From Halomonas sp. THAF5a (lineage in GTDB: Bacteria; Pseudomonadota; Gammaproteobacteria; Pseudomonadales; Halomonadaceae), in the NCBI RefSeq assembly GCF_009363755.1, contig NZ_CP045417.1:1178001-1242000 (forward strand): a stretch of 64,000 nucleotides of DNA, read 5' to 3'. How positions within the stretch are numbered: the first letter of the stretch is position 1; each line of letters opens with the position of its first letter. Of this stretch, positions 1 through 64,000 are shown piece by piece. A program made the translations under genes and the position numbers. The notes under the pieces are model-generated. The model was given only the letters and a program-made list of their open reading frames with translations, made no database searches and had not been told where the DNA came from.

Positions 1-651
1 GGGCTGACGGCAGCCATGGCGATCAATGCCGCTTTGGCTGAGAAAGAACGCCAGGCCAGGTTCATCGATGTCTCGATGCTCGAGTCCGTGCTCGCGACCA
101 TGGGGTGGGCGGTCTCCAACTTGCTGGTGGCAGGTCGCTCCCCGGCCCCTATCGGTAATGACAACGTCACCGCCAGTCCTTCGGGGACCTTCCGCACCGG
201 TGATGGCCTGCTCAATATCGCCGCCAACAAGCAGGAACAGTTCGAGGCTCTGAGCCGGTTGCTACAGCATCCGGAGTGGATTGAGGACCCGCGTTTCGCC
301 GAGCGTCAGGCGCGGCTCGAACATCGTCAAGAACTGAAGGATCTGATCGAGTCCGCCTTGAGCGAGAACACCACCGAACACTGGTGGCACGCCCTCGTGG
401 CTGCGGGCGTGCCTGCCGGGCCTGTCTACAGCGTCGAGGAAGCACTCAACCATCCTCAGGTTCGCGACAGGGGGTTGATCGAGCGCTTCGACGAGGCCGG
501 CATTGGCCGCCCTCTTGAGATCGTGAGCGGCGGTTACCGGTTTGATGGCCAGGCCCCTCGCGTACCGACGCCCCCGCCCTTGCTGGGCGCCGACAATGAT
601 CGCTGGTTCGGGCCGCGCACCACCAATCACGTTGAGGAGTCAGACGCATGA
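1..651 (+). CDS. CaiB/BaiF family (class III) CoA-transferase, 5'-truncated by window edge
   Basis: The frame is open from base 1, so the true start lies upstream; an internal Met at base 16 is not a credible start. The visible ~216 residues match the middle and C-terminal part of class III CoA-transferases: the FIDVSMLES segment corresponds to the active-site helix of the family, followed by the linker and the small domain ending in a PLLGADNDRWF-type motif. These enzymes move CoA between organic acids through acyl-CoA/aspartyl intermediates. The residue at the usual catalytic Asp position appears to be Glu (by-eye alignment). The stop overlaps the next start (ATGA), so it is translationally coupled to a citryl-CoA lyase-like gene, which suggests that it activates the acid that the lyase then cleaves. 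Confidence 0.88.
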   Translation, partial: GLTAAMAINAALAEKERQARFIDVSMLESVLATMGWAVSNLLVAGRSPAPIGNDNVTASPSGTFRTGDGLLNIAANKQEQFEALSRLLQHPEWIEDPRFAERQARLEHRQELKDLIESALSENTTEHWWHALVAAGVPAGPVYSVEEALNHPQVRDRGLIERFDEAGIGRPLEIVSGGYRFDGQAPRVPTPPPLLGADNDRWFGPRTTNHVEESDA

Positions 652-1493
652 CCCAGGATTCTCTCGATACCCAGGCCGCGGAGTGGTGGCACACCGAGAT
701 CATCGATATGAAGCCCGGGGAGATCCGCTATCGCGGCTATCCCATCGAAGCGCTGATCGGCCGCATTGGTTTCGCCGAGATGATCTGGTTGATGACCCGC
801 GGCGAACTGCCGACTCAGGCCCAGTCGACTTTGCTGGAGGCGGCCCTGATGAGCGCAGTGGACCATGGCCCCCAGGCGCCGAGCATCGCCATCGCGCGCA
901 TGGCCATGACCTGTGGCAGCAGCCTCAACAACGCGATGGCCTCGGCCGTCAACGTGCTCGACGACGTCCATGGTGGCGCAGGTGAGCAGGCAGTAGAGCT
1001 CTATCAGTCTATCGAGGAGCGCCTCTCAGGCGGCATGCCCTTGGTCGAGGCCACAGAAGCGGAGCTGAACGCCTGGCGTGAGCGCCACGGCAAGATCGTG
1101 CCTGGTTTCGGGCACCGCTTTCACCCCGTCGACCCGCGAGCACCGCGTCTTTTGCAGTTGATCGATGAGGCGGCCGAACGTCATGAGGTCGATGGTCGCT
1201 ATGCCGCTATCGCCCGCGAGATCGAACGCCAGCTGGCAGAAGCGAAAGGGAAACCGATCCCGCTGAATATCGATGGGGCCACGGCGGCGATCTATGCCGA
1301 ACTGGCATTCCCCGCACCGCTGGCCAGAGGGCTGTTCTGTCTGTCCCGCTCCGTGGGCATCCTCGCCCACGCCTGGGAGCAGAAGTGTCAGGGAGGACGC
1401 AACAAGGGGCCTATGCCCAAGGGATGGCTGTGGCACTACGACGGCCACCCTCCCCGCCGCGTCGGCGACGCGACCCCCGAAACGTCAGCTTAG
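648..1493 (+). CDS. Citrate synthase-like protein, probable citryl-CoA lyase
   Basis: 281 residues, much shorter than a full citrate synthase (~430) and in the size range of the short citryl-CoA lyase-type members. Two of the three catalytic positions of the superfamily are visible: His108 in DDVHGGAG and His156 in PGFGHRFHP. The third (Asp) may lie in the NIDGATAAIYAEL segment. Expected chemistry is Claisen-type cleavage of a (3S)-citryl-CoA-like thioester into acetyl-CoA and a keto acid. It overlaps the upstream CoA-transferase by 4 bp and precedes a TRAP uptake system, so a pathway of import, CoA activation and cleavage is plausible. The exact substrate (citrate, citramalate, methylcitrate or another) cannot be read from sequence. 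Confidence 0.8.
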   Translation: MTQDSLDTQAAEWWHTEIIDMKPGEIRYRGYPIEALIGRIGFAEMIWLMTRGELPTQAQSTLLEAALMSAVDHGPQAPSIAIARMAMTCGSSLNNAMASAVNVLDDVHGGAGEQAVELYQSIEERLSGGMPLVEATEAELNAWRERHGKIVPGFGHRFHPVDPRAPRLLQLIDEAAERHEVDGRYAAIAREIERQLAEAKGKPIPLNIDGATAAIYAELAFPAPLARGLFCLSRSVGILAHAWEQKCQGGRNKGPMPKGWLWHYDGHPPRRVGDATPETSA

Positions 1494-1539
1494 GTTGCTG
1501 ACAAACGTAGCACGCTATCCTCGAAACGGAGATGACATC

Positions 1540-2544
1540 ATGTACAACAATTCTTTCAAACATTTGGTTGCCTTCACCGCTATCACCTCATGCCTGGCCA
1601 GCGCCAGCGCCGTTGCCGAAGACCTGGTCGTCAGCGCTACCTCTCAGACCTCTGACGACTATGCGCTGGCGGTGGCCTGGTCGAACCAACTGGCCGATGC
1701 CGAAGGTGGTCTGCGTTTGACGGTGGTGGATAACGGAAGCGTCAAGGGGCTTCGGCAACTGGCGGCCTCGCGCGTAGACGTTGCCGTCATTGGCGCCCCT
1801 CATTACCTCGATGCGGTAGAGGGAAAGGGCAACTTCAGTGAAGACCCGGAGCGCTATACCAGTGCCTATCAGAACTTCAAGAGCCTGTTCGCCATCAGCA
1901 CCAGTGCCGGCCAGTACGTGGTACGCGCGGATGCCGGTATCGAAGGCTTCGACGATCTGGCAGGCCACAGCCTCGCCATCGGTCGCCCGGGCGGCAATGC
2001 TGGGCGCGTTTCCAGCGCCTTCCTTGAAGCTTATGACCTGAGTCCCGAGGAGGACGTGGATACCCAGTTCATCGATTACAGTGATGCCTTCAATCAGATG
2101 GCCAACAATCGCCTGGACGGTACCTTCGTGTGGGGCGGTCTGCCCCAGGCGGCCATCGACAATGCTTCCCGCACCATGGATCTGCAATTCATCTCACCGG
2201 ATGAGACTCACATGCAGGCCTTCCGCGAGCACATCACGGCCGGTGAACACTATCGCCTGAAAACGATCACCGCCGAGGAAATCGAGGAGGCCTATCAGGG
2301 ACGTGTCAGTGCGGAGGGTGACATCCACTTCTGGAGCTTCCCCTACATGTTCGTCGTCGATGCCGACATAGATGACGATACCGCCTATGAACTGACCAAA
2401 TCCCTCTGGGGCAATCTGGACGAGATCAAGAAGACCAGCAGTGCCCTGAACCTGCTGCGCCTGAACGAAGCGGCTTCAGGCTTGACCGCCGATATGCATC
2501 CAGGGGCGGCCCGCTACTTCCGCGAGATCGGTCTGATCGAATAA
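1540..2544 (+). CDS. TAXI-family TRAP transporter solute receptor
   Basis: 334 residues. The start at 1540 gives a clean Sec signal peptide (MYNNSFKHLVAFTAITSC..., cleavage near SAVAED), preceded by GGAG. An in-frame extension upstream would run into the previous gene and is rejected. The mature protein has the TAXI pattern of a periplasmic binding protein (GSVKGLRQLAASRVDVAVIG, then IGRPGG). It would bind an organic acid and deliver it to the permease encoded 28 bp downstream. The flanking CoA-transferase/lyase genes suggest the ligand is a carboxylate that is activated with CoA. Confidence 0.88.
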   Translation: MYNNSFKHLVAFTAITSCLASASAVAEDLVVSATSQTSDDYALAVAWSNQLADAEGGLRLTVVDNGSVKGLRQLAASRVDVAVIGAPHYLDAVEGKGNFSEDPERYTSAYQNFKSLFAISTSAGQYVVRADAGIEGFDDLAGHSLAIGRPGGNAGRVSSAFLEAYDLSPEEDVDTQFIDYSDAFNQMANNRLDGTFVWGGLPQAAIDNASRTMDLQFISPDETHMQAFREHITAGEHYRLKTITAEEIEEAYQGRVSAEGDIHFWSFPYMFVVDADIDDDTAYELTKSLWGNLDEIKKTSSALNLLRLNEAASGLTADMHPGAARYFREIGLIE

Positions 2545-2546
2545 CA

Positions 2547-2562
2547 CTGGCCCTGGGGCCAG
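2547..2562 (+). promoter_or_regulatory. Intercistronic hairpin next to the permease RBS
   Basis: CTGGCC/GGCCAG stem with a CTGG loop lies directly between the receptor stop and the AGGAGG ribosome binding site of the permease. It has no U tract. It could protect the upstream mRNA or lower permease translation relative to the binding protein, as is common in binding-protein transporters. The function is inferred. Confidence 0.5.
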
Positions 2563-2571
2563 GAGGTTTCC

Positions 2572-4476
2572 ATGTCGGTATCCCCCTCCCACACTTCAGG
2601 GCCCGCGCTGCGGGCCCTAGGCTTGACCGCCTGCGCAGCACTGACGGCTTTCATCGTCTGGACGACTGTCGGGGTCCGCTATCCCGGTCAGATCATGTAC
2701 GGCATCAGCCTAATGCTCGGCCTGGTGGCGACTTTCGCCCTCAAACCCGGACTGCTCGCGCAGCGCCTTCCCGCTGCGGACGAGGCACTGTCGTGGCTCC
2801 TGATCGTCCTGACATTGGCCAGCAGCGGCTACTACCTGCTCGAATACCAAGACATTGCGGCCTTTCGTGAAGGGTTGCCCAATCGTCAAGACATGCTGTG
2901 CTACGCCGTCGGTACGCTACTGGTCCTCGAGGGCGCTCGTCGAGTCGAAGGCTGGACCCTGGTCGCCATTACCGGTGGCGCCATCCTTTACCTGCTCTAT
3001 GGTCATTGGCTCCCCGGTGTCATGGGACACCGCGAGTTCTGGCTCGATGAGGTCTTGGAGGTCAGCTATAGCTATCAAGGCATCTACGGTATTGCCTTGG
3101 CGGCCGTGGTCGACGTGGTGCTCATGTTCGTGATTCTCGGGGCCGCGCTTCGGCATACCGGGGCGGGAGACTTCTTCAACTTCCTGGCCCTTCGCCTGGC
3201 AAAAGGCAAGCGATCCGGGGCGGCTCAGGCTGCCATCATCGGTTCGGCCATGTTCGGCTCGGTGAATGGATCGGCTCCAGCGAACGTCATGTCGACCGGC
3301 GTGTTGACGATTCCCATGATGAAGCGGGCAGGTTATCAAAACCGTTTCGCCGGCGCCGTGGAGGCCGTGGCTTCCTGTTCGGGACAGTTGATGCCGCCCA
3401 TCATGGGGGTCGGCGCTTTCATCATGGCCGAGATCACCGGCATTCCCTATCCGAGCATCGTTCTGGCCGCGGTGATACCTGCCTTCCTGTACCTACTGGC
3501 CCTGTCCGGGGCTGTCGCTTTCGAAGCCGGTCGCCTCAACCTGAAGCCCGAACAGAGCGGTGATGAGCCTTTCGATGCCAAGCGTCGTTCACAAGGCATA
3601 GTACTGATAGCCGGCTTCACGACACTGATCGGTCTGCTGTTGGCGGGCTATTCTCCCACCTGGTGTGGTATGAGCGCTGCCGCCGTGGTGCTGGTGGTCG
3701 CCATGCTGCTGCCTAGCACACGGCTCAGCCTGAGCGGACTGCGGGATGTGCTGGTCGACGGTGGTCGAGACGGCCTCGCGGTGCTGGTTTCCTGTGCTGC
3801 CATCGGCATCGTCATTGGTGCTGTCAGCGTGACTGGCCTCGGCGTGACGCTTAACCAAGCCATCGTCAGTCTGGGCGAAAACAATTTGGTCCTAGCGCTG
3901 ATTCTTGCGGCCTGCTGCTCGATCCTGCTGGGCATGGGATTGCCGACGGCCGCCTCTTATCTGATGGTCATCTTCGTCGCCGGGCCCGCGATCTTGGACT
4001 TGGGTATCGGTCTGCTCCAGACGCACCTGTTCGTGTTCTACTATGCCGTGCTCTCGGCGATTACGCCGCCAGTGGCACTGGCCGTATTCGCTGCCGCAGC
4101 CATCACGGGAGATCGGTCTATCAGTATTGCCTTCAGTGCCCTTCGCTTGTCGGTGGTCGCCTTCCTGCTGCCGTTTGCCTGGGTGTTCCATCCCGAAATC
4201 AATCTCGAGGCATTATCGGTCGGCAGCCTTCCCATGCTTGTCCTGACCGTCGCAATGATGGCATTGGCCACGCTCGCGATCAGTGCCGCCAACGTGGGCT
4301 TCTTCAAGCGTTCGCTCAAGGGTTGGGAGCGTCTCGTGTTGGCGGGGGCGAGTATCGCAGCGCTAACACAAGGACTGGCAATTTCGCTGGCAGCCACCCT
4401 GATCATATTGCTGGTCGCCGCCCAGGTACGGCATTCGGCAATGATCGCGAAAACGGATTCGGAGGCATCATCATGA
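2572..4476 (+). CDS. TRAP transporter fused permease (4TM + 12TM)
   Basis: 634 residues, highly hydrophobic. The N-terminal ~150 residues resemble a DctQ-type four-helix small subunit and the rest a DctM-type large subunit, including the GSAPANVMSTGVLTIP and SCSGQLMPPIMGVGAFIMAE segments typical of the fused permeases that pair with TAXI receptors. It acts in the inner membrane as an ion-coupled secondary importer. A strong AGGAGG site sits just upstream, and the stop overlaps the next ATG. It forms one transcription unit with the receptor, the CoA-transferase/lyase pair and the lactonase. Confidence 0.92.
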   Translation: MSVSPSHTSGPALRALGLTACAALTAFIVWTTVGVRYPGQIMYGISLMLGLVATFALKPGLLAQRLPAADEALSWLLIVLTLASSGYYLLEYQDIAAFREGLPNRQDMLCYAVGTLLVLEGARRVEGWTLVAITGGAILYLLYGHWLPGVMGHREFWLDEVLEVSYSYQGIYGIALAAVVDVVLMFVILGAALRHTGAGDFFNFLALRLAKGKRSGAAQAAIIGSAMFGSVNGSAPANVMSTGVLTIPMMKRAGYQNRFAGAVEAVASCSGQLMPPIMGVGAFIMAEITGIPYPSIVLAAVIPAFLYLLALSGAVAFEAGRLNLKPEQSGDEPFDAKRRSQGIVLIAGFTTLIGLLLAGYSPTWCGMSAAAVVLVVAMLLPSTRLSLSGLRDVLVDGGRDGLAVLVSCAAIGIVIGAVSVTGLGVTLNQAIVSLGENNLVLALILAACCSILLGMGLPTAASYLMVIFVAGPAILDLGIGLLQTHLFVFYYAVLSAITPPVALAVFAAAAITGDRSISIAFSALRLSVVAFLLPFAWVFHPEINLEALSVGSLPMLVLTVAMMALATLAISAANVGFFKRSLKGWERLVLAGASIAALTQGLAISLAATLIILLVAAQVRHSAMIAKTDSEASS

Positions 4477-5399
4477 GCTTGTATGCTCCCCCTGAAACTC
4501 GCTATTGCGAAGTGTTCAGTCAGGTGCCGGAAGAGCTAAAACTTTACGATGCGCCGTCCGGCTGGATCGACGCCAATAAACCAGGGCAGCAGGTGCCGAG
4601 CTTTCTGGAAGGACCGGTGTTTGATGACCAGGGAAACCTCTATCTCACTGATATTCCCCACGGTCGCATCTTGTGCGTATCACCCGATGGCTGCTGGCGA
4701 GTCGTCAGCCAATACGATGGTTGGCCGAATGGCATGACCTTTGGGCCGGATGGTCGGTTGTGGATCGCCGACTATCGCCACGGCATCCTGGCACTATCGA
4801 CAGAGGGGGGCTCCCCGGAGCCCATCCTCACCCATTGCGGCAGTGAGAGCTTCAAGGGCGTCAACGATCTGTTCTTCGATCGACGCGGCAGACTCTACTT
4901 CACCGATCAGGGACAGACGGGGCTGCAGGATCCCACCGGCAGAGTCTACCGATTCGAGCCTGACACGGGCCGCCTGGATCGGCTGCTGGCAAACGGGATC
5001 AGCCCCAACGGACTGGTCTGCGATCTCGAGGAAAAGGCCCTGTACGTGGCCATGACCCGAGGCAACGGCGTCTGGCGGCTGCCGTTGCGCGACGACGGCC
5101 CCATTGGAAAAGTGGGGCTCTTCGTGGCTCTGGCGGGTGGTGTCTCCGGCGCCGATGGCCTCGCGCTCGATGAGGCCGGCAACCTTTTCGTATGTGACGC
5201 GGGTAATGGCTGCGTATGGGTGTTTGATCGTCATGGTGTGCCACTTTGGCGCCTGCGTTCCCCGACCGAGGGGCGAACGCTCACCAATCTGGCCTTCGGT
5301 GGCCCGGACCGGCGAACGCTCTATATGACGGAATCAGCAACGGGTTCACTGTTAACGATTCAGGTAGACACGCCTGGGAAGTTGTGCATGTACAGCTAA
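4473..5399 (+). CDS. SMP-30/gluconolactonase family protein
   Basis: 308 residues. The start at 4473 overlaps the permease stop (ATGA) and follows GGAGG at 4461-4465; a longer frame upstream lies inside the permease and is rejected. The repeated six-bladed propeller pattern is clear (FLEGPVFDDQGNLYLTD, WPNGMTFGPDGRLWIAD, VNDLFFDRRGRLYFTD, GADGLALDEAGNLFVCD). The EGP glutamate, the ND asparagine and the GADG aspartate match the metal ligands of the family. It probably hydrolyses a lactone, either a pathway intermediate or the imported compound. It is the last gene of the operon and converges with the downstream regulator. Confidence 0.87.
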   Translation: MSLYAPPETRYCEVFSQVPEELKLYDAPSGWIDANKPGQQVPSFLEGPVFDDQGNLYLTDIPHGRILCVSPDGCWRVVSQYDGWPNGMTFGPDGRLWIADYRHGILALSTEGGSPEPILTHCGSESFKGVNDLFFDRRGRLYFTDQGQTGLQDPTGRVYRFEPDTGRLDRLLANGISPNGLVCDLEEKALYVAMTRGNGVWRLPLRDDGPIGKVGLFVALAGGVSGADGLALDEAGNLFVCDAGNGCVWVFDRHGVPLWRLRSPTEGRTLTNLAFGGPDRRTLYMTESATGSLLTIQVDTPGKLCMYS

Positions 5400-5501
5400 A
5401 CGGATTGGCTAGGTTTTCGCCTGGTTATTGTTTGACTGATAGTCAGGCGATATTTGAGAAAAAAGCCCCATACGTTGACCACTAAGCTTGTTTATGAAGG
5501 T

Positions 5502-6599
5502 TTAAGTGGCTCGATGCTCGATTTCTAACGAACTTGTAAAGCGCTTTCTATATTCACGAGGCGAAATCTCCAGGTGGCGTTCGAAAGCAAGTAATAGCCC
5601 ATCTGATGTATCGTAGCCGCACCAGTTGGCGATTCTTGAAATCGGTTCGTGAGTGCTTTCAAGGTACTGCCGCGCGCGATCTACTCGACGTTGCTCAATG
5701 AAGCGACCCGGAGGAATACCCACTCGTTCTCGAAATTTTCGGTTGAAGCTCCTCAGGCTAAGATTGAAGTGATCAGCGAGTTTTTCAAGGCGCAAGTCAC
5801 CTTCAAGATGATCCACGATATATTGCACGAAAGGATCCGCGGGGGTATCAAAATCGTGGGGAGCCGTTTGGGCATGGAATTGAGCCTGGTTGCCGGGACG
5901 CTTCATGAACATCACCATCGCCTGAGCAACCCTTCGTGCCAATTCGGGGCCGAGATCTTCTTCAATCAATGCGATAGCGAGATCTATAGCAGCCGTGACG
6001 CCAGCCGCCGTATAAACACCGTCATCCCTGATATACATACGTTCCGGAATGAGTTTGACCTTGGGGTACCGCTTCCGGAAGTCGTTAGCCGCGGCCCAGT
6101 GCGTGGTTGCTGACTTTCCATCGAGAAGCCCCGCCTCAGCCAGGATGAACGCCCCGGTGCAGGCACTGACGGTGCGGCGAACGCGCGGCACCATCTTCCT
6201 GATCCAGTCAATGAAGTCGGTGTCATTTAGGCATTCATCGTCATCATCGGCAGCCTGGACGATCAGTGTGTCCACTGCGCCCTCGAGCTCATCATAGGCT
6301 TTGGATGCCACGATGCTGAGCCCTTGGACGTTGTAAATCGTTCCCTTTCCACGTGATACGACTTCCACTTGATAGGCGGGAGGTTGACCGGCCTGTTCCA
6401 AAAAGAACGTCGTTTCTGAAAAAGTTCTTATAAAATCAATATATTCCAAAGAAGAAGAGGCATGGTTGGTGACAATGACGACACGTCGTGGGAAGCCCTC
6501 TCCATTCAACGTGGTTTGTAGCGTGGGAACTTGGTAGTGAGGCATGGGCAATCCAAAGGGGGGGGAGCAATATGGCACGATCGTCGGGATATCTGTCAT
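5502..6599 (-). CDS. GlxA-type transcriptional regulator (DJ-1/PfpI domain + AraC HTH)
   Basis: 365 residues from the ATG at 6599; a second candidate start is 6545 (MPHYQVPTL), and neither has a strong Shine-Dalgarno. The N-terminal ~200 residues form a DJ-1/PfpI-like sensor domain with the SACTGAFILAEAGLLDG elbow containing the conserved Cys. The C-terminal ~110 residues are an AraC/XylS DNA-binding domain (LRLEKLADHFNLSLRSFNRKF ... ISRIANWCGYDTSDGLLLAF). It is divergent from the PEP mutase-family gene with ~65 bp between starts, so it likely controls that gene. Its base composition is more AT-rich than the operon to the left. Confidence 0.88.
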   Translation of the reverse strand: MTDIPTIVPYCSPPFGLPMPHYQVPTLQTTLNGEGFPRRVVIVTNHASSSLEYIDFIRTFSETTFFLEQAGQPPAYQVEVVSRGKGTIYNVQGLSIVASKAYDELEGAVDTLIVQAADDDDECLNDTDFIDWIRKMVPRVRRTVSACTGAFILAEAGLLDGKSATTHWAAANDFRKRYPKVKLIPERMYIRDDGVYTAAGVTAAIDLAIALIEEDLGPELARRVAQAMVMFMKRPGNQAQFHAQTAPHDFDTPADPFVQYIVDHLEGDLRLEKLADHFNLSLRSFNRKFRERVGIPPGRFIEQRRVDRARQYLESTHEPISRIANWCGYDTSDGLLLAFERHLEISPREYRKRFTSSLEIEHRAT

Positions 6600-6664
6600 T
6601 GTGACACGGCTTTGACAGTTACACCATCTAGGATTGAAAAACGCAGTTACTGAGAGGGCGAGAA

Positions 6665-7477
6665 ATGCCGACACAGCTGGAGAAAGCTCAGACAATGAAG
6701 GCCCTTCACGAAGGTTCTGAGACCTTCCTGATACCAGGGCCGTGGGATGTTGCCTCGGCGCGCGTATTCGAGGCACTCGGATTTCAGGCGCTGGCCACGA
6801 CGAGCGGTGGGCTGGCGTACGCCCTGGGCAAGCTTGATGGGGAAGTCACTCTCGATGAGAAGCTGGCCCATTGCCGCGCTCTTTCAGCGGCTACCCAGAT
6901 CCCGATCACGGCCGATTTGGAGAATGGCTACTCTCACCACCCGGACGGTGTTGCGGAAACGATTCGCCGGATTGCAGAAACGGGCGTTGTTGGTGGGTCT
7001 ATAGAGGACTGGAGTGGTGAGGGCATCTACGACTTCAACCATGCTGTCGAACGGATCGAGGCAGCGGTCGAGGCTGCGAGGACGCTCGATATTCCGTTTG
7101 CCGTCATTGGCCGCTGTGAGAATTTGCTTCGCGGGAAGAATGACATGGACGATACCATTCGCCGCTTGAAAGCCTATGAAGCTGCAGGCGCTGATGTCTT
7201 GTTTGCTCCCGGTTTGCGCACGGCGGAGGAAGTCAAAGCGGTGGTGGATGAGATCAAGACTCCGCTGAGCGTTGTGGCAATGTCGCCCGATCTCTCGGTT
7301 GCCAAGCTGGCCGAGGCCGGTGCAAGAAGGGTAAGTATCGGAGCCGCCATGGCGATGGCTGCCTACGCCGCCCTGATCGAGGGGGCGCGCGAGATGAAGG
7401 AAGAGGGCACTTTCGATTGGATGAAAAATCTCTCATCGGAAAACGCTATAGAGCCGTTGCTCACGTCTCGGCGTTAA
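6665..7477 (+). CDS. Isocitrate lyase/PEP mutase family protein
   Basis: 270 residues with the (beta/alpha)8 PEP mutase/isocitrate lyase pattern: PGPWDVASARVFEALGF at the N-terminus, ITADLENGY (metal-binding acidic motif), GGSIEDW, and AVIGRCENLL. It lacks the KKCGH signature of true isocitrate lyases, so it belongs to the oxaloacetate hydrolase/decarboxylase and 2-methylisocitrate lyase-like group that acts on C-C or C-P bonds of small acids. Reaction unknown. The preceding gene is a divergent GlxA regulator, which probably regulates it. Confidence 0.85.
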   Translation: MPTQLEKAQTMKALHEGSETFLIPGPWDVASARVFEALGFQALATTSGGLAYALGKLDGEVTLDEKLAHCRALSAATQIPITADLENGYSHHPDGVAETIRRIAETGVVGGSIEDWSGEGIYDFNHAVERIEAAVEAARTLDIPFAVIGRCENLLRGKNDMDDTIRRLKAYEAAGADVLFAPGLRTAEEVKAVVDEIKTPLSVVAMSPDLSVAKLAEAGARRVSIGAAMAMAAYAALIEGAREMKEEGTFDWMKNLSSENAIEPLLTSRR

Positions 7478-7721
7478 TTCGAAGCAATCACAAAGCGCAT
7501 GCATCTAACGTTGTTTTATCTGAAGTTATAATAACTTGGAGTTATGCAGTCGTAGGCCTTCTAATGCGGCTTGAAGATGATGAATGACTATTAAGGGTCA
7601 AGCCTGAAGCGCCAAAATTAACTGCCGGTCTATTTTGTCTCATTATGTCAAGAAGTTTGGGTGATTATCGTTTCACTGGCACGTCCATATCTGAGATAGT
7701 TGAAGCACCAGGAGTAAGCCG

Positions 7722-8117
7722 ATGAATGACGTTCAAAAGAAAATCCGTGATGAAATTTTCAGGCTCGAACGCGCTGCCAATGAACACTGGCAAAAAGGCG
7801 ATCTCGATTTTTTAGATAATGAAATCATTATTCCTGAAACTGTTCAGCTTACTCCCGGAATGGCGTTAATGGACGGCACTGGCTACTCCAACTGGATGCG
7901 GGAAATTTCTGCGGTTGAAGGTCTCAACTTCAGCTTCGAGCCTACGAACATTGAAGTCAGTGAGTCTGGCGAAATGGCTTACGTCATCGGTGAAACCAAG
8001 TTGGAGCAAGCCGGGGAGCACGCCCGTATCGGGAAATTCGTTTCCATTTGGCGAGATATCGATGGAAACGGAAAGTGGCGCTGTGTTGTTGAGGCCAATA
8101 ATTTCAACGACGCATAG
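7722..8117 (+). CDS. NTF2-like/SnoaL-DUF4440 family protein
   Basis: 131 residues, start preceded by AGGAG. Pattern of an NTF2-like alpha+beta cone fold: an N-terminal helix (IRDEIFRLERAANEHWQKGDLDFL), then alternating strands ending in FVSIWRDIDGNGKWRCVVEANNF. Such proteins are small ligand-binding or isomerase-like units, but no catalytic residues can be assigned. It is paralogous to the next gene (shared SFEPTNIEVSESGEMAYVIGE versus SFQPTGAEISSSGDMAFAYGE), indicating a local duplication that has diverged strongly. A ~240 bp AT-rich gap separates it from the gene upstream. Confidence 0.8.
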   Translation: MNDVQKKIRDEIFRLERAANEHWQKGDLDFLDNEIIIPETVQLTPGMALMDGTGYSNWMREISAVEGLNFSFEPTNIEVSESGEMAYVIGETKLEQAGEHARIGKFVSIWRDIDGNGKWRCVVEANNFNDA

Positions 8118-8175
8118 CCTGGCAGAGATATTTACAGGGTTGAGCGACCGCCGAGAAAAAATGGAGAAGGTTGAG

Positions 8176-8559
8176 ATGACAGACCAAATTGATACTGCAG
8201 ACCACATCCTGGAATTGGAACGCATGACCTCGAGGCTGTTGGCGACGGGGGATGTGGACAAGATGATGGAATACATGGCTGAAGACGTGAAGCTCCTTAA
8301 CCCGGGAATGGAACTTCTTGTCGGTAATCACCACGAAAAAGAAGGCCTGGAGGCGGCCCGGGACACCGAAGGCTTGGACATGTCATTCCAACCTACGGGT
8401 GCCGAGATCAGCTCATCCGGTGACATGGCCTTCGCCTACGGTGAAATTTCCATGAAACTTCCTGACGGAAGCCAGCAGACAGAAAAATATGTCACTATCT
8501 GGAGGAAGAAGCACGGAAAGTGGCAGGTCGTTCTGCAAGCACGCAATGCAAATGAGTAA
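8176..8559 (+). CDS. NTF2-like/SnoaL-DUF4440 family protein, paralogue of upstream gene
   Basis: 127 residues from the ATG at 8176, which has AGAAGG about 5 nt upstream; an in-frame ATG at 8161 is the alternative. The fold signature is NTF2-like: an N-terminal helix with ERMTSRLLATGDVDKMMEYMAEDVKLLNPGM, then strands ending in EKYVTIWRKKHGKWQVVLQARN. It resembles the preceding protein along its whole length. It sits 58 nt after the paralogue and 40 nt before the DsbA-like gene, so co-transcription is likely. Function unknown. Confidence 0.78.
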   Translation: MTDQIDTADHILELERMTSRLLATGDVDKMMEYMAEDVKLLNPGMELLVGNHHEKEGLEAARDTEGLDMSFQPTGAEISSSGDMAFAYGEISMKLPDGSQQTEKYVTIWRKKHGKWQVVLQARNANE

Positions 8560-8599
8560 GCCAAAACGCAGTCGTTTAACTTACCCCAAAGGATCCCAT

Positions 8600-9247
8600 A
8601 TGACCAGGCCCGTCCGTGTGGATATTGTTTCTGACGTCGTCTGCCCCTTCTGTGTTATTGGATATCATCAGTTGGCATGTGCGTCGACCCAAGCTGGCAT
8701 TCCCATCGAGGTTTATTGGCATCCATTCGAGCTGAACCCTCAAATGGAGTCTGGTGGGGAAAACCTGATCCAGCATATGGTAGAAAATTACGGGGTCTCT
8801 GCCGAAGAGACGCGTCACTTGCGAAAGAACTTGACGGAAATGGGGAATGACCTCGGCTTCTCCTTCAATTTTACTGACGAATTGCGTTTGATGAACACAT
8901 TTCAGGCGCATCAAATGATCGAGTGGGCCTCAGAACAAGGTTTTGGCCTCGAAATGACGTTGGAAATCTTCAAGTCGTATTTCACGTTCGCTGAAAACCT
9001 CGACGAAAGAGAAGTCCTGGTTGCTGCCGCTTCACGGGCAGGTCTCAATCCTGAGTCTGCTTCGCACGTACTGCAGTCAGGAAGCCATGCCGAGATAGTC
9101 AAAGAGCATGAAGCGTTTGGAAAATCTCTTGGTATTTCTGGTGTTCCGACCATGCTTTTCGAGCATGAGCATTTGATCAGCGGTGTCCAGGGAGTGGAAG
9201 CGTATGCTCGTACGCTCAACCGCATGATAGAATGCCGAGTAGCTTAA
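8600..9247 (+). CDS. DsbA family oxidoreductase (FrnE-like)
   Basis: 215 residues; start chosen for the AAAGGA site at 8588-8593 and the classical N-terminus MTRPVRVDIVSDVVCPFC. The thioredoxin-fold active site is C15-P-F-C18, followed by a helical insert and the cis-proline loop GISGVPTMLF. No signal peptide, so it is cytoplasmic like FrnE and other 2-hydroxychromene-2-carboxylate isomerase/DsbA-like proteins, and may handle thiol-disulfide exchange. It is a distant relative of the dsbA-like gene at 28476-29147, with clearly different codon use (AT-richer), so it is not a recent copy. Confidence 0.86.
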   Translation: MTRPVRVDIVSDVVCPFCVIGYHQLACASTQAGIPIEVYWHPFELNPQMESGGENLIQHMVENYGVSAEETRHLRKNLTEMGNDLGFSFNFTDELRLMNTFQAHQMIEWASEQGFGLEMTLEIFKSYFTFAENLDEREVLVAAASRAGLNPESASHVLQSGSHAEIVKEHEAFGKSLGISGVPTMLFEHEHLISGVQGVEAYARTLNRMIECRVA

Positions 9248-9297
9248 CACCTGTTAAGAGCTTTCACGATATAGTAGGCCTATAAAGGGAGGCCGTC

Positions 9298-9681
9298 ATG
9301 ATCGCCCATGCCCATCTTCACGTCAGTGACTACGAGGCGTCCAAAGCTTTTTACACAAAGGTGCTCGCCACTCTTGGCTACACGAACAACATGGAGTTTG
9401 GTCAGGCTGCAGGTTTTTTCGACGGAAAAAATACTGATCTTTGGGTTCTGAAAGAGGACGTCGTTCCGACGCATCTGGCCTTCGAGGCTAAGTCCAAGGA
9501 AGAGGTTCGTGCCTTTTATGAAACCGCCTTGGCCGAGGGGGCGACGGACAACGGTGGTCCCGGCTACCGCGAGGACTACTGGGCAGGCTATTATGCGGCT
9601 TTCTTCATCGACCCGGACGGTCACAATATTGAGGCGGCTTATTGGGACTATGAGAAAGCTGGTGAAATAGGGCCTGAGTAA
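9298..9681 (+). CDS. VOC (glyoxalase/bleomycin resistance-like) family protein
   Basis: 127 residues in the beta-alpha-beta-beta-beta VOC arrangement: MIAHAHLHVSDYEASKAFYTKVLATLGY at the start and YYAAFFIDPDGHNIEAAYWD at the end. His5/His7-like and terminal Glu positions could form the metal site. GGGAGG lies just upstream of the ATG. Probably acts on a small electrophile or aromatic; substrate unknown. Two nucleotides separate its stop from the next start. Confidence 0.85.
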   Translation: MIAHAHLHVSDYEASKAFYTKVLATLGYTNNMEFGQAAGFFDGKNTDLWVLKEDVVPTHLAFEAKSKEEVRAFYETALAEGATDNGGPGYREDYWAGYYAAFFIDPDGHNIEAAYWDYEKAGEIGPE

Positions 9682-9683
9682 CC

Positions 9684-10457
9684 ATGACAACGACGGACAA
9701 TGGAAAGATCTCCTACGATGAGGAGATGAAGATCGACGCCAAGACCTGGAACCCGTTTACCGGCTGTACGAAAGTTTCCTCGGGTTGTAAGCACTGCTAC
9801 GCAGAAACCATCGCCCAGAAACTACATAAATGGGGCACGTCGGGCTACGAAAACGGCTTCGAGTTCACGATTCATACGGACCGCATAGCAAAAGCAGCTC
9901 CCATGAAACGCAAGAAGCCAACTTTCTACTTCATCAACTCCATGAGCGACATCTTTCACGAAGAAGCGGATGATGAGAGCATCGATCAGGTGATGGATGT
10001 TGTCAGAAAAGCACACTGGCATGTGTTCTACATTCTGACCAAGCGAAGCCAAAACATGCGAGCGTATTTCGACAGGCGAGAGGCTCCCGAAAATCTGTGG
10101 GCGGGAGTGACTGTTGAAGACCGGAAGTATGGCCTCCCGCGCCTTGAAGATCTCAAGAAAACAAGGGTGAGGAACAAGCATATCTGTTGTGAGCCTCTCC
10201 TGGGTGACCTTGGTGAGCTGGACTTGTCGGGCATACGGCTTGTGGTAGGCGGCGGAGAAAGTGGACCAGAGGCTCGGCGCGCGATGCCCGAATGGGTAAG
10301 TTCTCTCCGAGATCAATGCCTTGCCCAGAACGTCCATCTGTATTGGAAACAATGGGGAACCTATGGACCTGATGGCTCTCGCAGCAGCAAAAGTCGAACG
10401 GGGCACTTGATTGAAGGAAAGTCGTATCTTTCCATTCCCGACGAGCTTGCACTATGA
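9684..10457 (+). CDS. DUF5131 family protein (phage Gp37/Gp68-like, radical SAM-like Cys motif)
   Basis: 257 residues; an alternative start is Met15 at 9726, which has GAGG close upstream. The N-terminus carries the family hallmark WNPFTGCTKVSSGCKHCYAE with Cys28, Cys35 and Cys38 in a C-x6-C-x2-C spacing, reminiscent of an Fe-S/radical SAM-type cluster site. Further conserved-looking segments are FYFINSMSDIFHEE, YILTKRSQNM, LWAGVTVED and VVGGGESGPEARRAMPEW. The family is common in phages and mobile regions and its biochemical role is unknown. The usual neighbour in other genomes, a three-Cys-motif partner protein, is not visible here. The AT-rich composition and neighbourhood indicate acquired DNA. 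Confidence 0.85.
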   Translation: MTTTDNGKISYDEEMKIDAKTWNPFTGCTKVSSGCKHCYAETIAQKLHKWGTSGYENGFEFTIHTDRIAKAAPMKRKKPTFYFINSMSDIFHEEADDESIDQVMDVVRKAHWHVFYILTKRSQNMRAYFDRREAPENLWAGVTVEDRKYGLPRLEDLKKTRVRNKHICCEPLLGDLGELDLSGIRLVVGGGESGPEARRAMPEWVSSLRDQCLAQNVHLYWKQWGTYGPDGSRSSKSRTGHLIEGKSYLSIPDELAL

Positions 10458-10518
10458 CGAATTTGGCTGCGGAAATGTTCCCTGAATAGCCCTGTAAGTT
10501 CAGAGAAGATATTTCCTG

Positions 10519-11757
10519 GTGAACGAGCTCTATACCATTACATCCTCGACCTACCTCGCCATTTCTGCGGTAGGGATTGCTTTTCTTGTTTATGGGGCAA
10601 TGGGGCAGCTGTTCGAGCGTTTCTCGCTCACCAGTGCGATGTTCTTTACGTTGACGGGGGGGTTTGTCGGCCCTCTGGGAGTGGATGCTGTCTCCAGCGA
10701 TGGGTCGAGAGTGCTCCTGAGAGTTTATGCGGAGCTTACACTGGCCCTGGTGTTGTGCACTCAGGCGGCTCGAATCGATTTCAGGGCATTCAGAAGGGTT
10801 TTGACAGTACCTCTGCGCCTGTTGTCAATCGGGCTTCCTGCCTCCATGATGCTTGGCTTCGTCCTCGCCGTTGTTGTGTTTCCGGATATGATTTGGTTGG
10901 AAGCGGCAATCCTCTCGGTAATACTCGCTCCGACGGATGCCGACCTCGCGCGCCCCATCACCTCTACCGAAGGTCTCCCGGAAAAAGTGATTCTTGGCGT
11001 CGAGATTGAGAGTGGAATGAACGATGGTCTGTGTCTGCCGCTCCTGTTAGCGTTGGCGGCATTGACGCTTACAAGCGAGAGTAGAGAGTCTCTTTCACCA
11101 TTTTTTATTTTGGAATTTCTGGCGAGTGAGTTCGGTGTCGGTCTCTTGGTCGGGGTTATTCTGTCGATATTTTTTGTTGGCATAGCCCGCGGCACGCATG
11201 GCCAGTTTTTTGTGGGGGGCAGTTGGCGAGTATTGCCATTTGCCTCCTTGGCGCTTTCGTCTTTTGGCGTGGCTCAATGGCTCGGCGGCAGTGGTTTGAT
11301 CGCGTCCTTCGCCGCTGGATGCGTGGTGTCATTTGATGATCAGAAAAGGCGGTTCAAGTTGATTGATGAAACGGAGAGCCTTGCCAACATTGTTTCATCG
11401 TTGGCCTGGATTGCGTTTGGGGTGTTGTTGGTGCCTCTGGTCGCCAACAACCTGTCGGGTTCCGTGGTGATTTATGCGTTTGCGAGTGTGTTCCTGGTAA
11501 GGACTCTATCAGTTTTGATTTCACTAGGTTTTTCCGGTATGCCGAAAGCTGACCGCCTGTTTATGGCCTGGTTCGGGCCAAAGGGACTGGCGACGGTAGC
11601 TTTCATGATGTTGCTCGTTGACCGCGGTGTTATCTCTGAAAGATCACCAATCACTTCTGTCGTCGCTCTGACCGTTGCCTGCAGTATCTTTCTGCATGGC
11701 ATTAGCGCTAAGCCTTTATCTGGTTTTCTTTTGAGTCATGTGAGTAAACGATGTTGA
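10519..11757 (+). CDS. CPA1-type cation:proton antiporter (NhaP-like)
   Basis: 412 residues, GTG start, about 12 predicted membrane helices. The family core is recognisable: SVILAPTDADLARPI resembles the APTDAV motif, and ILGVEIESGMNDGLCLP resembles the ESGLNDG motif that provides acidic residues for ion binding. It would exchange Na+ or K+ for protons across the inner membrane. Both motifs are off-consensus, so transport specificity is uncertain. No C-terminal regulatory domain is present. Lies in the AT-richer block, 61 bp after the DUF5131 gene. Confidence 0.82.
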   Translation: MNELYTITSSTYLAISAVGIAFLVYGAMGQLFERFSLTSAMFFTLTGGFVGPLGVDAVSSDGSRVLLRVYAELTLALVLCTQAARIDFRAFRRVLTVPLRLLSIGLPASMMLGFVLAVVVFPDMIWLEAAILSVILAPTDADLARPITSTEGLPEKVILGVEIESGMNDGLCLPLLLALAALTLTSESRESLSPFFILEFLASEFGVGLLVGVILSIFFVGIARGTHGQFFVGGSWRVLPFASLALSSFGVAQWLGGSGLIASFAAGCVVSFDDQKRRFKLIDETESLANIVSSLAWIAFGVLLVPLVANNLSGSVVIYAFASVFLVRTLSVLISLGFSGMPKADRLFMAWFGPKGLATVAFMMLLVDRGVISERSPITSVVALTVACSIFLHGISAKPLSGFLLSHVSKRC

Positions 11758-11826
11758 GTCGTTGTGATAGGCTTTTTAAGCGGCGTTATTTCTGTGATAT
11801 CAACTTGTCTCAGGAGGAGTGAAGCA

Positions 11827-12453
11827 ATGAATGAGAAAAAGCTTAAAGAAGCTGAGAGTGAGTTTCTCTCCATGTTCCCTGACGGATTCGAAAATCCAGC
11901 CCTAGTTCAGGAAGGAAAAAAACACCACACATCGCGTCGGACGAAACAAGCAAGAGAATTCTTTTCCAAAGAAGCCTTTGCCTTTCCTCATGCTGTGGCT
12001 GACAACATGGTGAAGGTTATCACTCAATCTTCCTTGGTATCGAGGTTCGAAAAACCGAGGTTGAAGAGGTTGGTTGACGGGATGACATCGGAAGACAGGG
12101 AAAGTTACGCTCTTGCGTTGCGCGACATGCTCCATGGAGACCAGGAGCAGGGTTTCAACACTATGGTGGAACTCCTCAAGCGCGAGAGAATGGCGAAATG
12201 GCCGTTGATAACCGTGATTCCCTATTACTACGCGCCCGCTGATGAGGTGTTTGTGAAACCAACGACTGTCAAGGGTATCCTGAATTATTATGAAATTGAG
12301 GATATCGAGTACGATCCGCTTCCGACTTACGAATTTTACCGTTCCTTTAGAGAGAGAATAATCAGGATGAAGGGAAAGGTGGATAGTGCTCTCGGGGATA
12401 ATAATGCTGCCTTTACTTGGTTTCTGTTGATGATGGCAAAGAAGGGGGCTTGA
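11827..12453 (+). CDS. Hypothetical protein, family not recognised
   Basis: 208 residues. The ATG at 11827 follows a strong AGGAGG; an in-frame extension to 11764 would bypass it. The sequence is soluble, rich in charged residues, largely helical by eye, with a basic patch HHTSRRTKQAREFFSKEAFAF and an aromatic segment VIPYYYAPADEVFVKPTTVKGIL. I do not recognise the family. It follows the antiporter and closes the AT-rich accessory block; the next gene converges on it across a GC-rich hairpin. Confidence 0.75.
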   Translation: MNEKKLKEAESEFLSMFPDGFENPALVQEGKKHHTSRRTKQAREFFSKEAFAFPHAVADNMVKVITQSSLVSRFEKPRLKRLVDGMTSEDRESYALALRDMLHGDQEQGFNTMVELLKRERMAKWPLITVIPYYYAPADEVFVKPTTVKGILNYYEIEDIEYDPLPTYEFYRSFRERIIRMKGKVDSALGDNNAAFTWFLLMMAKKGA

Positions 12454-12485
12454 TTTTCAATCCATGGATGATTCTGTGGACCCAT

Positions 12486-12509
12486 GGCCCGCTCCACCGG
12501 GAGCGGGCC
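12486..12509. terminator. GC-rich hairpin between convergent genes
   Basis: Perfect 10-bp stem GGCCCGCTCC/GGAGCGGGCC with an ACCG loop between the stop of the unknown gene and the stop of the double CaiB gene. No clear U tract on either strand, so it is a candidate bidirectional terminator or 3' end stabiliser. Confidence 0.55.
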
Positions 12510-12590
12510 GTCGGCAATAGCGCAAGCAGTGCTAGACGCTATGGCGGCGTCCACCCGGCTTCATGCCTGCGATATGGCATCAAAGCCGCT

Positions 12591-15071
12591 TCACTCCGGC
12601 AGATAGCGGCTTGACCAGCGTTCACCTGCTGCTCCCTTGTCTATCAACATCTCAATTTTCTCCTTCGAGAAGCCGACCCTCGCCAGAATCGCTCGAGTGT
12701 GAGTGCCGGGCTTGGGCGCGGGAGCGGGCAAGGTGATCTTGGCACGCTCTGGGCGCACTGCATTCGGGGCAACCAGGTCGACCCATCGGCCCATCGGGTG
12801 TTGATCGTGTCGAATGGCTCGATATGTTGCCTGGGTAAGGTCGATACTATCGACGCTTTCGTGCTGGAGACTGGCTTCCCGGTTGATGGCCAGCGAGCTT
12901 AGTGGCACAACAGCTGTCGGTCCTTCGTTCAATTGCCCCGACCAGTGGGCGATGGTCTTACCGGCAAGCCGTTCGGCCAACGCAGTAGCTAGCTCCTCGT
13001 CGGGTAGCGTGGACAAGTCGGCCAGTTCCGGTGAACGCGCCAATGCGGCACCGCGTTCGAGCGGTGCTGCCAAGAACATCCAGCCATCAGACGCGCGATA
13101 GCAATGGTAGTAGGGCCCCCAGCCGCGAACGTCGCGACCTGAAGGCTCATTGAATGGGAGGCGCCCCTCGTAGTCGTACATGAACTGAGCCTGAATCATG
13201 GCGCCGCAAGCGGCCAGCGCTGATCTTGCCACGCCCCCCTTGCCGGTCACTCTCTTGCGTTCCAGCGCGGCGCCTAGAGCAACGCATGCCGTAAACCCGG
13301 TGAGCGCGTCGATGGTACCGAAATGGGCGTGTTCCTCGGGAGTGTCCGGCCCCCCTCCGAAACGAACCATGACACCCGTCGAGGCCTGTGCCAGATCATC
13401 GTAGCCGAGGTGATCGGATTTAGGCCCTTTTTGGGGGCCGCCCCAGGCATCGAGCTGAACCAGGATGGCTTCCGGATTCAAGGTTTCCAGTCTACCTCGC
13501 GAGAGTCCGAGCTTGTCGCGTTGCTGATCGGTACCGTTCATGGTCACTACGTCGGCGTCGGCGATCAGCCGTTCGAGTACTTCACGGCCCTCGGGAGTTC
13601 CCAGATCCAAGAGGGCGCTCTCCTTGCCACGGTGGGCCTGGAGGCCGAAGACGACGGCGTTCCAAGGGTCAACGGAAGGGCTGACCGGCTGAATGGATGT
13701 CACGTCCGCGCCAAAGCGCGCCAGTGTCGCACCGATGGTAGGTCCGGCAATGACGTTGCTCAGGTCGAGCACCTTGAGCCCGTCGAGCCAGCCGCCACTG
13801 CCCGTGGGGGCGGATGTCGCCCGCACCGGCTCAGCCAAGAGTTGCTCCAGGTCTGGACGTAGCTCATCGATCGTCGGGCCGGGCGGGGTGTTCAACACAC
13901 CGGCGTCATCCTCGAGCCAGGCCAGCTTGCCCATCTGCCGCATCTCGCCGTGGCGCGGGTCGTTGACGGTCTGAACCAGCTCCGAGGCCAGGGCGTGCGG
14001 GTCCGATAACCATTCCTGGCTGCTGCGTTGCGCGGTGGCAGGTGCCTTGGCGTCACCAAATAGGGTTTCCCATTCCCATGAAGGCCGTGTCAGGAAGGCC
14101 TCCTGCATTGCTTGAGTGACACGTGCGCGATCTCTATCTCCCACGGGATAATTGCGCAGCGCCCACTCATCAGGCCAGTCCGCCTCATCCTGCCAGGCAT
14201 CAAAATCCGGCAAGGTGTCAGCCAGTTCGTCGAGCCCCAGTACATGCAGGACTCGGCGCGGATGCGTGACGATGGAGCAGGCAACGACATAGAACCCGCG
14301 CCCATCCGCACACCGGTAGGTGCGATAGAAAGGGTCGAGGAACGTGTCGAGCTCCTCATAGCTCAGGTTCAGTGGCAAGCCAGCAGCCCGGCGACGATTC
14401 AACTCCGTCTCCCTAGGGCATTGGTAACGTGTTGGATAGTCCTCGATTTGCTCGCTGTTATAGGCCAGCCCCTCGAACAGCGCCGATGCCAAGGGCACCT
14501 CGATGTGTTCTCCTCCGTTGCGGTCCCTTGCTCCCAGTGCAAATAGGACGGATAGGGCACCGAAGGCGGCGCCATACGCTGACGCGAGGCCCAGGGGGGT
14601 GAACGACGGATTGATACCCATGAGCTGACGGTTCAGTCCCATGTCGGTGAACTGTCCGGTGCGCGCCGCAATGACGGCTTCCCAAGCGGCAACGCGTGCC
14701 AGCTCGGTATCGGTCGACGCGAAGCCGGGCAACGACAGCGAGATCAGGCTTGGATTGACGGCTCTCAAGGCCTCTGGACCAAGGCCAAGGCGATCCATGA
14801 CGCCGGGGCGGAAGTTCTCGATCACGACGTCCGAGCGGGCGGCCAGATCGAGAGCGGTTTGCTTACCGGCATCGGTCTTGAGGTCCAGTACCAGAGAACG
14901 CTTGCCCCGCGACAGCATGTCGAAGGCGGGGTCTCGCCACCGGGGGCCGTCCGGCGGGTCGATACGGATGACCTCTGCCCCCAGGTCGGCCAGCATCATG
15001 CCAACCAGCGGTCCTGCCAGATAATGGCCGAAGTCGAGTACGCGTAGGTGCTCAAGGGGTCGGGCTGTCAT
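12591..15071 (-). CDS. Tandem two-domain CaiB/BaiF CoA-transferase (DddD-like architecture)
   Basis: 826 residues made of two class III CoA-transferase domains: domain 1 starts LRVLDFGHYLAGPLVGMMLADLGAEV and domain 2 starts near residue 428 with LKVLDLSNVIAGPTIGATLARFGADV. Single-domain members have ~400 residues. The two-domain arrangement and length match DddD-type enzymes, which act on DMSP, and related fused CoA-transferases. In domain 1 the active-site helix reads IEVPLASALFEG and in domain 2 VARSALAACGAM, so the position of the catalytic Asp appears to be Ser and Ala (by-eye alignment). No BCCT carrier or dddB/dddC-type genes are adjacent. It is divergent from an AraC/GlxA regulator 70 bp away, which probably controls it. 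Confidence 0.85.
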   Translation of the reverse strand: MTARPLEHLRVLDFGHYLAGPLVGMMLADLGAEVIRIDPPDGPRWRDPAFDMLSRGKRSLVLDLKTDAGKQTALDLAARSDVVIENFRPGVMDRLGLGPEALRAVNPSLISLSLPGFASTDTELARVAAWEAVIAARTGQFTDMGLNRQLMGINPSFTPLGLASAYGAAFGALSVLFALGARDRNGGEHIEVPLASALFEGLAYNSEQIEDYPTRYQCPRETELNRRRAAGLPLNLSYEELDTFLDPFYRTYRCADGRGFYVVACSIVTHPRRVLHVLGLDELADTLPDFDAWQDEADWPDEWALRNYPVGDRDRARVTQAMQEAFLTRPSWEWETLFGDAKAPATAQRSSQEWLSDPHALASELVQTVNDPRHGEMRQMGKLAWLEDDAGVLNTPPGPTIDELRPDLEQLLAEPVRATSAPTGSGGWLDGLKVLDLSNVIAGPTIGATLARFGADVTSIQPVSPSVDPWNAVVFGLQAHRGKESALLDLGTPEGREVLERLIADADVVTMNGTDQQRDKLGLSRGRLETLNPEAILVQLDAWGGPQKGPKSDHLGYDDLAQASTGVMVRFGGGPDTPEEHAHFGTIDALTGFTACVALGAALERKRVTGKGGVARSALAACGAMIQAQFMYDYEGRLPFNEPSGRDVRGWGPYYHCYRASDGWMFLAAPLERGAALARSPELADLSTLPDEELATALAERLAGKTIAHWSGQLNEGPTAVVPLSSLAINREASLQHESVDSIDLTQATYRAIRHDQHPMGRWVDLVAPNAVRPERAKITLPAPAPKPGTHTRAILARVGFSKEKIEMLIDKGAAGERWSSRYLPE

Positions 15072-15141
15072 CGTGATTCGCTCCTGTTGAAATGCGTTCG
15101 ACGGAGCTTACCGTCCTCATTGGCCGGCTATATGACATATA

Positions 15142-16119
15142 ATGACAAATATGAAACCTATTCTGCCGTCACCTCCACCTCCCTTGCGCCTCAATATCCT
15201 GCTGTTCGACTCCTTTTCGAACATGCTGCTGGCATGTCTTCTTGAGCCGTTACGTGTGGTTCGCGACGATAACAATGTCGATATCGAATGGACGATCCTG
15301 ACGCATGGTGATGAGCCACTGAAGTCATCCAGCGGCCTATCCATCGCACCAGATATGCCCTTGTCGCAGTCGCTGCCTTGCCATCTGCTCCTGATGATCG
15401 GCGGGGATCGCTTCCGTATTGACGCTGTGGATCCGTCGTTACGCCAGAGTCTGAGGCTGGCCCACCGTGCCGAAACGGTGATTGCGGCTGACACCGCGCC
15501 TTGGTTGCTGGCAACGTTGGGGTATTTGAGCGGTCGCGAGGCAACGCTCCATTGGCAGCTGCTGGCTGATTTCTCCGACACCTTTCCTGACGTGGCGGCA
15601 AGAGAAGAGCGTTACGTGCGTGACGGTCGCTGGGTGACCTGTGGAAGTGCTGCGAGTGCGCTCGATCTTATCCTGGAGGAGATCGATACACGGTTCGGTG
15701 CTTCTGCACGGTTCGATGCCGCAGGCATGTTTCTCAATGACTCGTCGCGGAGTCGGATGACCGAGTCTCTGGGCGACGGCATATTGCATTCACATCCCGG
15801 TATTCGGCGGGTTGTGAACCTTATGACTGCCCATATCGAGACACCGTTGACGCTGGCACAGTTGTCCGAGTCATGCCAGATGACACCCCGCACCTTGGCG
15901 CGTTTGTTCGAGACGGAGATGGGCATGCCACCCGGCCGCTACTATCAATACCTGCGGCTCGCGAAAGCTCGCGATCTGGCCACTCAGACTCGTCTCACAC
16001 TGGATCAGATTGCATTGCGCTGCGGTTTCTCGTGCGGATCGGCGTTGTCTCGGGCCTTCACCCGAGCACATGGCTTTGGCCTGCGTGAACGCCGTCGACA
16101 GGTGCACCAGAGTGAGTAA
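15142..16119 (+). CDS. GlxA/AraC-type transcriptional regulator
   Basis: 325 residues. N-terminal DJ-1/PfpI-like domain (LNILLFDSFSNMLLACLLEPLRVV) and a C-terminal AraC domain (TPLTLAQLSESCQMTPRTLARLF ... LTLDQIALRCGFSCGSALSRAF). The elbow that usually contains Cys reads ADTAPWLLATLGYL here, so the sensor domain has lost the nucleophile-like residue and probably binds ligand without covalent chemistry. It is divergent from the double CaiB gene and is the likely regulator of it. Several close ATGs exist (15142, 15151). Confidence 0.85.
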   Translation: MTNMKPILPSPPPPLRLNILLFDSFSNMLLACLLEPLRVVRDDNNVDIEWTILTHGDEPLKSSSGLSIAPDMPLSQSLPCHLLLMIGGDRFRIDAVDPSLRQSLRLAHRAETVIAADTAPWLLATLGYLSGREATLHWQLLADFSDTFPDVAAREERYVRDGRWVTCGSAASALDLILEEIDTRFGASARFDAAGMFLNDSSRSRMTESLGDGILHSHPGIRRVVNLMTAHIETPLTLAQLSESCQMTPRTLARLFETEMGMPPGRYYQYLRLAKARDLATQTRLTLDQIALRCGFSCGSALSRAFTRAHGFGLRERRRQVHQSE

Positions 16120-16135
16120 AGTCTTGACGGACCTT

Positions 16136-16289
16136 TCCGCCGGCTTCGGTCCAGCCACAATGCTCAGCACGCGAGAACAGCGGCCTGAGGCGAGCTGGTT
16201 CGAGAAATGACAGGCACGTCGCTGGCCGAGCCATTTGCCTGGCACCAGATGCGTCATCGTCCGTTGCTGCGCTTCGGGCGTCACCACTT
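16136..16289 (-). pseudogene. IS3-family OrfB remnant
   Basis: Read on the minus strand, the frame gives VVTPEAQQRTMTHLVPGK followed by RRAC, resembling the start of IS3-family OrfB proteins (VTPxARREAVxHL ... ERRACR). Similarity fades after RRAC and the frame then runs into the 3' end of the AraC gene, so only the N-terminal tip of OrfB remains. Confidence 0.5.
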
Positions 16290-16546
16290 CCCCGAGGCGA
16301 TCTCCTCGACGGCGGTATGTCGCGGGCCCTTACGGCCAGCCGTTGCGTCAGGCGGGCGTTTGCGGCTTCCAGGTCAAGGTGAGGCTCGCTTTGGAACACC
16401 TCCATACCGCCGTATTTGGCCGTCCAGCGATAGACGGGTTGCTCGGCCACGCCATGTAGCCGGGCCAGCTCGGCCGCCTACACCACGCGCTCGTGGGCGT
16501 TGAGGATGGTGATGGCCTGCACTCCGGTGTGTCGATTTCGCTTCAT
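16290..16546 (-). pseudogene. IS3-family OrfA remnant with in-frame stop
   Basis: Minus-strand reading from 16546 gives MKRNRHTGVQAITILNAHE, a decayed form of the MKRxRFTEEQIIxILKEHE start of IS3 OrfA, then an amber stop near 16479, and in the same frame AAELARLHGVAEQPVYRW and TAKYGGMEVFQSE, which match the helix-turn-helix and YGGM motif of OrfA. The stop plus loss of the downstream OrfB shows an inactive element. Confidence 0.75.
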
Positions 16547-16918
16547 CGCGCGACTTCCTGCTATGCGGGTGAACGTAGCGGAAATCTCACGTTGCCGATG
16601 TACCGGTTTCTGGGGGAAAGGTCGCCAGTCGATGCGCTCTCGTGTCGGGCCACAGACCGGGCAGCGCAGGCGTCGTACCGAGACATCGAGCTCCATCCCG
16701 AAGATCATCAATGGTGCTTCACGGACGCGGCGGCGATGCATGTCTTGCACCAGGAAACAGGTGTGGTCGCAGCCACTGCAGACCGGAGGGACCCAGTCAT
16801 CCGACTCCAGTCTGAGAATCCGGAAACTCGTGGCGGCTGACGGTGACGCCTTCCCAGAAGAGGCAGAGCGGGGTAGCATCCATGGTAACGGCGGTGTCCG
16901 TAAGCTGATATTCGCCAA
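16547..16918 (-). pseudogene. ISL3-family transposase N-terminal fragment
   Basis: Minus-strand frame contains a zinc-ribbon region typical of ISL3 transposases: VCSGCDHTCFLVQDMHRRR, a REAPLMIFGMELDVSVRRLRC stretch and CPVCGPTRERIDW. The catalytic domain is missing, and the fragment is fused at ~16546 to the IS3 OrfA remnant, so one element probably inserted next to or into the other. Not functional. Confidence 0.65.
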
Positions 16919-16944
16919 AACGTCAGCCTACGGACACCGCCGTT
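16887..16944. repeat. 16-bp perfect inverted repeat flanking 26 nt
   Basis: AACGGCGGTGTCCGTA at 16887-16902 is repeated in perfect inverse at 16929-16944. It lies at the outer edge of the ISL3-like fragment, so it may be an insertion-sequence end or a structured leader of the former element. No U tract follows. Confidence 0.7.
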
Positions 16945-17013
16945 TCTCTATCCTGCCCGCGTCGCAAGCCCTGCCTGGTTCACGCTGATCTGCGAAGAAC
17001 CTTTTTTATTCAC

Positions 17014-17093
17014 TCCCAGCTCAGCGCGTTGCCTCCTGATATTCAGTGACGCTCGCATCGATGTGGGGTGAGGATCAGTCCCAGCTCAGCGCG
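17014..17093. repeat. 15-bp direct repeat at 3' end of the aldo/keto reductase gene
   Basis: TCCCAGCTCAGCGCG occurs at 17014-17028 and again at 17079-17093, the second copy covering the stop region of the aldo/keto reductase. It may mark a small duplication left by the neighbouring insertion-sequence debris. Confidence 0.55.
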
Positions 17094-18114
17094 CAGTCGA
17101 GTCAGCCCAGAGGTTCACGCCGCCGTCCACCGCATAGCGGTTGATCTCGGCGAGTTCCTCGTCGGTGAAGTCAGGCCGGTCCAGGGCCCCCACGCAGTCG
17201 ATGACCTGCTGCGGCCGGCTGGCGCCGATCAGCGCCGAGGTCACCCGGCCGCGGCGCAGCACCCAGGCGATGGCCATTTGGGCCAGCGTCTGGCCGCGAC
17301 GCTCGGCGATGGCATTCAGCGCCCGCACGCGCTCGAGGTTCTCCGCCGATAGGTGGGCGTCCTGGAGGGTGTCGCCCCGGGCGGCGCGGCTATCCTCGGG
17401 GATCCCCTTCAGGTACTTGTCGGTCAGCAGCCCCTGGGCCAGCGGCGAGAAGACGATCGAGCCGGTGCCCAGCTCGTCGAGGGTGTCGAGCAGACCGTCG
17501 TCCTCGATCCAGCGGTTGACCATCGAGTAGCTCGGCTGGTGGATCAGGCAGGGCGTGCCCAGCGAGCGCAGGATCTCCACCGCCTCCTGGGTGCGCTGGG
17601 CATTATAGGAGGAGATGCCGGCGTACAGGGCCTTGCCCTGGCGCACCGCTTGGTCGAGCGCGCCCATGGTTTCCTCGAGGGGCGTCTCCGGGTCGAAGCG
17701 ATGGGAGTAGAAGATGTCGACGTAGTCGACGCCCAGCCGCCTCAGGCTCTGGTCCAGGCTCGACAGCAGGTACTTGCGGCTGCCCCATTCCCCGTAGGGC
17801 CCGGGCCACATCTCGTAACCCGCCTTGGTAGAGATCACCAGCTCGTCGCGGTGGCCAGCGAAGTCGCTCTTCAGGAGGCGGCCGAACCGCTCCTCGGCGC
17901 TGCCCGGGGGCGGCCCGTAGTTGTTGGCAAGGTCGAAGTGGGTGATGCCGTGATCGAAGGCGGTGCGGCAGATCGCTCGGGCATTATCGGCGTCGGCGCT
18001 CTCGCCGAAGTTGTGCCAGAGCCCCATAGACAGGGCCGGCAGTTTCAGGCCGCTGCGCCCGCAGCGGTGGTAGCGCATGCGCTCGTAGCGGTGTTCCGAG
18101 GGCGTATAGCTCAT
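17086..18114 (-). CDS. gpr: Aldo/keto reductase, YghZ (L-glyceraldehyde 3-phosphate reductase)-like
   Basis: 342 residues with the YghZ-type pattern: YERMRYHRCGRSGLKLPALSMGLW at the start, catalytic Asp and Tyr in FDLANNYGPPPGSAEERFG, Lys in VISTKAGYEMWPGPYGEWGS and His in YSHRFDPETP. The C-terminus has the ALIGASRPQQV cofactor-binding segment. NADPH-dependent reduction of small aldehydes is expected. Divergent from a LysR gene 178 bp away, which is the likely regulator. Its 3' end abuts insertion-sequence remnants. Confidence 0.9.
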   Translation of the reverse strand: MSYTPSEHRYERMRYHRCGRSGLKLPALSMGLWHNFGESADADNARAICRTAFDHGITHFDLANNYGPPPGSAEERFGRLLKSDFAGHRDELVISTKAGYEMWPGPYGEWGSRKYLLSSLDQSLRRLGVDYVDIFYSHRFDPETPLEETMGALDQAVRQGKALYAGISSYNAQRTQEAVEILRSLGTPCLIHQPSYSMVNRWIEDDGLLDTLDELGTGSIVFSPLAQGLLTDKYLKGIPEDSRAARGDTLQDAHLSAENLERVRALNAIAERRGQTLAQMAIAWVLRRGRVTSALIGASRPQQVIDCVGALDRPDFTDEELAEINRYAVDGGVNLWADSTAR

Positions 18115-18292
18115 GTGGTCCGTCCTTTGTCGGTGGCGGTTCTAGGGGGGGGCATCGCCGGATGACCGTCAGTGCCGCCATTATGCCCACCGGCCGGAAC
18201 GTGGAAAATCGCTGGCGGCGAAATCATTGTTTTCCCTAGCGAACAGTGCCAGCATGGTCGGAAGTTGCAGAGATTATACTGGCGAACAATCG

Positions 18293-19165
18293 ATGAGGCA
18301 GGACCACAAGCGGCTTGAAGGCCTGATGCTGTTCAGCGAGGTGGCGACGCACCTCAGCTTTACCCTGGCCGCGGAGCGCCTGGGCATCTCCCGTGGCTAC
18401 CTGTCGGAGCGCGTCAAGCGGCTCGAGCGCGAGCTCGGGGTGCCGCTGCTGGTGCGCACCACCCGCAACGTGCGGCTCACCGAGGAGGGCGAGCGCACCC
18501 GTCGGCGCATGGACGACATCCGTCGCACCCTGCTCGACTTGGAGCGCCACCTCGACCCCGAGCCGGAACGCCTCGCCGGGCCGATCCGCCTCACCGCCCC
18601 CAAGCTCTTCACCGAGCGCTACCTGCTGGATATCTGTCACGCCTTCGAGAGCCGCCATCCGGCGGTGCGCTTCGTCATCGACTGCAGCTACACCAGCCAC
18701 GACCTGACGCTGGCCAACTTCGACCTGGCCTTCCGCGCCACCCGCACCCCGCCCGAGAACATGGTGGCCCGGCCCCTGCTGCACTATCGCCACTGCTACT
18801 GCGCCTCGCCCGATTACCTCGAGGCCCACGGCCGCCCCGAAACTCCGGCGGACTTGGCCCGGCACCGCTGCCTGCCCTGGCTCGGCCTAGACCGCTGGGA
18901 CTTTGCCTCCGGCGACATCGAGGTCCAGGGGCCCCTGACCCTCAACGACCACGAGCTGCTCAAGCGCGAATGCCTCAAGGGGCGCGGCATCGTCTGCGTC
19001 GCCGAGTACCTGGTCGACCGGGAGCTGCGGGACGGCCTACTGGAGCGGGTGCTGGTGGAGGAGACTGTTGGCGAGCAGACGATCCACGTGATTCATCCGC
19101 CGGCGGTGCAGCAGTCCGAGCGGTTGAGGGCCTTCCTACAGTTTGCGTGGAGCAGTTTTATCTGA
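18293..19165 (+). CDS. LysR family transcriptional regulator
   Basis: 290 residues from the ATG at 18293; a further upstream in-frame ATG exists but would add an unusual N-terminus. The winged helix-turn-helix (LMLFSEVATHLSFTLAAERLGISRGYLSERVKRLERELGVPLLVRTTR) is followed by a LysR substrate-binding domain. Divergent from the YghZ-like reductase; the intergenic region holds ATTGTT/AACAAT-type half sites that may be its operator. Strongly GC-rich codon use. Confidence 0.88.
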   Translation: MRQDHKRLEGLMLFSEVATHLSFTLAAERLGISRGYLSERVKRLERELGVPLLVRTTRNVRLTEEGERTRRRMDDIRRTLLDLERHLDPEPERLAGPIRLTAPKLFTERYLLDICHAFESRHPAVRFVIDCSYTSHDLTLANFDLAFRATRTPPENMVARPLLHYRHCYCASPDYLEAHGRPETPADLARHRCLPWLGLDRWDFASGDIEVQGPLTLNDHELLKRECLKGRGIVCVAEYLVDRELRDGLLERVLVEETVGEQTIHVIHPPAVQQSERLRAFLQFAWSSFI

Positions 19166-19291
19166 ATGCTGAGTCGGCCGCCGGTAGCTGTCGGGTCCTG
19201 GGTGATGGCTTGTCACCCGTCGAGTACGAACGGCGTTATACCCAGAGCCTGATGGGTGCCTAGAAGACCCGGGGCGATTCAGGTCTTCATG

Positions 19292-19327
19292 GTTAGGTGC
19301 CCACTTAGGAATAGATGGGCACCTAAC
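19292..19327. repeat. 12-bp perfect inverted repeat
   Basis: GTTAGGTGCCCA at 19292-19303 pairs perfectly with TGGGCACCTAAC at 19316-19327 across a 12-nt loop. It follows the LysR gene by about 125 bp and has no U tract; a protein-binding site or 3' end structure are both possible. Confidence 0.6.
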
Positions 19328-19677
19328 GTCACAGAGCCCGAGCCTTGATGGTAGATGGGTTCTCCGGCCCGTTACGTTCTTCGGAGGCGATCAGCGTCAT
19401 GCCTTGCGTCACCTATGGCCTTGCGGCATGGGCAATACTAGAAACGCCGACGTGTCGGACAGAACCTGGGGAAGTGCGGGGGGCTGTCCATATCGAGAGC
19501 AAGGACTATCAGCACCAGTTTGGTGCGTCAGGCCTGGATGCGGGGGCTATTTGGTGCGCTTTCAAGCGGGTGAGCAAGGAGGAGAAGCAACAAGGCCCGC
19601 GATTGTTCTTGGTTAAGGCCTTGATAATAGTGTTTTTTCTTTTTTTTGGTTCGACTTTCGCATAAGGCAAGATGAAT

Positions 19678-19747
19678 GGCCGCATGGCTGCGGCCTTCAA
19701 ACGTGAGCTGGCGTGCTCCAACTGGTCCCCTTCGGGGGACCTTTTTT
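19678..19747 (+). terminator. Double hairpin with U tract (intrinsic terminator)
   Basis: First hairpin GGCCGCA/TGCGGCC with TGGC loop (19678-19695). The second hairpin GGTCCCC-TTCG-GGGGACC (19724-19741) is followed directly by six Ts. The second is a textbook rho-independent terminator on the plus strand with a stable UUCG loop. The transcript that it ends is not obvious, as the nearest upstream coding gene ends 560 bp earlier. Confidence 0.8.
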
Positions 19748-19933
19748 ATGTCTGTGTTGTGAGGGTCATGGTGATCGTTCAGAACGCTGCCGGCAACGAG
19801 ACGTTAGTGGTAGACACACCTCGTCGCCGATCTCCGCCTCCTGATGGGGAAGCACTCGCCCGAGACTTTTCGCCATGAGCCGGGTGGTATCCTGGCCGAT
19901 GCTGAAGGACGAGCAGAGATTCAGCCCTGAGGA

Positions 19934-20338
19934 TCAGGCGGGGAGAATATAGGCGCCCTGGGCGATCGCGCAGGGCGCGCTTTCATTGTCATCCATCCAG
20001 ATCGACACGCTGCCGATCAGTGTCCTGCCGCCGCCCTTGTTGAGATCGGCCCGGGCCCGAATCCGTTGCCCAACCGCCGGCGTCAGGTAGCGAATCGCCA
20101 GGTCCGAGGTCAACGCCATGGGCTGCGGTGTGTCGCGCCCCGCAGAGGCCAGGAACCAGAGGGCGGCGTCCGCGGCGGCGAACAGGGCAGGACCGCACAC
20201 ATAGCCACCGGGACGCACATCGTCATGGCGGACCTCGACGGTGGCGATGGCGTGGCTCTCGTCGAGTCGCTCACAGGTGACCTTACAGCTTGGCCAGTGC
20301 TCGGCCAGCATGGCGTTGATATCGTTGGCGCTGATCAT
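19934..20338 (-). CDS. PaaI/YdiI-type hotdog thioesterase (intact copy)
   Basis: 134 residues with the hotdog-fold helix and strands: HDDVRPGGYVCGPALFAAADAALWFLA (the DxxGG-like active region of PaaI-type thioesterases is reduced to VRPGGYVCGP), then LTSDLAIRYLTPA and GRTLIGSVSIWMDD. Hydrolysis of an acyl-CoA is expected, substrate unknown. It lies upstream in position of a truncated dsbA. A deleted copy of this gene lies at 28161-28308, as part of the direct repeats bordering the haloacid cassette. Confidence 0.8.
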   Translation of the reverse strand: MISANDINAMLAEHWPSCKVTCERLDESHAIATVEVRHDDVRPGGYVCGPALFAAADAALWFLASAGRDTPQPMALTSDLAIRYLTPAVGQRIRARADLNKGGGRTLIGSVSIWMDDNESAPCAIAQGAYILPA

Positions 20339-20956
20339 GGGAAATGTCCTTATTCGATGGGGGAGGCCCGAGTCTGATCGAGTGGCTCACTCGGTGCGAG
20401 CGCGCTATCACCCAGCAAGCCTGGCTGTGCCTGGGGGCTTTTCGCGTGTCGGGGATTGAGGAGCTCCCTGCTCGAGGAGCCACTCTCGGCAGCATGCCTC
20501 TCTGCTCAATGAGCTTGATCGGTCTGCTCGGCGGCCACCTGCTTCAGCACTTCCTGGTAATTGTCCACGCCCTGGGCGCCAGTGACCAGATAGCGATGGT
20601 TGAACACCATGGCCGGCACGCCGCTGATGCCCTGGCGGCGCCAGTAGGCCTGACGCTCTCGCACGCTGTCCGCCCTGTCCCCGGCTTCCAGCATGGCCGT
20701 GACCGTCGCTTTGTCGTGACCGAGGCCAGTGGCAATGTCCGCCAGGACCTCAATGCGATGCAGGTCCCTGCGCTCGGTGAAGAAGGCGCTGAAGAGGGCC
20801 AGCTTCATGCGATGCCCCGCATCGTGGCCTTGCTGTTCGGCCCAGTCGATCAGCTGGTGGGCGCGAAAGGTGTTCACCATGCGCATATCGTCGGTGTAGT
20901 GGAAGGTGAAGCCCAGCTCGGCCCCCATGGCGGTGAGCTTTTCCCGGGCCTGGCGC
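20264..20956. repeat. Left direct repeat (thioesterase 5' end to dsbA), pairs with 28234-28926
   Basis: 693 bp aligning without gaps to 28234-28926 (constant offset 7970) with about 11 mismatches counted by eye, roughly 98% identity. It covers the first ~75 bp of the thioesterase gene, the intergenic region and most of dsbA. Homology stops abruptly at 20956, where insertion-sequence-like DNA begins. Together the two copies bracket the haloacid cassette in direct orientation. Confidence 0.93.
20506..20956 (-). pseudogene. dsbA-like gene, 5'-truncated copy
   Basis: Encodes the last ~150 residues of the DsbA-like protein that is complete at 28476-29147 (from REKLTAMGAELGF to the C-terminus). 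The N-terminal part with the CPWC active site is missing; the open frame continues upstream to 21045 through unrelated sequence, so any product would lack the redox centre. The break at 20956 abuts an IS-like terminus. Almost certainly nonfunctional. Confidence 0.88.
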
Positions 20957-21020
20957 CGATGATGACCCGATCCGAGCTTAGATAGCCTGTCAGGTGGTCC
21001 AAGGAATGGGGTCCACTTCA
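20957..21020 (-). mobile_element. Possible insertion-sequence terminus
   Basis: Read on the minus strand, the segment starts TGAAGTGGACCCC and continues with TTGGACCACCTGACAGG. This resembles the TG-starting terminal inverted repeats of IS3-family elements of the type TGAAGTGGACCCC...TGGACA. Only ~64 bp is present, ending exactly where the dsbA homology begins. It probably marks the lesion that truncated dsbA. Family assignment needs a database comparison. Confidence 0.45.
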
Positions 21021-21057
21021 CAGAACGGACCTGGAAATGAGTCACTCTCGTCAGTCC

Positions 21058-21981
21058 TCATGACGACATCAGTTGGGCACGAAACACTGCGATATTGGTC
21101 ACCAGACCAGGTAGCAGGTATTGGAACAGCCGAGTGACCTCGAGCACTTCCTCATGGCTGGCATCCTGGACTGCCGCTGCCGTGAGCTGCTGGGGTAGCA
21201 GCTGATTGGGGTTGGGAAGCTCGGCGACCAAGTCGAGGGCGGTCACGTGAATGTCCTGGGTGATCGCCCGATACGACTCGCTATCGATACGAGGGGCGAG
21301 GTCGTGCCAGGCGCGAGTGAAGTAGCCGGGCCATCGCGCCAGGGCGCGATAGTCCGTGTTGACGAAGGGCAGTCCGAGCGTCGTCCGGATCTGCCGGTAC
21401 AACGCCTTATGCTCACTGTTGCCGTGATGGGGTTCCATCAGGATGAGGCTTCCCGCCTTCGCCGGGGGCGCTGTCGAGGCGGGCGTCACCTCGGTCGCCG
21501 TGGAGAGTGGCAGGCCTTCCATCAAGGTTCGCGCTTGGCTGGCGATCAGCAGGTAGGGCATGTTGCCGTGGGAGAACACCTCGATGAGCCGGCGAATCTC
21601 CTCAAGCTCTCGATGCGAGTATCCTTCCTCGAGGAGGTCGGCGACGAGGGACCCGGGGGCCAGGTGGCTGGCATGGTGCTCTACCCGGGCGCGGAGTCGC
21701 TGACAGGCCTCGATGAATTGCCGCGACTCATAGAGAGGGCGCAGGCCCTGCCAGAGCGCGGCATAGAAGCGTGGATAGTGAGCCAACGCCATGGTGACGA
21801 CGCCCATCCAGGGCACCTGGAGTATGCGCTTGGTGTCTTCATAGGTGGCCCGCAATGGCCCATCCGCCTCTCTCTCTGCCACAGGGTGGATGGTGGGAAG
21901 CGGGTCGGGAAGTCGTCGCGGCAGCATCGCGGCCGCGCGGGTGGATCCCCTGGTCGTCATGTCGTTGGATGGCGTCTTCAT
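21058..21981 (-). CDS. dehI: 2-haloacid dehalogenase, DehI (group I) type
   Basis: 307 residues from the ATG at 21981, which overlaps the stop of the HAD dehalogenase (ATGA) and follows GAGGTG. It is recognisable as DehI: GPLRATYEDTKRILQVPWMG and SHGNMPYLLIASQA in the first half and TDYRALARWPGYFTRAWHDLAP in the second, with the internal pseudo-repeat of that fold. Asp210 in NTDYRALARWP matches the Asp that activates water in Pseudomonas putida PP3 DehI, and Trp58 sits in the conserved VPW motif. DehI enzymes hydrolyse both D- and L-2-haloacids to hydroxy acids. It is distal in a likely operon with the HAD dehalogenase and the flavoprotein. Confidence 0.88.
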   Translation of the reverse strand: MKTPSNDMTTRGSTRAAAMLPRRLPDPLPTIHPVAEREADGPLRATYEDTKRILQVPWMGVVTMALAHYPRFYAALWQGLRPLYESRQFIEACQRLRARVEHHASHLAPGSLVADLLEEGYSHRELEEIRRLIEVFSHGNMPYLLIASQARTLMEGLPLSTATEVTPASTAPPAKAGSLILMEPHHGNSEHKALYRQIRTTLGLPFVNTDYRALARWPGYFTRAWHDLAPRIDSESYRAITQDIHVTALDLVAELPNPNQLLPQQLTAAAVQDASHEEVLEVTRLFQYLLPGLVTNIAVFRAQLMSS

Positions 21982-22706
21982 GCGGCACCTCGGTGACCAA
22001 TCGTTAGCGCGTCGAGTAACTGCGCGTGGCTTTCTGCCACGATATCGGGCGCGGTGGGCAGTGGCGGGGGCGTGTCCGGGCCCCACTCCTCTGGGCGATG
22101 AAGATACGCCGTCTTGAAGCCGACGGCCCGTGCCGCGTCCAGATCGTATTCGTGGCAGGCCACCATGCAGCACTGCTCGGGTTGCAGCTGCAGGTACTCG
22201 GCGACCGTCAGATAGGCCTGGGGCAGGAGCTTGTACTTGCCGAGGCCCTCACAGGAGAACACCGCATCCCAATTGAGGCGATTGTGCTTCGCCGTATCCA
22301 GGATCATGCGATAGCTGAGGATGGAAAACGAGGCGACCATGAAGTTGCCACGCAGTGCCTCCAGCATCTCGTCGAAGCCCGTCCAGCATTCGAACGCATG
22401 CGGGGCATCGTAGGCGATGTGGTGTCGATCCGCGTCGCTGAAGCACCCAAGACCGGCCTCGTCGAGCAAGGCATCCAGCACCTCGCGGTGCACCCCATCC
22501 ATGTTCTGGCTCGGCGGATGCTGCTCTCCGGCATTCAGCATCCTCTGCATGGAGCGGCGGCGTAGCTCGTTGGTCAGGGACGACCAGTCGCGCTCGACGC
22601 CGTGGCGCATCCCCACTCGATGAAACGCCCCTTTGAAGCCTCGGTGCCAATCGAGGACCGTGCCTCCCGTATCGAAGGTAAGGGCTTGGACGTCCGCTAG
22701 GCTCAT
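21978..22706 (-). CDS. Haloacid dehalogenase type II (HAD superfamily)
   Basis: 242 residues. HAD motif I is LTFDTGGTVLDW with the nucleophile Asp12 and Thr16, motif II ASFSILS, motif III KYKLLPQAY with Lys, and motif IV MVACHEYDLDAARAVGFKTAY with the acidic Asp. This follows L-2-haloacid dehalogenases, which open the C-halogen bond via an aspartyl ester. Deviations from the classical enzymes are DTGG instead of DxFGT and Ile instead of Asn after the motif II Ser, so specificity may differ. Overlaps the DehI gene by 4 bp and lies 82 bp after the flavoprotein. Confidence 0.85.
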   Translation of the reverse strand: MSLADVQALTFDTGGTVLDWHRGFKGAFHRVGMRHGVERDWSSLTNELRRRSMQRMLNAGEQHPPSQNMDGVHREVLDALLDEAGLGCFSDADRHHIAYDAPHAFECWTGFDEMLEALRGNFMVASFSILSYRMILDTAKHNRLNWDAVFSCEGLGKYKLLPQAYLTVAEYLQLQPEQCCMVACHEYDLDAARAVGFKTAYLHRPEEWGPDTPPPLPTAPDIVAESHAQLLDALTIGHRGAA

Positions 22707-22758
22707 GACGTCTCCTTGCGTGTCGTGGTGGAAGGGAGATCTTCAAGATCTGGCTGAA

Positions 22759-22780
22759 GGGCCTGAGCGCTGTCAGGCCC
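22759..22780 (-). promoter_or_regulatory. Intercistronic hairpin between flavoprotein and HAD dehalogenase
   Basis: GGGCCTGA/TCAGGCCC stem with a GCGCTG loop in the 82-bp gap. No U tract, so readthrough into the two dehalogenase genes is expected; it may act in mRNA processing or stability. Confidence 0.5.
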
Positions 22781-22788
22781 TGGACGGC

Positions 22789-24477
22789 TCAGGCTTGGCT
22801 GGCCTCCCTCTCGTGGACGGAGCCTGCCGGCGAGTCGCTGTACTGGCTGAGAATGACGTCGTCCAACACCAGCCCGTCGTCCCGGGACAGCCTGACCAGC
22901 TGCTTCTTCAGCCAGCCGCGGCTCGCCTCTGGGTAGTCGGAGCGGGTATGAGTGCCGCGGGTCTCCGTGCGCCTCAGCATACTTTGCCGCATGGCCTCGG
23001 ACAGCATGAGCACCCGCTTCACGCGCAGGATGGCCGCGTATTCATCGAGGCTCTGCCAGCCAAAGCCATCGACCTCGCGCTGCAGCGCCGCGATGTCGTC
23101 GCGCGCTGCCTGCAGCAGCGCTGCCGACCGGAAGGGTCCCAGGGCGTGCTGGTTGATGCGGCGAATGCGATCAAGCGCCTCGTCCACCCTCGCCGGCGTA
23201 CCGGCGCTTGTCGTGACCGGTTCATCCTCCCGCGCGAGGCTGGCGAGCGTTCTGGGACGAAGGTGGTGAGCGGCGTGGCGTCCGCTGATGCGTCCGTAGG
23301 TGATGGCCTCCACCAGGGCGGTGCCGCCATGGCGGTTGGCACCGTGGATCCCGCCGGCCACCTCGCCGCAGGCGTAGATACCGGGCAGTCGCGTCTGGCC
23401 GTTGATATCCACCTGAATGCCGCCGATGGTGTAGTGCGAGGAGGGCGCGACCCCGATGGCACGCTGACGGAAGTCGGGGATGTATTTCGAGAGGAAGGTG
23501 GCGGTGAGCGAGTCGGGGGCCCATTCCTCTTCGCGAGTGTGGCGAAAGTCGACGTAGACCTTCTGCCCTCTGACGATTTCGGACTGCATGATGAAGCTCA
23601 ACTGGTCCCAGTTGTGCAGGGCGCCGAGGGTGGTGGAACCGCCGATGTGCTTCTCGATCAGGTCTTCGCCATCCGAGTTGATAAGCACCGCGGTTTCCGG
23701 GTAGTCCGGGTACATGAAAATGGCCGGCACCCCCTCCTCGCACACGGCCAGCGGATAGAACTGGATGAACTCCATGTCGACCAGGCTGGCGCCCGCCTCC
23801 AGCGCCATGGCCTGGCCGTCACCGAGCAGGTTCCGAGGCGTATCGGTGAAGTCGTAGACCCCCTGCATGCCGCCAGTGGCGATGATGACTGCGCGGGCGG
23901 CAATCTTGACCGCCTTGCCATCGATGATGGCCCAGGCGCTGGGGCCTTCTGCCGACAGACTCAGGGCGCTGCCTCGCAAGCGCTGGACATCCGTCTTCCT
24001 GATGGCCTTGCGGAGCTGCGAGAAGAGCGCGGTGCCGTGGGTGGAGGAAAATTCCATCATCAGCCCGGTCATATCGTTGGCACCGTCCGCGCCGTAATCC
24101 TCATTCAGCATGTCCTTGCCACGGCGCCCGGTGGACCGTTTCACGCGATAGCCCCGCGGGGCCTTGTCTACGGGGATCTCGTAGCTCTCGATGGTCTCGG
24201 CCATTTCCAGCGGCCCTTCACGCACGAGTCGCTCCAGCAGGGGCATGTCACACAGGCCCTTGCCGGTGGTATGGGCCATGGCCTCGAGGATGTCATCCTG
24301 AGAAATGTCCTCATGGGCCGCGTAGGTCACGAATCCGGTCGAGATCGCCGTCGAGGAGGCCTGGCCGCTGTACAGCAGGGTGACCTGCGCACCCTGTTCA
24401 TGGGCGGCGAGAGCGGCGGTAAGGCCTGCCGCGCCTTCTCCGATGACCAGCACGTCGGTTTCGATAACGTCTTGCAT
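22789..24477 (-). CDS. FAD-dependent fumarate reductase/succinate dehydrogenase-like flavoprotein; candidate 2-haloacrylate hydratase
   Basis: 562 residues. The start at 24477 follows GAGG and lies downstream of a -24/-12 promoter; a longer frame to 24540 would start inside that promoter. The N-terminal dinucleotide fold is TDVLVIGEGAAGLTAALAA. The SDH/FRD-type FAD signatures are present (VIIATGG, GDGQAMALEAGASLVDMEFIQFYP, SHYTIGGIQVD, CGEVAGGIHGANRHGG, ALVEAITYGR). No iron-sulfur or membrane anchor partner is adjacent, so it is not a respiratory complex. A flavoenzyme of this superfamily in Pseudomonas sp. YL hydrates 2-haloacrylate, and the two dehalogenases downstream make that activity a reasonable candidate; a reductase or oxidase role is the alternative. 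Confidence 0.8.
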   Translation of the reverse strand: MQDVIETDVLVIGEGAAGLTAALAAHEQGAQVTLLYSGQASSTAISTGFVTYAAHEDISQDDILEAMAHTTGKGLCDMPLLERLVREGPLEMAETIESYEIPVDKAPRGYRVKRSTGRRGKDMLNEDYGADGANDMTGLMMEFSSTHGTALFSQLRKAIRKTDVQRLRGSALSLSAEGPSAWAIIDGKAVKIAARAVIIATGGMQGVYDFTDTPRNLLGDGQAMALEAGASLVDMEFIQFYPLAVCEEGVPAIFMYPDYPETAVLINSDGEDLIEKHIGGSTTLGALHNWDQLSFIMQSEIVRGQKVYVDFRHTREEEWAPDSLTATFLSKYIPDFRQRAIGVAPSSHYTIGGIQVDINGQTRLPGIYACGEVAGGIHGANRHGGTALVEAITYGRISGRHAAHHLRPRTLASLAREDEPVTTSAGTPARVDEALDRIRRINQHALGPFRSAALLQAARDDIAALQREVDGFGWQSLDEYAAILRVKRVLMLSEAMRQSMLRRTETRGTHTRSDYPEASRGWLKKQLVRLSRDDGLVLDDVILSQYSDSPAGSVHEREASQA

Positions 24478-24528
24478 GGCGTAGTCCTCGCTGAGGGGGT
24501 TGTCGATGTTGTTGCCTCGATTAGACAT

Positions 24529-24545
24529 AGCAAGTGGCATGCCAA
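24529..24545 (-). promoter_or_regulatory. Sigma-54 (-24/-12) promoter of the flavoprotein-dehalogenase unit
   Basis: On the minus strand the sequence is TTGGCATGCCACTTGCT, matching TGGCACG-N4-TTGCW with correct GG to GC spacing. The predicted start is about 24518, giving a leader of ~40 nt before the ATG at 24477. A sigma-54 activator is encoded in the same cassette. Confidence 0.85.
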
Positions 24546-24614
24546 TACTGATATTCGATTAAAAACAATAAGTTGATGGTGAGAGTGGCGGTGCTCCACA
24601 CCCTGCCGGGTAGG

Positions 24615-24639
24615 AAATGACCTCGCGATGGGGTCATTT
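24615..24639. promoter_or_regulatory. Inverted repeat, candidate upstream activator site
   Basis: AAATGACC at 24615-24622 and GGTCATTT at 24632-24639 form a perfect 8-bp dyad 70-95 bp upstream of the -24/-12 promoter, the usual place for an enhancer-binding protein. It contains GGGGTC, also present in the dyad upstream of the permease promoter. Confidence 0.6.
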
Positions 24640-24672
24640 ATGGACCGGTAAGCCGTGGCCAGGGTGATCAAC

Positions 24673-24700
24673 AAAAAACCGCATGGCCAGGCCATGCGGT
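24673..24700 (-). terminator. Intrinsic terminator after the permease gene
   Basis: Minus-strand hairpin from the near-perfect palindrome ACCGCATGGCC-A-GGCCATGCGGT (24678-24700), followed on that strand by six Ts (24673-24678). It would end the permease transcript, explaining why the flavoprotein unit has its own promoter. Confidence 0.85.
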
Positions 24701-24725
24701 TCGAAGGACTTGCGCCGATCAGGCG

Positions 24726-26120
24726 TCATGTATTGTCGAGGGAGGACTCCTTCAGCGGCATCGCCATATCGCCGCATTTCTCTGCACTCGGTTTGCGACG
24801 GCGTTCCAGCAGCAGGTAGAGCACCACTCCGGCAATCAGGCCATAGGCGGCGCCATGTACCGCGAGCACGATGCCCATCGTGCCGGCAACGCCCATGGCG
24901 GTCGAGCTCTTGATCTGCTCGACCCCCACCGAGATGCACAGGTAGCCGGTGATCAGCAGCGTCAGGGAAAGTGCAATCGGCAGCACCGGCTTGACGATGG
25001 TGACCAGTGGGAGCACGAACAGCGCAAGCAGCGCCACGATCCAGAAAACGCCGGCGCCGGAGTAGATGGTGTCCATGGCGGAGCGTCCATAGCGGTAGCG
25101 TTCGGCGATGGTAGCCATACCTCCGGTAAACAGGGGGCCCGCCAGGCCCGGGTAAGGAGCGAACAGCGAGTGCATCAGATTCCGAATGGCGGTGACTAGG
25201 TGGACACGGTCGACGTTGTCCTCGATGACTTCATCCTGACGCAGGTGATCGGCGCGCTTGAGCAGCGTCCGGCCGACGATGATATCGCCGAAGGCGATGA
25301 TGTAGGCGATGACGGCCGTGGGAATGGCCATCCACAGCATTTCCAGACTAGGCCAGCCGACGGTGAACGGCAGATAGCCCCAGATCTCGGAAAAGTCGGG
25401 CAAGGCGAGGCCAAGTTCGATGTCGGGCAAGGGATACTCGCCGGCGCTCCAGCCGATGCCCATCGCCACGAGGGCTCCGGGTACCATGCCATAGCTGGCG
25501 ATGGTCTTGGCCCAGCGATGTTCCTCCACCCAGTCGCGGAAGGACAGTGAGAACAGCACATAGGCGGTCACGATGCTGCCCAGTATCAGCGACAGTGGCG
25601 TCTCGGCGAGGCGGCCGCCGGCGCTGATCTCGCCGCTGATGGCGGCAATGCCGGCCCCCAGGAGGATACCGCCCTTGATGGAGTCGGGAATCACCTCCAC
25701 CAGCTTGCTGCCCAGACGCGTGATGCCCAGGATGAAGAAGATCAGTGTCACGATGAGCTGGAGTCCGACCAGGGCGCGTATGGCCTCGGGGCCGGGTTCA
25801 AAGTTCTGCAGGTAGAGAATGACGACGGGCACCGCCGGCGTGATCCACCCCGGTACGTAGGGGACGCCGAGGAGGTTCGGCAGCAGAAAGCCGATGCCAC
25901 AGACTGTGACGTAGGCAAGCGCCACCTCGTAGGGCAAGCCCAGGTACGTCTCGAGCAGGGGAATGGCGGCCATGGCCACCACGAACATGATCAGGGCCTG
26001 GATCGTTTCGGGCCATTCCCAGCGATAGTGGATGAAGGGCAGGCGAATCTTGAAGGGGCCCGCTGGCCAGTAGGGGTGCTCCTCACCGTGTGTGCGTTGG
26101 TAGATAGGCATCGTTGTCAC
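24726..26120 (-). CDS. Multi-pass permease, NCS2/SulP-like (xanthine/uracil permease superfamily)
   Basis: 464 residues with about 12-14 hydrophobic segments. The PDSIKGGILLGAGIAAISGE segment and the TVGWPSLEMLWMAIPTAVIAYIIAFGDIIVGRTLL stretch resemble nucleobase/ascorbate (NCS2) transporters. The substrate is not readable; its place in the haloacid cassette, behind a sigma-54 promoter and opposite the activator gene, suggests import of a haloacid or related acid. Known haloacid permeases are MFS proteins, so this would be a different solution. It has its own terminator downstream. Confidence 0.75.
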   Translation of the reverse strand: MTTMPIYQRTHGEEHPYWPAGPFKIRLPFIHYRWEWPETIQALIMFVVAMAAIPLLETYLGLPYEVALAYVTVCGIGFLLPNLLGVPYVPGWITPAVPVVILYLQNFEPGPEAIRALVGLQLIVTLIFFILGITRLGSKLVEVIPDSIKGGILLGAGIAAISGEISAGGRLAETPLSLILGSIVTAYVLFSLSFRDWVEEHRWAKTIASYGMVPGALVAMGIGWSAGEYPLPDIELGLALPDFSEIWGYLPFTVGWPSLEMLWMAIPTAVIAYIIAFGDIIVGRTLLKRADHLRQDEVIEDNVDRVHLVTAIRNLMHSLFAPYPGLAGPLFTGGMATIAERYRYGRSAMDTIYSGAGVFWIVALLALFVLPLVTIVKPVLPIALSLTLLITGYLCISVGVEQIKSSTAMGVAGTMGIVLAVHGAAYGLIAGVVLYLLLERRRKPSAEKCGDMAMPLKESSLDNT

Positions 26121-26220
26121 CTTGTCTTGTCGTTATTTTCCCATGGGGAGAGGGTTCACGGTCGGAGGAACGCTTCTCGACTGCTGGCGTGCGCCCCTTT
26201 CGCCGTCCGTCCAATGGAAG

Positions 26221-26237
26221 AGCAAGAACGATGCCAA
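26221..26237 (-). promoter_or_regulatory. Sigma-54 (-24/-12) promoter of the permease gene
   Basis: Minus-strand sequence TTGGCATCGTTCTTGCT fits TGGCACG-N4-TTGCW with exact spacing. The predicted start near 26210 gives a ~90-nt leader to the permease ATG at 26120. The adjacent upstream DNA (26238-26275) is strongly AT-rich, suitable for IHF or DNA bending. Confidence 0.85.
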
Positions 26238-26320
26238 CTTATAAAAAATATAAAAATCAAGATATTACATTTTTCCTTGGCACTGGGGTGTGTTGGCTGG
26301 GGCCAGTTTCGACCTTCATA

Positions 26321-26338
26321 GGGGTCTATTTTGACCCC
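26321..26338. promoter_or_regulatory. Inverted repeat, candidate activator binding site
   Basis: GGGGTC-TATTTT-GACCCC is a perfect dyad ~85-100 bp upstream of the permease -24/-12 promoter and ~60 bp before the activator gene. A further GACC lies just left and a GGGGT just right, making a cluster of similar half sites. Confidence 0.6.
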
Positions 26339-26395
26339 GCCTCCGGGGTATGCTGAGGCCAGGTTCTCTCACCAGCCGCGGGGAGCGACAGAGGC

Positions 26396-28105
26396 ATGAA
26401 CAGCATGGCAGTCAGCGAAACGACCATTCTTGACCGGTTACCACATGGGTACATGCAGATCGAGGGTGGCGCCGTTACATATATGAACCGTGCCCTACGC
26501 AGCGTCTTTGGAGACGTTTACTCCGAGGTGTCAATACTGTTGTCCCGTTATCCTGAGCTAGCCTTTCTCGATGAGGCGGAGACGGGGACAAGTCTCAGCC
26601 GATGGGTTGATATCGATGGAGTACTGTTCAATGTCGACGTCTACGCGGACGAGGCGTCCAAAGTCATCATCTTTCTGCCTGACCATTACCTGACCGGTAT
26701 CGACCCCGACCTCCAGGAGTTACGCCAGTCCTACAATGATTTCGTCGAGATCTTTCAGAACTGCTTCGATGGCATCTATGTCGCCGATGGCGAAGGAAAG
26801 ACGCTGTGGATGAATGATGGCTTCGAACGCTGTTATGGGCTGAGTGCGCGTAACTTCATCGGTCGCAATGCTTCCGAGCTGGAACGTCAGGGATATGTCC
26901 GGCCCCTGATTACCTGGAAGGTAATCACCACCCGGCAGCGAACAACGGCCATGCAGACGACGAAGTCCGGCAAGCGTGTGCTGGCGACAGGTATTCCCTT
27001 GATGGGCAAGGATGGCAAGGTACGCAAGGTCATCATCAACTCGAGAGACATCACCGAACTGTTCGAACTGAAGGAACGTCTCGACAGCGCCGAAAAGGTT
27101 ATCGAACGCTATGAGAGCGAATTGACGCGGCTTAGAAAGGAAGAGGGAAAGGAAGGAGATCTGGTCTGGCGTAGCGATCGGATGCAGCAGGTGGTCGACA
27201 TGGTGATTCGCGTGGCACGTTTCGACACCACTATCCTGATCACGGGTGAGTCTGGTGTGGGCAAGGAGGTGGTGGCGGGCCTGGTGCATCGTAACAGCAG
27301 CCGTCGCGATGGTCCCCTACTTGAAATCAATTGTGGGGCCATTCCGGGAGAGCTGCTGGAGTCGGAGCTGTTCGGGTACGAGGAAGGTGCCTTCACCGGA
27401 TCGAGAAAGACCGGCAAGAAAGGACTGCTGGAACTGGCCGATGGGGGAAGTCTTTTTCTTGATGAGATTGGCGAGATGCCGATGGATCTTCAGGTCAAGA
27501 TGTTGCGGGTACTCCAGGATCACACTTTCACCCGGGTGGGTGGCACCAAGAGCATTCATGCCGACTTTCGCATTATCGCTGCGACCAACCGAAATCTCGC
27601 GGACAGGGTCAAGGAGGGGCTTTTTCGCGAAGACCTGTTCTACCGTTTGAGTGTGGTCCCCGTGGAGGTTCCACCGCTTCGCGACAGGCCAGAGGACATT
27701 ATCGGGCTGACCTTCCATTTTCTCGAGTATTTCAACGACAAGTACGGACTGAACAGACGGTTCTCGCCCGAGGCGATGGAGAGATTAGTATCTCACGGCT
27801 GGCCGGGCAACGTGCGAGAACTGCGTAATCTGGTCGAGCGTGTGATGGTGGTCAGCACGTCCGATCAGATTGCAGCCGACGATATTCCCCTGGCACAGGA
27901 AGAACCTGCGACACAGGTGGGAGAGGTGCCTGCTGACCTGGTGGGGTCGCTCAGCGCTGATCGGCTAAAGCAGACCGTCGGGCAGTTCGAGGCGGACATT
28001 CTCGACGAAGCAGTGGCGCACTTCGGCAGCATCAGAAAGGTGGCGGCGGCCACTGGGATCAGCGAGTCCACCATCAAGCGCAAGTTGAAACACTCGCGCT
28101 CTTGA
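26396..28105 (+). CDS. Sigma-54-dependent transcriptional activator with PAS sensor
   Basis: 569 residues. Residues ~110-220 form a PAS domain (FVEIFQNCFDGIYVADGEGKTLWMN). A short coiled segment leads to the AAA+ domain: Walker A GESGVGKE at 284-291, the sigma-54 contact loop GYEEGAFTGS at 327-336, and Walker B GGSLFLDEIGE at 350-360. A Fis-type helix-turn-helix closes the protein (IRKVAAATGISESTIKRKLK). It is transcribed divergently from the permease/flavoprotein/dehalogenase genes, both of whose promoters are of the sigma-54 type. P. putida PP3 dehI is likewise governed by a sigma-54 activator (DehR), which supports the assignment. The PAS domain probably senses the haloacid. Confidence 0.9.
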   Translation: MNSMAVSETTILDRLPHGYMQIEGGAVTYMNRALRSVFGDVYSEVSILLSRYPELAFLDEAETGTSLSRWVDIDGVLFNVDVYADEASKVIIFLPDHYLTGIDPDLQELRQSYNDFVEIFQNCFDGIYVADGEGKTLWMNDGFERCYGLSARNFIGRNASELERQGYVRPLITWKVITTRQRTTAMQTTKSGKRVLATGIPLMGKDGKVRKVIINSRDITELFELKERLDSAEKVIERYESELTRLRKEEGKEGDLVWRSDRMQQVVDMVIRVARFDTTILITGESGVGKEVVAGLVHRNSSRRDGPLLEINCGAIPGELLESELFGYEEGAFTGSRKTGKKGLLELADGGSLFLDEIGEMPMDLQVKMLRVLQDHTFTRVGGTKSIHADFRIIAATNRNLADRVKEGLFREDLFYRLSVVPVEVPPLRDRPEDIIGLTFHFLEYFNDKYGLNRRFSPEAMERLVSHGWPGNVRELRNLVERVMVVSTSDQIAADDIPLAQEEPATQVGEVPADLVGSLSADRLKQTVGQFEADILDEAVAHFGSIRKVAAATGISESTIKRKLKHSRS

Positions 28106-28160
28106 GTCGGGTCACGTGCCGCCCGGGTCCGAATGACGAGTAGGTGTCGGGCTCGGAGAA

Positions 28161-28308
28161 TCAGGCGGGGAGGATATAGACGCCCTGAGCGATCGCACAG
28201 GATTGGCTTTCATAGTCCATCCATCCAGATGGCGAGTCGCTCACAGGTGAACGGACAGCTTGGCCAGTGCTCGGCCAGCATGGCGTTGATATCGTTGGCG
28301 CTGATCAT
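28161..28308 (-). pseudogene. Thioesterase gene with internal deletion
   Basis: 28161-28230 matches the 3' end of the thioesterase gene at 19934-20002 (about 80% by eye). It is joined directly to 28234-28308, which matches its 5' end at 20264-20338. About 260 bp of the middle is missing, so no functional enzyme can be made. Part of the right-hand border of the haloacid cassette. The 3' segment is less conserved than the rest, so it may come from a different lineage. Confidence 0.88.
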
Positions 28309-28926
28309 GGGAAATGTCCTTATTCGATGGGGGAGGCCCGAGTCTGATCGAGTGGCTCACTCGGTGCGAGCGCGCTATCACCCAGCAAGCCTGGCTGTGC
28401 CTGGGGGCTTTTCGCGTGTCCGGGATTGAGGAGCTCCCTGCTCGAGGAGCCACTCTCGGCAGCATGCCTCTCTGCTCAATGAGCTTGATCGGTCTGCTCG
28501 GCGGCCACCTGCTTCAGCACTTCCTGGTAATTGTCCACGCCCTGGGCGCCAGTGACCAGGTAGCGATGGTTGAACACCATGGCCGGCACGCCGCTGATGC
28601 CCTGGCGGCGCCAGTAGGCCTGACGCTCTCGCACGCTGTCCGCCCTGTCCCCGGCTTCCAGCATGGCCGTGACCGTCGCTTTGTCGTGGCCGAGGCCAGC
28701 GGCAATGTCTGCCAGGACCTCGATGCGATGCAGGTCCCGGCGCTCGGTGAAGAAGGCGCTGAAGAGGGCCAGCTTCATGCGATGCCCCGCATCGTGGCCT
28801 TGCTGTTCGGCCCAGTCGATCAGCTGGTGGGCGCGAAAGGTGTTCACCATGCGCATATCGTCGGTGTAGTGGAAGGTGAAGCCCAGCTCGGCCCCCATGG
28901 CGGTGAGTTTTTCCCGGGCCTGGCGC
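28234..28926. repeat. Right direct repeat, pairs with 20264-20956
   Basis: Gap-free counterpart of 20264-20956 at offset 7970 with about 11 mismatches. In this copy dsbA continues beyond 28926 to its complete 5' end, whereas the left copy is broken at the equivalent base. Confidence 0.93.
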
Positions 28927-29147
28927 GAGCCCTCGGGGGTGGTGCCGTACTTGGCCGCGAGGTGCTCACGCAGGTTTTCGCCTTCGGCGGCCATCTGGGG
29001 ATTGAGTTCGAACGGGTGCCAGCGCACCTCGAGCGGGATGTCGCTCAGGCGTGACGCCTCGGCCAGCTGGTGGTAGCCGATGACGCACCAGGGGCAGACG
29101 ACGTCCGAGACGATATCCACGTTGATGGTCGGGGATGGGAGTGTCAT
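28476..29147 (-). CDS. DsbA family oxidoreductase (FrnE-like), intact copy
   Basis: 223 residues from the ATG at 29147 (GGAG upstream); an in-frame ATG further upstream at 29189 is less likely. The active site is C18-P-W-C21 in VDIVSDVVCPWCVIGYHQL and the cis-Pro loop is GISGVPAMVF. No signal peptide, so cytoplasmic. It has the same architecture as the gene at 8600-9247 but is much more GC-rich. It is the intact partner of the truncated copy at 20506-20956. Follows the KefB-like gene by 67 bp on the same strand. Confidence 0.9.
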   Translation of the reverse strand: MTLPSPTINVDIVSDVVCPWCVIGYHQLAEASRLSDIPLEVRWHPFELNPQMAAEGENLREHLAAKYGTTPEGSRQAREKLTAMGAELGFTFHYTDDMRMVNTFRAHQLIDWAEQQGHDAGHRMKLALFSAFFTERRDLHRIEVLADIAAGLGHDKATVTAMLEAGDRADSVRERQAYWRRQGISGVPAMVFNHRYLVTGAQGVDNYQEVLKQVAAEQTDQAH

Positions 29148-29213
29148 GAGGATGCTCCGATGGAGTGGTTGATAATCAAGCCGATACAACTGCCTGAAAG
29201 GAGTTCCAGGAGG

Positions 29214-31121
29214 TCATTGTGTGGCATCGCCATCTGGCGGTGGAGTCCAGCCGCGTTCAGACCGAGAGAGGGCATCGTCTTTCCGATCGCTTTGCATGAC
29301 CTGCGCCAGCATGCCGTGCTGGGCCCGCATCGCATCGATGTATCGACCGGAGACTCCTTCCTCTGCCCAGGCTGCGCGTAGTTCATCCAGGCTCTGGAGG
29401 TCGTGTTGACGAAAGCGATTGGTCGCCTTGCGAGCAGCGAACGGGTGTTCTCCCAGGACTGTCAGCGCCTCTCCGCCAAGGTGCAGGGCGCTTTCGAATG
29501 TCTCTCGTTCGACATGATGGGCGCCGGCCTTCTCAAGCTCATAAACATGGTGGCGATCGTGGGCTCGGGCCAGGACCGTGACATGGGGCCATCGGTTAGC
29601 CACCTGCTCGACCAGGCGAGTCTGTTTGTCGCGGTCGTCCAACGCTGCAATCAGCAGGGACGCCGACGGGAGTCCTGCCGACTCCAACAGATCAGGGCGC
29701 GTGGCGTCGCCGTAGTAGACCCGGAAACCAATCCTGGCGAGGTGTTCGATGGTTTCCGGGTCATGGTCGAGAATGGTGACTTCATGACCTCGTGAGGTAA
29801 GCAACCGTGCCACGATCTGACCGAAGCGTCCCATGCCGGCCACCACGATGGACTCGCGCTGGTCGATCTTAGGGCTTTCACCAGTGCTGCTTTGTTGGGC
29901 ACGGGGAGCCAACACTTTCTCGAACAGGATAAACAGCAGCGGCGTCATCAGCATGGTCAGGGCCACGGCCAGGGTCATGATGCGGGTGATCTCGTCGTCA
30001 AGAACTCCGCTGCTGGTGGCGAAGGCAAACAATACGAACGCGAATTCCCCGGCCTGGGCCAGCCCCAGGGCAAACAGCCAGCGGTTGGCCCCGCGCAGTC
30101 CGAACAGGGAGGCGAGGGCAAACAGGATGCTGCCCTTGAGCAGGAGCAGTCCAAGGGCGATCGACACCACGGCGGTGGCCTCGGACATCAGCAGGCCGAC
30201 ATCGATGGTGGCGCCCACGGTGATGAAGAACAGGCCCAGCAACAGTCCCTTGAAGGGCTCCACATCACTTTCCAACTCATGGCGGTACTCGCTGTCCGAA
30301 AGTACGACACCGGCGAGGAAGGTTCCGAGTGCCGGTGATAGGCCCACCAGCGACATGAGCAGGGCGATGCCGATCACCAGCAGCAGGGCCGCCGCGGTGA
30401 ATATCTCGCGCAGGCCACTCTGGGCGATGAAGCGCAGCAGGGGGCGCATCAGAAGACGCCCTGCCAGAATGATCCCGCCAATCACGGCGAGAATGACGAC
30501 CACCTGTAGCCAGTCCGGCAGTGTCGAGAAGAGGTGTGCTAACTGCCCGTGGGTGCTGGCTTCGGTATCTCCATGTGCCGCCTGGCTGCCCTCATGGCCC
30601 TGACTCGCTCCGGTCACCGCCAGCAGTGGCATCAAGGCGAGCATGGGAATGACGGCAATGTCCTGAGTGAGCAGTACCGAAAAAGCACTTTGACCGCCGT
30701 GAGTCGTCATCAGCCCTTTCTCGTGAAGGGTCTGCAGCACGATGGCCGTAGAGGACAGCGCCAGGATCATGCCGAGCGCCAAGGCACCCTGCCAGGCAAG
30801 CCCGAAGCACCAGGCCACGCCGCCTATCGCCACCGTGCTGAGCACGACCTGGAGCCCCCCGAGTCCTGCCAACTGGTAGCGCATGGCCCACAACTGGGAG
30901 GGTTGAAGTTCCAATCCGACCAGAAACAGCATCATCACCACACCAAATTCGGCGAAGTGCTGCACCTCGGTGGCTTCCTGCCCCACGACCCCCAAGAGCG
31001 GACCGATGATCACGCCGGCGATCAAATAGCCGAGTACCGATCCTAGCCCCAGACGGTTGGCCAGTGGCACGGCGATGACGGCCGCCGCCAGATAGACGAA
31101 TCCCGCTGCCAGTAATTCCAT
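29214..31121 (-). CDS. KefB/KefC-type glutathione-regulated K+/H+ antiporter
   Basis: 635 residues. An N-terminal CPA2 antiporter domain of ~12 helices (VLGYLIAGVIIGPLLG, LLTQDIAVIPMLAL, FITVGATIDVG) is followed by a cytoplasmic Rossmann (TrkA-N) domain starting IVVAGMGRFGQIVARLL. The HALO of an SDSEYRHELESDVEPFKGLLLGLFF segment is typical of Kef proteins. Kef systems release K+ and acidify the cytoplasm when electrophile-glutathione adducts form. Its ATG overlaps the stop of the KefG-like gene (TGATG), a standard Kef arrangement. Confidence 0.9.
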   Translation of the reverse strand: MELLAAGFVYLAAAVIAVPLANRLGLGSVLGYLIAGVIIGPLLGVVGQEATEVQHFAEFGVVMMLFLVGLELQPSQLWAMRYQLAGLGGLQVVLSTVAIGGVAWCFGLAWQGALALGMILALSSTAIVLQTLHEKGLMTTHGGQSAFSVLLTQDIAVIPMLALMPLLAVTGASQGHEGSQAAHGDTEASTHGQLAHLFSTLPDWLQVVVILAVIGGIILAGRLLMRPLLRFIAQSGLREIFTAAALLLVIGIALLMSLVGLSPALGTFLAGVVLSDSEYRHELESDVEPFKGLLLGLFFITVGATIDVGLLMSEATAVVSIALGLLLLKGSILFALASLFGLRGANRWLFALGLAQAGEFAFVLFAFATSSGVLDDEITRIMTLAVALTMLMTPLLFILFEKVLAPRAQQSSTGESPKIDQRESIVVAGMGRFGQIVARLLTSRGHEVTILDHDPETIEHLARIGFRVYYGDATRPDLLESAGLPSASLLIAALDDRDKQTRLVEQVANRWPHVTVLARAHDRHHVYELEKAGAHHVERETFESALHLGGEALTVLGEHPFAARKATNRFRQHDLQSLDELRAAWAEEGVSGRYIDAMRAQHGMLAQVMQSDRKDDALSRSERGWTPPPDGDATQ

Positions 31122-31795
31122 CAGTTTCGTCCGCGCGGTGAGTGAAAAGAAGGAGATGATGCCAAGGACGCGGCCGATGACGTCTCATGGCTCGTGTCGA
31201 AAGGCGTGTCGCTGAGGTAGTCATTAAAGAGCGCGTGACGGCTCAGCTGAGCGGCATCCAGAGGGGTGTGATGAAGCAGGTCGAGCAGGGCACGGTAGTC
31301 TTGGCAGTGCTCATCGAGACGCCCATCTGCCTCCGCCCTGCCGGCATCGAACAGCACCAGCGGGGGCAGCCACTCAACTTGGCAAAGCTGCCATGTTGCC
31401 TTGAAAGGCCGTAGGAGTTCGGGCACCGTGACGCCCTTGTAGCCCTCCTGAGTGTAGGCATGCCGAGCGGCACCACAGCTGATCACATGCATCACCTGCT
31501 TGCCCTTGAGCGCTTGTCCCTGAGGGCCATAGGCGAAGCCGTATTCCAGCACCAGGTCTATCCACTCCTTGAGCAGTGCTGGGCAGGAGTACCAATAGAA
31601 TGGATGCTGAAAGACGATAACATCATGTTCCACGAGACGCCGCTGTTCGGCGTCTATGTCGATGTCCATGCTAGGGTAGGTGGCATAGAGATCGACGCTG
31701 GTCACATGTCCGGCGTTGCTTGCCTGACGAAAGAGCGTGGCATTGACCTCTGAGCGATCAGGTCGTGGATGAGCGAGGTAGACGAGTACCTTCAT
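31121..31795 (-). CDS. KefG/KefF-like NAD(P)H oxidoreductase, antiporter ancillary subunit
   Basis: 224 residues of the flavodoxin-like quinone reductase fold: MKVLVYLAHPRPDRSEVNATLF, VFQHPFYWYSCPALLKEWIDLV and the GFAYGPQGQALKGKQ region. The C-terminal ~30 residues are low-complexity and Ser/Thr-rich and may be dispensable. Kef ancillary subunits bind FMN and are required for full antiporter activity. Coupled to the downstream antiporter gene by a one-base overlap. Confidence 0.88.
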   Translation of the reverse strand: MKVLVYLAHPRPDRSEVNATLFRQASNAGHVTSVDLYATYPSMDIDIDAEQRRLVEHDVIVFQHPFYWYSCPALLKEWIDLVLEYGFAYGPQGQALKGKQVMHVISCGAARHAYTQEGYKGVTVPELLRPFKATWQLCQVEWLPPLVLFDAGRAEADGRLDEHCQDYRALLDLLHHTPLDAAQLSRHALFNDYLSDTPFDTSHETSSAASLASSPSFHSPRGRN

Positions 31796-31930
31796 GGGAC
31801 TCTCTCTTTATCGTTGATCTCCACGCACTTGTGGAGCGCCAAGCGAGTGGCCTCACACTCCCGGTGAGGCCACTCACGACTATCCTGACGGGGTCACGGA
31901 CCAGCATTCTCGTGAAGCCGTGATGGGCTC

Positions 31931-32647
31931 TCACTTCCTGACATCGGTGGCGAAACGAGCGGCATTCTCCCTGAGGAACTCGCTTTCGTCGGCGTCACCC
32001 CAGAACGCGGGCTGTGCCTTCGGGATGGTCAAGGCCTTCTGGATCTGGGGGCGCGCATCGAGCCGCTCGAACCAGGCCTTCAGGTGGTCGAGACCCTCGA
32101 TCGACACCTTGGCCCAGACGTAGGCGCGGGCCCAGGGGTAGGTCGCCATGTCGGCGATGGTGTACTGATCCCCCGCCAGCCAATCGCGGCCCTCCAGGCG
32201 GGTGTTCAGGACCTCCAGCAGGCGACGGGATTCATCCACGTAGCGCTTGATAGAGAAGGGTTCCTCCTGGCCGTTGGGGGCGGCGATGCGCTGGAAGTAC
32301 ATGGCCTGGCCCATCATTGGGCCGATGCCGCCCATCTGGAACATCAGCCACTGCAGCGTTTCGCTGCGGGCCTTGGCCTCTCTGGGCAGGAAGCGGTCGT
32401 ACTTCTCGGCCAGGTACCAGAGGATGGCGCCGCTCTCGAACACGGCGAAGTCGTCGTTGCCCCGGTCGACGATGGTGGGAATGCGCCCGTTGGGATTGAG
32501 CTTGAGATAGTCGGGCGCCTTCTGCTCCTTCTTGCCGAAGTCGATGAAGGTCAGCTCGTAGGGCACCTCCGCTTCCTCGAGAAAGATGACCGGCTTGTAG
32601 CCGTTCATGGTGGCGGCGGTGTACAGGTGAATATCCGGCTGTGACAT
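31931..32647 (-). CDS. Glutathione S-transferase family protein
   Basis: 238 residues; start at 32647 chosen over two close in-frame ATGs (32656, 32662) because GAGGA lies at a normal distance. The thioredoxin-like N-terminal domain has NGRIPTIVD (cis-Pro glutathione site) and ESGAILWYLAEKY. The helical C-terminal domain has WLAGDQYTIADMATYPWA. Resembles the YfcG/YghU-type cytosolic enzymes. Its place with Kef, MdaB and SDR genes fits conjugation of electrophiles with glutathione. Confidence 0.88.
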   Translation of the reverse strand: MSQPDIHLYTAATMNGYKPVIFLEEAEVPYELTFIDFGKKEQKAPDYLKLNPNGRIPTIVDRGNDDFAVFESGAILWYLAEKYDRFLPREAKARSETLQWLMFQMGGIGPMMGQAMYFQRIAAPNGQEEPFSIKRYVDESRRLLEVLNTRLEGRDWLAGDQYTIADMATYPWARAYVWAKVSIEGLDHLKAWFERLDARPQIQKALTIPKAQPAFWGDADESEFLRENAARFATDVRK

Positions 32648-32685
32648 GGGGAACATCCTCATGGGGGTGACGCGATGAAGGGTGT

Positions 32686-32729
32686 TGCGCGTCGGGCCCG
32701 GTACCCTCTTGCATCGAGCCCGACGCGCA
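32686..32729 (-). promoter_or_regulatory. Intra-operon 12-bp inverted repeat
   Basis: TGCGCGTCGGGC at 32686-32697 and GCCCGACGCGCA at 32718-32729 form a perfect 12-bp stem with a 20-nt loop between the SDR and GST genes. No U tract. Candidate site for attenuation or RNA processing inside the operon. Confidence 0.6.
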
Positions 32730-32750
32730 TTGCCTGCTGCCTGTGGACGG

Positions 32751-33551
32751 TCACATCTGACGGTCCCAGAGGCTCTCCTGGTAGCGCTTCACGTCCTCCT
32801 CGAATCGTGCGGGATGCACGTTGCGGAAGGCATGCTCGTCCAGCGGGATGAGGCGTACCATCTCATCGATCATGGAGGAGGGGTCGAGCTGCAGATCGTC
32901 CCCGGCGAACAGCTGCTGGGTCTCGCGGATCGGCGCCTCGGGGGTGAAGTGTGTCGCTGGGTCGTACCACTGGTCGAGGGTGTCGTACATGCGGTCGTTG
33001 AAGCCGGTGCGGAAGGGGCCCGGGTTGATGGTGGCGACCTTCACGCCCAGCGGTGCCAGCTCTTCGTGGAGCAGCTGGGCAATGGCCTCCAGGGCATGCT
33101 TGGACGCCACATAGGGCGCGAGGTAGGGGAAGGTGGTGAACCCGGCGATGGACGATACCAGCACGATCTTGCCCTGGCCGCGATCGGCGAAGGCCTTGGC
33201 GTAAGGCTGCACGAACTCCAGCGTCGAGAAGACGTTCGTCTCGAAGACCTTGCGCACGCGCGCCACGGGAATCTCGGCGATGGGGCCGGTCTCGCCGATC
33301 GCCGCGTTAGCCACCACGACATCCACCTCGGCGCCGTAGCGCGCAAAGACGCTGTCGCGATCCTGGGCATCGGTGATGTCGAGTTTCTCGACCTCCAGGT
33401 CAACGCCCTGCTGCTGCGCCTTTTCCCTCAGGGCCGACACCTGGGGCCAGATTTCCACTGTGGCAATCACCCGGTGCCCTTGTTGCGCCAGTGCCAGTGC
33501 CGCCCCTTCTGCCAGGCCGCTGCCGGCCCCGGTCATCAGAATGGTTTTCAT
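32751..33551 (-). CDS. Short-chain dehydrogenase/reductase
   Basis: 266 residues of the classical SDR pattern: cofactor motif MTGAGSGLAEG, NAAIGETGP (NNAG-like), catalytic Ser in LVSSIAGF and YxxxK in YVASK, then NPGPFRT. NAD(P)H-dependent; substrate unknown. The next cupin gene lies 26 bp away and the GST 103 bp away on the same strand, so it is part of the electrophile-stress operon. Confidence 0.87.
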   Translation of the reverse strand: MKTILMTGAGSGLAEGAALALAQQGHRVIATVEIWPQVSALREKAQQQGVDLEVEKLDITDAQDRDSVFARYGAEVDVVVANAAIGETGPIAEIPVARVRKVFETNVFSTLEFVQPYAKAFADRGQGKIVLVSSIAGFTTFPYLAPYVASKHALEAIAQLLHEELAPLGVKVATINPGPFRTGFNDRMYDTLDQWYDPATHFTPEAPIRETQQLFAGDDLQLDPSSMIDEMVRLIPLDEHAFRNVHPARFEEDVKRYQESLWDRQM

Positions 33552-33577
33552 CGTCTCTCTCCTCGAGATAAGTGGGG

Positions 33578-33925
33578 TTACGCCAGGTCGTCGCGATCCA
33601 GGCGCTCGAAAATGATGGCCTCGACGGGCGTCGCGCCGACGTTGGTCACCTGGTGCGCCCAGGCCTCGTTGTGCATGACGTCGCCTGCCACCACGTCACG
33701 CTCCACGACATCGCCGCTTTCCAGTGCGATGCGCAGGCGCCCGGCGGAGAGGAAGTAGACGATCTCCTCCGGATGGCGGTGAGGCGCATCGGCGGCGCCG
33801 GGGGCCATGGTCATGTGAACCAGCCGTGTCTCGCCGGTGTTGATGAGCTCGCGATAGAACTCCGGGGAGGCCTGGTCGGCCAGCGGTACCGGGCGCCCAG
33901 CGTCGGGCCATTGAGGCGTTGTCAT
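33578..33925 (-). CDS. Cupin domain protein
   Basis: 115 residues from the ATG at 33925, preceded by AGGAG; an upstream in-frame ATG (33955) lies inside the previous gene's stop region. The single cupin shows MTMAPGAADAPHRHPEEIVYFLSAGRLRIAL (metal-binding His-x-His ... Glu) and GDVMHNEAWAHQVTNVG (second motif with His). Possibly a small dioxygenase or isomerase; no specific substrate is suggested. Confidence 0.82.
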   Translation of the reverse strand: MTTPQWPDAGRPVPLADQASPEFYRELINTGETRLVHMTMAPGAADAPHRHPEEIVYFLSAGRLRIALESGDVVERDVVAGDVMHNEAWAHQVTNVGATPVEAIIFERLDRDDLA

Positions 33926-33954
33926 GGGGGATTCTCCTGAGTGTGACGGATGCA

Positions 33955-34542
33955 TCAGCCGAAGACGCGCTCGAGGTGTTCGTCGAAGCGGGTGAGGTCG
34001 CTGTCGATATCGGGGTTCTTCATCACGTCGTAGGCACCGAAGGTCGGCAGGGCGCTCATGTCGAAGAAGCGTGCGTTCAGATGCACGGGGGCGACCAGGT
34101 CATCCAGCGACTTGCCGGCGAAGAAGGGTTCGTCGGGGTCGTTGAAGGCCTCGGCCGGGGCGTTGAGCGTGACGCTGAGCATGTACTGTGTGCCGGTGAG
34201 AGTGCCGCCCAGCCCGTAGTTCTCCTTCGGCTTCTCGGCGGTGCGCCCGTCGCCCTCGCAGAAACGGCCGTCCATGCCGGCGGTATAGACCTCATCCATG
34301 TATTTCTTGAAGGACCAGGGCACCATCATCCAGTTGATCGGGAACTGCATGATCACGACGTCGGCCCACTGGTGGGCGGCGATCGCCTCCTCGACGTCAT
34401 ACCCTTCGGCGATGCGGCTGACGCGCACCTCGTGCCCCTGGTCGTCAAGCCAGGAGCGCGCGCGCTCGACGAGGCTGTCGTTGAGCGTGCCCTTGGCAAA
34501 CGGGTAGGGCTGGTGTCCGTTGATGATCAAGATCTTACGCAT
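33955..34542 (-). CDS. mdaB: MdaB-like NADPH:quinone oxidoreductase
   Basis: 195 residues; the ATG at 34542 follows GGAGG. Flavodoxin-like fold with KILIINGHQPYPFAKGTLNDSLVE, VVIMQFPINWMMVPWSFKKYMDEV and LTGTQYMLSVTLNAP. MdaB reduces quinones by two electrons using FAD and NADPH, avoiding semiquinone formation. It heads the minus-strand operon (mdaB, cupin, SDR, GST, KefG, KefB) and is divergent from an HxlR regulator. A second MdaB-like gene is at 58978. Confidence 0.9.
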   Translation of the reverse strand: MRKILIINGHQPYPFAKGTLNDSLVERARSWLDDQGHEVRVSRIAEGYDVEEAIAAHQWADVVIMQFPINWMMVPWSFKKYMDEVYTAGMDGRFCEGDGRTAEKPKENYGLGGTLTGTQYMLSVTLNAPAEAFNDPDEPFFAGKSLDDLVAPVHLNARFFDMSALPTFGAYDVMKNPDIDSDLTRFDEHLERVFG

Positions 34543-34612
34543 GAAATCCTCCGCCACGATGGGCAACGAGTAGTGGATCAACAAGCTCTGCAGGCGTTAA
34601 GATGGAGCGAGT

Positions 34613-34647
34613 GGTAACCAAAAACAACTAGTATACTTTTGGTAACC
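34613..34647. promoter_or_regulatory. Dyad in the mdaB-HxlR intergenic region, probable HxlR operator
   Basis: GGTAACCAAAA at 34613-34623 is mirrored by TTTTGGTAACC at 34637-34647 (9 of 11 positions pair), around an AT-rich CTAGTATAC centre. HxlR-type regulators bind dyads of this size between divergent genes. The location between the mdaB and regulator starts supports autoregulation and control of the stress operon. Confidence 0.65.
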
Positions 34648-34774
34648 TGGCTCTTCGGAGGATCGACCAGGCCCGCCCCGGGATGGCACCTTCCGGGGAG
34701 CACTCGGGAATCGATGAGCGGTTTCAGGCCCAGAACCCCGTTGGCGCTGGGCAGACACGACAGGAGGTGTGCGA

Positions 34775-35146
34775 TTGGATGCGTTTGTGACGGAAGATTC
34801 GAAAGGCCGGCGTCGGGTCGCGGCGCCCTGCATGGAACCCTGCGCCATCGAGAAGGGCATGCGCGTGCTCGGTGGCAAGTGGACGGGGTCCTTGCTGTGG
34901 CATATCAAGGACGGACCGGTGCGGTTCAATGACCTGGCCCGGATGGTGGGCGGTGCCAGCAAGAAGATGATCACCGAGCGACTGCGCTTCCTCGAGGCGA
35001 AGGGATTGATCTCCCGCCACGTGCGCGAGACGTCCCCGGTGATCGTGGAATATGCGATCACGCCGCTGGGGGAGACGGCCATCAAGGTGCTCGATGAGCT
35101 GCGCGAATGGAGCGAGTCCTTGCCGGCCGATGTCGTGGCGGAGTGA
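34775..35146 (+). CDS. HxlR family transcriptional regulator with N-terminal cysteines (TTG start)
   Basis: 123 residues. AGGAGG at 34762-34767 is 7 nt before a TTG at 34775 but only 1 nt before the in-frame GTG at 34769, so TTG is the better start. Winged-helix HxlR domain: CAIEKGMRVLGGKWTGSLLWHI ... RFNDLARMV ... MITERLRFLEAKGLISR. Cys19 and Cys23 precede the DNA-binding domain, as in redox/quinone sensors of the QorR/YodB type. Likely senses electrophiles through these thiols and represses the divergent mdaB-kef operon. Confidence 0.85.
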   Translation: MDAFVTEDSKGRRRVAAPCMEPCAIEKGMRVLGGKWTGSLLWHIKDGPVRFNDLARMVGGASKKMITERLRFLEAKGLISRHVRETSPVIVEYAITPLGETAIKVLDELREWSESLPADVVAE

Positions 35147-35227
35147 CGGCACCATGTACAGGATCTCGGGGCGATCACCGCGACCTCCAGGAGGCCTCAT
35201 GAAGCGGCCCTGGCGACACGATGAGAC

Positions 35228-35923
35228 ATGCCCGTGACCAGGATGATCCAGTCGGTGTCACGCAGCTTCCTGCTGCTGGAGGCGTTACGACACGCAGATA
35301 GGCCGCAGACACTGGCGAGCCTCAGTGCCGAGGCGGGCCTGAGCAAGACCACCGTCCACGGGCTGCTGGACACCTTGGTGGCGCTGGGCTACGTGCGTCG
35401 CCTGTCCGAGGGATACTGGCTCGGCCTACGACTCGATGAGCTGGCCGAGCCCCTGGCGCAGGAGCGCGAGCAGCTCCGCCAGCACTACCGCGCGCTGCTG
35501 GACGAGGCCGCGGCGCTGAGCGACGAGACCGTCTATCTGGCCACCCCCTGCGGCAGCCAGGAGTACCTGTATCTCGAGGCTGTGGAGGGTCGGCAGCCGC
35601 GTCGCGTCCAGAGTCCTCGAGGGCGCCGGGAATCGTTGCGTCATTCGGCGATCGGCCATGTCTTCCTGGCCAACGATGACGACCTGCTGCGCCAGGTCAG
35701 GCGCGATGCCCCCCTGAGCGATGCGCAGGAGGCCCGGCTTCGGGAGGTCAGCGCCCGCGGCTTCGCACTGGACCTCGAGGACGTCGAGGCGGGCCTTTGC
35801 TGCCTGGCGATCCCCTTGCGGCAGCGGGGCGACTGCGTGGCGGCACTGGGCATGGCGGGTCCGGCCTCGCGCTGGTCGCCGTCGCGGCTGAATCGGTTGG
35901 CGAAGCAGCTGCTGGCGCGCTGA
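35228..35923 (+). CDS. IclR family transcriptional regulator
   Basis: 231 residues. N-terminal winged helix (IQSVSRSFLLLEALRHADRPQTLASLSAEAGLSKTTVHGLLDTLVALGYV) and C-terminal effector domain (DETVYLATPCGSQEYLYLEAVEG ... GHVFLANDDD). Preceding ATG context is modest. It lies ahead of the GlcG/HbpS protein and exporter genes on the same strand and may regulate them; the ligand is unknown. Confidence 0.88.
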   Translation: MPVTRMIQSVSRSFLLLEALRHADRPQTLASLSAEAGLSKTTVHGLLDTLVALGYVRRLSEGYWLGLRLDELAEPLAQEREQLRQHYRALLDEAAALSDETVYLATPCGSQEYLYLEAVEGRQPRRVQSPRGRRESLRHSAIGHVFLANDDDLLRQVRRDAPLSDAQEARLREVSARGFALDLEDVEAGLCCLAIPLRQRGDCVAALGMAGPASRWSPSRLNRLAKQLLAR

Positions 35924-36071
35924 TCCTCTTGTCCGTCTCGCCGTTCGACATTGTCGAATCCTGGTCGGCATCCGCTTCTTCCCCCTGTGTCTGTCTGTTC
36001 GTCGCAGGCATGCTCCTCATCGCGTCGTCGCCGACGGCGCTGATCTTGACCAGATTCTTGAGGAGAATGAC

Positions 36072-36479
36072 ATGCACCTTGACGATGCCCACCACATCAT
36101 CGCCGGTATCCGCCAGGCCGCCGCCGATGAGGGATTCGCCGTCTCGCTGGCCATCGTGGACGCCAGCGGCCTCCAGGTCGCCTTCGAACGCATGGATGGC
36201 GCGGTCCCCGGCAGTATCGATGTCGCGATCAAGAAGGCGCGCACGGCGTCGCTGTTCCAGACCGACAGTGCCCAGCTGGGCCAGATCGCCGCCCCGGGGG
36301 AGGCCGTCTATACCCTGGAGAACACCAACGGGGGCCTGATCAGCTTCGGGGGTGGCGTGGTAGTGCGCGATGCACAACGGCGCGTGGTCGGGGCGGTCGG
36401 TGTGGCCGGCGCGACCGTCGAGCTGGACGAGACCCTTGCCCAGCTGGGGCCGCGCCTGATGGCCCGGGAGGCGGCATGA
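36072..36479 (+). CDS. GlcG/HbpS family heme-binding-like protein
   Basis: 135 residues. The fold is clear: AHHIIAGIRQAAADEGFAVSLAIVDASGLQVAFERMDGAVPGSIDVAIKKARTA, then GGGVVVRDAQRRVVGAVGVAGA. Members bind heme or small aromatic ligands and often sit next to dehydrogenases or transporters. GAGG lies just before the ATG. Its stop overlaps the start of the MFS gene, so the two are co-translated. Confidence 0.87.
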   Translation: MHLDDAHHIIAGIRQAAADEGFAVSLAIVDASGLQVAFERMDGAVPGSIDVAIKKARTASLFQTDSAQLGQIAAPGEAVYTLENTNGGLISFGGGVVVRDAQRRVVGAVGVAGATVELDETLAQLGPRLMAREAA

Positions 36480-37666
36480 TGCGCGGCCAGCATCCTGCCG
36501 TCCTCGCATTGGCGGTGGCCGCCTTTGCCATCGGCATGGCGGAGTTCATCGTGGTCGGGGTGCTGCCCGCGATCGCCTCCGATCTCGGCGTCACTCAGGA
36601 TCGTGCCGGCGCGCTGGTGAGTGGCTACGCCCTGGCCCTGGCGATCGGCACGCCGCTGCTCATGTTGACGCTGTCCCGCTTTGCGCCGCGTCGGGTGCTG
36701 ACGGGGCTGATGACGCTCTTCGTGATCGGCAACCTGCTGGCGGTCGTCGCCCAGGACTTCACCAGCCTGATGCTCGGCCGAGTGATCACGGCTGTGGCGC
36801 ATGGTGCCCTGTTCGCCTTGGGGGCCACCGTGGCCAGTCGGCTGGCGCCGGAGGGGCGATCCGGCAGTGCCATCGCTCTGATGTTCTCGGGTCTGACGCT
36901 GGCCATGGTCGTGGGCGTGCCTATCGGCAGCCTGCTGGGGAACGGCATGGGGTGGCGGATGCCCTTCATGGCGATTCTAGCCCTGGCAGTCATCGCGCTC
37001 ATTGCGCTGTGGCGTTGGGTCCCGGCCTCGCTGGCGGCTCAGCCGACGGGGAGCTGGGGGGAGCAGCTGTCGGCCCTCGGGCATCCGGTCATCGTGTTGA
37101 CCATGACGCTGACGGCGCTGGGCTTCGGGGCGACCTTCCCGCTGTTTACCTACATCAGCGCCTGGCTGACCGAGCAGACGGGCTTCTCCACGGCGGCCGC
37201 CAGTGGCCTGCTGGTGGTCTTCGGTGGCGCCACTCTCGTCGGCAACCTGATGGGCGGGCGGCTGGTCGGCGCCATCGGCTGGCGGCGCACGGCCGCCTGG
37301 CTGCTGGTCGGACTGGCGGCGATCCTGGCGATCATCCACGCCTGGGGCGAGGCGAGGTGGCTGATGCCGGTTTGGCTGGCGGTGTGGGGCGCCTTGGCCT
37401 TCGGGCTGTCGCCGGCCTTTCAGTCCGGCATGCTGGCCACGGCCGAGCAGCATCGGCCGCGGGCGGTGGCCTTCGCCTCGGCGCTCAACATCTCCTCGTT
37501 CAACATCGGCATCTCGGCCGGCTCCGCCGTGGGGAGTGCGCTGGTCGCACAGCAGGCGCTGGAGATGACGCCGCTGGCCGGCAGTGGCATGGCGATGCTG
37601 GCGCTGGGCGCGCTGTGGCTCCAGGGGCAGGTGAACCGCTCCCGAGTCGCCGAGGCGATGGCGTGA
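36476..37666 (+). CDS. MFS exporter, DHA1 (AraJ/YdhP-like)
   Basis: 396 residues with 12 membrane helices; FAIGMAEFIVVGVLPAIASDLGV at the start is typical of the AraJ/PbuE-like drug or purine exporters, and GRVITAVAHGALFALGATVA forms the motif C region. Overlaps the GlcG-like gene by 4 bp (ATG at 36476 or 36479). A proton-driven exporter of small molecules is expected. Sequence relative of the MFS gene at 62008. Confidence 0.88.
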   Translation: MMRGQHPAVLALAVAAFAIGMAEFIVVGVLPAIASDLGVTQDRAGALVSGYALALAIGTPLLMLTLSRFAPRRVLTGLMTLFVIGNLLAVVAQDFTSLMLGRVITAVAHGALFALGATVASRLAPEGRSGSAIALMFSGLTLAMVVGVPIGSLLGNGMGWRMPFMAILALAVIALIALWRWVPASLAAQPTGSWGEQLSALGHPVIVLTMTLTALGFGATFPLFTYISAWLTEQTGFSTAAASGLLVVFGGATLVGNLMGGRLVGAIGWRRTAAWLLVGLAAILAIIHAWGEARWLMPVWLAVWGALAFGLSPAFQSGMLATAEQHRPRAVAFASALNISSFNIGISAGSAVGSALVAQQALEMTPLAGSGMAMLALGALWLQGQVNRSRVAEAMA

Positions 37667-38255
37667 TGGAATCGTCGTTCTACAAGGCTACGGCCCCCTT
37701 GGCGAAGGGGGCCTGGTAGCGGGCGGGTCGGGCACCAAGGCATGAGACCGGCTGTTCGCTCTTCATCGTGGCGGTAAATCCGCGAATCGCTTTTTCTGTA
37801 CCCCGAGGGCGATGAGGGCCGGCGGTTGTTGGCAGGAGTTCACCGTTCCATCCGTGCCAGAGTTCCTGGCATAGATTTACGCGAAAGCCTTAGATCAGGC
37901 AATTATCGCCATCTCTCTGCTGAGGACCGAGTCGCCATCATGATGATGCGAACGGCACATCCGATCCGGTCTTCATGCTCTCCATTGGTCATCCCCGCCA
38001 TCACGAACCTCCCTTCCGTTCCGACCTGACCAACCCTGCGGAGCCTCTCGTCCTGGGGGCCGGGGCATAGATGTCGTGTCTGGCGCCGGTCAGAAACGGC
38101 GTGGGTCGTGGCGCAAGCCTGATCAAGGTGCAATTATATTCTATTTTTTCGAATAAATATGTCTATTAAAGCCGCTTTTGTTCGATTATCTGAAAGGTCT
38201 AGTATGCGCTCATCCACACGACGAGCTTCTCTGATCAACCTCAAGGAGATACACC
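37667..38255. other. Intergenic region, hairpin near its start, AT-rich end
   Basis: 589 bp without a credible gene. A perfect 9-bp hairpin GGCCCCCTT-ggcg-AAGGGGGCC (37692-37713) follows the MFS gene and may end its mRNA, though no U tract follows. The last ~100 bp (38130-38230) is AT-rich and is the probable promoter region of the tandem small-protein array. Short open frames here lack similarity and RBS. Confidence 0.6.
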
Positions 38256-38564
38256 ATGACCATCAAGCCAACCCTTGCCGCCCTTCTTATCGCCGCCATG
38301 CCCGTGGCCGCTCAGGCCGGCCAGGCCTCGACGCTTTCCATGCAGTTCAGCGAACCACTCTCCGCCGTCCAGCAGGGCACCGCCCAGAGTGTGTCAGGGA
38401 AGGAAACCCTGAGGGGGCTTGCTGGCGCTTTCGAGCACGCCGATCAAAGCGCCGCCATGGCCGAGTCCCGAGCAAGACTGAACGCGAGGTACCGGGCCGG
38501 TGACGGCCCTGGCGGGAAGTCAATCAGCGCCGGACTTCAGCTGGCTCGCAACGCGACCAAATAA
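38256..38564 (+). CDS. Small secreted protein, tandem array copy 1
   Basis: 102 residues, preceded by AAGGAGATACACC. N-terminal signal peptide MTIKPTLAALLIAAMPVAAQA, cleavage after AQA; the mature part of ~81 residues is hydrophilic, Ser/Ala/Gln-rich and without cysteines (LSMQFSEPLSAVQQGTAQSV ... [21 protein letters not shown]). No known family recognised. Copies 2 and 3 follow at an exact 338-bp period. Probably exported to the periplasm; role unknown. Confidence 0.82.
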   Translation: MTIKPTLAALLIAAMPVAAQAGQASTLSMQFSEPLSAVQQGTAQSVSGKETLRGLAGAFEHADQSAAMAESRARLNARYRAGDGPGGKSISAGLQLARNATK

Positions 38565-38593
38565 ACACCTCACCCAACCCAAGGAGATACACC

Positions 38594-38902
38594 ATGACCA
38601 TCAAGCCAACCCTTGCCGCCCTTCTTATCGCCGCCATGCCCATGGCCGCTCAGGCCGGTCAGGCCTCGACGCTTTCCATGCAGTTCAGCGAACCCCTCTC
38701 CGCCGTCCAGCAGGGCACCGCCCAGAGTGTGTCTGGGAAGGAAGCCCTGAGGGCGCTTGCCGGCGTTTTCGAGCACGCCGATCAAAGCTCCGCCATGGCC
38801 GAGTCCCGAGCAAGACTGAACGCGATGTACCGTGCCGGTGACGGTCATGGCGGGAAGTCGACCAGCGCCGGACTTCAGCTGGCTCGCAACGCGACCAAAT
38901 AA
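38594..38902 (+). CDS. Small secreted protein, tandem array copy 2
   Basis: 102 residues, same start context (AAGGAGATACACC) and signal peptide (cleavage after AQA). It differs from copy 1 at about a dozen positions (for example MPMAAQA, EALRALAGVFEHADQSSAMA, MYRAGDGHGGKSTS), so purifying selection on the reading frame is suggested. Cys-free, no recognised family. Confidence 0.82.
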   Translation: MTIKPTLAALLIAAMPMAAQAGQASTLSMQFSEPLSAVQQGTAQSVSGKEALRALAGVFEHADQSSAMAESRARLNAMYRAGDGHGGKSTSAGLQLARNATK

Positions 38903-38931
38903 ACACTTCACCAAAGCCAAGGAGATACACC

Positions 38932-39156
38932 ATGGCGATCAAGCCAACCCTTGCCGCTCTTCTTATCGCTGCTCTTGCCATGGCTGCGCAGGCGGGTCTG
39001 GCTACTGCGTTCTCCAGGCAGTTAAGCGAACCACTGTCCGCGGTCCAACAAGCGGCCACCTACCATGCGTCTAGGGAGGGAGCAGTGATGGATATGGCCA
39101 GCGCTTACGAGCATGCAGACCAAAGCGCCGCCATGGCCGAATCCCGACAAGGCTGA
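38932..39156 (+). pseudogene. Small secreted protein, tandem array copy 3, frameshifted
   Basis: Same RBS and signal peptide (MAIKPTLAALLIAALAMAAQA), then a diverged middle ([30 protein letters not shown]). At the CGA-GCA-AGA-CTG site of the other copies one base is missing, so the frame reads CGA-CAA-GGC-TGA and stops after 74 residues. Downstream DNA no longer resembles the array. It may still produce a short secreted peptide. Confidence 0.75.
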
Positions 39157-39431
39157 CCATTGCGGGAGGCGATGGCTCTCGCCAGCCCGATGAGCGCGAG
39201 CTGACCATAGCGCGCTTCCAGTGTGAGACGGTGGCCAAGAAGGCGGTTCGTCTCCAGGTCGACGGCTGACGGCGATATCGTGACCCGATAGCACCCGGGA
39301 TAATAGCCTCGGCAAGGCGCCGTCTGGTGACGCTCTTTGCCGTTTTTCTTGCCTCTTTCCTTGTTCGTTCACGAGAGCATGCCTGGTCGGGTGTTGACGA
39401 GGTGACGCCCGTATTCAAGAGAGACCCCCCA

Positions 39432-40121
39432 ATGATCCTGCGACGTGCCCATGAACGTGGCCATGCCGATCTCGGCTGGCTGCGTTCCCGCCACACCTTC
39501 TCTTTCGCCCACTATGTCGATCCCGACCACATGGGGTTCAGGACACTTCGAGTCATCAACGAGGACCGTGTTCAGGGAGGCGCGGGCTTCGGTACCCACC
39601 CGCACCGGAACATGGAGATCATCTCCTATGTCCTGTCGGGTGCCATGGCCCACAAGGACAGCATGGGACATGGGACGGTCATGCGTCCCGGTGATGTACA
39701 GCGCATGTCGGCGGGGACCGGAGTCCGGCACAGCGAGTTCAATCACTCCACCGACGAAGAGCTTCACTTCCTGCAGATCTGGATAGAGCCGCAGCGACGG
39801 GGCGTCGCGCCGAGCTATGAACAGAAGCACTTCCCGGCAGCACAGCGTCAGGGTGAGTGGCGCCTGGTCGTTTCCGCGGAAGGCCGTGACGGTTCCGTCA
39901 GCGTCAACCAGGACGTCAACCTCTATGCAGGGCTTTTCGATGCCGGGGAGCAGGCGAAGATACCGGCCGTCCGCCATGCCTGGCTGCACATCGCGCGGGG
40001 AGAGGCTAGGGTCAACGGCCAGTCGCTCTCGGCCGGCGATGCGGCTGCCTTCGAGCCGGGCGAGCCCATCGAGGTGGTCGGCATCGAGGCCTCCGAGATT
40101 CTCCTGTTCGATCTGGCTTAA
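39432..40121 (+). CDS. Pirin family protein (YhhW/quercetinase-like)
   Basis: 229 residues from the ATG at 39432; the frame is open further upstream but has no support. Bicupin with FGTHPHRNMEIISYVLSGAMAHKDSMG (His-rich metal site), GTGVRHSEFNHS and LQIWIEPQRRGVAPSYEQ, as in YhhW-type pirins that show quercetin 2,3-dioxygenase activity. A metal-dependent redox or sensor role is plausible. Convergent with the TolC gene across 208 bp; GAGACCCCCC just before the ATG is not a strong RBS. Confidence 0.9.
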   Translation: MILRRAHERGHADLGWLRSRHTFSFAHYVDPDHMGFRTLRVINEDRVQGGAGFGTHPHRNMEIISYVLSGAMAHKDSMGHGTVMRPGDVQRMSAGTGVRHSEFNHSTDEELHFLQIWIEPQRRGVAPSYEQKHFPAAQRQGEWRLVVSAEGRDGSVSVNQDVNLYAGLFDAGEQAKIPAVRHAWLHIARGEARVNGQSLSAGDAAAFEPGEPIEVVGIEASEILLFDLA

Positions 40122-40329
40122 GAGAAGGGGAGTGGCGAACCCTCCTTGCTCGGGGGCTGCAATTACCGAGTGAGCCCTCCTTGCGGCTGCCCTCCGGCAT
40201 TCGATCCACGGCCGCTGTGAACCGCCACCCTGGATCCTGAGTGATGGCTAAGAGGAGTTCACGGGCCTCGATACGCACGGACGTTCGAGGCCACTGACCC
40301 GAGCACGCACCTGGAGCACACTATCGGTC

Positions 40330-41739
40330 TCAGGCATCCGGCGTCGTGGGCCTCACGGAGACCGCGGCTTCGGCCGTGAGCCAGCCATTGAGCGTGGTGA
40401 GAAAGTCGACGTCCAGGCTGCCCGCCTGTTGGTGAAGGTTCAGCAGATTGATGACATGATCCAAGCGCGCCTCGGCGTGGGCGGCCACCGCATCGTAGAG
40501 GTTCTGCTCGGCATTCAATACATCGACGATGTTGCGTGTGCCCACCTCGTAGCCGGCTCGGGTGGCGTCCAGGGCGCTCTGGTTGGAGACGATGGCCTGG
40601 GCCCGCGCCTCCACCGTGGCCACGTCGTTGCGCACCTGGGTGAACAGCGAGCGCACCCGGCGGATGGTCTCTCGACGCCGGTCCTCGAGGTCGTACTGGC
40701 TGGCCTCCAGCGCGTAGGTGGACTGGCGAATGCCGGCGCTGGTGCGCCCGCCGGTGTATAGCGGCAGGCTCACCCGAGCGCCGACCTGGCTGGCGGAGGT
40801 ATGGCCGTCCAGCGCCTCACGATCGTCGTCGCTGTACTGGTAGCGGGCGAAGGCCTCGATCACCGGCAGTCGCTCGGCCCGGGCGACGTCGACGCCGCTG
40901 CGCGACACCTCCACCCCGGCCTGGCTGGCCAGCACCAGCGGGTTGCGCTCCATGGCCATCGCCACCCAGTCGTCCCGGCGCATGGGCGTCGGCGGCATCA
41001 CCGGCATGGCGGCCTGGAGGGTAGCGAGGCTGTCGTAGCGCTCGCCGGTCAATCGCTCCAGGGCCTCGAAGCTAACCTGCAGGTTGCTCTCGGCGGTGAT
41101 GCGCTCGGCCCGGGACTGGTCGAAGCGTGCCCGGGCCTCTTCCACCTCGGTGATGGCGATCAGACCGACCTCGAACTGCTCTCCGGCCTGCTCCAGCTGG
41201 CGGCCGATGGCGCGCTCCTGGGCGCGGCGCGCCTCCAGGACCTCATGGGCCCGCAGGATATCGAAGTAGGCCGAGCCGACATCGACCAGCACCTGTTGCT
41301 CGGTGGCGGCCAGGCGATAGGTCTGCTGGTCGAGCTGGCGCTCGGCCCGCTCGAGCTCGGCGCCGTTGCGAGCGTCATACAGCGCCTGCGTCGCGGCCAG
41401 AGTCAGCGCCGCGCCGTTGTAGTCCTCGTCCTGCCTCCCGCCGGTGCCGGCGAGGGAGGAGCCTGGGCTCTCGTACTGGCGGTCGTGGGTGATCTCGCCC
41501 GAGGCCTCGAGCTGCGGGCGCAGGTCCGCGCGGGCCACGTCGACGCCCGCCTGCACGCCACCGAACTGGGCGCGCGCCGAGGCCAGGGTACTGTTGTGCT
41601 CAAGGGCATCGCGGCTGATGGTGAGCAGGTCAGCGGCGGACGCGGGTCCCGCCAGCAGGCTCATGATGGTGAGCACGCCCGCACGGAAGGGCCAGCGGTG
41701 GCGTCGGTATCGGGTCAACGAAGAGGTGACATGTTTCAT
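40330..41739 (-). CDS. TolC-family outer membrane efflux protein
   Basis: 469 residues with a Sec signal (cleavage near ASAADL) and the internal duplication of coiled-coil hairpins typical of TolC proteins: ALEHNSTLASARAQFGGVQAGVDVARADLRPQLEASG and the second half LVLASQAGVEVSRSGVDVARAERLPVIEAFARYQYSDDD. Forms the outer membrane channel for the RND pump encoded in the same operon. It follows the NTF2-like gene by 89 bp on the minus strand. Confidence 0.9.
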   Translation of the reverse strand: MKHVTSSLTRYRRHRWPFRAGVLTIMSLLAGPASAADLLTISRDALEHNSTLASARAQFGGVQAGVDVARADLRPQLEASGEITHDRQYESPGSSLAGTGGRQDEDYNGAALTLAATQALYDARNGAELERAERQLDQQTYRLAATEQQVLVDVGSAYFDILRAHEVLEARRAQERAIGRQLEQAGEQFEVGLIAITEVEEARARFDQSRAERITAESNLQVSFEALERLTGERYDSLATLQAAMPVMPPTPMRRDDWVAMAMERNPLVLASQAGVEVSRSGVDVARAERLPVIEAFARYQYSDDDREALDGHTSASQVGARVSLPLYTGGRTSAGIRQSTYALEASQYDLEDRRRETIRRVRSLFTQVRNDVATVEARAQAIVSNQSALDATRAGYEVGTRNIVDVLNAEQNLYDAVAAHAEARLDHVINLLNLHQQAGSLDVDFLTTLNGWLTAEAAVSVRPTTPDA

Positions 41740-41828
41740 CTTTCAGGTCCTGTCAGGTTCCTTGAGGCCAGCGTCCGGAGGGGCAAAGGGGCCTCGTGCG
41801 GCAGGGAGCCGCGGGCATATCCCGGCCT

Positions 41829-42239
41829 TCAGGCGTCGCGAATATCGTCGACGGAGAGGGCGGTCATCAGGAAGTCGCCGCTGGCGATATCCAGTTCCCA
41901 GCGCTGCTCCTGCACCACCTGCCGGACATCGCCATTGCGCAGGGCCGTGCGTTCCAGCACGCTCAACGCGACACGCACCCGGTGGTCGTCCTTGCGACGG
42001 CTGCGAACCCTAAGCGGTGCATGGCTGCTCAGCAGGATCTCGCCGTCTCTCGAGGCCCAGGCGTCCAGGCACTCGGCAACCGTTCGCCTCTCGCCGAGCA
42101 GACGGATCGTGGCGTCGGGAGCGATCAGCTCCGCCAGGGTCGCGGCCGGGGCATTGCGGTTCCTGAGCGAGAACCAGCGATGGGCGAAGCATTCGATCTC
42201 GGCCTCGAGGGCCATGTCATCATGAAAGTCGGTCTGCAT
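41829..42239 (-). CDS. NTF2-like (SnoaL) family protein within the RND operon
   Basis: 136 residues: an N-terminal helix (LEAEIECFAHRWFSLRNRNAPAATLAELIAPDATIRL) followed by strands DDHRVRVALSVLERTALRNGDVRQVVQEQRWELDI, consistent with an NTF2-like fold. Not secreted. It sits between the RND permease and TolC genes and may act on a pump substrate; function unknown. Confidence 0.75.
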   Translation of the reverse strand: MQTDFHDDMALEAEIECFAHRWFSLRNRNAPAATLAELIAPDATIRLLGERRTVAECLDAWASRDGEILLSSHAPLRVRSRRKDDHRVRVALSVLERTALRNGDVRQVVQEQRWELDIASGDFLMTALSVDDIRDA

Positions 42240-42266
42240 CTTGCCTCCTGGGGTGGCAGGGAAAGC

Positions 42267-42290
42267 GGGGCCGGCCGTGTGGCCGGCCCC
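42267..42290. promoter_or_regulatory. GC-rich hairpin between RND permease and NTF2-like gene
   Basis: Perfect 10-bp stem GGGGCCGGCC/GGCCGGCCCC with a GTGT loop directly after the RND stop. No U tract on either side, so likely an mRNA stability or partial termination structure inside the operon. Confidence 0.55.
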
Positions 42291-42296
42291 TGAACC

Positions 42297-45200
42297 TCAC
42301 TCGGTGGCGTCGGCGAGTGGCGGGGGCGTGGCGGGCTGGCGCCGTTCCACCAGGCGACGCATGCCCACGTAGAACAGCGGGGTCAGCAACAGCCCGAACA
42401 GGGTCACGCCGATCATGCCGTAGAAGACGGCGACGCCCATGGCCTGGCGCATCTCGCTGCCGGCGCCGCCGGCGAGCATCAGCGGGATGACGCCGGCGGT
42501 GAAGGCCACCGAGGTCATCAGGATCGGGCGCAGGCGCAGGCGGCAGGCGGTCAGCACGGCCTCGACCCGCGACTGTCCCGAGAGTTGCTGCTCGCGGGCG
42601 AACTCGACCAGCAGGATGGCGTTCTTGCAGGCCAGCGCCACCAGCACGATCAGCCCGACGCGGGTGAAGATGTTGTTGTCGCCGCCGGTCAGCCAGACGC
42701 CGGCCATGGCGGACAGCAGCGTCATCGGCACGATGAGGATGATCGAGAAGGGCAGCGACCAGCTCTCGTACTGGGCCGCCAGCACCAGGAACACCAGCAG
42801 CACCACCAGCGGGAAGACATAGATCATGGTGTTGCCGGCCAGCACCTGCTGGTAGGTCACCTCGGTCCACTCGTAGTCCACGCCCGCCGGCAGGGTGTTC
42901 GCCAGCACGTCCTCGATCGCCTGCTTGGCCTCGTCGCTCGAGTAGCCGGGCGCCGGCGAGCCGTTGATGTCGGCACTGACGAAGGTGTTGTAGTGCATGA
43001 CCCGATCGGGTCCAGTGGTCGGGGTGACCTCGACGAAGCTGCCCAGCGGGATCATGCGCCCGTCGTTGCTGCGCACCTTGAGCCGTCGAATCGCCTCGGC
43101 GTCGAGGCGGTACTCGGCGTCGGCCTGGGCACGCACCTGGTAGGTGCGTCCGAACTGGTTGATGTCGTTGACGTACAGCGAGCCCAGGTAGACCTGCAGG
43201 GTGTCGAAGACCGCGTCCAGGGAGGCGTTCATCACCAGGGCCTGCTCGCGATCCACGTCGACATCGAACTGCGGCACCTGAATGCGATAGCTCGAGTAGA
43301 CGCCGGTCAGGCGCGGATCCTGGTTGGCGGCATCGACCACGGCCTGGGTGGCATCGAACAGCCCGGTGAAGCCGACGTTGCCGCGATCCTGCAGCTGCAG
43401 CTTGAAGCCGCCGGTGGTGCCCAGGCCGAGGATCGGCGGCGGCGGGAAGACCGCCACGTAGGCCTCGTCGATCTGCGCGAACTGGGCATTGAGCCTGGCG
43501 GCGATGGCGCTGGCGGAGAGCTCCGGCGATTGGCGATCCGCGAAGTCGTCCAGCGGGGTAAAGACGATCCCGGAGTTCGAGGCGTTGACGAAGCCGTTCA
43601 CCGAGAGGCCGGGGAAGGCCACGGTGTGGGCGACGCCCGGGGTATCCAGCGCGATCTCCTGCATCTCGCTGATCACCTCGCTGGTGCGGTCCAGGCTGGC
43701 CGCATCCGGCAGTTGCGCCATGGCGACCAGGTACTGCTTGTCCTGGGCGGGGATGAAGCCGCCGGGCACCTCCTGGAAGATCTTGCCCGTGAGGCCGAGC
43801 AGCGCCACGTAGCCGACGCCGACGATCAGGCCGAAGCGCAGCAGACGACGGATCAGGCCGGTGTAGCCCCGCGACATGGCGGTGAAGGCCCGGTTGAAGG
43901 GCGCGAACAGCCAGCGGCCGAACAGCATGTCGATGCCTCGGGTCAGCCAGTCCGGCTTGCTGCCATGGGGCTTGAGCAGCAGGGCCGACAGGGCCGGCGA
44001 CAGGGTCAGCGAATTGAAGGCCGAGATCAGGGTCGAGATGGTGATGGTCAGGGCGAACTGCTGGTAGAACTGGCCGGTCAGGCCGCTGATGAAGGCCGTG
44101 GGCACGAAGACCGCAGTCAGCACCAGGGCGATGGCGATGATCGGGCCGGTGACCTCGCGCATGGCGATCTGGGTCGCCTCGAATGGCGAGTGGCCGAGCT
44201 CGATGTTCCGCTCGACGTTCTCCACCACCACGATGGCGTCATCGACCACGATGCCGATGGCCAGCACCAGGCCGAACAGCGACAGCGTGTTGATCGAGAC
44301 GCCGATCATCTGCATGACGGCGAAGGTGCCGATCAGGGAGACGGGAACGGCGATGAGCGGGATCAGCGAGGCGCGCCAGGTCTGCAGGAACAGCACCACG
44401 ACGACCACGACCAGCAGCACCGCCTCCAGCAGGGTGTGCACCACCGCCTCGATGGAGCCACGCACGAAGACCGTCGGGTCGTAGGCGATGTCGTATTCCA
44501 CGCCGTCCGGGAAGGCCTGTTCGGCCTCGGCCATGTAGCCGCGCACCGCATCGGACAGGGCGATGGCGTTGGAGCCGGGGCGCTGGAAGACCGGCATGGC
44601 CACGGCGTCCTTGCCATCCAGCTGCGAACGCAGCGCGTACTGATCGGCGCCGAGCTCGACCCGGGCCACGTCGGCGAGGCGCGTGATGCGGCCATCATCG
44701 TCGACCGCAATCACGATGTCGCGGAACTCCTCGGGCGATGACAGGCGGCCCTTGACGTTGAGCAGGCGCTGGAACTGGCTTTCGCTGGGGGCCGGCTGGG
44801 CACCCAGGCTACCGGCCGCCACCTGCTGGTTCTGCTCGCGCAGGGCCGCGACCACGTCGCCGGCACTGAGGTTGCGGGAGGCGACGGCATCCGGATCGAG
44901 CCAGACCCGCATGGCATATTCGCCGGCACCGAACAGCTGAACGTCGCCTACGCCGTCCAGGCGGGCGATGTCGTCCTGCAGGTTGAGGCGCGCGTAGTTG
45001 GACAGCCACAGCTGGTCATAGCGGCCATCCGGCGAGGTCAGGTGGACCACCATGGTCAGGTTGGGCGACGATTTCTCCGTCGTCACGCCCAGGGCCTGCA
45101 CTTCCTGCGGGAGGCGCGGCGTGGCCCGGGCCACCCGGTTCTGGACGTTGACCTGGGCCTGGTCGAGATCGGTGCCCAGGGCAAAGGTCACCGTCAGGGT

Positions 45201-45470
45201 CAGGTTGCCGTCGGCGGTGGACTGGGAGTCCATGTACAGCATGCCTTCGACCCCGGTGATCTCCTGCTCCAGGGGCGTGGCGACGGTCTTGGCGATGACT
45301 TCCGGATTGGCCCCGGGGTAGTTGGCCTTGACCACCACGGTCGGCGGTACCACCTGGGGATACTCCGAGACCGGCAGCTTGAACAGCGCCAGGCTGCCGG
45401 CCACCACGATCAGGATCGACAGCACCGCGGCGAAGATCGGACGTCGAATGAAGAAGCTCGAGACGTTCAT
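42297..45470 (-). CDS. RND efflux permease, HAE1 (AcrB-like) family
   Basis: 1057 residues, full length for the family. The topology matches: one N-terminal helix (FFIRRPIFAAVLSILIVVAGSLALFKLPVSEYP), a large periplasmic loop, helices 2-6 with the proton-relay Asp pair in GIVVDDAIVVVENVERN, a second loop (EVPGGFIPAQDKQYL) and the C-terminal helix bundle ending TLFGLLLTPLFYVGMRRL. Exports drugs or toxic organics with the adaptor and TolC partners of the same operon. Its ATG overlaps the adaptor stop. Confidence 0.97.
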   Translation of the reverse strand: MNVSSFFIRRPIFAAVLSILIVVAGSLALFKLPVSEYPQVVPPTVVVKANYPGANPEVIAKTVATPLEQEITGVEGMLYMDSQSTADGNLTLTVTFALGTDLDQAQVNVQNRVARATPRLPQEVQALGVTTEKSSPNLTMVVHLTSPDGRYDQLWLSNYARLNLQDDIARLDGVGDVQLFGAGEYAMRVWLDPDAVASRNLSAGDVVAALREQNQQVAAGSLGAQPAPSESQFQRLLNVKGRLSSPEEFRDIVIAVDDDGRITRLADVARVELGADQYALRSQLDGKDAVAMPVFQRPGSNAIALSDAVRGYMAEAEQAFPDGVEYDIAYDPTVFVRGSIEAVVHTLLEAVLLVVVVVVLFLQTWRASLIPLIAVPVSLIGTFAVMQMIGVSINTLSLFGLVLAIGIVVDDAIVVVENVERNIELGHSPFEATQIAMREVTGPIIAIALVLTAVFVPTAFISGLTGQFYQQFALTITISTLISAFNSLTLSPALSALLLKPHGSKPDWLTRGIDMLFGRWLFAPFNRAFTAMSRGYTGLIRRLLRFGLIVGVGYVALLGLTGKIFQEVPGGFIPAQDKQYLVAMAQLPDAASLDRTSEVISEMQEIALDTPGVAHTVAFPGLSVNGFVNASNSGIVFTPLDDFADRQSPELSASAIAARLNAQFAQIDEAYVAVFPPPPILGLGTTGGFKLQLQDRGNVGFTGLFDATQAVVDAANQDPRLTGVYSSYRIQVPQFDVDVDREQALVMNASLDAVFDTLQVYLGSLYVNDINQFGRTYQVRAQADAEYRLDAEAIRRLKVRSNDGRMIPLGSFVEVTPTTGPDRVMHYNTFVSADINGSPAPGYSSDEAKQAIEDVLANTLPAGVDYEWTEVTYQQVLAGNTMIYVFPLVVLLVFLVLAAQYESWSLPFSIILIVPMTLLSAMAGVWLTGGDNNIFTRVGLIVLVALACKNAILLVEFAREQQLSGQSRVEAVLTACRLRLRPILMTSVAFTAGVIPLMLAGGAGSEMRQAMGVAVFYGMIGVTLFGLLLTPLFYVGMRRLVERRQPATPPPLADATE

Positions 45471-46777
45471 GACCGCTCCTGCTCCTGACGGTCCTGCTCG
45501 GCCATGACGAGCGGGGTTGCCTCTTCGGTCGCCCGCGGGCCCTCCAGCTGTCGGGCCAGCTGCGAGGTGCGTTCGCGCAACCGTTCGAGCGGCGTGCGAT
45601 CCGGTCCGTCGACGATCTCTGCGGTGACGGCCATGCCGGGCCCGACCTTCGCAGGACCGGCGGCGACCACGGGTTCGCCACCCTGGAGGCCGGAGGTGAT
45701 CTCGCGCCAGGCGCCGAAGCGGCTGCCGGTGGTGACCCGGCGATAGGCGAGGGCACCGTCTTCCTCGGCCACCAGCACGAAGCGGGCATCCAGGTCCGTG
45801 CCGATGGCGCGATCGGGGATCAGCACCCCCTCATGCTGTGAGGCAGCGGTGAGCCTGACGCGAGCAAAGGCACCGGGACGAAGCGAGACATGGTCGGCAT
45901 CGAAGCGAGCCCGCACCCGCAGGGTGCCGGTCGCCGGGTCGACCCGGTTGTCGATGAAGTCGAGCCGGCCCTCGAAGGCGAAGTCCTCCTGGCCGGCCAG
46001 CTGCAGTTCCACCGGCCAGTCCTGATCGGCGGCGAGGCTGGCGAAGGCCCGATTCCAGGTGCGCTCGTCGATATCGAAGTAGGCATCGACCTGCTCGGTG
46101 CTGACGAGGGTGGTCAGCACGCTCTGGCCGGCGGTGACCACGTTGCCCTCGGTCAGGTCGGCCCGGGAGACGCGACCGCTGATGGGCGCCGTCACCACGG
46201 CATGCTCGAGGTCCAGGCGAGCCCTGTCGAGCTGGGCCTGGAGGGTCGCCACCTGGGCATGTTGCGCCCGGGCGTTGGCGCGACGCGCCTCGGCCTCTTC
46301 GCGAGCCATCAGGTTGCGCTGCACAAGCTGTGCGGCGCGATTGGCCTCGCCGTCCACTCTGGCCTGTTCGGCTCGCCCGCGGGCCAGCTGGGCCTCGAGT
46401 TCGCGGACTCGGGCCTCGAAGGGCGCGAGGTCGAGGCGTACCAGCGGCTGGCCCTGTTCGACGAGGCTGCCTTCCTCGAACAGCACCTCGTCCACCTGGC
46501 CGGTGACACGCGGACGCAGGGTCACCCGCTCGGGGGCCTCGAGCCGCGTGGTATAACGGTACCATTGGGCGATCGGCTGCTTGACGGCCTCGACGACCTC
46601 CACGGAAGGCGGCTGGGTGGCCTCGCTCGTCTGTGAAGCGTCGCCCTGGCTCGGCTGGCAGCCTGCCAGCAGGGCGCCGAAGGCGGTCAGCGCCACGAGA
46701 TACAGGCCCTGGCGCGCCGTGCGACGGGGCCATGAAGGGGGCCGGTTGGCTCCGTTGGGGGAGATGTTGTTAGACAT
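45467..46777 (-). CDS. RND pump periplasmic adaptor (MFP), lipoprotein
   Basis: 436 residues. A lipobox LLAGC (Cys40) indicates inner-membrane lipid anchoring. Hallmarks include VTLRPRVTGQVDEVLFEEGSLVEQGQPLVRLD (lipoyl/barrel), a long coiled-coil hairpin with many Ala/Arg/Glu (ELEAQLARGRAEQARV...), and GRVSRADLTEGNVVTAGQSV. Links the RND permease to TolC. First gene of the operon, divergent from a LysR gene with ~130 bp between starts. Confidence 0.95.
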   Translation of the reverse strand: MSNNISPNGANRPPSWPRRTARQGLYLVALTAFGALLAGCQPSQGDASQTSEATQPPSVEVVEAVKQPIAQWYRYTTRLEAPERVTLRPRVTGQVDEVLFEEGSLVEQGQPLVRLDLAPFEARVRELEAQLARGRAEQARVDGEANRAAQLVQRNLMAREEAEARRANARAQHAQVATLQAQLDRARLDLEHAVVTAPISGRVSRADLTEGNVVTAGQSVLTTLVSTEQVDAYFDIDERTWNRAFASLAADQDWPVELQLAGQEDFAFEGRLDFIDNRVDPATGTLRVRARFDADHVSLRPGAFARVRLTAASQHEGVLIPDRAIGTDLDARFVLVAEEDGALAYRRVTTGSRFGAWREITSGLQGGEPVVAAGPAKVGPGMAVTAEIVDGPDRTPLERLRERTSQLARQLEGPRATEEATPLVMAEQDRQEQERS

Positions 46778-46906
46778 AAGTCGAATCCATTGGGTAATGG
46801 ACGCTAGTCTAACGATTCATGTCGCCTTGAATTAGACCGGTCGGTCGCACAAGATTGTTGCCAAGAATGCACTCTATGACAGTTTTTGGCCTACCTGGAG
46901 GCACCA

Positions 46907-47860
46907 ATGGATATGCCCAGCCGGTTGCTGCTGCTGGTGGAAGTGGCGGAACTCGGCAGCTTCACCGAGGCCGCCAAGCGACGCAAGCTGGACCGCTCCG
47001 TGATCTCCAAGCATGTCGCCAGGCTCGAGGAGGAGCTGGGCGTGCGGCTGGTCAACCGCTCGACACGTTCGCTGTCGCTGACCCATGCCGGACGGGCCAT
47101 GCTGGAGCAGGGGCGCTCGCTGCGCGAATGGATGAGCAATACCCAGACCCTGGCCGAGAATCTCCAGGGGAGCCCGCAGGGTCAGCTGAGGTTCAATGCG
47201 CCGGGCCTTCTGGGGACGCGGCTCGGCTTCGAGGCGGTCCGTCGCTTTCGTTCGGCCTATCCCGAGGTCGAGGTGGAAATGATGCTGGAGGATCGCCCGG
47301 TCGATCTTATCGGCGAGGGCTTCGATGTGGCCCTTCGCATCGGCGAGCTGGAGGCCTCGAACCTGGTGGCCAGCCCGCTGGCGGCCAATCACGTGATGAT
47401 CGGGGCCAGCCCCGATTTTCTGCGTCGACACGGGGAGCCGACGAGCCTGTCGGCTCTGTCGAGGCTGCCGGCCCTGACCTGGTCCTCTCACCATGCCGAG
47501 GTCGACTATCTGCAGTATCGCGACGCGCAGGGGGCCCTGCAGCAGATCACCCTGAACAGTCAGCTACGCACCAACGAGATCGAGGTCATCAAGCGGGGGA
47601 TCATCGACGGCCTGGGCATCGGGATCCTGCCGGCCTGCGGGATCGATGACGAGGTGCTCGAGGGGCTGATCGTCCCGGTGATGATCGACCTGCCGCTCGA
47701 GCGTTTCGGCATGATCAATCTGCTCTACCCGCATCGTGACGTGCCGTTGCGCACCCGGCTGTTCATGCAGATCGTCAAGGAGCTGGTGGGGGACCCGCCC
47801 GTCTGGGAGGCGCGTATTCCGGGGTTTGCCACCATGTATGGCAAGCAGTCGCAGGCCTGA
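46907..47860 (+). CDS. LysR family regulator of the RND operon
   Basis: 317 residues; the ATG at 46907 follows GGAGG and is preferred to an in-frame ATG at 46886. HTH LLLVEVAELGSFTEAAKRRKLDRSVISKHVARLEEELGVRLVNRSTR, then a substrate-binding domain with RLGFEAVRRFRSAYPEVEVEMMLEDRPVDLIGEGFDVALRIGEL. Divergent from the adaptor gene; the intergenic AGACCGGTCGGTC segment is a possible target. Probably senses a pump substrate. Confidence 0.9.
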   Translation: MDMPSRLLLLVEVAELGSFTEAAKRRKLDRSVISKHVARLEEELGVRLVNRSTRSLSLTHAGRAMLEQGRSLREWMSNTQTLAENLQGSPQGQLRFNAPGLLGTRLGFEAVRRFRSAYPEVEVEMMLEDRPVDLIGEGFDVALRIGELEASNLVASPLAANHVMIGASPDFLRRHGEPTSLSALSRLPALTWSSHHAEVDYLQYRDAQGALQQITLNSQLRTNEIEVIKRGIIDGLGIGILPACGIDDEVLEGLIVPVMIDLPLERFGMINLLYPHRDVPLRTRLFMQIVKELVGDPPVWEARIPGFATMYGKQSQA

Positions 47861-47933
47861 CCCGAACATGAGGCCGTCGTTGGCCGGTGTCGTCGAGAAG
47901 GGAGAGGCGCCGCCGCATGTCACAGCGACGATC

Positions 47934-47953
47934 GGGCCGGCGTGTGCCGGCCC
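47934..47953. terminator. Hairpin between convergent LysR and thioredoxin genes
   Basis: Perfect 8-bp stem GGGCCGGC-GTGT-GCCGGCCC placed between the two stops, without a U run. Candidate shared transcript end. Confidence 0.5.
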
Positions 47954-47991
47954 GGGTGCGGATGGGGTCAGGCTATCGGGCGCCGTGCGGT

Positions 47992-48315
47992 TCAGGCGTG
48001 GCGCGCCAGCATGGCGTCGAACTTTCCCTTCGACTGCACGCCGGCCAGCGCCTCGACCTTCTCGCCATCCTTGAACAGTGCGATGGTCGGAAGGCCCCGC
48101 ACGCCATTCTTGGCGGCGAGCTCGGGCGCCTCGTCGACGTTGAGGGCCACCACCTTGAGGCTGTCGCCCCGCTCCTCGGCGATGGTCTCGACGACCGGGT
48201 CCAGCATCTTGCAGGGGCCGCACCAGGGGGCCCAGAACTTGACCAGCACGGGCTCGCTGCTCTCGATCACTTCCTGGGTGTAATTGCTCTCGTTGACGAC
48301 TGTCAGGTTGGCCAT
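47992..48315 (-). CDS. trxA: Thioredoxin
   Basis: 107 residues from the ATG at 48315, preceded by AAGGAG; the frame extends further but that N-terminus is unsupported. Canonical thioredoxin: KFWAPWCGPCK with Cys32 and Cys35, DEAPELAAKNGVRGLPTIALFKDGEKV with the cis-Pro. Cytoplasmic disulfide reductase and electron donor. The gene may be one of several thioredoxins in the genome, so the symbol reflects the family. Confidence 0.93.
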   Translation of the reverse strand: MANLTVVNESNYTQEVIESSEPVLVKFWAPWCGPCKMLDPVVETIAEERGDSLKVVALNVDEAPELAAKNGVRGLPTIALFKDGEKVEALAGVQSKGKFDAMLARHA

Positions 48316-48452
48316 GTATCGACTCCTTGGCATCTGGGAGAATGCCGATTGAGGGGGAGGGCGCCTCGAGGGCGCCACGGCTGGACCCACCTTACCTTTC
48401 CGGTTTTTTGTTAGCAAGCTCACATTTTATGGCCACGCCACCCCACATAACG

Positions 48453-48482
48453 CAAGCGCTCCCCCGGGCGGGGGAGCGCTTG
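48453..48482 (-). terminator. Hairpin downstream of VOC gene, repeated at 52863
   Basis: Perfect 13-bp stem CAAGCGCTCCCCC-GGGC-GGGGGAGCGCTTG. It lies 50 bp beyond the stop of the VOC gene on the minus strand. Almost the same structure, with the same GATGGGGCGGCC flank, lies at 52863-52891, so it is a dispersed terminator-like element. Confidence 0.65.
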
Positions 48483-48530
48483 ATGGGGCGGCCGGTCACG
48501 CGAGCGACCGACGGCTTCTACGAGCGGGAC

Positions 48531-49034
48531 TCAGGAAGCATAAGCGCCGGCGGAGTAGGTCAGCTCGTAGCTGTGGCTGTAGATCTCGAGGATGTTGCCG
48601 AACGGGTCTTCCATGTAGACCATGCGATACGGCTTCTCGCCGGGGAAGTACTCGCGCACCGGCATGCGCTGCTTGCCGCCGGCGGCGACGATGCGCTCGG
48701 CCAGGCCTTCCACGTCCGGGTCCTGGACGCAGAAGTGGAAGACGCCGGTCTTCCAGTACTCGAAGTTGTTCTCCGGATCTTCCTGGTCCTTGAACTCGAA
48801 CAGCTCGACGCCGACCCGGTCGCCGGTGGACATATGGGCGATGCGGAACGAGCCCCAGCCCGCCCCGAAGACATCGGTGCACATCACGCCGATGGCCGAG
48901 TCGTCCTCGACGATGGTGGTCGGCTCCATGATCACGTACCAGCCGAGGACCTCGGTGTAGAACTTGAGGGCGGCCTCGACGTCCGGGACCGAGATGCCGA
49001 TGTGGGAGAAGGTGCGGGGATAGGCCTGAGTCAT
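48531..49034 (-). CDS. VOC family protein (lactoylglutathione lyase-like)
   Basis: 167 residues: FSHIGISVPDVEAALKFYTEVLGWYVI at the start, VGVELFEFKDQEDPENNFEYWKTGVFHFCVQD in the middle and MVYMEDPFGNILEIYSHSYE at the end, giving the His ... Glu ... His ... Glu metal pattern of VOC enzymes. Upstream context AGGAGACGTC. Divergent from a LysR gene 102 bp away. Substrate unknown, a dioxygenase or lyase of a small aromatic or dicarbonyl is possible. Confidence 0.87.
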   Translation of the reverse strand: MTQAYPRTFSHIGISVPDVEAALKFYTEVLGWYVIMEPTTIVEDDSAIGVMCTDVFGAGWGSFRIAHMSTGDRVGVELFEFKDQEDPENNFEYWKTGVFHFCVQDPDVEGLAERIVAAGGKQRMPVREYFPGEKPYRMVYMEDPFGNILEIYSHSYELTYSAGAYAS

Positions 49035-49136
49035 GATGACGTCTCCTGCCGTTGGGCGAATGTCAGTGAACGCCTTGCATGCTAGGCGCCGACGGCCATA
49101 ATCAAAACCACCATGCCGTTATGATCACGATAAGAG

Positions 49137-50027
49137 ATGCTTATGCTACAGCCGCAGTGGCTGCGCACCTTCGAGGCTCTGGTGGAGCTGGGCAACTTCA
49201 CCCGCGCCGCCGAGCACCTCGACCTGACCCAGGCGGCCGTCAGCCAGCACATCAAGCACCTGGAGCGCCGGCTCGGGCCGCTGTTGCTGCGTCAGTCGCG
49301 TAAGCTGGAGCTGACCCCCGCGGGGCATGCGCTACTCGATTATCGCCGGGAGATGCAGGCCGCCGAGCAGCGCCTCGAGCAGCGCCTGGCCGGCGATGAT
49401 GCCAGCCAGGGCGAGCTGTCACTGATTACCCCGGGCAGTATCGGGCTGGCCATCTACCCCCACCTGCTGGCGCTGCAGCACGAGGCCCCGGGGCTATCGA
49501 TCCGCCATCGCTTCGCGCCTACCGCGGAGGTGATCGAGGCCGTGCTGGAGAATCGAGCGGAGCTGGGGCTGGCCACCCAGCGCCCGGAGGATCCGCGTCT
49601 CGCGGTGTCGCTGTTCGCCCGGGAGCCGCTGGAGCTGGTGGTGCCGGCGGCGGCGAAGGTCGACGGCTGGGAGGATCTGGTGCGCATCGGCTTCATCGAT
49701 CATCCGGATGGCCATGATATGGCCACCCGGCTGCTGAGCCGCCGCTTCCCGGGGCATCCCGGCGTGCGCCACCTTCCCTGTCGCGGCTTTACCAACCAGA
49801 TCGGATTGATCCTCGCGCCGGTGGCCCAGGGGCTCGGCTTCAGCGTGCTGCCGCGCTTCGCCCGGGAGGCGTTCGGGGCACCGGAGGCGATCCGCGTCGT
49901 CGATGGCGCACCGGAGGTGATGGATAGCCTGTGGCTGTTGCATCGCGCCGAGTGGCCGCTGTCGGCGCGTGCCGACCGCGCCCTGGAGTGGCTCACTGCC
50001 CGTCTGGGGAGTGCCCGAGCCGGTTAG
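49137..50027 (+). CDS. LysR family transcriptional regulator
   Basis: 296 residues (ATG at 49137 or 49143). HTH LRTFEALVELGNFTRAAEHLDLTQAAVSQHIKHLERRLGPLLLRQSRKLELT with an ArgP-like substrate domain (LSLITPGSIGLAIYPHLLALQHEAPGLSIRHRFAPTAEV). Divergent from the VOC gene and probably its regulator. Ends before a hairpin shared with the convergent DkgB gene. Confidence 0.88.
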   Translation: MLMLQPQWLRTFEALVELGNFTRAAEHLDLTQAAVSQHIKHLERRLGPLLLRQSRKLELTPAGHALLDYRREMQAAEQRLEQRLAGDDASQGELSLITPGSIGLAIYPHLLALQHEAPGLSIRHRFAPTAEVIEAVLENRAELGLATQRPEDPRLAVSLFAREPLELVVPAAAKVDGWEDLVRIGFIDHPDGHDMATRLLSRRFPGHPGVRHLPCRGFTNQIGLILAPVAQGLGFSVLPRFAREAFGAPEAIRVVDGAPEVMDSLWLLHRAEWPLSARADRALEWLTARLGSARAG

Positions 50028-50047
50028 CGGCTGGCGGGTCGGCAGCT

Positions 50048-50078
50048 TGCTCCCCGGTGATGTGCCTCTCGGGGAGCA
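50048..50078. terminator. Inverted repeat between convergent LysR and DkgB genes
   Basis: TGCTCCCCG at 50048-50056 and CGGGGAGCA at 50070-50078 form a perfect 9-bp stem with a 13-nt loop between the two stops. No U tract. Confidence 0.5.
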
Positions 50079-50085
50079 TGGGGCC

Positions 50086-50895
50086 TCAATCCCAGTCCGG
50101 CGCGAAGTCCGGATCGGCGATGCGCTCGCCGCGATCCAGCGCGGCGATGGCCTGCATCTCCTCGTCGCTGAGCGTCAGGTCGAAGGCCGCCAGGTTGCTG
50201 CGGATGTTCTTCGCCTTGGTGGAGGAGGGGAAGGTGACGATGTCCTGCGCCTTGAGCCAGGCCAGCGCCACCTGCGCCGGGCTGGCGTCATGGCGCTCGG
50301 CGATCTGCTTGAGGGTCACATCCTCCATGACCTTGCCCACCGCCAGCGGCATGAAGGCGGTCACCTCGATGCCGTGCTCCCGGCACTTCTCGATCACCTG
50401 GCGGTTCTGCAGGAAGGGGTGCACCTCGACCTGGTTGGTCAGGATCTCGCCGCGCCCGAGAATCGACACGGCACGGTCCAGCTGCGCGCAGGTGAAGTTG
50501 GAGACGCCGATGTGGCGCGCCTTGCCGGCCGCCTTGACTTTCTGGAGCGCCGGCAGATAGTCCTCCATGGCGACCTCGTCGTTCGGTGACGGCCAGTGGA
50601 TGAGCAAGAGATCCACGTAGTCGGTCTTCAGGCGCTCGAGGCTCTCGTCCACGCTCTTTTCCAGGTCGCCCGGTACCAGGCGGTCATGCCACACCTTGGT
50701 GGTGAGGAAGATCTCGTCGCGGGCGATGCCGCTGTCGGCCAGTACCTCACCGACCTCGGCTTCGTTTCCATAGAACTGGGCGGTATCGACATGGCGATAG
50801 CCCGCCTCCAGTGCCGTGGTCAGGCTGTCTCGCAGGGTGTCGCCCTCGAGACGGAAGGTGCCAAAGCCGGGGTTGGGCAGTGTTGTCGCGGTCAT
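50086..50895 (-). CDS. dkgB: 2,5-diketo-D-gluconate reductase B-like aldo/keto reductase, copy 1
   Basis: 269 residues; ATG at 50895 with AGGAG. AKR motifs: GFGTFRLEGDTLRDSLTTALEAGYRHVDTAQFYGNE (Asp, Tyr), IFLTTKVW (Lys), DLLLIHWPSP (His), and the NADPH loop VTFPSSTKAKNIRSN. Reduces small carbonyls and methylglyoxal-type compounds. Its DNA is about 97% identical to 58147-58953 (about 23 mismatches in ~790 bp by eye); the mismatches concentrate near the 5' end. Confidence 0.92.
   Translation of the reverse strand: MTATTLPNPGFGTFRLEGDTLRDSLTTALEAGYRHVDTAQFYGNEAEVGEVLADSGIARDEIFLTTKVWHDRLVPGDLEKSVDESLERLKTDYVDLLLIHWPSPNDEVAMEDYLPALQKVKAAGKARHIGVSNFTCAQLDRAVSILGRGEILTNQVEVHPFLQNRQVIEKCREHGIEVTAFMPLAVGKVMEDVTLKQIAERHDASPAQVALAWLKAQDIVTFPSSTKAKNIRSNLAAFDLTLSDEEMQAIAALDRGERIADPDFAPDWD
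50089..50880. repeat. Direct repeat with 58150-58941 (dkgB paralogues)
   Basis: Gap-free alignment at offset 8061 to 58150-58941. Homology is confined to the coding region and stops at the ATG and the stop. Same orientation, so recombination could delete or duplicate the 7.3 kb between them. Confidence 0.9.
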
Positions 50896-51202
50896 GAAGA
50901 CTCCTGATCGGGGGAAGTGTTCCTGAGTGCCCTCGGGGGACATCCAGGCCTTCTCGGCATGCTGACGGCCCTTCCCTCCCAAGGAGGGCAGGGCGTGCCG
51001 TTAACCTTGGGGGCGAAGGGGCGATGAGACAATGCCGCTCAACGAAAAATATTATCTTGCTAATTGAAAAGGTCCGTCGGCCCGCGAGATCGACAAGGGG
51101 CGCGGCACCGTGCCGGACGACGATGCCGCGCCGAGGCCCGAGGGTCGATCCGTTCGGTGGTGATTCCCGTGATCGGTATGCCCAGTCAGGCGAACGAGTG
51201 TG

Positions 51203-52147
51203 TCAGCGAGCCGTCTGTTGCCGTGCCGCTTCGCCCCGTGGCCGAGTGCGTCCCACCGGTGCGCTGATGCAGACCAGGCAGGCCAGGATCAGCACGATGC
51301 CCAGCCAGCCGGTGGTCGGCAGGCGCTCGCCGACGATGATCACCGCCAGGCCGGCGGCCACGACCGGTTCGAACAGGGTGATGGTGGTAGCCGTGCTGGC
51401 GGGGACCCTCGCCAGGCCATGCCCGAAGCAGAGATAGCCCAGCAGCATGGGCACGAGGGCCATGTAGAGACCGACGGCGGCATTGTTCCAGGAGGCCAGC
51501 AGCGGGGCGCCGGTCAGCAGCAGGACCGGCACCAGCAGCAGGCCGCCGATGCCGAAGGTGGCGCCCATGGCGGCGCGCGAGGGGATGCCCTGCTGCATCA
51601 GGCGGCGTGCCGTCCAGGAATACAGCGCATAGCTGAGGCCGGCGAGCAGGCCGAGCAGGGTGCCCGGGAGCACGTCGGTCGTCGTGCCCGCCGGGACATG
51701 CCCCGCCCCCTCGGCCACGCACAGCAGCAGCATGCCGGACAGCCCGAGCCCGGCGCCGAGCATCCAGCGTGCCCCGAGGCGCAGCCCGTCCAGCCGCGAC
51801 TCGATCAGCGCCGAGAGCAGGGGAGCCGAGCCGATGGAGACCACCGTGCCGATGGTCACCCCGGCCAGGCGCATGGAGGCATAGAAGGCGAGCGGGTAGA
51901 TGGCCACGGCGACCGCCCCGATCACGAGCCAGCGCCAGTGGGTCCTGAGCCGAGACCGGTGGTGGCGAATCCTGCCTGCCGAGAGCATCGCCTGCATCAA
52001 TCCCCCGCCGCCCATGGCGACGGCCCCGATGGCGACCGCTCCGACATCCGGGGCGAAGGTGGCGGCCGTGCCGGTCGTGCCCCACAGCACCGCCGCCACC
52101 AGCACGGTCAGGATGCCCAGTAACCGTTCGTTGACCTGCCGTGTCAT
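51203..52147 (-). CDS. DMT superfamily (EamA) transporter
   Basis: 314 residues, about 10 hydrophobic helices in two EamA halves (LGILTVLVAAVLWGTTGTAATFAPD ... LLGLLAGLSYALYSWTARRLMQQG ... ITLFEPVVAAGLAVIIVGERL). Its ATG overlaps the stop of the TetR gene (52144-52147), so the regulator and exporter are co-expressed. Exports a metabolite or drug controlled by TetR. Confidence 0.9.
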   Translation of the reverse strand: MTRQVNERLLGILTVLVAAVLWGTTGTAATFAPDVGAVAIGAVAMGGGGLMQAMLSAGRIRHHRSRLRTHWRWLVIGAVAVAIYPLAFYASMRLAGVTIGTVVSIGSAPLLSALIESRLDGLRLGARWMLGAGLGLSGMLLLCVAEGAGHVPAGTTTDVLPGTLLGLLAGLSYALYSWTARRLMQQGIPSRAAMGATFGIGGLLLVPVLLLTGAPLLASWNNAAVGLYMALVPMLLGYLCFGHGLARVPASTATTITLFEPVVAAGLAVIIVGERLPTTGWLGIVLILACLVCISAPVGRTRPRGEAARQQTAR

Positions 52148-52731
52148 GCGGCCTCCAGCATGGCCGCTGCCATGGTGCGCGCCTGCCGCAGGCAGTCGCT
52201 CTCGCCCTCCAGGCCCGCCCGGGCCATGGCCCCCTCGAGCAGGAAGGCCAGGTGCTGCGCCAGCTGCTGGGCCCGTGCCCGATCGTTAAACAGCGCCTCG
52301 AGGTGTTCCGCCAGCAAGGCCTCGACCTGTTCCTTGTGCCGTCGCACCACGGCCCTGCCGGCCGCGCCCGCCGGCAGTTCGGCCGCCGCATTCAGCAGCC
52401 CGCAGCCCCGAAAGCCGCGCGAATAGGCGTGCTCGGCATGATCCTCGTAGGCGAGGAAGACGGCCATCACCCTGTCCTGAGGGGTGTGAGCCTGTGCCAG
52501 CCGCGTGGCGTAGAGGTCCAGCCATTCGGCATGGCGTACCTCGAGGTAGGTCGCCACCAGCGCGGCCTTCGAGGCGAAGTTGTTATAGAGGCTCTTCTTG
52601 GCGACCCCGGCGTGCTTGACGATGGTGTCGATGCCGGTGGCGGTGATGCCGTCGTTGTAGAAGAGCTCGGCGGCCGCATCGATGAGGCGCTGCTGGGCGC
52701 TGGCGGGTGCGTTGGGCGATGGGCGGGTCAT
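52144..52731 (-). CDS. TetR/AcrR family regulator
   Basis: 195 residues. N-terminal HTH RLIDAAAELFYNDGITATGIDTIVKHAGVAKKSLYNNFASKAALVATYLEVR, C-terminal helical ligand domain with two Cys (GFRGCGLLNAAAE). Located directly upstream of, and overlapping, the DMT gene; a perfect dyad lies before its start. Likely represses its own operon until a ligand binds. Confidence 0.9.
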   Translation of the reverse strand: MTRPSPNAPASAQQRLIDAAAELFYNDGITATGIDTIVKHAGVAKKSLYNNFASKAALVATYLEVRHAEWLDLYATRLAQAHTPQDRVMAVFLAYEDHAEHAYSRGFRGCGLLNAAAELPAGAAGRAVVRRHKEQVEALLAEHLEALFNDRARAQQLAQHLAFLLEGAMARAGLEGESDCLRQARTMAAAMLEAA

Positions 52732-52748
52732 GGGAGCCTCACTGAACG

Positions 52749-52772
52749 AGTAGGTAGATCAGTCTACCTACT
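52749..52772. promoter_or_regulatory. Perfect inverted repeat, TetR operator
   Basis: AGTAGGTAGA and TCTACCTACT (10-bp arms, 4-nt centre TCAG) lie 18-41 bp upstream of the TetR start. The size and position are those of an autoregulatory TetR operator for the tetR-DMT unit. Confidence 0.8.
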
Positions 52773-52856
52773 AGCGCCATGAGGTCAAACGAAACCGCAG
52801 CAAGATCTTCGGGCCTCTGGCGTGGCACCCCCTGCCTGAGGTCCGCGCACCATGAT

Positions 52857-52891
52857 AAAAACCAAGCGCTCCCCGGGCAGGGGAGCGCTTG
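52857..52891 (-). terminator. Intrinsic terminator downstream of DJ-1-like gene
   Basis: Perfect 12-bp stem CAAGCGCTCCCC/GGGGAGCGCTTG with loop GGGCA (52863-52891); on the minus strand GGTTTTTAT follows. Ends the secreted DJ-1-like gene transcript. Same hairpin family as 48453-48482. Confidence 0.85.
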
Positions 52892-52915
52892 ATGGGGCGG
52901 CCAGGTCCTGGAGGC

Positions 52916-53665
52916 TCATGCCTCGCTGTTCAGCGCCTGGGCCAGGGTCTTGCCGAGCTCGGTGGCGGACTGGGGGTTCTGGCCGGTGATCAGGCGGCCA
53001 TCCTGGACCACGAAGGGCTGGAACATCTCGCCCTCCTGGTAGAGGGCGCCACCTGCGGTCAGCGCATCCTGCAGCAGATAGGGCACCACCTCCGTCAAGC
53101 CCACCTCGGCTTCCTCGGCGTTGCTGAAACCTGCCACCCGCTTGCCGTCGATCAGCAGGTTCCCTTGCTCGTCACGCAGGTTCAAAAGGGCCGTCGGTCC
53201 ATGACAGACGGCCGCCACATAGCCGCCCTGGGCGTAGATGGCCGAGCCGATCTTCTCGATGGCCGGGCTGTCCGGGAAATCCCAGACCGTGCCGTGCCCT
53301 CCGGCGAAGAGAATGGCGTCATAGTCGGCAGGGTCGATATCGGCCAGCTTGGCCGTGTTATCCAGCAGTCGGCGCGTTTCCGGAGAGGCCAGAAAGGCGG
53401 CATTGATCGGGTCATCGCCTTCCAGGCTCCAGGGATCGATGGGAGCGGCGCCGCCATCGATGCTGGCGAGTTCGACCTCGATGCCGGCAGTGGTCAATTC
53501 ATGGTGCGGGTGGGTCATCTCCGATAACCACAGGCCGGTCGGCTTGTCCGTGTCGCCCATGACGCTGTGGCTGGTCACCACAATCAAGGCTCTCGGATCG
53601 GCATCTGCCATGGCCGACAGCGGTACCAGCATGAGTGCCGCAAGAAGAGACGTAAGCTTTTTCAT
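52916..53665 (-). CDS. Secreted DJ-1/PfpI (Hsp31/glyoxalase III-like) protein
   Basis: 249 residues; ATG at 53665 gives a Sec signal (MKKLTSLLAALMLVPLSAMADAD), an in-frame ATG at 53701 lies upstream. Class-1 glutamine amidotransferase-like fold: LIVVTSHSVMGDTDKPTGLWLSE (acidic position), ILFAGGHGTVWDFPDS, and the nucleophile AVCHGPTALLNL with Cys and His. Usually cytoplasmic, so the signal peptide is notable. Possibly a periplasmic glyoxalase III or deglycase. Confidence 0.87.
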   Translation of the reverse strand: MKKLTSLLAALMLVPLSAMADADPRALIVVTSHSVMGDTDKPTGLWLSEMTHPHHELTTAGIEVELASIDGGAAPIDPWSLEGDDPINAAFLASPETRRLLDNTAKLADIDPADYDAILFAGGHGTVWDFPDSPAIEKIGSAIYAQGGYVAAVCHGPTALLNLRDEQGNLLIDGKRVAGFSNAEEAEVGLTEVVPYLLQDALTAGGALYQEGEMFQPFVVQDGRLITGQNPQSATELGKTLAQALNSEA

Positions 53666-53749
53666 TTCGGTGACTCCATGACCGTAGTGATGGCCCCTCA
53701 CGACGGTGGGGGAGTGCGGGGCCTGGACGGGTTGGCGTGACGGGCTGGG

Positions 53750-54784
53750 TCAGGCGTGGTCCACGCTGGCGACGAAGGCGTCCACCAGGCGTTGCGTGGC
53801 CACGGCCCGCTGGCGAGCCTGTTCACGCTCGGGGCTGTTCGGTGTCTGGGCCATGGTCACGAAGTGTTCGACGAGCTGCACCGCCTGGCGCTGGCCCTGA
53901 GCGCTTGTGTGGCGCTCGAATTCGTGGGGAGCGGCCATCTCCTGGCGCACCACGAAGCCGGTAGGGTGTTCGGGATGATCGAAGGCGAAGCCGTCCTTCC
54001 AGTCGAGCACGTAGTCGTCGAGCTGGATCAGGCCATGCTCGCCGAGGATCGTCAGGTCCATCTGGCAGACGCCGGCGTCGTAGCCGAAATCGAAGGTCGA
54101 GGTCTGGCCGTCGGCGAAGACCATCAGGCCGGCTCCTCGGATGACCGCGCCGCTGTCCTTGTCGCGGCGAACCTGCCCGGCGACCCGGACCGGCGCGCCG
54201 TGCGGGCGCAGGAACTCGACGATGGCCCGCATGTTGTACCAGCCCATGTCCCCGATGGCGCCGGTGGGCTCCCGGGTGGGATCGAAGCGGATATTGTCCC
54301 GGTCCATGAACGGAAAGAAGAAGGAGGTGTTGACGCTGCCGGGATGGCCGAGCCGCGTCCGCTGGGTCTCGATCACCTCCTGGGTGCGCGGGTGATGGGT
54401 GAAGTGAGTGGCGTCCATGAAGGCCAGCCCCTTCGCCATGGCGCGCTCGGCCAGCCGCTCGGCGGAGGCCGCATCGAGGAAGGGCTTCTCGCTGATCAGG
54501 TGGCGCCCGCTGTCGAGTACCGCCAGGGCGATCTCCTCGCGCACGGCAGTAGGCGTGGCGACATAGACGGCATCGATGCCGTCGGCGGCCAAGAGCTCCT
54601 GCCAGGTCTCGAAGACGCGGCCGATGCCGTGCTCGCGGGCGAAGTCGCGGGCGCTCTCGGCGCGACGGCTGGTCACCGCGACCAGGTCGGCCTGCGGCGC
54701 GTCCTGGATGGCACGGGCCATGACCCCGGCGATCATGCCGCTACCGATGATGGCGAAGGTGAAGGAGGGGGAGGACGTTGACAT
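53750..54784 (-). CDS. Gfo/Idh/MocA family NAD(P)-dependent oxidoreductase
   Basis: 344 residues. Rossmann cofactor site FAIIGSGMIAGVMARAI, the EKPFLDA motif (ISEKPF with Lys), and a C-terminal alpha/beta domain with GAIGDMGWYNMRAIVEFL. These enzymes oxidise or reduce sugars, inositols or biliverdin-like substrates. Divergent from a LysR gene ~120 bp away. Substrate unknown. Confidence 0.9.
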   Translation of the reverse strand: MSTSSPSFTFAIIGSGMIAGVMARAIQDAPQADLVAVTSRRAESARDFAREHGIGRVFETWQELLAADGIDAVYVATPTAVREEIALAVLDSGRHLISEKPFLDAASAERLAERAMAKGLAFMDATHFTHHPRTQEVIETQRTRLGHPGSVNTSFFFPFMDRDNIRFDPTREPTGAIGDMGWYNMRAIVEFLRPHGAPVRVAGQVRRDKDSGAVIRGAGLMVFADGQTSTFDFGYDAGVCQMDLTILGEHGLIQLDDYVLDWKDGFAFDHPEHPTGFVVRQEMAAPHEFERHTSAQGQRQAVQLVEHFVTMAQTPNSPEREQARQRAVATQRLVDAFVASVDHA

Positions 54785-54907
54785 GACGGATCTCTCGTGA
54801 CGTCGGGGGCATGCTCGCCAGAACTGGCCTCGGCATGAGTTGTGCCCATGCTAGATACGGGTGCAGTATTCGTTAACTTGTGTTTTTCGATAACAGGTAT
54901 TCAAGAA

Positions 54908-55834
54908 ATGAATATTGCGGGGAAGGACCTGAATCTCCTGCTGATCTTTCACGTGCTCTACCAGGAAAAGAGCGTGTCGGCGGCGGCGGAGCGGCTGGCC
55001 CTCAGCCAGCCGGCCCTCAGTCACAAGCTCGCCAAGCTGCGTCACGATTTCGCCGACCCGCTCTTCGTGCGTGCCCCGCGCGGGCTGGCCCCCACCCCGC
55101 GGGCCCACGAGCTGGCGCCTCGGGTACAGCACCTGGTGGCCGGGATCGAGGGCTTCTTCGACTTCTGCGAGGGGAGCGACTACCTGGCCCGGGACGACCG
55201 GGTGCACCTCTACACCACCGACTACATGGAACAGCTGTTGCTGCCGCGCCTGCTGCCGGTGATTCGTCGGGAGGCGCCCCGTTTGCAGCTGGTGACCCAC
55301 AACACCCGCGGCCGCTTGCCTCGTGCCGAGCTGGAGAGCGGTGAGTGCGACATCGCGATCGCCGGCTTCTATGCGGGGCTTCCCGACAGCTACTACCAGC
55401 AGCGCATTCACACCGAGGGGTTCGTGGTACTGGCGGCCCGGGACAATCCGCGGATTGGCGAGACGCTGGATCTGGAGAGCTATCTGGCCTGCGAGCACCT
55501 GGTCACCAGCCTGACCGGCGACCTGCACGGTCGCGTCGATCAGAAGCTGGCCGAGATCGGACGCTCGCGGCGGGTGGTGGCTGGGCTGTCGAGCTTCATG
55601 GCGCCCCCCCTGCTGGTGGTCGGCAGTGACCTGTTGCTGACCTGCCTGGAGAGCGTCGCGACACATGCCCAGACCCATGTTCCGGGACTCGTGATCCACC
55701 CCTGCCCGCTGTCCTTGGGCGGCATCGAGGTGATCCAGACCTGGCATCAGCGGACGCACGAGGATCGCCTGCGGGGTTGGCTGCGTGGACAGATCCAGGC
55801 CGCTTTGGAACCGTCCCCGGCAGGGGAGGGTTAG
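54908..55834 (+). CDS. LysR family transcriptional regulator
   Basis: 308 residues from the ATG at 54908. HTH NLLLIFHVLYQEKSVSAAAERLALSQPALSHKLAKLRHDFADPLFVRAPRGLAPT, as in the NodD/LinR-type LysR proteins. Divergent from the oxidoreductase and probably its regulator. Substrate domain: YMEQLLLPRLLPVIRREAPRLQLVTHN. Confidence 0.87.
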   Translation: MNIAGKDLNLLLIFHVLYQEKSVSAAAERLALSQPALSHKLAKLRHDFADPLFVRAPRGLAPTPRAHELAPRVQHLVAGIEGFFDFCEGSDYLARDDRVHLYTTDYMEQLLLPRLLPVIRREAPRLQLVTHNTRGRLPRAELESGECDIAIAGFYAGLPDSYYQQRIHTEGFVVLAARDNPRIGETLDLESYLACEHLVTSLTGDLHGRVDQKLAEIGRSRRVVAGLSSFMAPPLLVVGSDLLLTCLESVATHAQTHVPGLVIHPCPLSLGGIEVIQTWHQRTHEDRLRGWLRGQIQAALEPSPAGEG

Positions 55835-55971
55835 GAGAGCTCTCCCGAGCGGGATGCCGTGCCTGGGCGGCTGTCAGATGACGCGGTCAGGATGACCCGA
55901 GTCCGCTGTGCCGGCGATTTCCTCGACCAGGGTGCGCACGGCCGGTGACTCGAGCTCGCCTTGCCCCCCCA

Positions 55972-57189
55972 TCACGCGCCGGTCGGGGTATCAGACGCCA
56001 GCGATTGGCTCTTCCCTAGGACCCAGGCGCAGATCAGGCCGAGCAGCGAGGCGAAGCCAATGGTCGTGGGGACGAGTCCCGCGTGCTGAGCGCCGATGCC
56101 CGCCAGGATGACCGGGAGACTGAAAGGCAGGTAGCTCAGCAGGAAAAACAGCGAGATGACTCCAGAGCGCTGCTCGATCGGCGCACGAGCCAGCATTGCC
56201 TTCTTGGTGCCGAGAAAGCCAGCCCCGAAGCCGATGCCCGACGATACTCCACCCAGCGCCAGTAACGAGGCGTGACCTTTGATGGTGCCCGCGATCATCA
56301 GCGACAAGCCGGTGATCATGGCAATACCCGCGATTCTCACGATAACCGCGGTATCTCGATGACGCAGCGCCACGGCCACCAGCCCACCGGTCAACGGCAG
56401 CAGGAAGATGAGCACACCACTGCGCCAGGCGGCGTCGCTCGCGAGGACATCGGCGCTCAGCGCCGGCATCAGCGCCAGGTAAAAACCACACAGCGCCCAG
56501 CCGGCCATGTTGATAGGCGCAATCCGCCAGATCACGGCTCTGATGCTCTGCGGCACGGCCACAGCAGGCCGCAAGGAGTCCACGGCTCCCGGGCGCGGAA
56601 CGACTCGCTCGCGATCGAACACGATGGCCATGGCCTGCAGCGAGTAGAGCGCCAGCAGGATTTCGTAGATGCTCTGGAAGGGTGTGGCGCTGCTATCGAC
56701 CAGCAGACTCGATCCCAGGATCCCCGATGACAACCCCAGCATGGGGCAGGCCACGGCCAGCAGGCCTCCCAGTCGAGTATCGATATCCACCAGCGCCGCC
56801 CCGAGGGCACTGGTGGCCAGCCCGGTGGCAACGCCCTGCAGGAGTCTGGCCATCAGCAGTTCCGTCGTGGTGCCGGCCTCGTGGAAGACCCACATGGAAA
56901 TACCTTGCAGCAGCAGGGCCGCCACGATGACGGGCCGGCGGCCGATGAAGTCGGACAGAGCACCGGTGATCAACAGCGTCGCCAGCAGGGCGAGGGCGTA
57001 GACCGCAAAGATCACGGTCAGCATGGTGTCGGAGAACCCCAGGGTCTGCTGGTACAGCGGGTAGAGGGGAGTGGGAGCACTGGCGGCGGCGAGCAGTCCG
57101 AAGAGCGTGCTCGCGTAGAGCAGCAGGAGCCCCATGGCACGTGGGGAGCCCGAGGGCAGCGCATCGCTGTGCGACCGAGTTAATGGCAT
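55972..57189 (-). CDS. MFS transporter, drug exporter type
   Basis: 405 residues with about 12 helices: LLLLYASTLFGLLAAASAPTPLYPLYQQTLGFSDTMLTVIFAVYALALLATLLITGALSDFIGRRPVI (motif A GALSDFIGRRP). It ends near GFASLLGLICAWVLGKSQS. Divergent from a TetR gene with two operators between them, a standard self-regulated efflux pair. Confidence 0.9.
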   Translation of the reverse strand: MPLTRSHSDALPSGSPRAMGLLLLYASTLFGLLAAASAPTPLYPLYQQTLGFSDTMLTVIFAVYALALLATLLITGALSDFIGRRPVIVAALLLQGISMWVFHEAGTTTELLMARLLQGVATGLATSALGAALVDIDTRLGGLLAVACPMLGLSSGILGSSLLVDSSATPFQSIYEILLALYSLQAMAIVFDRERVVPRPGAVDSLRPAVAVPQSIRAVIWRIAPINMAGWALCGFYLALMPALSADVLASDAAWRSGVLIFLLPLTGGLVAVALRHRDTAVIVRIAGIAMITGLSLMIAGTIKGHASLLALGGVSSGIGFGAGFLGTKKAMLARAPIEQRSGVISLFFLLSYLPFSLPVILAGIGAQHAGLVPTTIGFASLLGLICAWVLGKSQSLASDTPTGA

Positions 57190-57202
57190 ACTGCGCTCCT
57201 TC

Positions 57203-57223
57203 TAACGCAAAAATTTCGCGTTA
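57203..57223. promoter_or_regulatory. TetR-type operator 1 (before the MFS start)
   Basis: TAACGC and GCGTTA arms around AAAAATTTC form a 21-bp dyad 14 bp upstream of the MFS ATG. Its twin lies 41 bp downstream. Confidence 0.82.
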
Positions 57224-57243
57224 GCGTATTCGCCACTCGGCAC

Positions 57244-57264
57244 TAACGCAAATATTTTGCGTTA
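57244..57264. promoter_or_regulatory. TetR-type operator 2
   Basis: TAACGC and GCGTTA arms around AAATATTTT form a second 21-bp dyad with the same arms, about four helical turns (41 bp) from the first. The pair suggests cooperative binding by two TetR dimers controlling both genes. Confidence 0.82.
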
Positions 57265-57368
57265 ATGAGTGCGAGCATTCGACCGATCCGGTCGTCGTAA
57301 GGGCGATGGGCTGGCGGAGCAGAGTCGATCCATGGTGTTTCAAGGACCAACGAAGGCAAGACGAAAGG

Positions 57369-57950
57369 ATGACGGATAAGGTGATGGCGCGCCCCGGGGG
57401 GAGGAGCGCCCGTATACAGCAAGCCGTGCATGAGGCGGTGCGCCGCCTGCAGGCACAGTCCGATAGCCTGAGCGTCCCTCTGGTGGCCAGGACCGCGGGA
57501 GTGACGCCGTCGACGATCTATCGGCGCTGGGGGACCCTCAACGAGCTGCTGGCGGATGTCGCGCTGGCGCGTCTGCGCCCCGATGCGGTGCCCAAGGACA
57601 CCGGCACCCTCAGGCAGGATCTGGTGCTGTTTGCCAGCCACTATCTCGAAGAGATGACCTCCGTCCCGGGTCGACAGATGTTGCGCGACATCATGGCCAG
57701 CAGTGATCCCACCGGACGGGAGCGCTGTTATCGCTATGCGCGCGAGTGCCTGGAGCATATTGTCGAGCGCGCCGCTTCTCGCTCCAGGCCGGAGGAGGTC
57801 CTGGAAATGGGCCCAGAGCGGCTGTTGGAGCGCCTGACGGACCGCTTGCTGGCGCCGCTGTTCTACCGTGTCATCTATGACGCACGGGGCGTCGGCGAGG
57901 CTCAGCTGGAGACCTGGATCGACGAGGCGCTAGCGGCAAGAGACGCCTGA
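57369..57950 (+). CDS. TetR/AcrR family regulator
   Basis: 193 residues from the ATG at 57369 (AAAGG upstream). HTH IQQAVHEAVRRLQAQSDSLSVPLVARTAGVTPSTIYRRWGTLNELLADVALARL with a C-terminal helical domain of the TetR_C type (GTLRQDLVLFASHYLEE). Divergent from the MFS gene; the twin operators lie between the two starts. Confidence 0.9.
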   Translation: MTDKVMARPGGRSARIQQAVHEAVRRLQAQSDSLSVPLVARTAGVTPSTIYRRWGTLNELLADVALARLRPDAVPKDTGTLRQDLVLFASHYLEEMTSVPGRQMLRDIMASSDPTGRERCYRYARECLEHIVERAASRSRPEEVLEMGPERLLERLTDRLLAPLFYRVIYDARGVGEAQLETWIDEALAARDA

Positions 57951-58146
57951 GGCGGATACGGCCTCGATGGGGCTACCCTCCGATGTGTTTGCCCTTGTCG
58001 TAGCGGCTGTGTCCCAGGCCATCGGGGCGCGTGAATGGCCTTCCCTGGCCATTCCGTCGCGGTGGCGGGCTGGTTCGACTCTCCCTTCGACACCGCGCTC
58101 GTCACGCTCCTGCTCCCCGATCACGCCCTTGTCGGGGCTCCGGGGC

Positions 58147-58953
58147 TCAATCCCAGTCCGGCGCGAAGTCCGGATCGGCGATGCGCTCGCCGCGATCCAG
58201 CTCGGCGATGGTCTGCATCTCCTCATCGCTGAGCGTCAGGTCGAAGGCCGCCAGGTTGCTGCGGATGTTCTTCGCCTTGGTGGAGGAGGGGAAGGTCACG
58301 ATGTCCTGCGCCTTGAGCCAGGCCAGCGCCACCTGCGCCGGGCTGGCGTCATGGCGCTCGGCGATCTGGTTGAGGGTCGCATCCTCCATGACCTTGCCCA
58401 CCGCCAGCGGCATGAAGGCGGTCACCTCGATGCCGTGCTCCCGGCACTTCTCGATCACCTGGCGGTTCTGCAGGAAGGGGTGCACCTCGACCTGGTTGGT
58501 CAGGATCTCGCCGCGCCCGAGAATCGACACGGCACGGTCCAGCTGCGCGCAGGTGAAGTTGGAGACGCCGATGTGGCGCGCCTTGCCTGCCGCCTTGACC
58601 TTCTGGAGCGCCGGCAGATAGTCCTCCATGGCGACCTCGTCGTTCGGTGACGGCCAGTGGATGAGCAAGAGATCCACGTAGTCGGTCTTCAGGCGCTCGA
58701 GGCTCTCGTCCACGCTCTTTTCCAGGTCGCCCGGCACCAGGCGGTCATACCACACCTTGGTGGTGAGGAAGATCTCGTCACGGGCGATGCCGCTGTCGGC
58801 CAGGACGTTACCGACTTCGGCTTCGTTCCCGTAGATCTGGGCGGTATCGACATGGCGATAGCCCGCCTCCAGTGCCGTGGATAGGCTGTCTCGCAGGGTG
58901 TCGCCCTCGAGGCGGAAGGTGCCAAAACCCGGGTTGGGCATCGTCGTCATCAT
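58147..58953 (-). CDS. dkgB: 2,5-diketo-D-gluconate reductase B-like aldo/keto reductase, copy 2
   Basis: 268 residues, near-identical to copy 1 at 50086 along the whole length (differences such as QIYGNEAEVGNVL, KVWYDRL, MEDATLNQIAE, TIAELDRG). Catalytic Asp, Tyr, Lys and His are all retained, so both copies should be active. Here it lies ahead of an MdaB-like gene, separated by only 24 bp, so this copy is embedded in a different operon. Confidence 0.92.
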   Translation of the reverse strand: MMTTMPNPGFGTFRLEGDTLRDSLSTALEAGYRHVDTAQIYGNEAEVGNVLADSGIARDEIFLTTKVWYDRLVPGDLEKSVDESLERLKTDYVDLLLIHWPSPNDEVAMEDYLPALQKVKAAGKARHIGVSNFTCAQLDRAVSILGRGEILTNQVEVHPFLQNRQVIEKCREHGIEVTAFMPLAVGKVMEDATLNQIAERHDASPAQVALAWLKAQDIVTFPSSTKAKNIRSNLAAFDLTLSDEEMQTIAELDRGERIADPDFAPDWD

Positions 58954-58977
58954 GCTCTCCTGTTCGTGCTTCGGGTG

Positions 58978-59568
58978 TCAGTGATGCGTCTTGGCGAATA
59001 GTTCAGTCAGGTGGTCCTGGTATGCCGCCACGTGTGTCTCGATGTCCGGCGCCTTGATCACGTCGTTGGCCAGGAAGGTCGGCAGGGCGCTCATGCCGAG
59101 GAATTCCAGGGCCTTGTGCAGGGGGAAGTAGACGGCATCGACGCCTCGCCCCTCGAAGAAGTTGCCTTCTTCATCGAAGGCCTCCTGCGGCGCGTTCCAG
59201 GTCAGCGATAGCAGGTAGCGCTTGCCGTGCAGCAGGCCGCCGCTACCGTACTGTCGAGAGGGATCCTGGCGTGAACGGCCGTCGCTGGCTAAGAGACGGC
59301 CGTGGCCCTCGGTCAGCACTTCATCGAGATAACGCTTGACGGTCCAGGGCGGTCCCATCCACCAGCCGGGCATCTGCAGGATGATGACGTCGGCCGCGAG
59401 CCACTTCTCGATCTCGGTTTCCAGGTCATAGCCGTCATCGATGCGGGTTTCCTTGAGGGTATGCCCCTGTTCGGCGAGCAGGCCTCGTGCCGTCTCGTGC
59501 AGGGTGTCGTTGTAGCGCCCCCCGGAGTGCGCGAAGGCCTTGGCACCGTTAAGCATCAGAATGTTCAA
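58978..59568 (-). CDS. MdaB-like NADPH:quinone oxidoreductase
   Basis: 196 residues. Flavodoxin-like MNILMLNGAKAFAHSGGRYNDTLHETARGLLAEQGH, DVIILQMPGWWMGPPWTVKRYLDEVL, GKRYLLSLTWNAPQEAF. It is related to the MdaB at 33955 but distinct. Detoxifies quinones by two-electron reduction. First of a cluster (dkgB, mdaB, ABM, MDR, LLM, MFS) on the minus strand; AAGGAGATC is upstream. Confidence 0.87.
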   Translation of the reverse strand: MNILMLNGAKAFAHSGGRYNDTLHETARGLLAEQGHTLKETRIDDGYDLETEIEKWLAADVIILQMPGWWMGPPWTVKRYLDEVLTEGHGRLLASDGRSRQDPSRQYGSGGLLHGKRYLLSLTWNAPQEAFDEEGNFFEGRGVDAVYFPLHKALEFLGMSALPTFLANDVIKAPDIETHVAAYQDHLTELFAKTHH

Positions 59569-59678
59569 GGGATCTCCTTTTGATCGCTAATGATCGGCAG
59601 CATACCTTGGCGCCAGTGGGCGATATGGACAACGCGGCAGGGCGCAAAACACTTTCTCGTTTCGCGCAAAGATTGAGA

Positions 59679-59987
59679 TCAGTGTGGGGTCAGCAGGCGG
59701 ATGTCCCGATCGACTACCCAGTCTGCGGTCTGCTCACCGAAACGCGTCATGTGGGGGGTGGCCAGGTGGTCATCCAGCGCCTGCCGGGAGTCCCAGGCCT
59801 CGATGACGGTGACGGTGTCGCGCCTTGGTGGGGCGTCGGCCGTCAGTCCCTCGGGATGATCCTGGCTAGGCTGGTACAGCTGACAACCCGCTTCCTGGCG
59901 CACGGTCGGCGCGACGTCCCGCAAGGCGTTCAGCACGTCCTTGTCGTGTCCCGGGGCGGTGGTGATCGTGGCGATGACCCACAGCAT
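59679..59987 (-). CDS. ABM (antibiotic biosynthesis monooxygenase, YgiN-like) protein
   Basis: 102 residues: MLWVIATITTAPGHDKDVLNALRDVAPTVRQEAGCQLYQPSQD, then TVTVIEAWDSRQALDDHLATPHMTRF, the ferredoxin-like ABM pattern. These small dimers act as quinol monooxygenases or heme-degrading enzymes; here a quinone role fits its neighbours MdaB and the MDR oxidoreductase. A GGAGA site precedes the ATG. Confidence 0.85.
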   Translation of the reverse strand: MLWVIATITTAPGHDKDVLNALRDVAPTVRQEAGCQLYQPSQDHPEGLTADAPPRRDTVTVIEAWDSRQALDDHLATPHMTRFGEQTADWVVDRDIRLLTPH

Positions 59988-60016
59988 GGCGGTCTCCTTT
60001 CTCGAAGGTTGGGGGA

Positions 60017-60997
60017 TTACAGGGTGATGACGGTCTTGAGCGGGCGCACCCTGGCGTGCTTGAGCTCGCTGAGGCGCTGCGGGAGGTGCGCGAAGTCATC
60101 GATCTCGGGCGTCGGCAGGGTCAACTCGCCGTCGGCCACGCGCTCGAGCAGGGTGTGTCCCGCCTGGCGCAGCTCGGCCCAGTCCGCGTCGCTGCCGGCC
60201 TGATGCAGGGCGCCGAGGGCGACCTCGTGTTGGGACAGGGCGCGGTCGAACGCCGGTGCCGCGGCCGCCTCGAGGCGATCCTGGACGCAGACGATATGGC
60301 CGTTGGCGCCCAGGTGATCGGTCATCCGGCGCGCGTGCTCGCCATTGACGGTATCGATGACGGCAAAGACCGGCGCCGACAGGGCCTCTGGCGTCTCGAG
60401 CACCTCCTGCGCGCCCAGGGCCCTGAGCGCCTCATGCCGCTTGGTTGATGCGATGGCGATGACCTGGAAACCGCGCTCTGCGGCCAGCTGTACCAGCCAG
60501 CGCCCGACGCTGCCGGATGCGCCGGTGATCATCAGCCGCTTGCCGGGCTTGACCGGCAGCTTCTCGATGGCCTGCCAGGCGGTCAGGGCCGGGCAGGGAA
60601 AGGCCGCCGCGGTCGCCCAGTCGATCGTTTCCGGCAGCGGGATGACGGCGCGGGCAGGCAGGCGCAGGTGGGTGGCGAAGCTGCCCGGGCCGGCCAGGGT
60701 GGTATGCACCGCGATGCGATCGCCGGGGGCGACGTGAGTGACGCCCGCCCCGCAGGCCAGTACCTCGCCTGCGGCATCGACCCCGGGAATCTGGCCCGGT
60801 TGCCACAGGGCACTGTCCATGGCGATGAACTTCCAGTCCACCGGGTTGAGCCCGATGGCGCGGGTGGCGACGATCACTTCCTGATCGCCGGGCGCCTCCA
60901 GTGAGCGCCGCTCCCGCGTCAGCGCCTTCGGCTCACCCGGACCGGTCCAGGTCCAGGCCTCGAAGGTCTCGGGGAGGGTCGTGTGGTCAGTCGACAT
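60017..60997 (-). CDS. Medium-chain dehydrogenase, quinone oxidoreductase-like
   Basis: 326 residues; ATG at 60997 after AAGGAG. GroES-like N-terminus VIVATRAIGLNPVDWKFIAMDSALW and NADPH motif RLMITGASGSVGRWLVQLAAERGF. Lacks the structural Zn cysteines, as in QOR-type reductases. Its start lies inside the last codons of the luciferase-like gene (11-bp overlap). Reduces quinones or other alkenals. Confidence 0.87.
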   Translation of the reverse strand: MSTDHTTLPETFEAWTWTGPGEPKALTRERRSLEAPGDQEVIVATRAIGLNPVDWKFIAMDSALWQPGQIPGVDAAGEVLACGAGVTHVAPGDRIAVHTTLAGPGSFATHLRLPARAVIPLPETIDWATAAAFPCPALTAWQAIEKLPVKPGKRLMITGASGSVGRWLVQLAAERGFQVIAIASTKRHEALRALGAQEVLETPEALSAPVFAVIDTVNGEHARRMTDHLGANGHIVCVQDRLEAAAAPAFDRALSQHEVALGALHQAGSDADWAELRQAGHTLLERVADGELTLPTPEIDDFAHLPQRLSELKHARVRPLKTVITL

Positions 60998-61949
60998 GGG
61001 CGGTCTCCTTGGCATGGGGGTCGATGATAGGCGTGTGGTCCTGGAAGCGCGGCAGCACCTCTCGGCCGATCTCGTCGAGGGTCTCCTCCAGGGGCCGCTG
61101 GTTGCGGCGGAAGTGCAGGCCGATATGGTTGACCCCGGCCGCCTGCATCGCCTCGAGCTCGCGGATCAGCCCCTCGCGGCCGGCGCTGATGCCGAAGCGG
61201 TGCCGGGTCGTGTGGGCGTCGGGTTGTTCGAGCAGGTCCAGGTGGATGAAGCTGACATAGGGCTTGTCACCGGCCACCTGGCGCCACAGGCCGACGCGCT
61301 GGATGTGGTCCTGTGGCGTGCCGGGATAGGCCAGCCAGCCGTCCATCTGCTCGCCCACCCAGGACGGTGTCTGCTGGGCCAGGCCGGCCACCAGCAGCGG
61401 TGGTTGAGAGGCATGGGGCAACACGGCCTGCCCCGATGACAGCCGGGTATCCGCCTGCCCCTTGAGAATCTCGACCGCATCGCGGAACCGGGCGCCGCGC
61501 TCGGTAAAGTCTACCCCGAACAGCGGGTACTCGGCAGGGCGGTCGCCGCTGGCGACCCCCAGCAGCAGGCGGTTGTCGCTCAGCGCCTGCACGGTGGCGG
61601 CCGCCTTGCGCACCAGCCAGGGCTGGCGCAGGGGAAGCACGGCGGCAGCGGTGCCCAGCAGCAGGTGGTCGGTGTGTCGGGCCAGGTAGCCGAGATAGGT
61701 GAACAGCTCGAAGACCTGGCCGGCATCGCCGAAGCTGGGGTCGTAGAGCGGCACATCGCGCAGCCAGGCGGCGCGAAAGCCGAGGCGGTCGACCTGGGCG
61801 ATGCGCTCGGCATGGGCTTCCATGTCGGGAACGCCGAAGGGGCGGGCCTCGTCGCGACGGGCGCGTTCGCCGCTCGGGCTCCAGTCGTTATCGAGTGGCA
61901 GCTCGACCCCGAGGGTCAGCGGGCCTTGGGTCAGGCGGGTCAATGACAT
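60987..61949 (-). CDS. LLM class (bacterial luciferase-like) flavin-dependent oxidoreductase
   Basis: 320 residues from the ATG at 61949 (AGGAGATCG). TIM-barrel luciferase pattern: LTLGVELPLDNDW, AERIAQVDRLGFRAAWLRDVPLYDPSFGDAGQVFELFTYLGYLARHT, LLLGTAAAVLPLRQPWLVRKAAATVQALSDNRLLLGVASGDRPAEY. FMN-dependent monooxygenase or dehydrogenase, substrate unknown. Overlaps the MDR gene. Confidence 0.88.
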   Translation of the reverse strand: MSLTRLTQGPLTLGVELPLDNDWSPSGERARRDEARPFGVPDMEAHAERIAQVDRLGFRAAWLRDVPLYDPSFGDAGQVFELFTYLGYLARHTDHLLLGTAAAVLPLRQPWLVRKAAATVQALSDNRLLLGVASGDRPAEYPLFGVDFTERGARFRDAVEILKGQADTRLSSGQAVLPHASQPPLLVAGLAQQTPSWVGEQMDGWLAYPGTPQDHIQRVGLWRQVAGDKPYVSFIHLDLLEQPDAHTTRHRFGISAGREGLIRELEAMQAAGVNHIGLHFRRNQRPLEETLDEIGREVLPRFQDHTPIIDPHAKETAHVD

Positions 61950-62007
61950 GTCGATCTCCTGTCGGCAAGCAGCTGCCCGGCGCATAGGCCGGGCAGAGGA
62001 AGGGACA

Positions 62008-63189
62008 TCAGGCCGCGACGGTCTCGGCCTGGCCACGACGGTCGAGGCTGCCGGAGAGCCGGGTCAGGACCAGGGCCAGCACCACGATGCCGGCGCCGAT
62101 CCAGGCGGTATCGGTCAGGGCCATGCCGTCGACTATGTAGCCGCCGACCACCGAGCCCAGGGCGATGCCGATATTGAAGGCGGCGATGTTGAGGCCGGAG
62201 GCCACGTCGACGGCCTCGGGGACGAAGCGCTCGGCCTGCTGCACCACGTAGACCTGCAGGCCCGGCACGTTACCGAAGGCGAAGGCGCCCCAGATCAACA
62301 CGGTCAGCACCGCGGCTACCGGATGGGTGGCCGAGATCGTCAGCACCAGCAGGATGGCGATCAGGCCCGTGAAGATCAGGGTCAGGGCACGGATGGGTCC
62401 CATGCGGTCGGCCATCTTGCCGCCGTAGATGTTGCCGAAGGCCACCGAGACGCCATAGACCAGCAGGATCAGGCTGACGGCGTTATCGCCGAAGCCGCTG
62501 ACCTCCTGAAGAATGGGCGCCAGGTAGGTGAAGGCGGTGAAGGTGCCGCCGTAGCCCAGGATGGTGATCAGGTAGACGAGCAGCAGGCGCGGATGGGTCA
62601 GGACCTTGAGCTGCTGGCCGATCGAGGCCGGCGCGGCCTTCTTCAGGTTGCTGGGCACCAGCAGGGCGCTGCCGATCAGGGCCAGGGCGCCGAGCGCCGA
62701 GACCACCAGGAAGGTGGCGCGCCAGCCGAAGTTCTGGCCGATCCAGGTGCCCAGGGGCACGCCGGTGACCAGGGCCACGGTCAGGCCGGTGAACATGATG
62801 GCGATGGCGCTGGCTTCCTTGTCCTTGCTGACCAGGCTGGTGGCGATGGTCGAGCCGATGGAGAAGAAGACACCGTGGGCCAGGCCGGTCAGGATGCGCG
62901 CCGTGATCAACGAGCCGTAGCCCGGCGCCTGCCAGGCCAGCAGGTTGCCGATGATGAACAGGGCCATCAGCCCCAGCAGCACCAGCTTGCGGTTCAGGCG
63001 CCCGGTCAGGGCGGTCAGTACGGGCGCACCGACGGCGACGCCGGCGGCATAGAGGCTGACCAGCAGGCCGGCCGAGGGTAATGACACGCCCAGGTCCTGG
63101 GCGATGGTGGGCACCAAGCCGACAATCACGAATTCGGTGGTGCCGATGGCAAAGGCACTGAGCGTCAGTGCAAACAATGCAATGGGCAT
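62008..63189 (-). CDS. MFS exporter, DHA1 (AraJ-like)
   Basis: 393 residues with 12 helices: FALTLSAFAIGTTEFVIVGLVPTIAQDLGVSLPSAGLLVSLYAAGVAVGAPVLTALTGRLNRK, GLAHGVFFSIGSTIA. Similar family to the MFS gene at 36476. Divergent from a LysR gene ~130 bp away. Probable efflux partner of the oxidoreductase cluster. Confidence 0.92.
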   Translation of the reverse strand: MPIALFALTLSAFAIGTTEFVIVGLVPTIAQDLGVSLPSAGLLVSLYAAGVAVGAPVLTALTGRLNRKLVLLGLMALFIIGNLLAWQAPGYGSLITARILTGLAHGVFFSIGSTIATSLVSKDKEASAIAIMFTGLTVALVTGVPLGTWIGQNFGWRATFLVVSALGALALIGSALLVPSNLKKAAPASIGQQLKVLTHPRLLLVYLITILGYGGTFTAFTYLAPILQEVSGFGDNAVSLILLVYGVSVAFGNIYGGKMADRMGPIRALTLIFTGLIAILLVLTISATHPVAAVLTVLIWGAFAFGNVPGLQVYVVQQAERFVPEAVDVASGLNIAAFNIGIALGSVVGGYIVDGMALTDTAWIGAGIVVLALVLTRLSGSLDRRGQAETVAA

Positions 63190-63319
63190 GGCAGATCTCC
63201 TTGGGAAGCGAGGGAAGGTTTCACGCTGCGGAGTCTGCGCCGGCTGTCTTATGCGATAAACCGGGGTAAAATCAAAACACCTTTACGTTTTTGATAACAG
63301 TGCCGCGGCCAGGGGGAGT

Positions 63320-64000
63320 ATGCAGAGTCGGACCGAGGATCTTCAGCTCTTGGTAGCCGTGGTCGACAGCGGCGGCTTCAGCGCGGCGGCGAGGCTGATG
63401 GAGGTGCCGGTGGCACGGGTGTCGCGTGCCGTGCAGCGCCTGGAACAGCAGCTCGATACCCCCCTGCTCAACCGCACCACGCGCAGCGTGACCCTGACCA
63501 GCGAGGGGCGCCTCTTCATCGACCGGGTCAGGGAGGGGCTCAACACCCTGGAAGAGGCCGAGGAGGCGATGCGGCTGAGTCGCGAGCGCCCCGGGGGGCG
63601 TCTTCGAGTGGATGCCGCCACGCCCTTCGTGCTGCATCAGCTGGTGCCCCTGATCGGGCCATTCCGCGAACACTACCCCGGGATCGAGCTCGAGCTTTCC
63701 GCCTCGGATGACATCATCAACCTGCTCGAGCAGCGAACGGACGTCGCGATTCGCATCGGTGGCCTCGCGGATTCCACCCTGCATGCCCGCCCGCTGGGGC
63801 GCTCGCCGCTGCAGCTGGTCGCCAGCCCGCAGTACCTGGAGCGCCATGGCGTGCCGGTCAGCCCCGCGGCGTTGCGTGATCACCAGTTGCTGGGATTCCT
63901 GAATGCCGACAATCTCAATCGCTGGCCCGTCGAGGGGCTGACGCAAGAGGGCCCCAACATCCGCTCGCAGCTGAGCACCACCAGCGGGGAGGTCATGCGC
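63320..64000 (+). CDS. LysR family regulator, cut by window end
   Basis: The first 227 codons are visible and the frame is open to the last base. HTH EDLQLLVAVVDSGGFSAAARLMEVPVARVSRAVQRLEQQLDTPLLNRTTRSVTLT, then the substrate domain (GRLRVDAATPFVLHQLVPLIGPFREHYPGIELELSASDDIINLLEQRTDVAIRIGGL), as in the CrgA/DmlR-type subgroup. GGGGAG lies before the ATG at 63320. Divergent from the MFS gene and likely the regulator of the minus-strand cluster. Confidence 0.9.
   Translation, partial: MQSRTEDLQLLVAVVDSGGFSAAARLMEVPVARVSRAVQRLEQQLDTPLLNRTTRSVTLTSEGRLFIDRVREGLNTLEEAEEAMRLSRERPGGRLRVDAATPFVLHQLVPLIGPFREHYPGIELELSASDDIINLLEQRTDVAIRIGGLADSTLHARPLGRSPLQLVASPQYLERHGVPVSPAALRDHQLLGFLNADNLNRWPVEGLTQEGPNIRSQLSTTSGEVMR

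Follow-up and report, generated by a model that had tools for sequence, protein, structure and literature searches.

The window analysed here is the whole stretch of 64,000 nucleotides from Halomonas sp. THAF5a, within which all positions below are counted. BLASTN revealed that positions 20263 to 20956 (left) recur on the same strand (+) at 28233 to 28926 (right), at an offset of 7970, and that the two 694-bp copies are identical at 683 of 694 positions (98.4%), with 11 mismatches and zero gaps. The pair was also reported by a first repeat listing at a reporting length of 300 nt, and the 694-bp sequence has only these two matches in the whole genome, a single contig of 3,806,748 bp rated 100% complete. 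Bracketed by the repeats are genes for a DehI-type dehalogenase, a HAD-type hydrolase, a flavoprotein, a PurT-like permease, and a sigma-54 activator. Judging from the sequence, the locus looks like a putative haloacid-degradation gene set between two real copies of a 0.7-kb stretch. The same window holds a second repeat pair, at 50080 to 50879 and 58142 to 58940, with 97% identity and an offset of about 8.06 kb.

The dehI gene (21058 to 21981, minus strand; PF10778) encodes 307 aa when read from MKTPSNDM, in a frame that is open to 22173. Its product matched the (R)-2-haloacid dehalogenase 5gzy (E = 6.6e-47, residues 88 to 368) and DehI 3bjx (E = 2.2e-16), and this match over the catalytic domain predicts a DehI-family 2-haloacid dehalogenase. 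The HAD-superfamily hydrolase (21978 to 22706, minus strand) resembles haloacid dehalogenases of type II (TIGR01428, E = 1.7e-28, below the curated cut-off), and it also matches the cis-epoxysuccinic hydrolase 8wmt (E = 9.8e-30) as well as haloacid dehalogenases. The FAD flavoprotein (22789 to 24540, minus strand; PF00890, E = 2.2e-46) belongs to the SdhA/FrdA/NadB superfamily, and all 472 plasmid records matching it fall below 60% identity. The permease (24726 to 26120, minus strand) is similar to PurT (7tak, E = 1e-191), its Pfam matches being sub-threshold only; relatives with 66 to 76% protein identity occur in 11 of 11 family loci checked, and none of these 11 carries the flavoprotein beside the permease within flanks of about 1.5 kb. 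Upstream of the permease, a weak -24/-12-like site (26221 to 26236, minus strand) was found by a promoter scan that returned three sites in the window versus 2.1 expected by chance. Divergent from this operon lies a regulator with PAS, sigma-54 activator and HTH parts (26396 to 28105, plus strand; PF00158, E = 1.1e-67). There is no tRNA in the window, and no scanned ORF reached the cut-off for an integrase or transposase family, so that the locus does not show the features of an integrase-type genomic island.

To the right of the repeats are genes for a KefC-like glutathione-gated K+ efflux protein (29214 to 31121, minus strand; NF002924, E = 3e-213) and a KefF/KefG-like oxidoreductase (31121 to 31795, minus strand; NF003430, E = 2.2e-57), both below cut-off, followed by a block of GST, SDR, flavodoxin-fold oxidoreductase, IclR and MFS genes (31919 to 37727). 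This block occurs elsewhere without the cassette, at 97.4% in genome G069, 93% in G145 (another genus), and 91% and 84% in G117.

The preliminary description had proposed gap-free direct repeats of about 98% with reciprocal gene damage, namely an intact thioesterase and a truncated dsbA on the left, and an intact dsbA and an internally deleted thioesterase on the right; ORFs and profile matches bore this out. The left 4HBT/hotdog thioesterase (19934 to 20338, minus strand; 134 aa; PF03061, E = 3.7e-8) is intact, and its orthologue in G117 is 83% identical. Its right counterpart, T' (28106 to 28308, minus strand), is a decayed remnant made up of a 3' flank, a frameshifted tail, a deletion of about 260 bp, and the start region: the start region (28233 to 28308) and the C-terminal tail (28156 to 28230, 85%) are kept, the sequence between them is gone, and a 1-bp insertion in the tail has additionally shifted the frame. 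The tail differs at 9 of 69 positions, 7 of which are derived in T' by comparison with G117. The 3' flank aligns without gaps and is 43% different (23 of 54 positions); in register it gave 22 of 40 matches, versus 4 to 12 at six shifted offsets. Beyond the repeat, homology of far lower identity continues in the right copy across the thioesterase tail and 3' flank as far as about 28106, where it adjoins the stop of the sigma-54 gene (28105).

The divergence of the two copies changes abruptly. The best changepoint lies at 20284/20285 (28254/28255 in the right copy), with 12 of 91 differences (13%) on the thioesterase side versus 8 of 672 (1.2%) on the dsbA side, a contrast reached in 0 of 5000 permutations. 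This computation excluded the 54 columns of the 3' flank, with their 23 mismatches, as well as the 1-bp insertion; both would strengthen the switch. The point probably marks a boundary of homologous exchange or conversion. The gap-free yet strongly diverged 3' flank indicates that T' is old, whereas the dsbA/dsbA' pair is recent. Within the repeat, 5 of the 11 mismatches fall in 51 bp (p = 0.03) and 3 in 4 bp (p = 0.006).

The intact dsbA-family oxidoreductase gene (28476 to 29189, minus strand; PF01323, E = 7.1e-34) has orthologues with 77 to 78% identity in G117 and G033. The left copy, dsbA' (20506 to 20956, minus strand), lacks the N-terminal part: it covers PF01323 profile positions 58 to 190 only, is 98% identical to residues 87 to 237 of the intact protein, and lies in an ORF (20506 to 21045, minus strand) that continues into foreign sequence. 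Of seven differences between dsbA and dsbA', five are derived in dsbA', one in dsbA, and one has no assigned direction; one of the five derived dsbA' changes is non-synonymous, the chance of one or fewer given the observed mutation types being 0.13.

The foreign sequence begins with 64 bp from the right terminus of an IS3-family element (20957 to 21020, plus strand), the remainder of the IS being missing. Alignment with loci L087 and L092 and with the right dsbA showed that dsbA and the element have a 10-bp stretch in common at the joint (20947 to 20956, plus strand; 9 of 10 matching). Positions 20947 to 21023 are 99% identical to G000:C1:1677486-1677562 in the same genome, and another site there reaches 89%. 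The intact copy in L092, also in this genome, has orfA and orfB; inspection by eye showed that it ends in inverted repeats and has CAG on either side. On these alignments the break in dsbA' appears to be an IS3-linked, microhomology-type joint and not a plain circle closure. A clean closure of a circle inside dsbA was ruled out, as the dsbA' end is the IS3 joint, and so was a DEH-like composite transposon with two flanking IS copies, as a single IS3 end stands at the border. A second IS3-type remnant is found at 19202 to 19282, outside the repeats on the far side of the left thioesterase-dsbA' piece.

We then considered relatives. Among 274 other family genomes, same-species strains not being known among them, a thioesterase orthologue was found in one (matches listed at E ≤ 1e-15) and dsbA orthologues in two (E ≤ 1e-40), with up to 10 dsbA candidates scored per genome, and the two genes were never adjacent; in G117 the thioesterase stands directly beside a GST gene, dsbA is about 26.5 kb away, and there is no DehI match. 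With up to seven candidates scored per genome, weak DehI matches (best 34% and 32%) occurred in 2 of the 274, and none was found in 96 other relatives. This rarity of haloacid genes in the family makes a mobile history plausible. The empty site with contiguous thioesterase and dsbA, which the preliminary description proposed to look for, was not found in the 274 genomes; nor did the genomes searched contain either parental arrangement or, within the family, a thioesterase-dsbA duplication without the cassette.

Near-mode searches of 72,556 plasmids and 50,697 phages returned no circular donor with the same cassette and arm; the only match at the DNA level was an 81% dsbA piece on a Roseovarius plasmid, no phage record matched the region, and no dsbA or dehI relatives were found in viral contigs. 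DehI relatives are carried by two mobilizable alphaproteobacterial plasmids, with 47% identity over 88% of the query and 51% over 29%, and one of the two has its partial relative beside IS genes; a plasmid origin is therefore conceivable. On pTHAF9_b of Roseovarius sp. THAF9, relatives of the HAD hydrolase (55%), dsbA (60%), GST (65%), the flavodoxin-fold gene (66%) and dehI (47%) lie within about 5.0 kb; the HAD match covers two annotated reading frames, the gene order differs, and there is no match to the sigma-54 gene, the SdhA-type flavoprotein or KefC of the Halomonas locus type. In a Neomegalonema MAG, too, dsbA, GST and flavodoxin-fold oxidoreductase genes adjoin dehI. Thus, it is not necessary to regard dsbA as an unrelated host gene that happened to be hit. 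Of six dehI loci outside the family (L034 to L038 and L084), four lack these partners, one of the four being just 3.6 kb long. Halomonas denitrificans encodes proteins with 89% (dehI) and 95% (HAD) identity on one contig of 412,959 bp, and no dsbA from that contig is among the best 120 matches.

The co-occurrence of a dehI-family gene with a sigma-54-dependent activator is shared with the DEH element of Pseudomonas sp. (putida) PP3, where, according to excerpts of PMC12060670, the two stand in a mobile setting; the passages covered from the review PMC6100074 hold nothing on DEH. In DEH, however, two nearly identical ISPpu12 copies form the flanks, whereas here one IS3-family end is present on one side only and the repeats consist of thioesterase/dsbA sequence. 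The dehII cluster of PP3, as excerpted from the same source, comprises dehII, a degenerate dehI, the dehP permease and the dehRII sigma-54 activator. It resembles the present locus in having a dehalogenase, a dehI-family gene, a permease and a sigma-54 activator, but the Halomonas locus has an open dehI frame and an additional FAD flavoprotein gene, and direct repeats enclose the segment. The one PP3 protein compared by sequence was DehI (the 3bjx match above).

How could such a locus arise? When the flanks were joined at the repeat in silico, a thioesterase frame of 150 codons and a dsbA frame of 245 codons (stop to stop) were obtained, so that, on paper, the geometry permits a RecA-type excision restoring an intact thioesterase-dsbA locus, as the preliminary description had stated. 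That description took the arrangement, with its reciprocal damage, as the signature of a circle integrated by a Campbell-type crossover. Such damage is not diagnostic, since it is presumably also a possible outcome of any tandem duplication in which each gene retains one working copy. Of the integration itself, the excision geometry and the rarity of the haloacid genes stand in its favor, while the IS3 joint, the uneven divergence and the lack of an empty site in the genomes searched speak against it.

Four features can be read directly from the sequence: the two repeats, the end of the IS, the stretch that matches at the joint, and the switch in divergence. The reading we tentatively prefer, although we give it somewhat less than an even chance, is an insertion-duplication that combines one homologous joint with an illegitimate, IS-linked one. 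The right joint would be homologous: an exchange in the thioesterase start region at about 20284 (28254) would have connected the local thioesterase-start/dsbA sequence with an old, decayed thioesterase remnant that lay beside the sigma-54 and haloacid genes. Illegitimate joining would account for the left side, where the IS3-family end downstream of dehI would have been fused to the middle of a second dsbA copy across some 10 nearly matching bp. With the dsbA joint located past the point of the thioesterase exchange, the roughly 0.67 kb between the two would be present twice. Both joints may stem from one event, with the haloacid side incoming and not the thioesterase-dsbA' side; the vehicle may have been transformation with sister-chromatid exchange, or a replication-associated unequal exchange. 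This reading resembles a published model for merodiploids made during transformation of Streptococcus pneumoniae; according to excerpts of PMC3784515, donor DNA there bridges an unequal exchange by pairing with two chromatids, and a duplication remains. In that model, however, each of the two pairings is homologous and about 100 to 900 kb are duplicated, versus one illegitimate joint and 0.7 kb here. The portions of the literature covered gave nothing on haloacid genes and transfer, or on competence, in Halomonas.

The preferred insertion-duplication is supported by the changepoint together with an old T' beside a recent dsbA/dsbA' pair, by a dsbA' joint that sits at an IS3 terminus with 9 of 10 bp matching and 99% identity to an intact IS in the same genome, and by the excess of derived changes in dsbA' (5 of 7), as for a copy broken at birth, although the numbers are small. 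Against it, the p value of 0.13 for non-synonymous changes does not demonstrate an early loss of dsbA', the mismatch clusters would be compatible with gene conversion acting on older copies, the left joint could be a later scar if the IS insertion and deletion came only after the duplication, and neither parental arrangement turned up in the genomes searched.

The main rival, which we regard as rather unlikely, holds that a single crossover brought a circle carrying the haloacid genes plus a damaged T'-dsbA' homologue into an intact thioesterase-dsbA locus, and that gene conversion later homogenized most of the 0.7-kb arm. In a plain single crossover, the two arms keep whatever difference separates donor from host over the full length of the repeat. 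Here, direct repeats of the homologous arm do bracket the insert and the topology is right, since excision on paper restores both genes, but a single level of divergence along the arm is not seen; conversion could mask it, and the patches of higher divergence (20281 to 20284, 20719 to 20769, and the tail) amid near-identical tracts could be leftovers of conversion, yet 13% versus 1.2% needs this addition or a mosaic donor. With dsbA relatives beside dehI on the mobilizable Roseovarius plasmid, it would be natural for a mobile haloacid segment to bring a dsbA of its own, and the second plasmid with a partial DehI relative beside IS genes points the same way. The near-mode plasmid match is limited, however, to the 81% dsbA piece, with no phage match; the family genomes searched lack an empty site; the IS to which the dsbA' end is joined also resides in this genome; and the best 120 dsbA matches do not include the H. 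denitrificans contig that holds the closest named dehI and HAD genes. That same absence weakens the unlikely reading that the haloacid operon, sigma-54 gene, decayed thioesterase and dsbA-kef-GST genes form a resident electrophile-detoxification cluster, beside whose dehI the left thioesterase-dsbA' piece would be a newcomer brought by IS-linked rearrangement or recombination. The neighborhoods in the Neomegalonema MAG and, with a HAD relative added, on the Roseovarius plasmid fit this history, as does IS3-type sequence on both sides of the left piece (19202 to 19282 and 20957 to 21020), but within the genome these two remnants correspond to different IS copies, or to none, the four partnerless dehI loci outside the family do not fit, and in G117 the thioesterase adjoins GST with no DehI match. 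It is improbable that thioesterase-dsbA was simply duplicated in tandem long ago at its own site, and that the cassette then inserted and each gene lost one of its copies: reciprocal loss would be expected under selection for one copy each, but the uniform divergence expected is not seen, duplication alone does not give 1.2% versus at least 13%, and no searched family genome has the duplication without the cassette. As for an assembly artefact, nothing beyond the repeat itself suggests one, and copies that differ at 11 sites and in their damage, in a complete single-contig genome, make it barely credible.

That the island grows by repeated insertion-duplication, the pair at 50080 to 50879 and 58142 to 58940 being another such capture, strikes us as quite doubtful; if true, incoming catabolic genes would be captured through a homologous exchange in a shared gene together with an illegitimate joint linked to an IS, and each capture would leave a direct repeat of about 0.7 to 0.8 kb some 8 kb apart, with the segment still excisable and amplifiable. 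For the haloacid locus, reciprocal gene damage beside direct repeats is no proof of circle integration. The locus offers a readable case of a catabolic gene set becoming fixed in a chromosome, its joints still legible, one apparently homologous and one illegitimate. RecA recombination between the leftover 694-bp repeats could either amplify the cassette or delete it, in which case a single intact copy each of thioesterase and dsbA would remain, so that loss or amplification of the haloacid genes by ordinary recombination is predicted.

As shown by comparison within the genome, a single contig of 3,806,748 bp in which the window lies at 1,178,001-1,242,000, the segments at 20263-20956 and 28233-28926 form gap-free direct repeats of 694 bp with 98.4% identity, as the preliminary description had noticed, and this sequence was matched at these two places only. 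From left to right, the region comprises an intact 4HBT thioesterase gene (T, 19934-20338), a broken dsbA (dsbA', 20506-20956), the end of an IS3 element (20957-21020), genes for dehI, a HAD-type hydrolase, an FAD flavoprotein and a PurT-like permease, in this order and all on the minus strand, a divergent PAS/sigma-54 activator gene (26396-28105) and a thioesterase remnant (T', 28106-28308), followed by an intact dsbA (28476-29189, minus strand), KefC-like and KefF/G-like genes and a GST-SDR-flavodoxin block. The dehI open frame extends to 22173; its 307-aa form, which begins MKTPSNDM, shares 4 bp with the HAD gene and is 89% identical to a protein of Halomonas denitrificans, the species with the closest named relatives of both the dehI and the HAD proteins. 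This content is similar to that of the dehII cluster of Pseudomonas sp. PP3, outlined in one source as dehII, a degenerate dehI, the dehP permease and a sigma-54 activator (PMC12060670). The DEH element proper, in the same outline, lies between two ISPpu12 copies that are almost identical (PMC12060670); the window's cassette is without such a pair. Elsewhere, 12591-15071 is a single open frame of 826 aa in which two stretches match CoA-transferase family III.

Relatives of the cassette genes were found with dsbA outside the family, in a comparison that covered six dehI loci (L034-L038 and L084). Roseovarius plasmid pTHAF9_b carries, within ~5.0 kb, relatives of HAD (55%, covering two annotated frames), dsbA (60%), GST (65%), the flavodoxin-fold gene (66%) and dehI (47%), and a Neomegalonema MAG has dsbA, GST, the flavodoxin-fold gene and dehI side by side; the four remaining dehI loci, L035-L038, of which L036 is only 3.6 kb long, showed no such partners. 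G180, which belongs to another genus of the family, has within 7 kb (L123, G180:C3:360000-373000) a dehI-like stretch (33%) interrupted by in-frame stops, together with genes for a sigma-54 activator (51%) and a HAD-type protein, possibly a decayed haloacid cluster.

Divergence between the copies differs between their thioesterase and dsbA parts. T' has lost ~260 bp, and its tail has a 1-bp insertion and 9 mismatches; with the orthologue of G117, another family genome, as outgroup, the derived state lies in T' at 7 of these and in T at 1, and 1 is unpolarised. The 3' flank of T' aligns without gaps and differs at 23 of 54 positions. At the other deletion edge, T' has the G117 state at three mismatches of the repeat (20281-20284), and the intact T is derived. 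Beyond 20284, 8 of 672 positions differ between the copies, and a changepoint test placed the switch there (12/91 versus 8/672; reached in 0 of 5000 permutations). Thus, the thioesterase parts separated long ago, and the dsbA parts are recent copies of each other. Polarised with three outgroups, G033 (also of the family), G117 and the Roseovarius gene, 5 of the 7 dsbA'/dsbA differences were derived in dsbA', 1 in dsbA, and 1 was unpolarised. Of the 5 derived in dsbA', only 1 changes an amino acid; since the probability of at most one such change among these 5 is 0.13 given the observed mutation types, this count does not decide whether dsbA' ever worked after the event. Of the 11 repeat mismatches, 5 fall within 51 bp (p = 0.03) and 3 within 4 bp (p = 0.006), a pattern compatible with gene conversion.

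The family set comprised 275 genomes including our own (genus set, 90 including our own). Among the 274 others, a thioesterase orthologue was found in one (83%), with 46 other family genomes giving matches (E ≤ 1e-15) at 34-38% identity, and dsbA orthologues in two (77-78%; next best matches, 55% and 53%). In G117 the thioesterase directly adjoins the GST gene, the two not being separated by any dsbA, kef or haloacid gene, and dsbA lies ~26.5 kb away; in G033 dsbA adjoins the SDR gene, and a search there for a thioesterase orthologue found none. The 5.8-kb GST-SDR-flavodoxin block (31919-37727, with IclR and MFS genes) is 97.4% identical in G069 of the same genus (L081) and 93% in G145 of another (L082), which suggests a recent transfer; since the block is shared without the cassette, parts of the region move independently.

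Stretches 5526-7563 (96%), 8341-8491 (80%) and 9314-10574 (90%) directly adjoin the 31930-37673 block in G145 (L082), without the window's second dsbA-family gene (8609-9223); module order is reshuffled between the genera. The second dsbA-family gene has 99.5% protein identity to one in G069 (L118). Matches to 37674 and 59048-59989 lie within ~1.2 kb of one another in G117, which therefore lacks most of 37.7-59.0 kb. A second direct-repeat pair (50080-50879 and 58142-58940, 97% over 800 bp, ~8.06 kb apart) consists of two DkgB-like aldo-keto reductase genes around TetR, DJ-1/PfpI, Gfo/Idh and MFS genes. At 38236-39156, a 338-bp unit is present in 2.7 tandem copies; its consensus, read by eye, seems to code for a short protein whose start resembles a signal peptide, and a search on plasmids gave no match.

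The preliminary description had proposed Campbell-type integration of a circle bearing a damaged thioesterase-dsbA homologue. The repeat arrangement it relied on is real, and the interpretation is supported in part: plain Campbell integration predicts one difference level over the whole arm, which was not seen, and needs extra gene conversion or a mosaic donor; nor was the expected empty site with contiguous thioesterase-dsbA found, because none of the 274 other family genomes showed an orthologous thioesterase-dsbA neighborhood. At the left joint, the dsbA' frame has no end of its own and runs into IS sequence: 20947-21023 matches, at 99% identity, the terminus of an intact IS3-family element located at another site of the genome (L092; orfA 95 aa, orfB 283 aa), and dehI ends 37 bp past the IS end. 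By eye, the intact copy is bounded by terminal inverted repeats, with CAG at each flank, and CAG also follows the window's IS end. Where they meet, dsbA and the IS have 9 of 10 bases in common (GGCCTG[G/A]CGC), and a relative of this IS end was found on a Halomonas plasmid. This left joint resembles an illegitimate one or an IS-adjacent deletion. A different IS3-type transposase remnant (19202-19282, left of the thioesterase) is 90% identical to a Halomonas sp. HAL1 plasmid.

We favor a mechanism in which a single homologous exchange, placed at the start of the thioesterase gene, would be combined with one IS-linked illegitimate joint in dsbA, the two together duplicating the 0.67 kb lying between. 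Homology-facilitated illegitimate recombination is known in Acinetobacter. In Streptococcus pneumoniae, as one source outlines, transforming DNA that bridges sister chromatids yields merodiploids (PMC3784515). The locus adds a new case to a known class of events, and both of its joints are still readable. Whatever its history, RecA-mediated deletion or amplification of the cassette via the 694-bp repeats is predicted to be possible.
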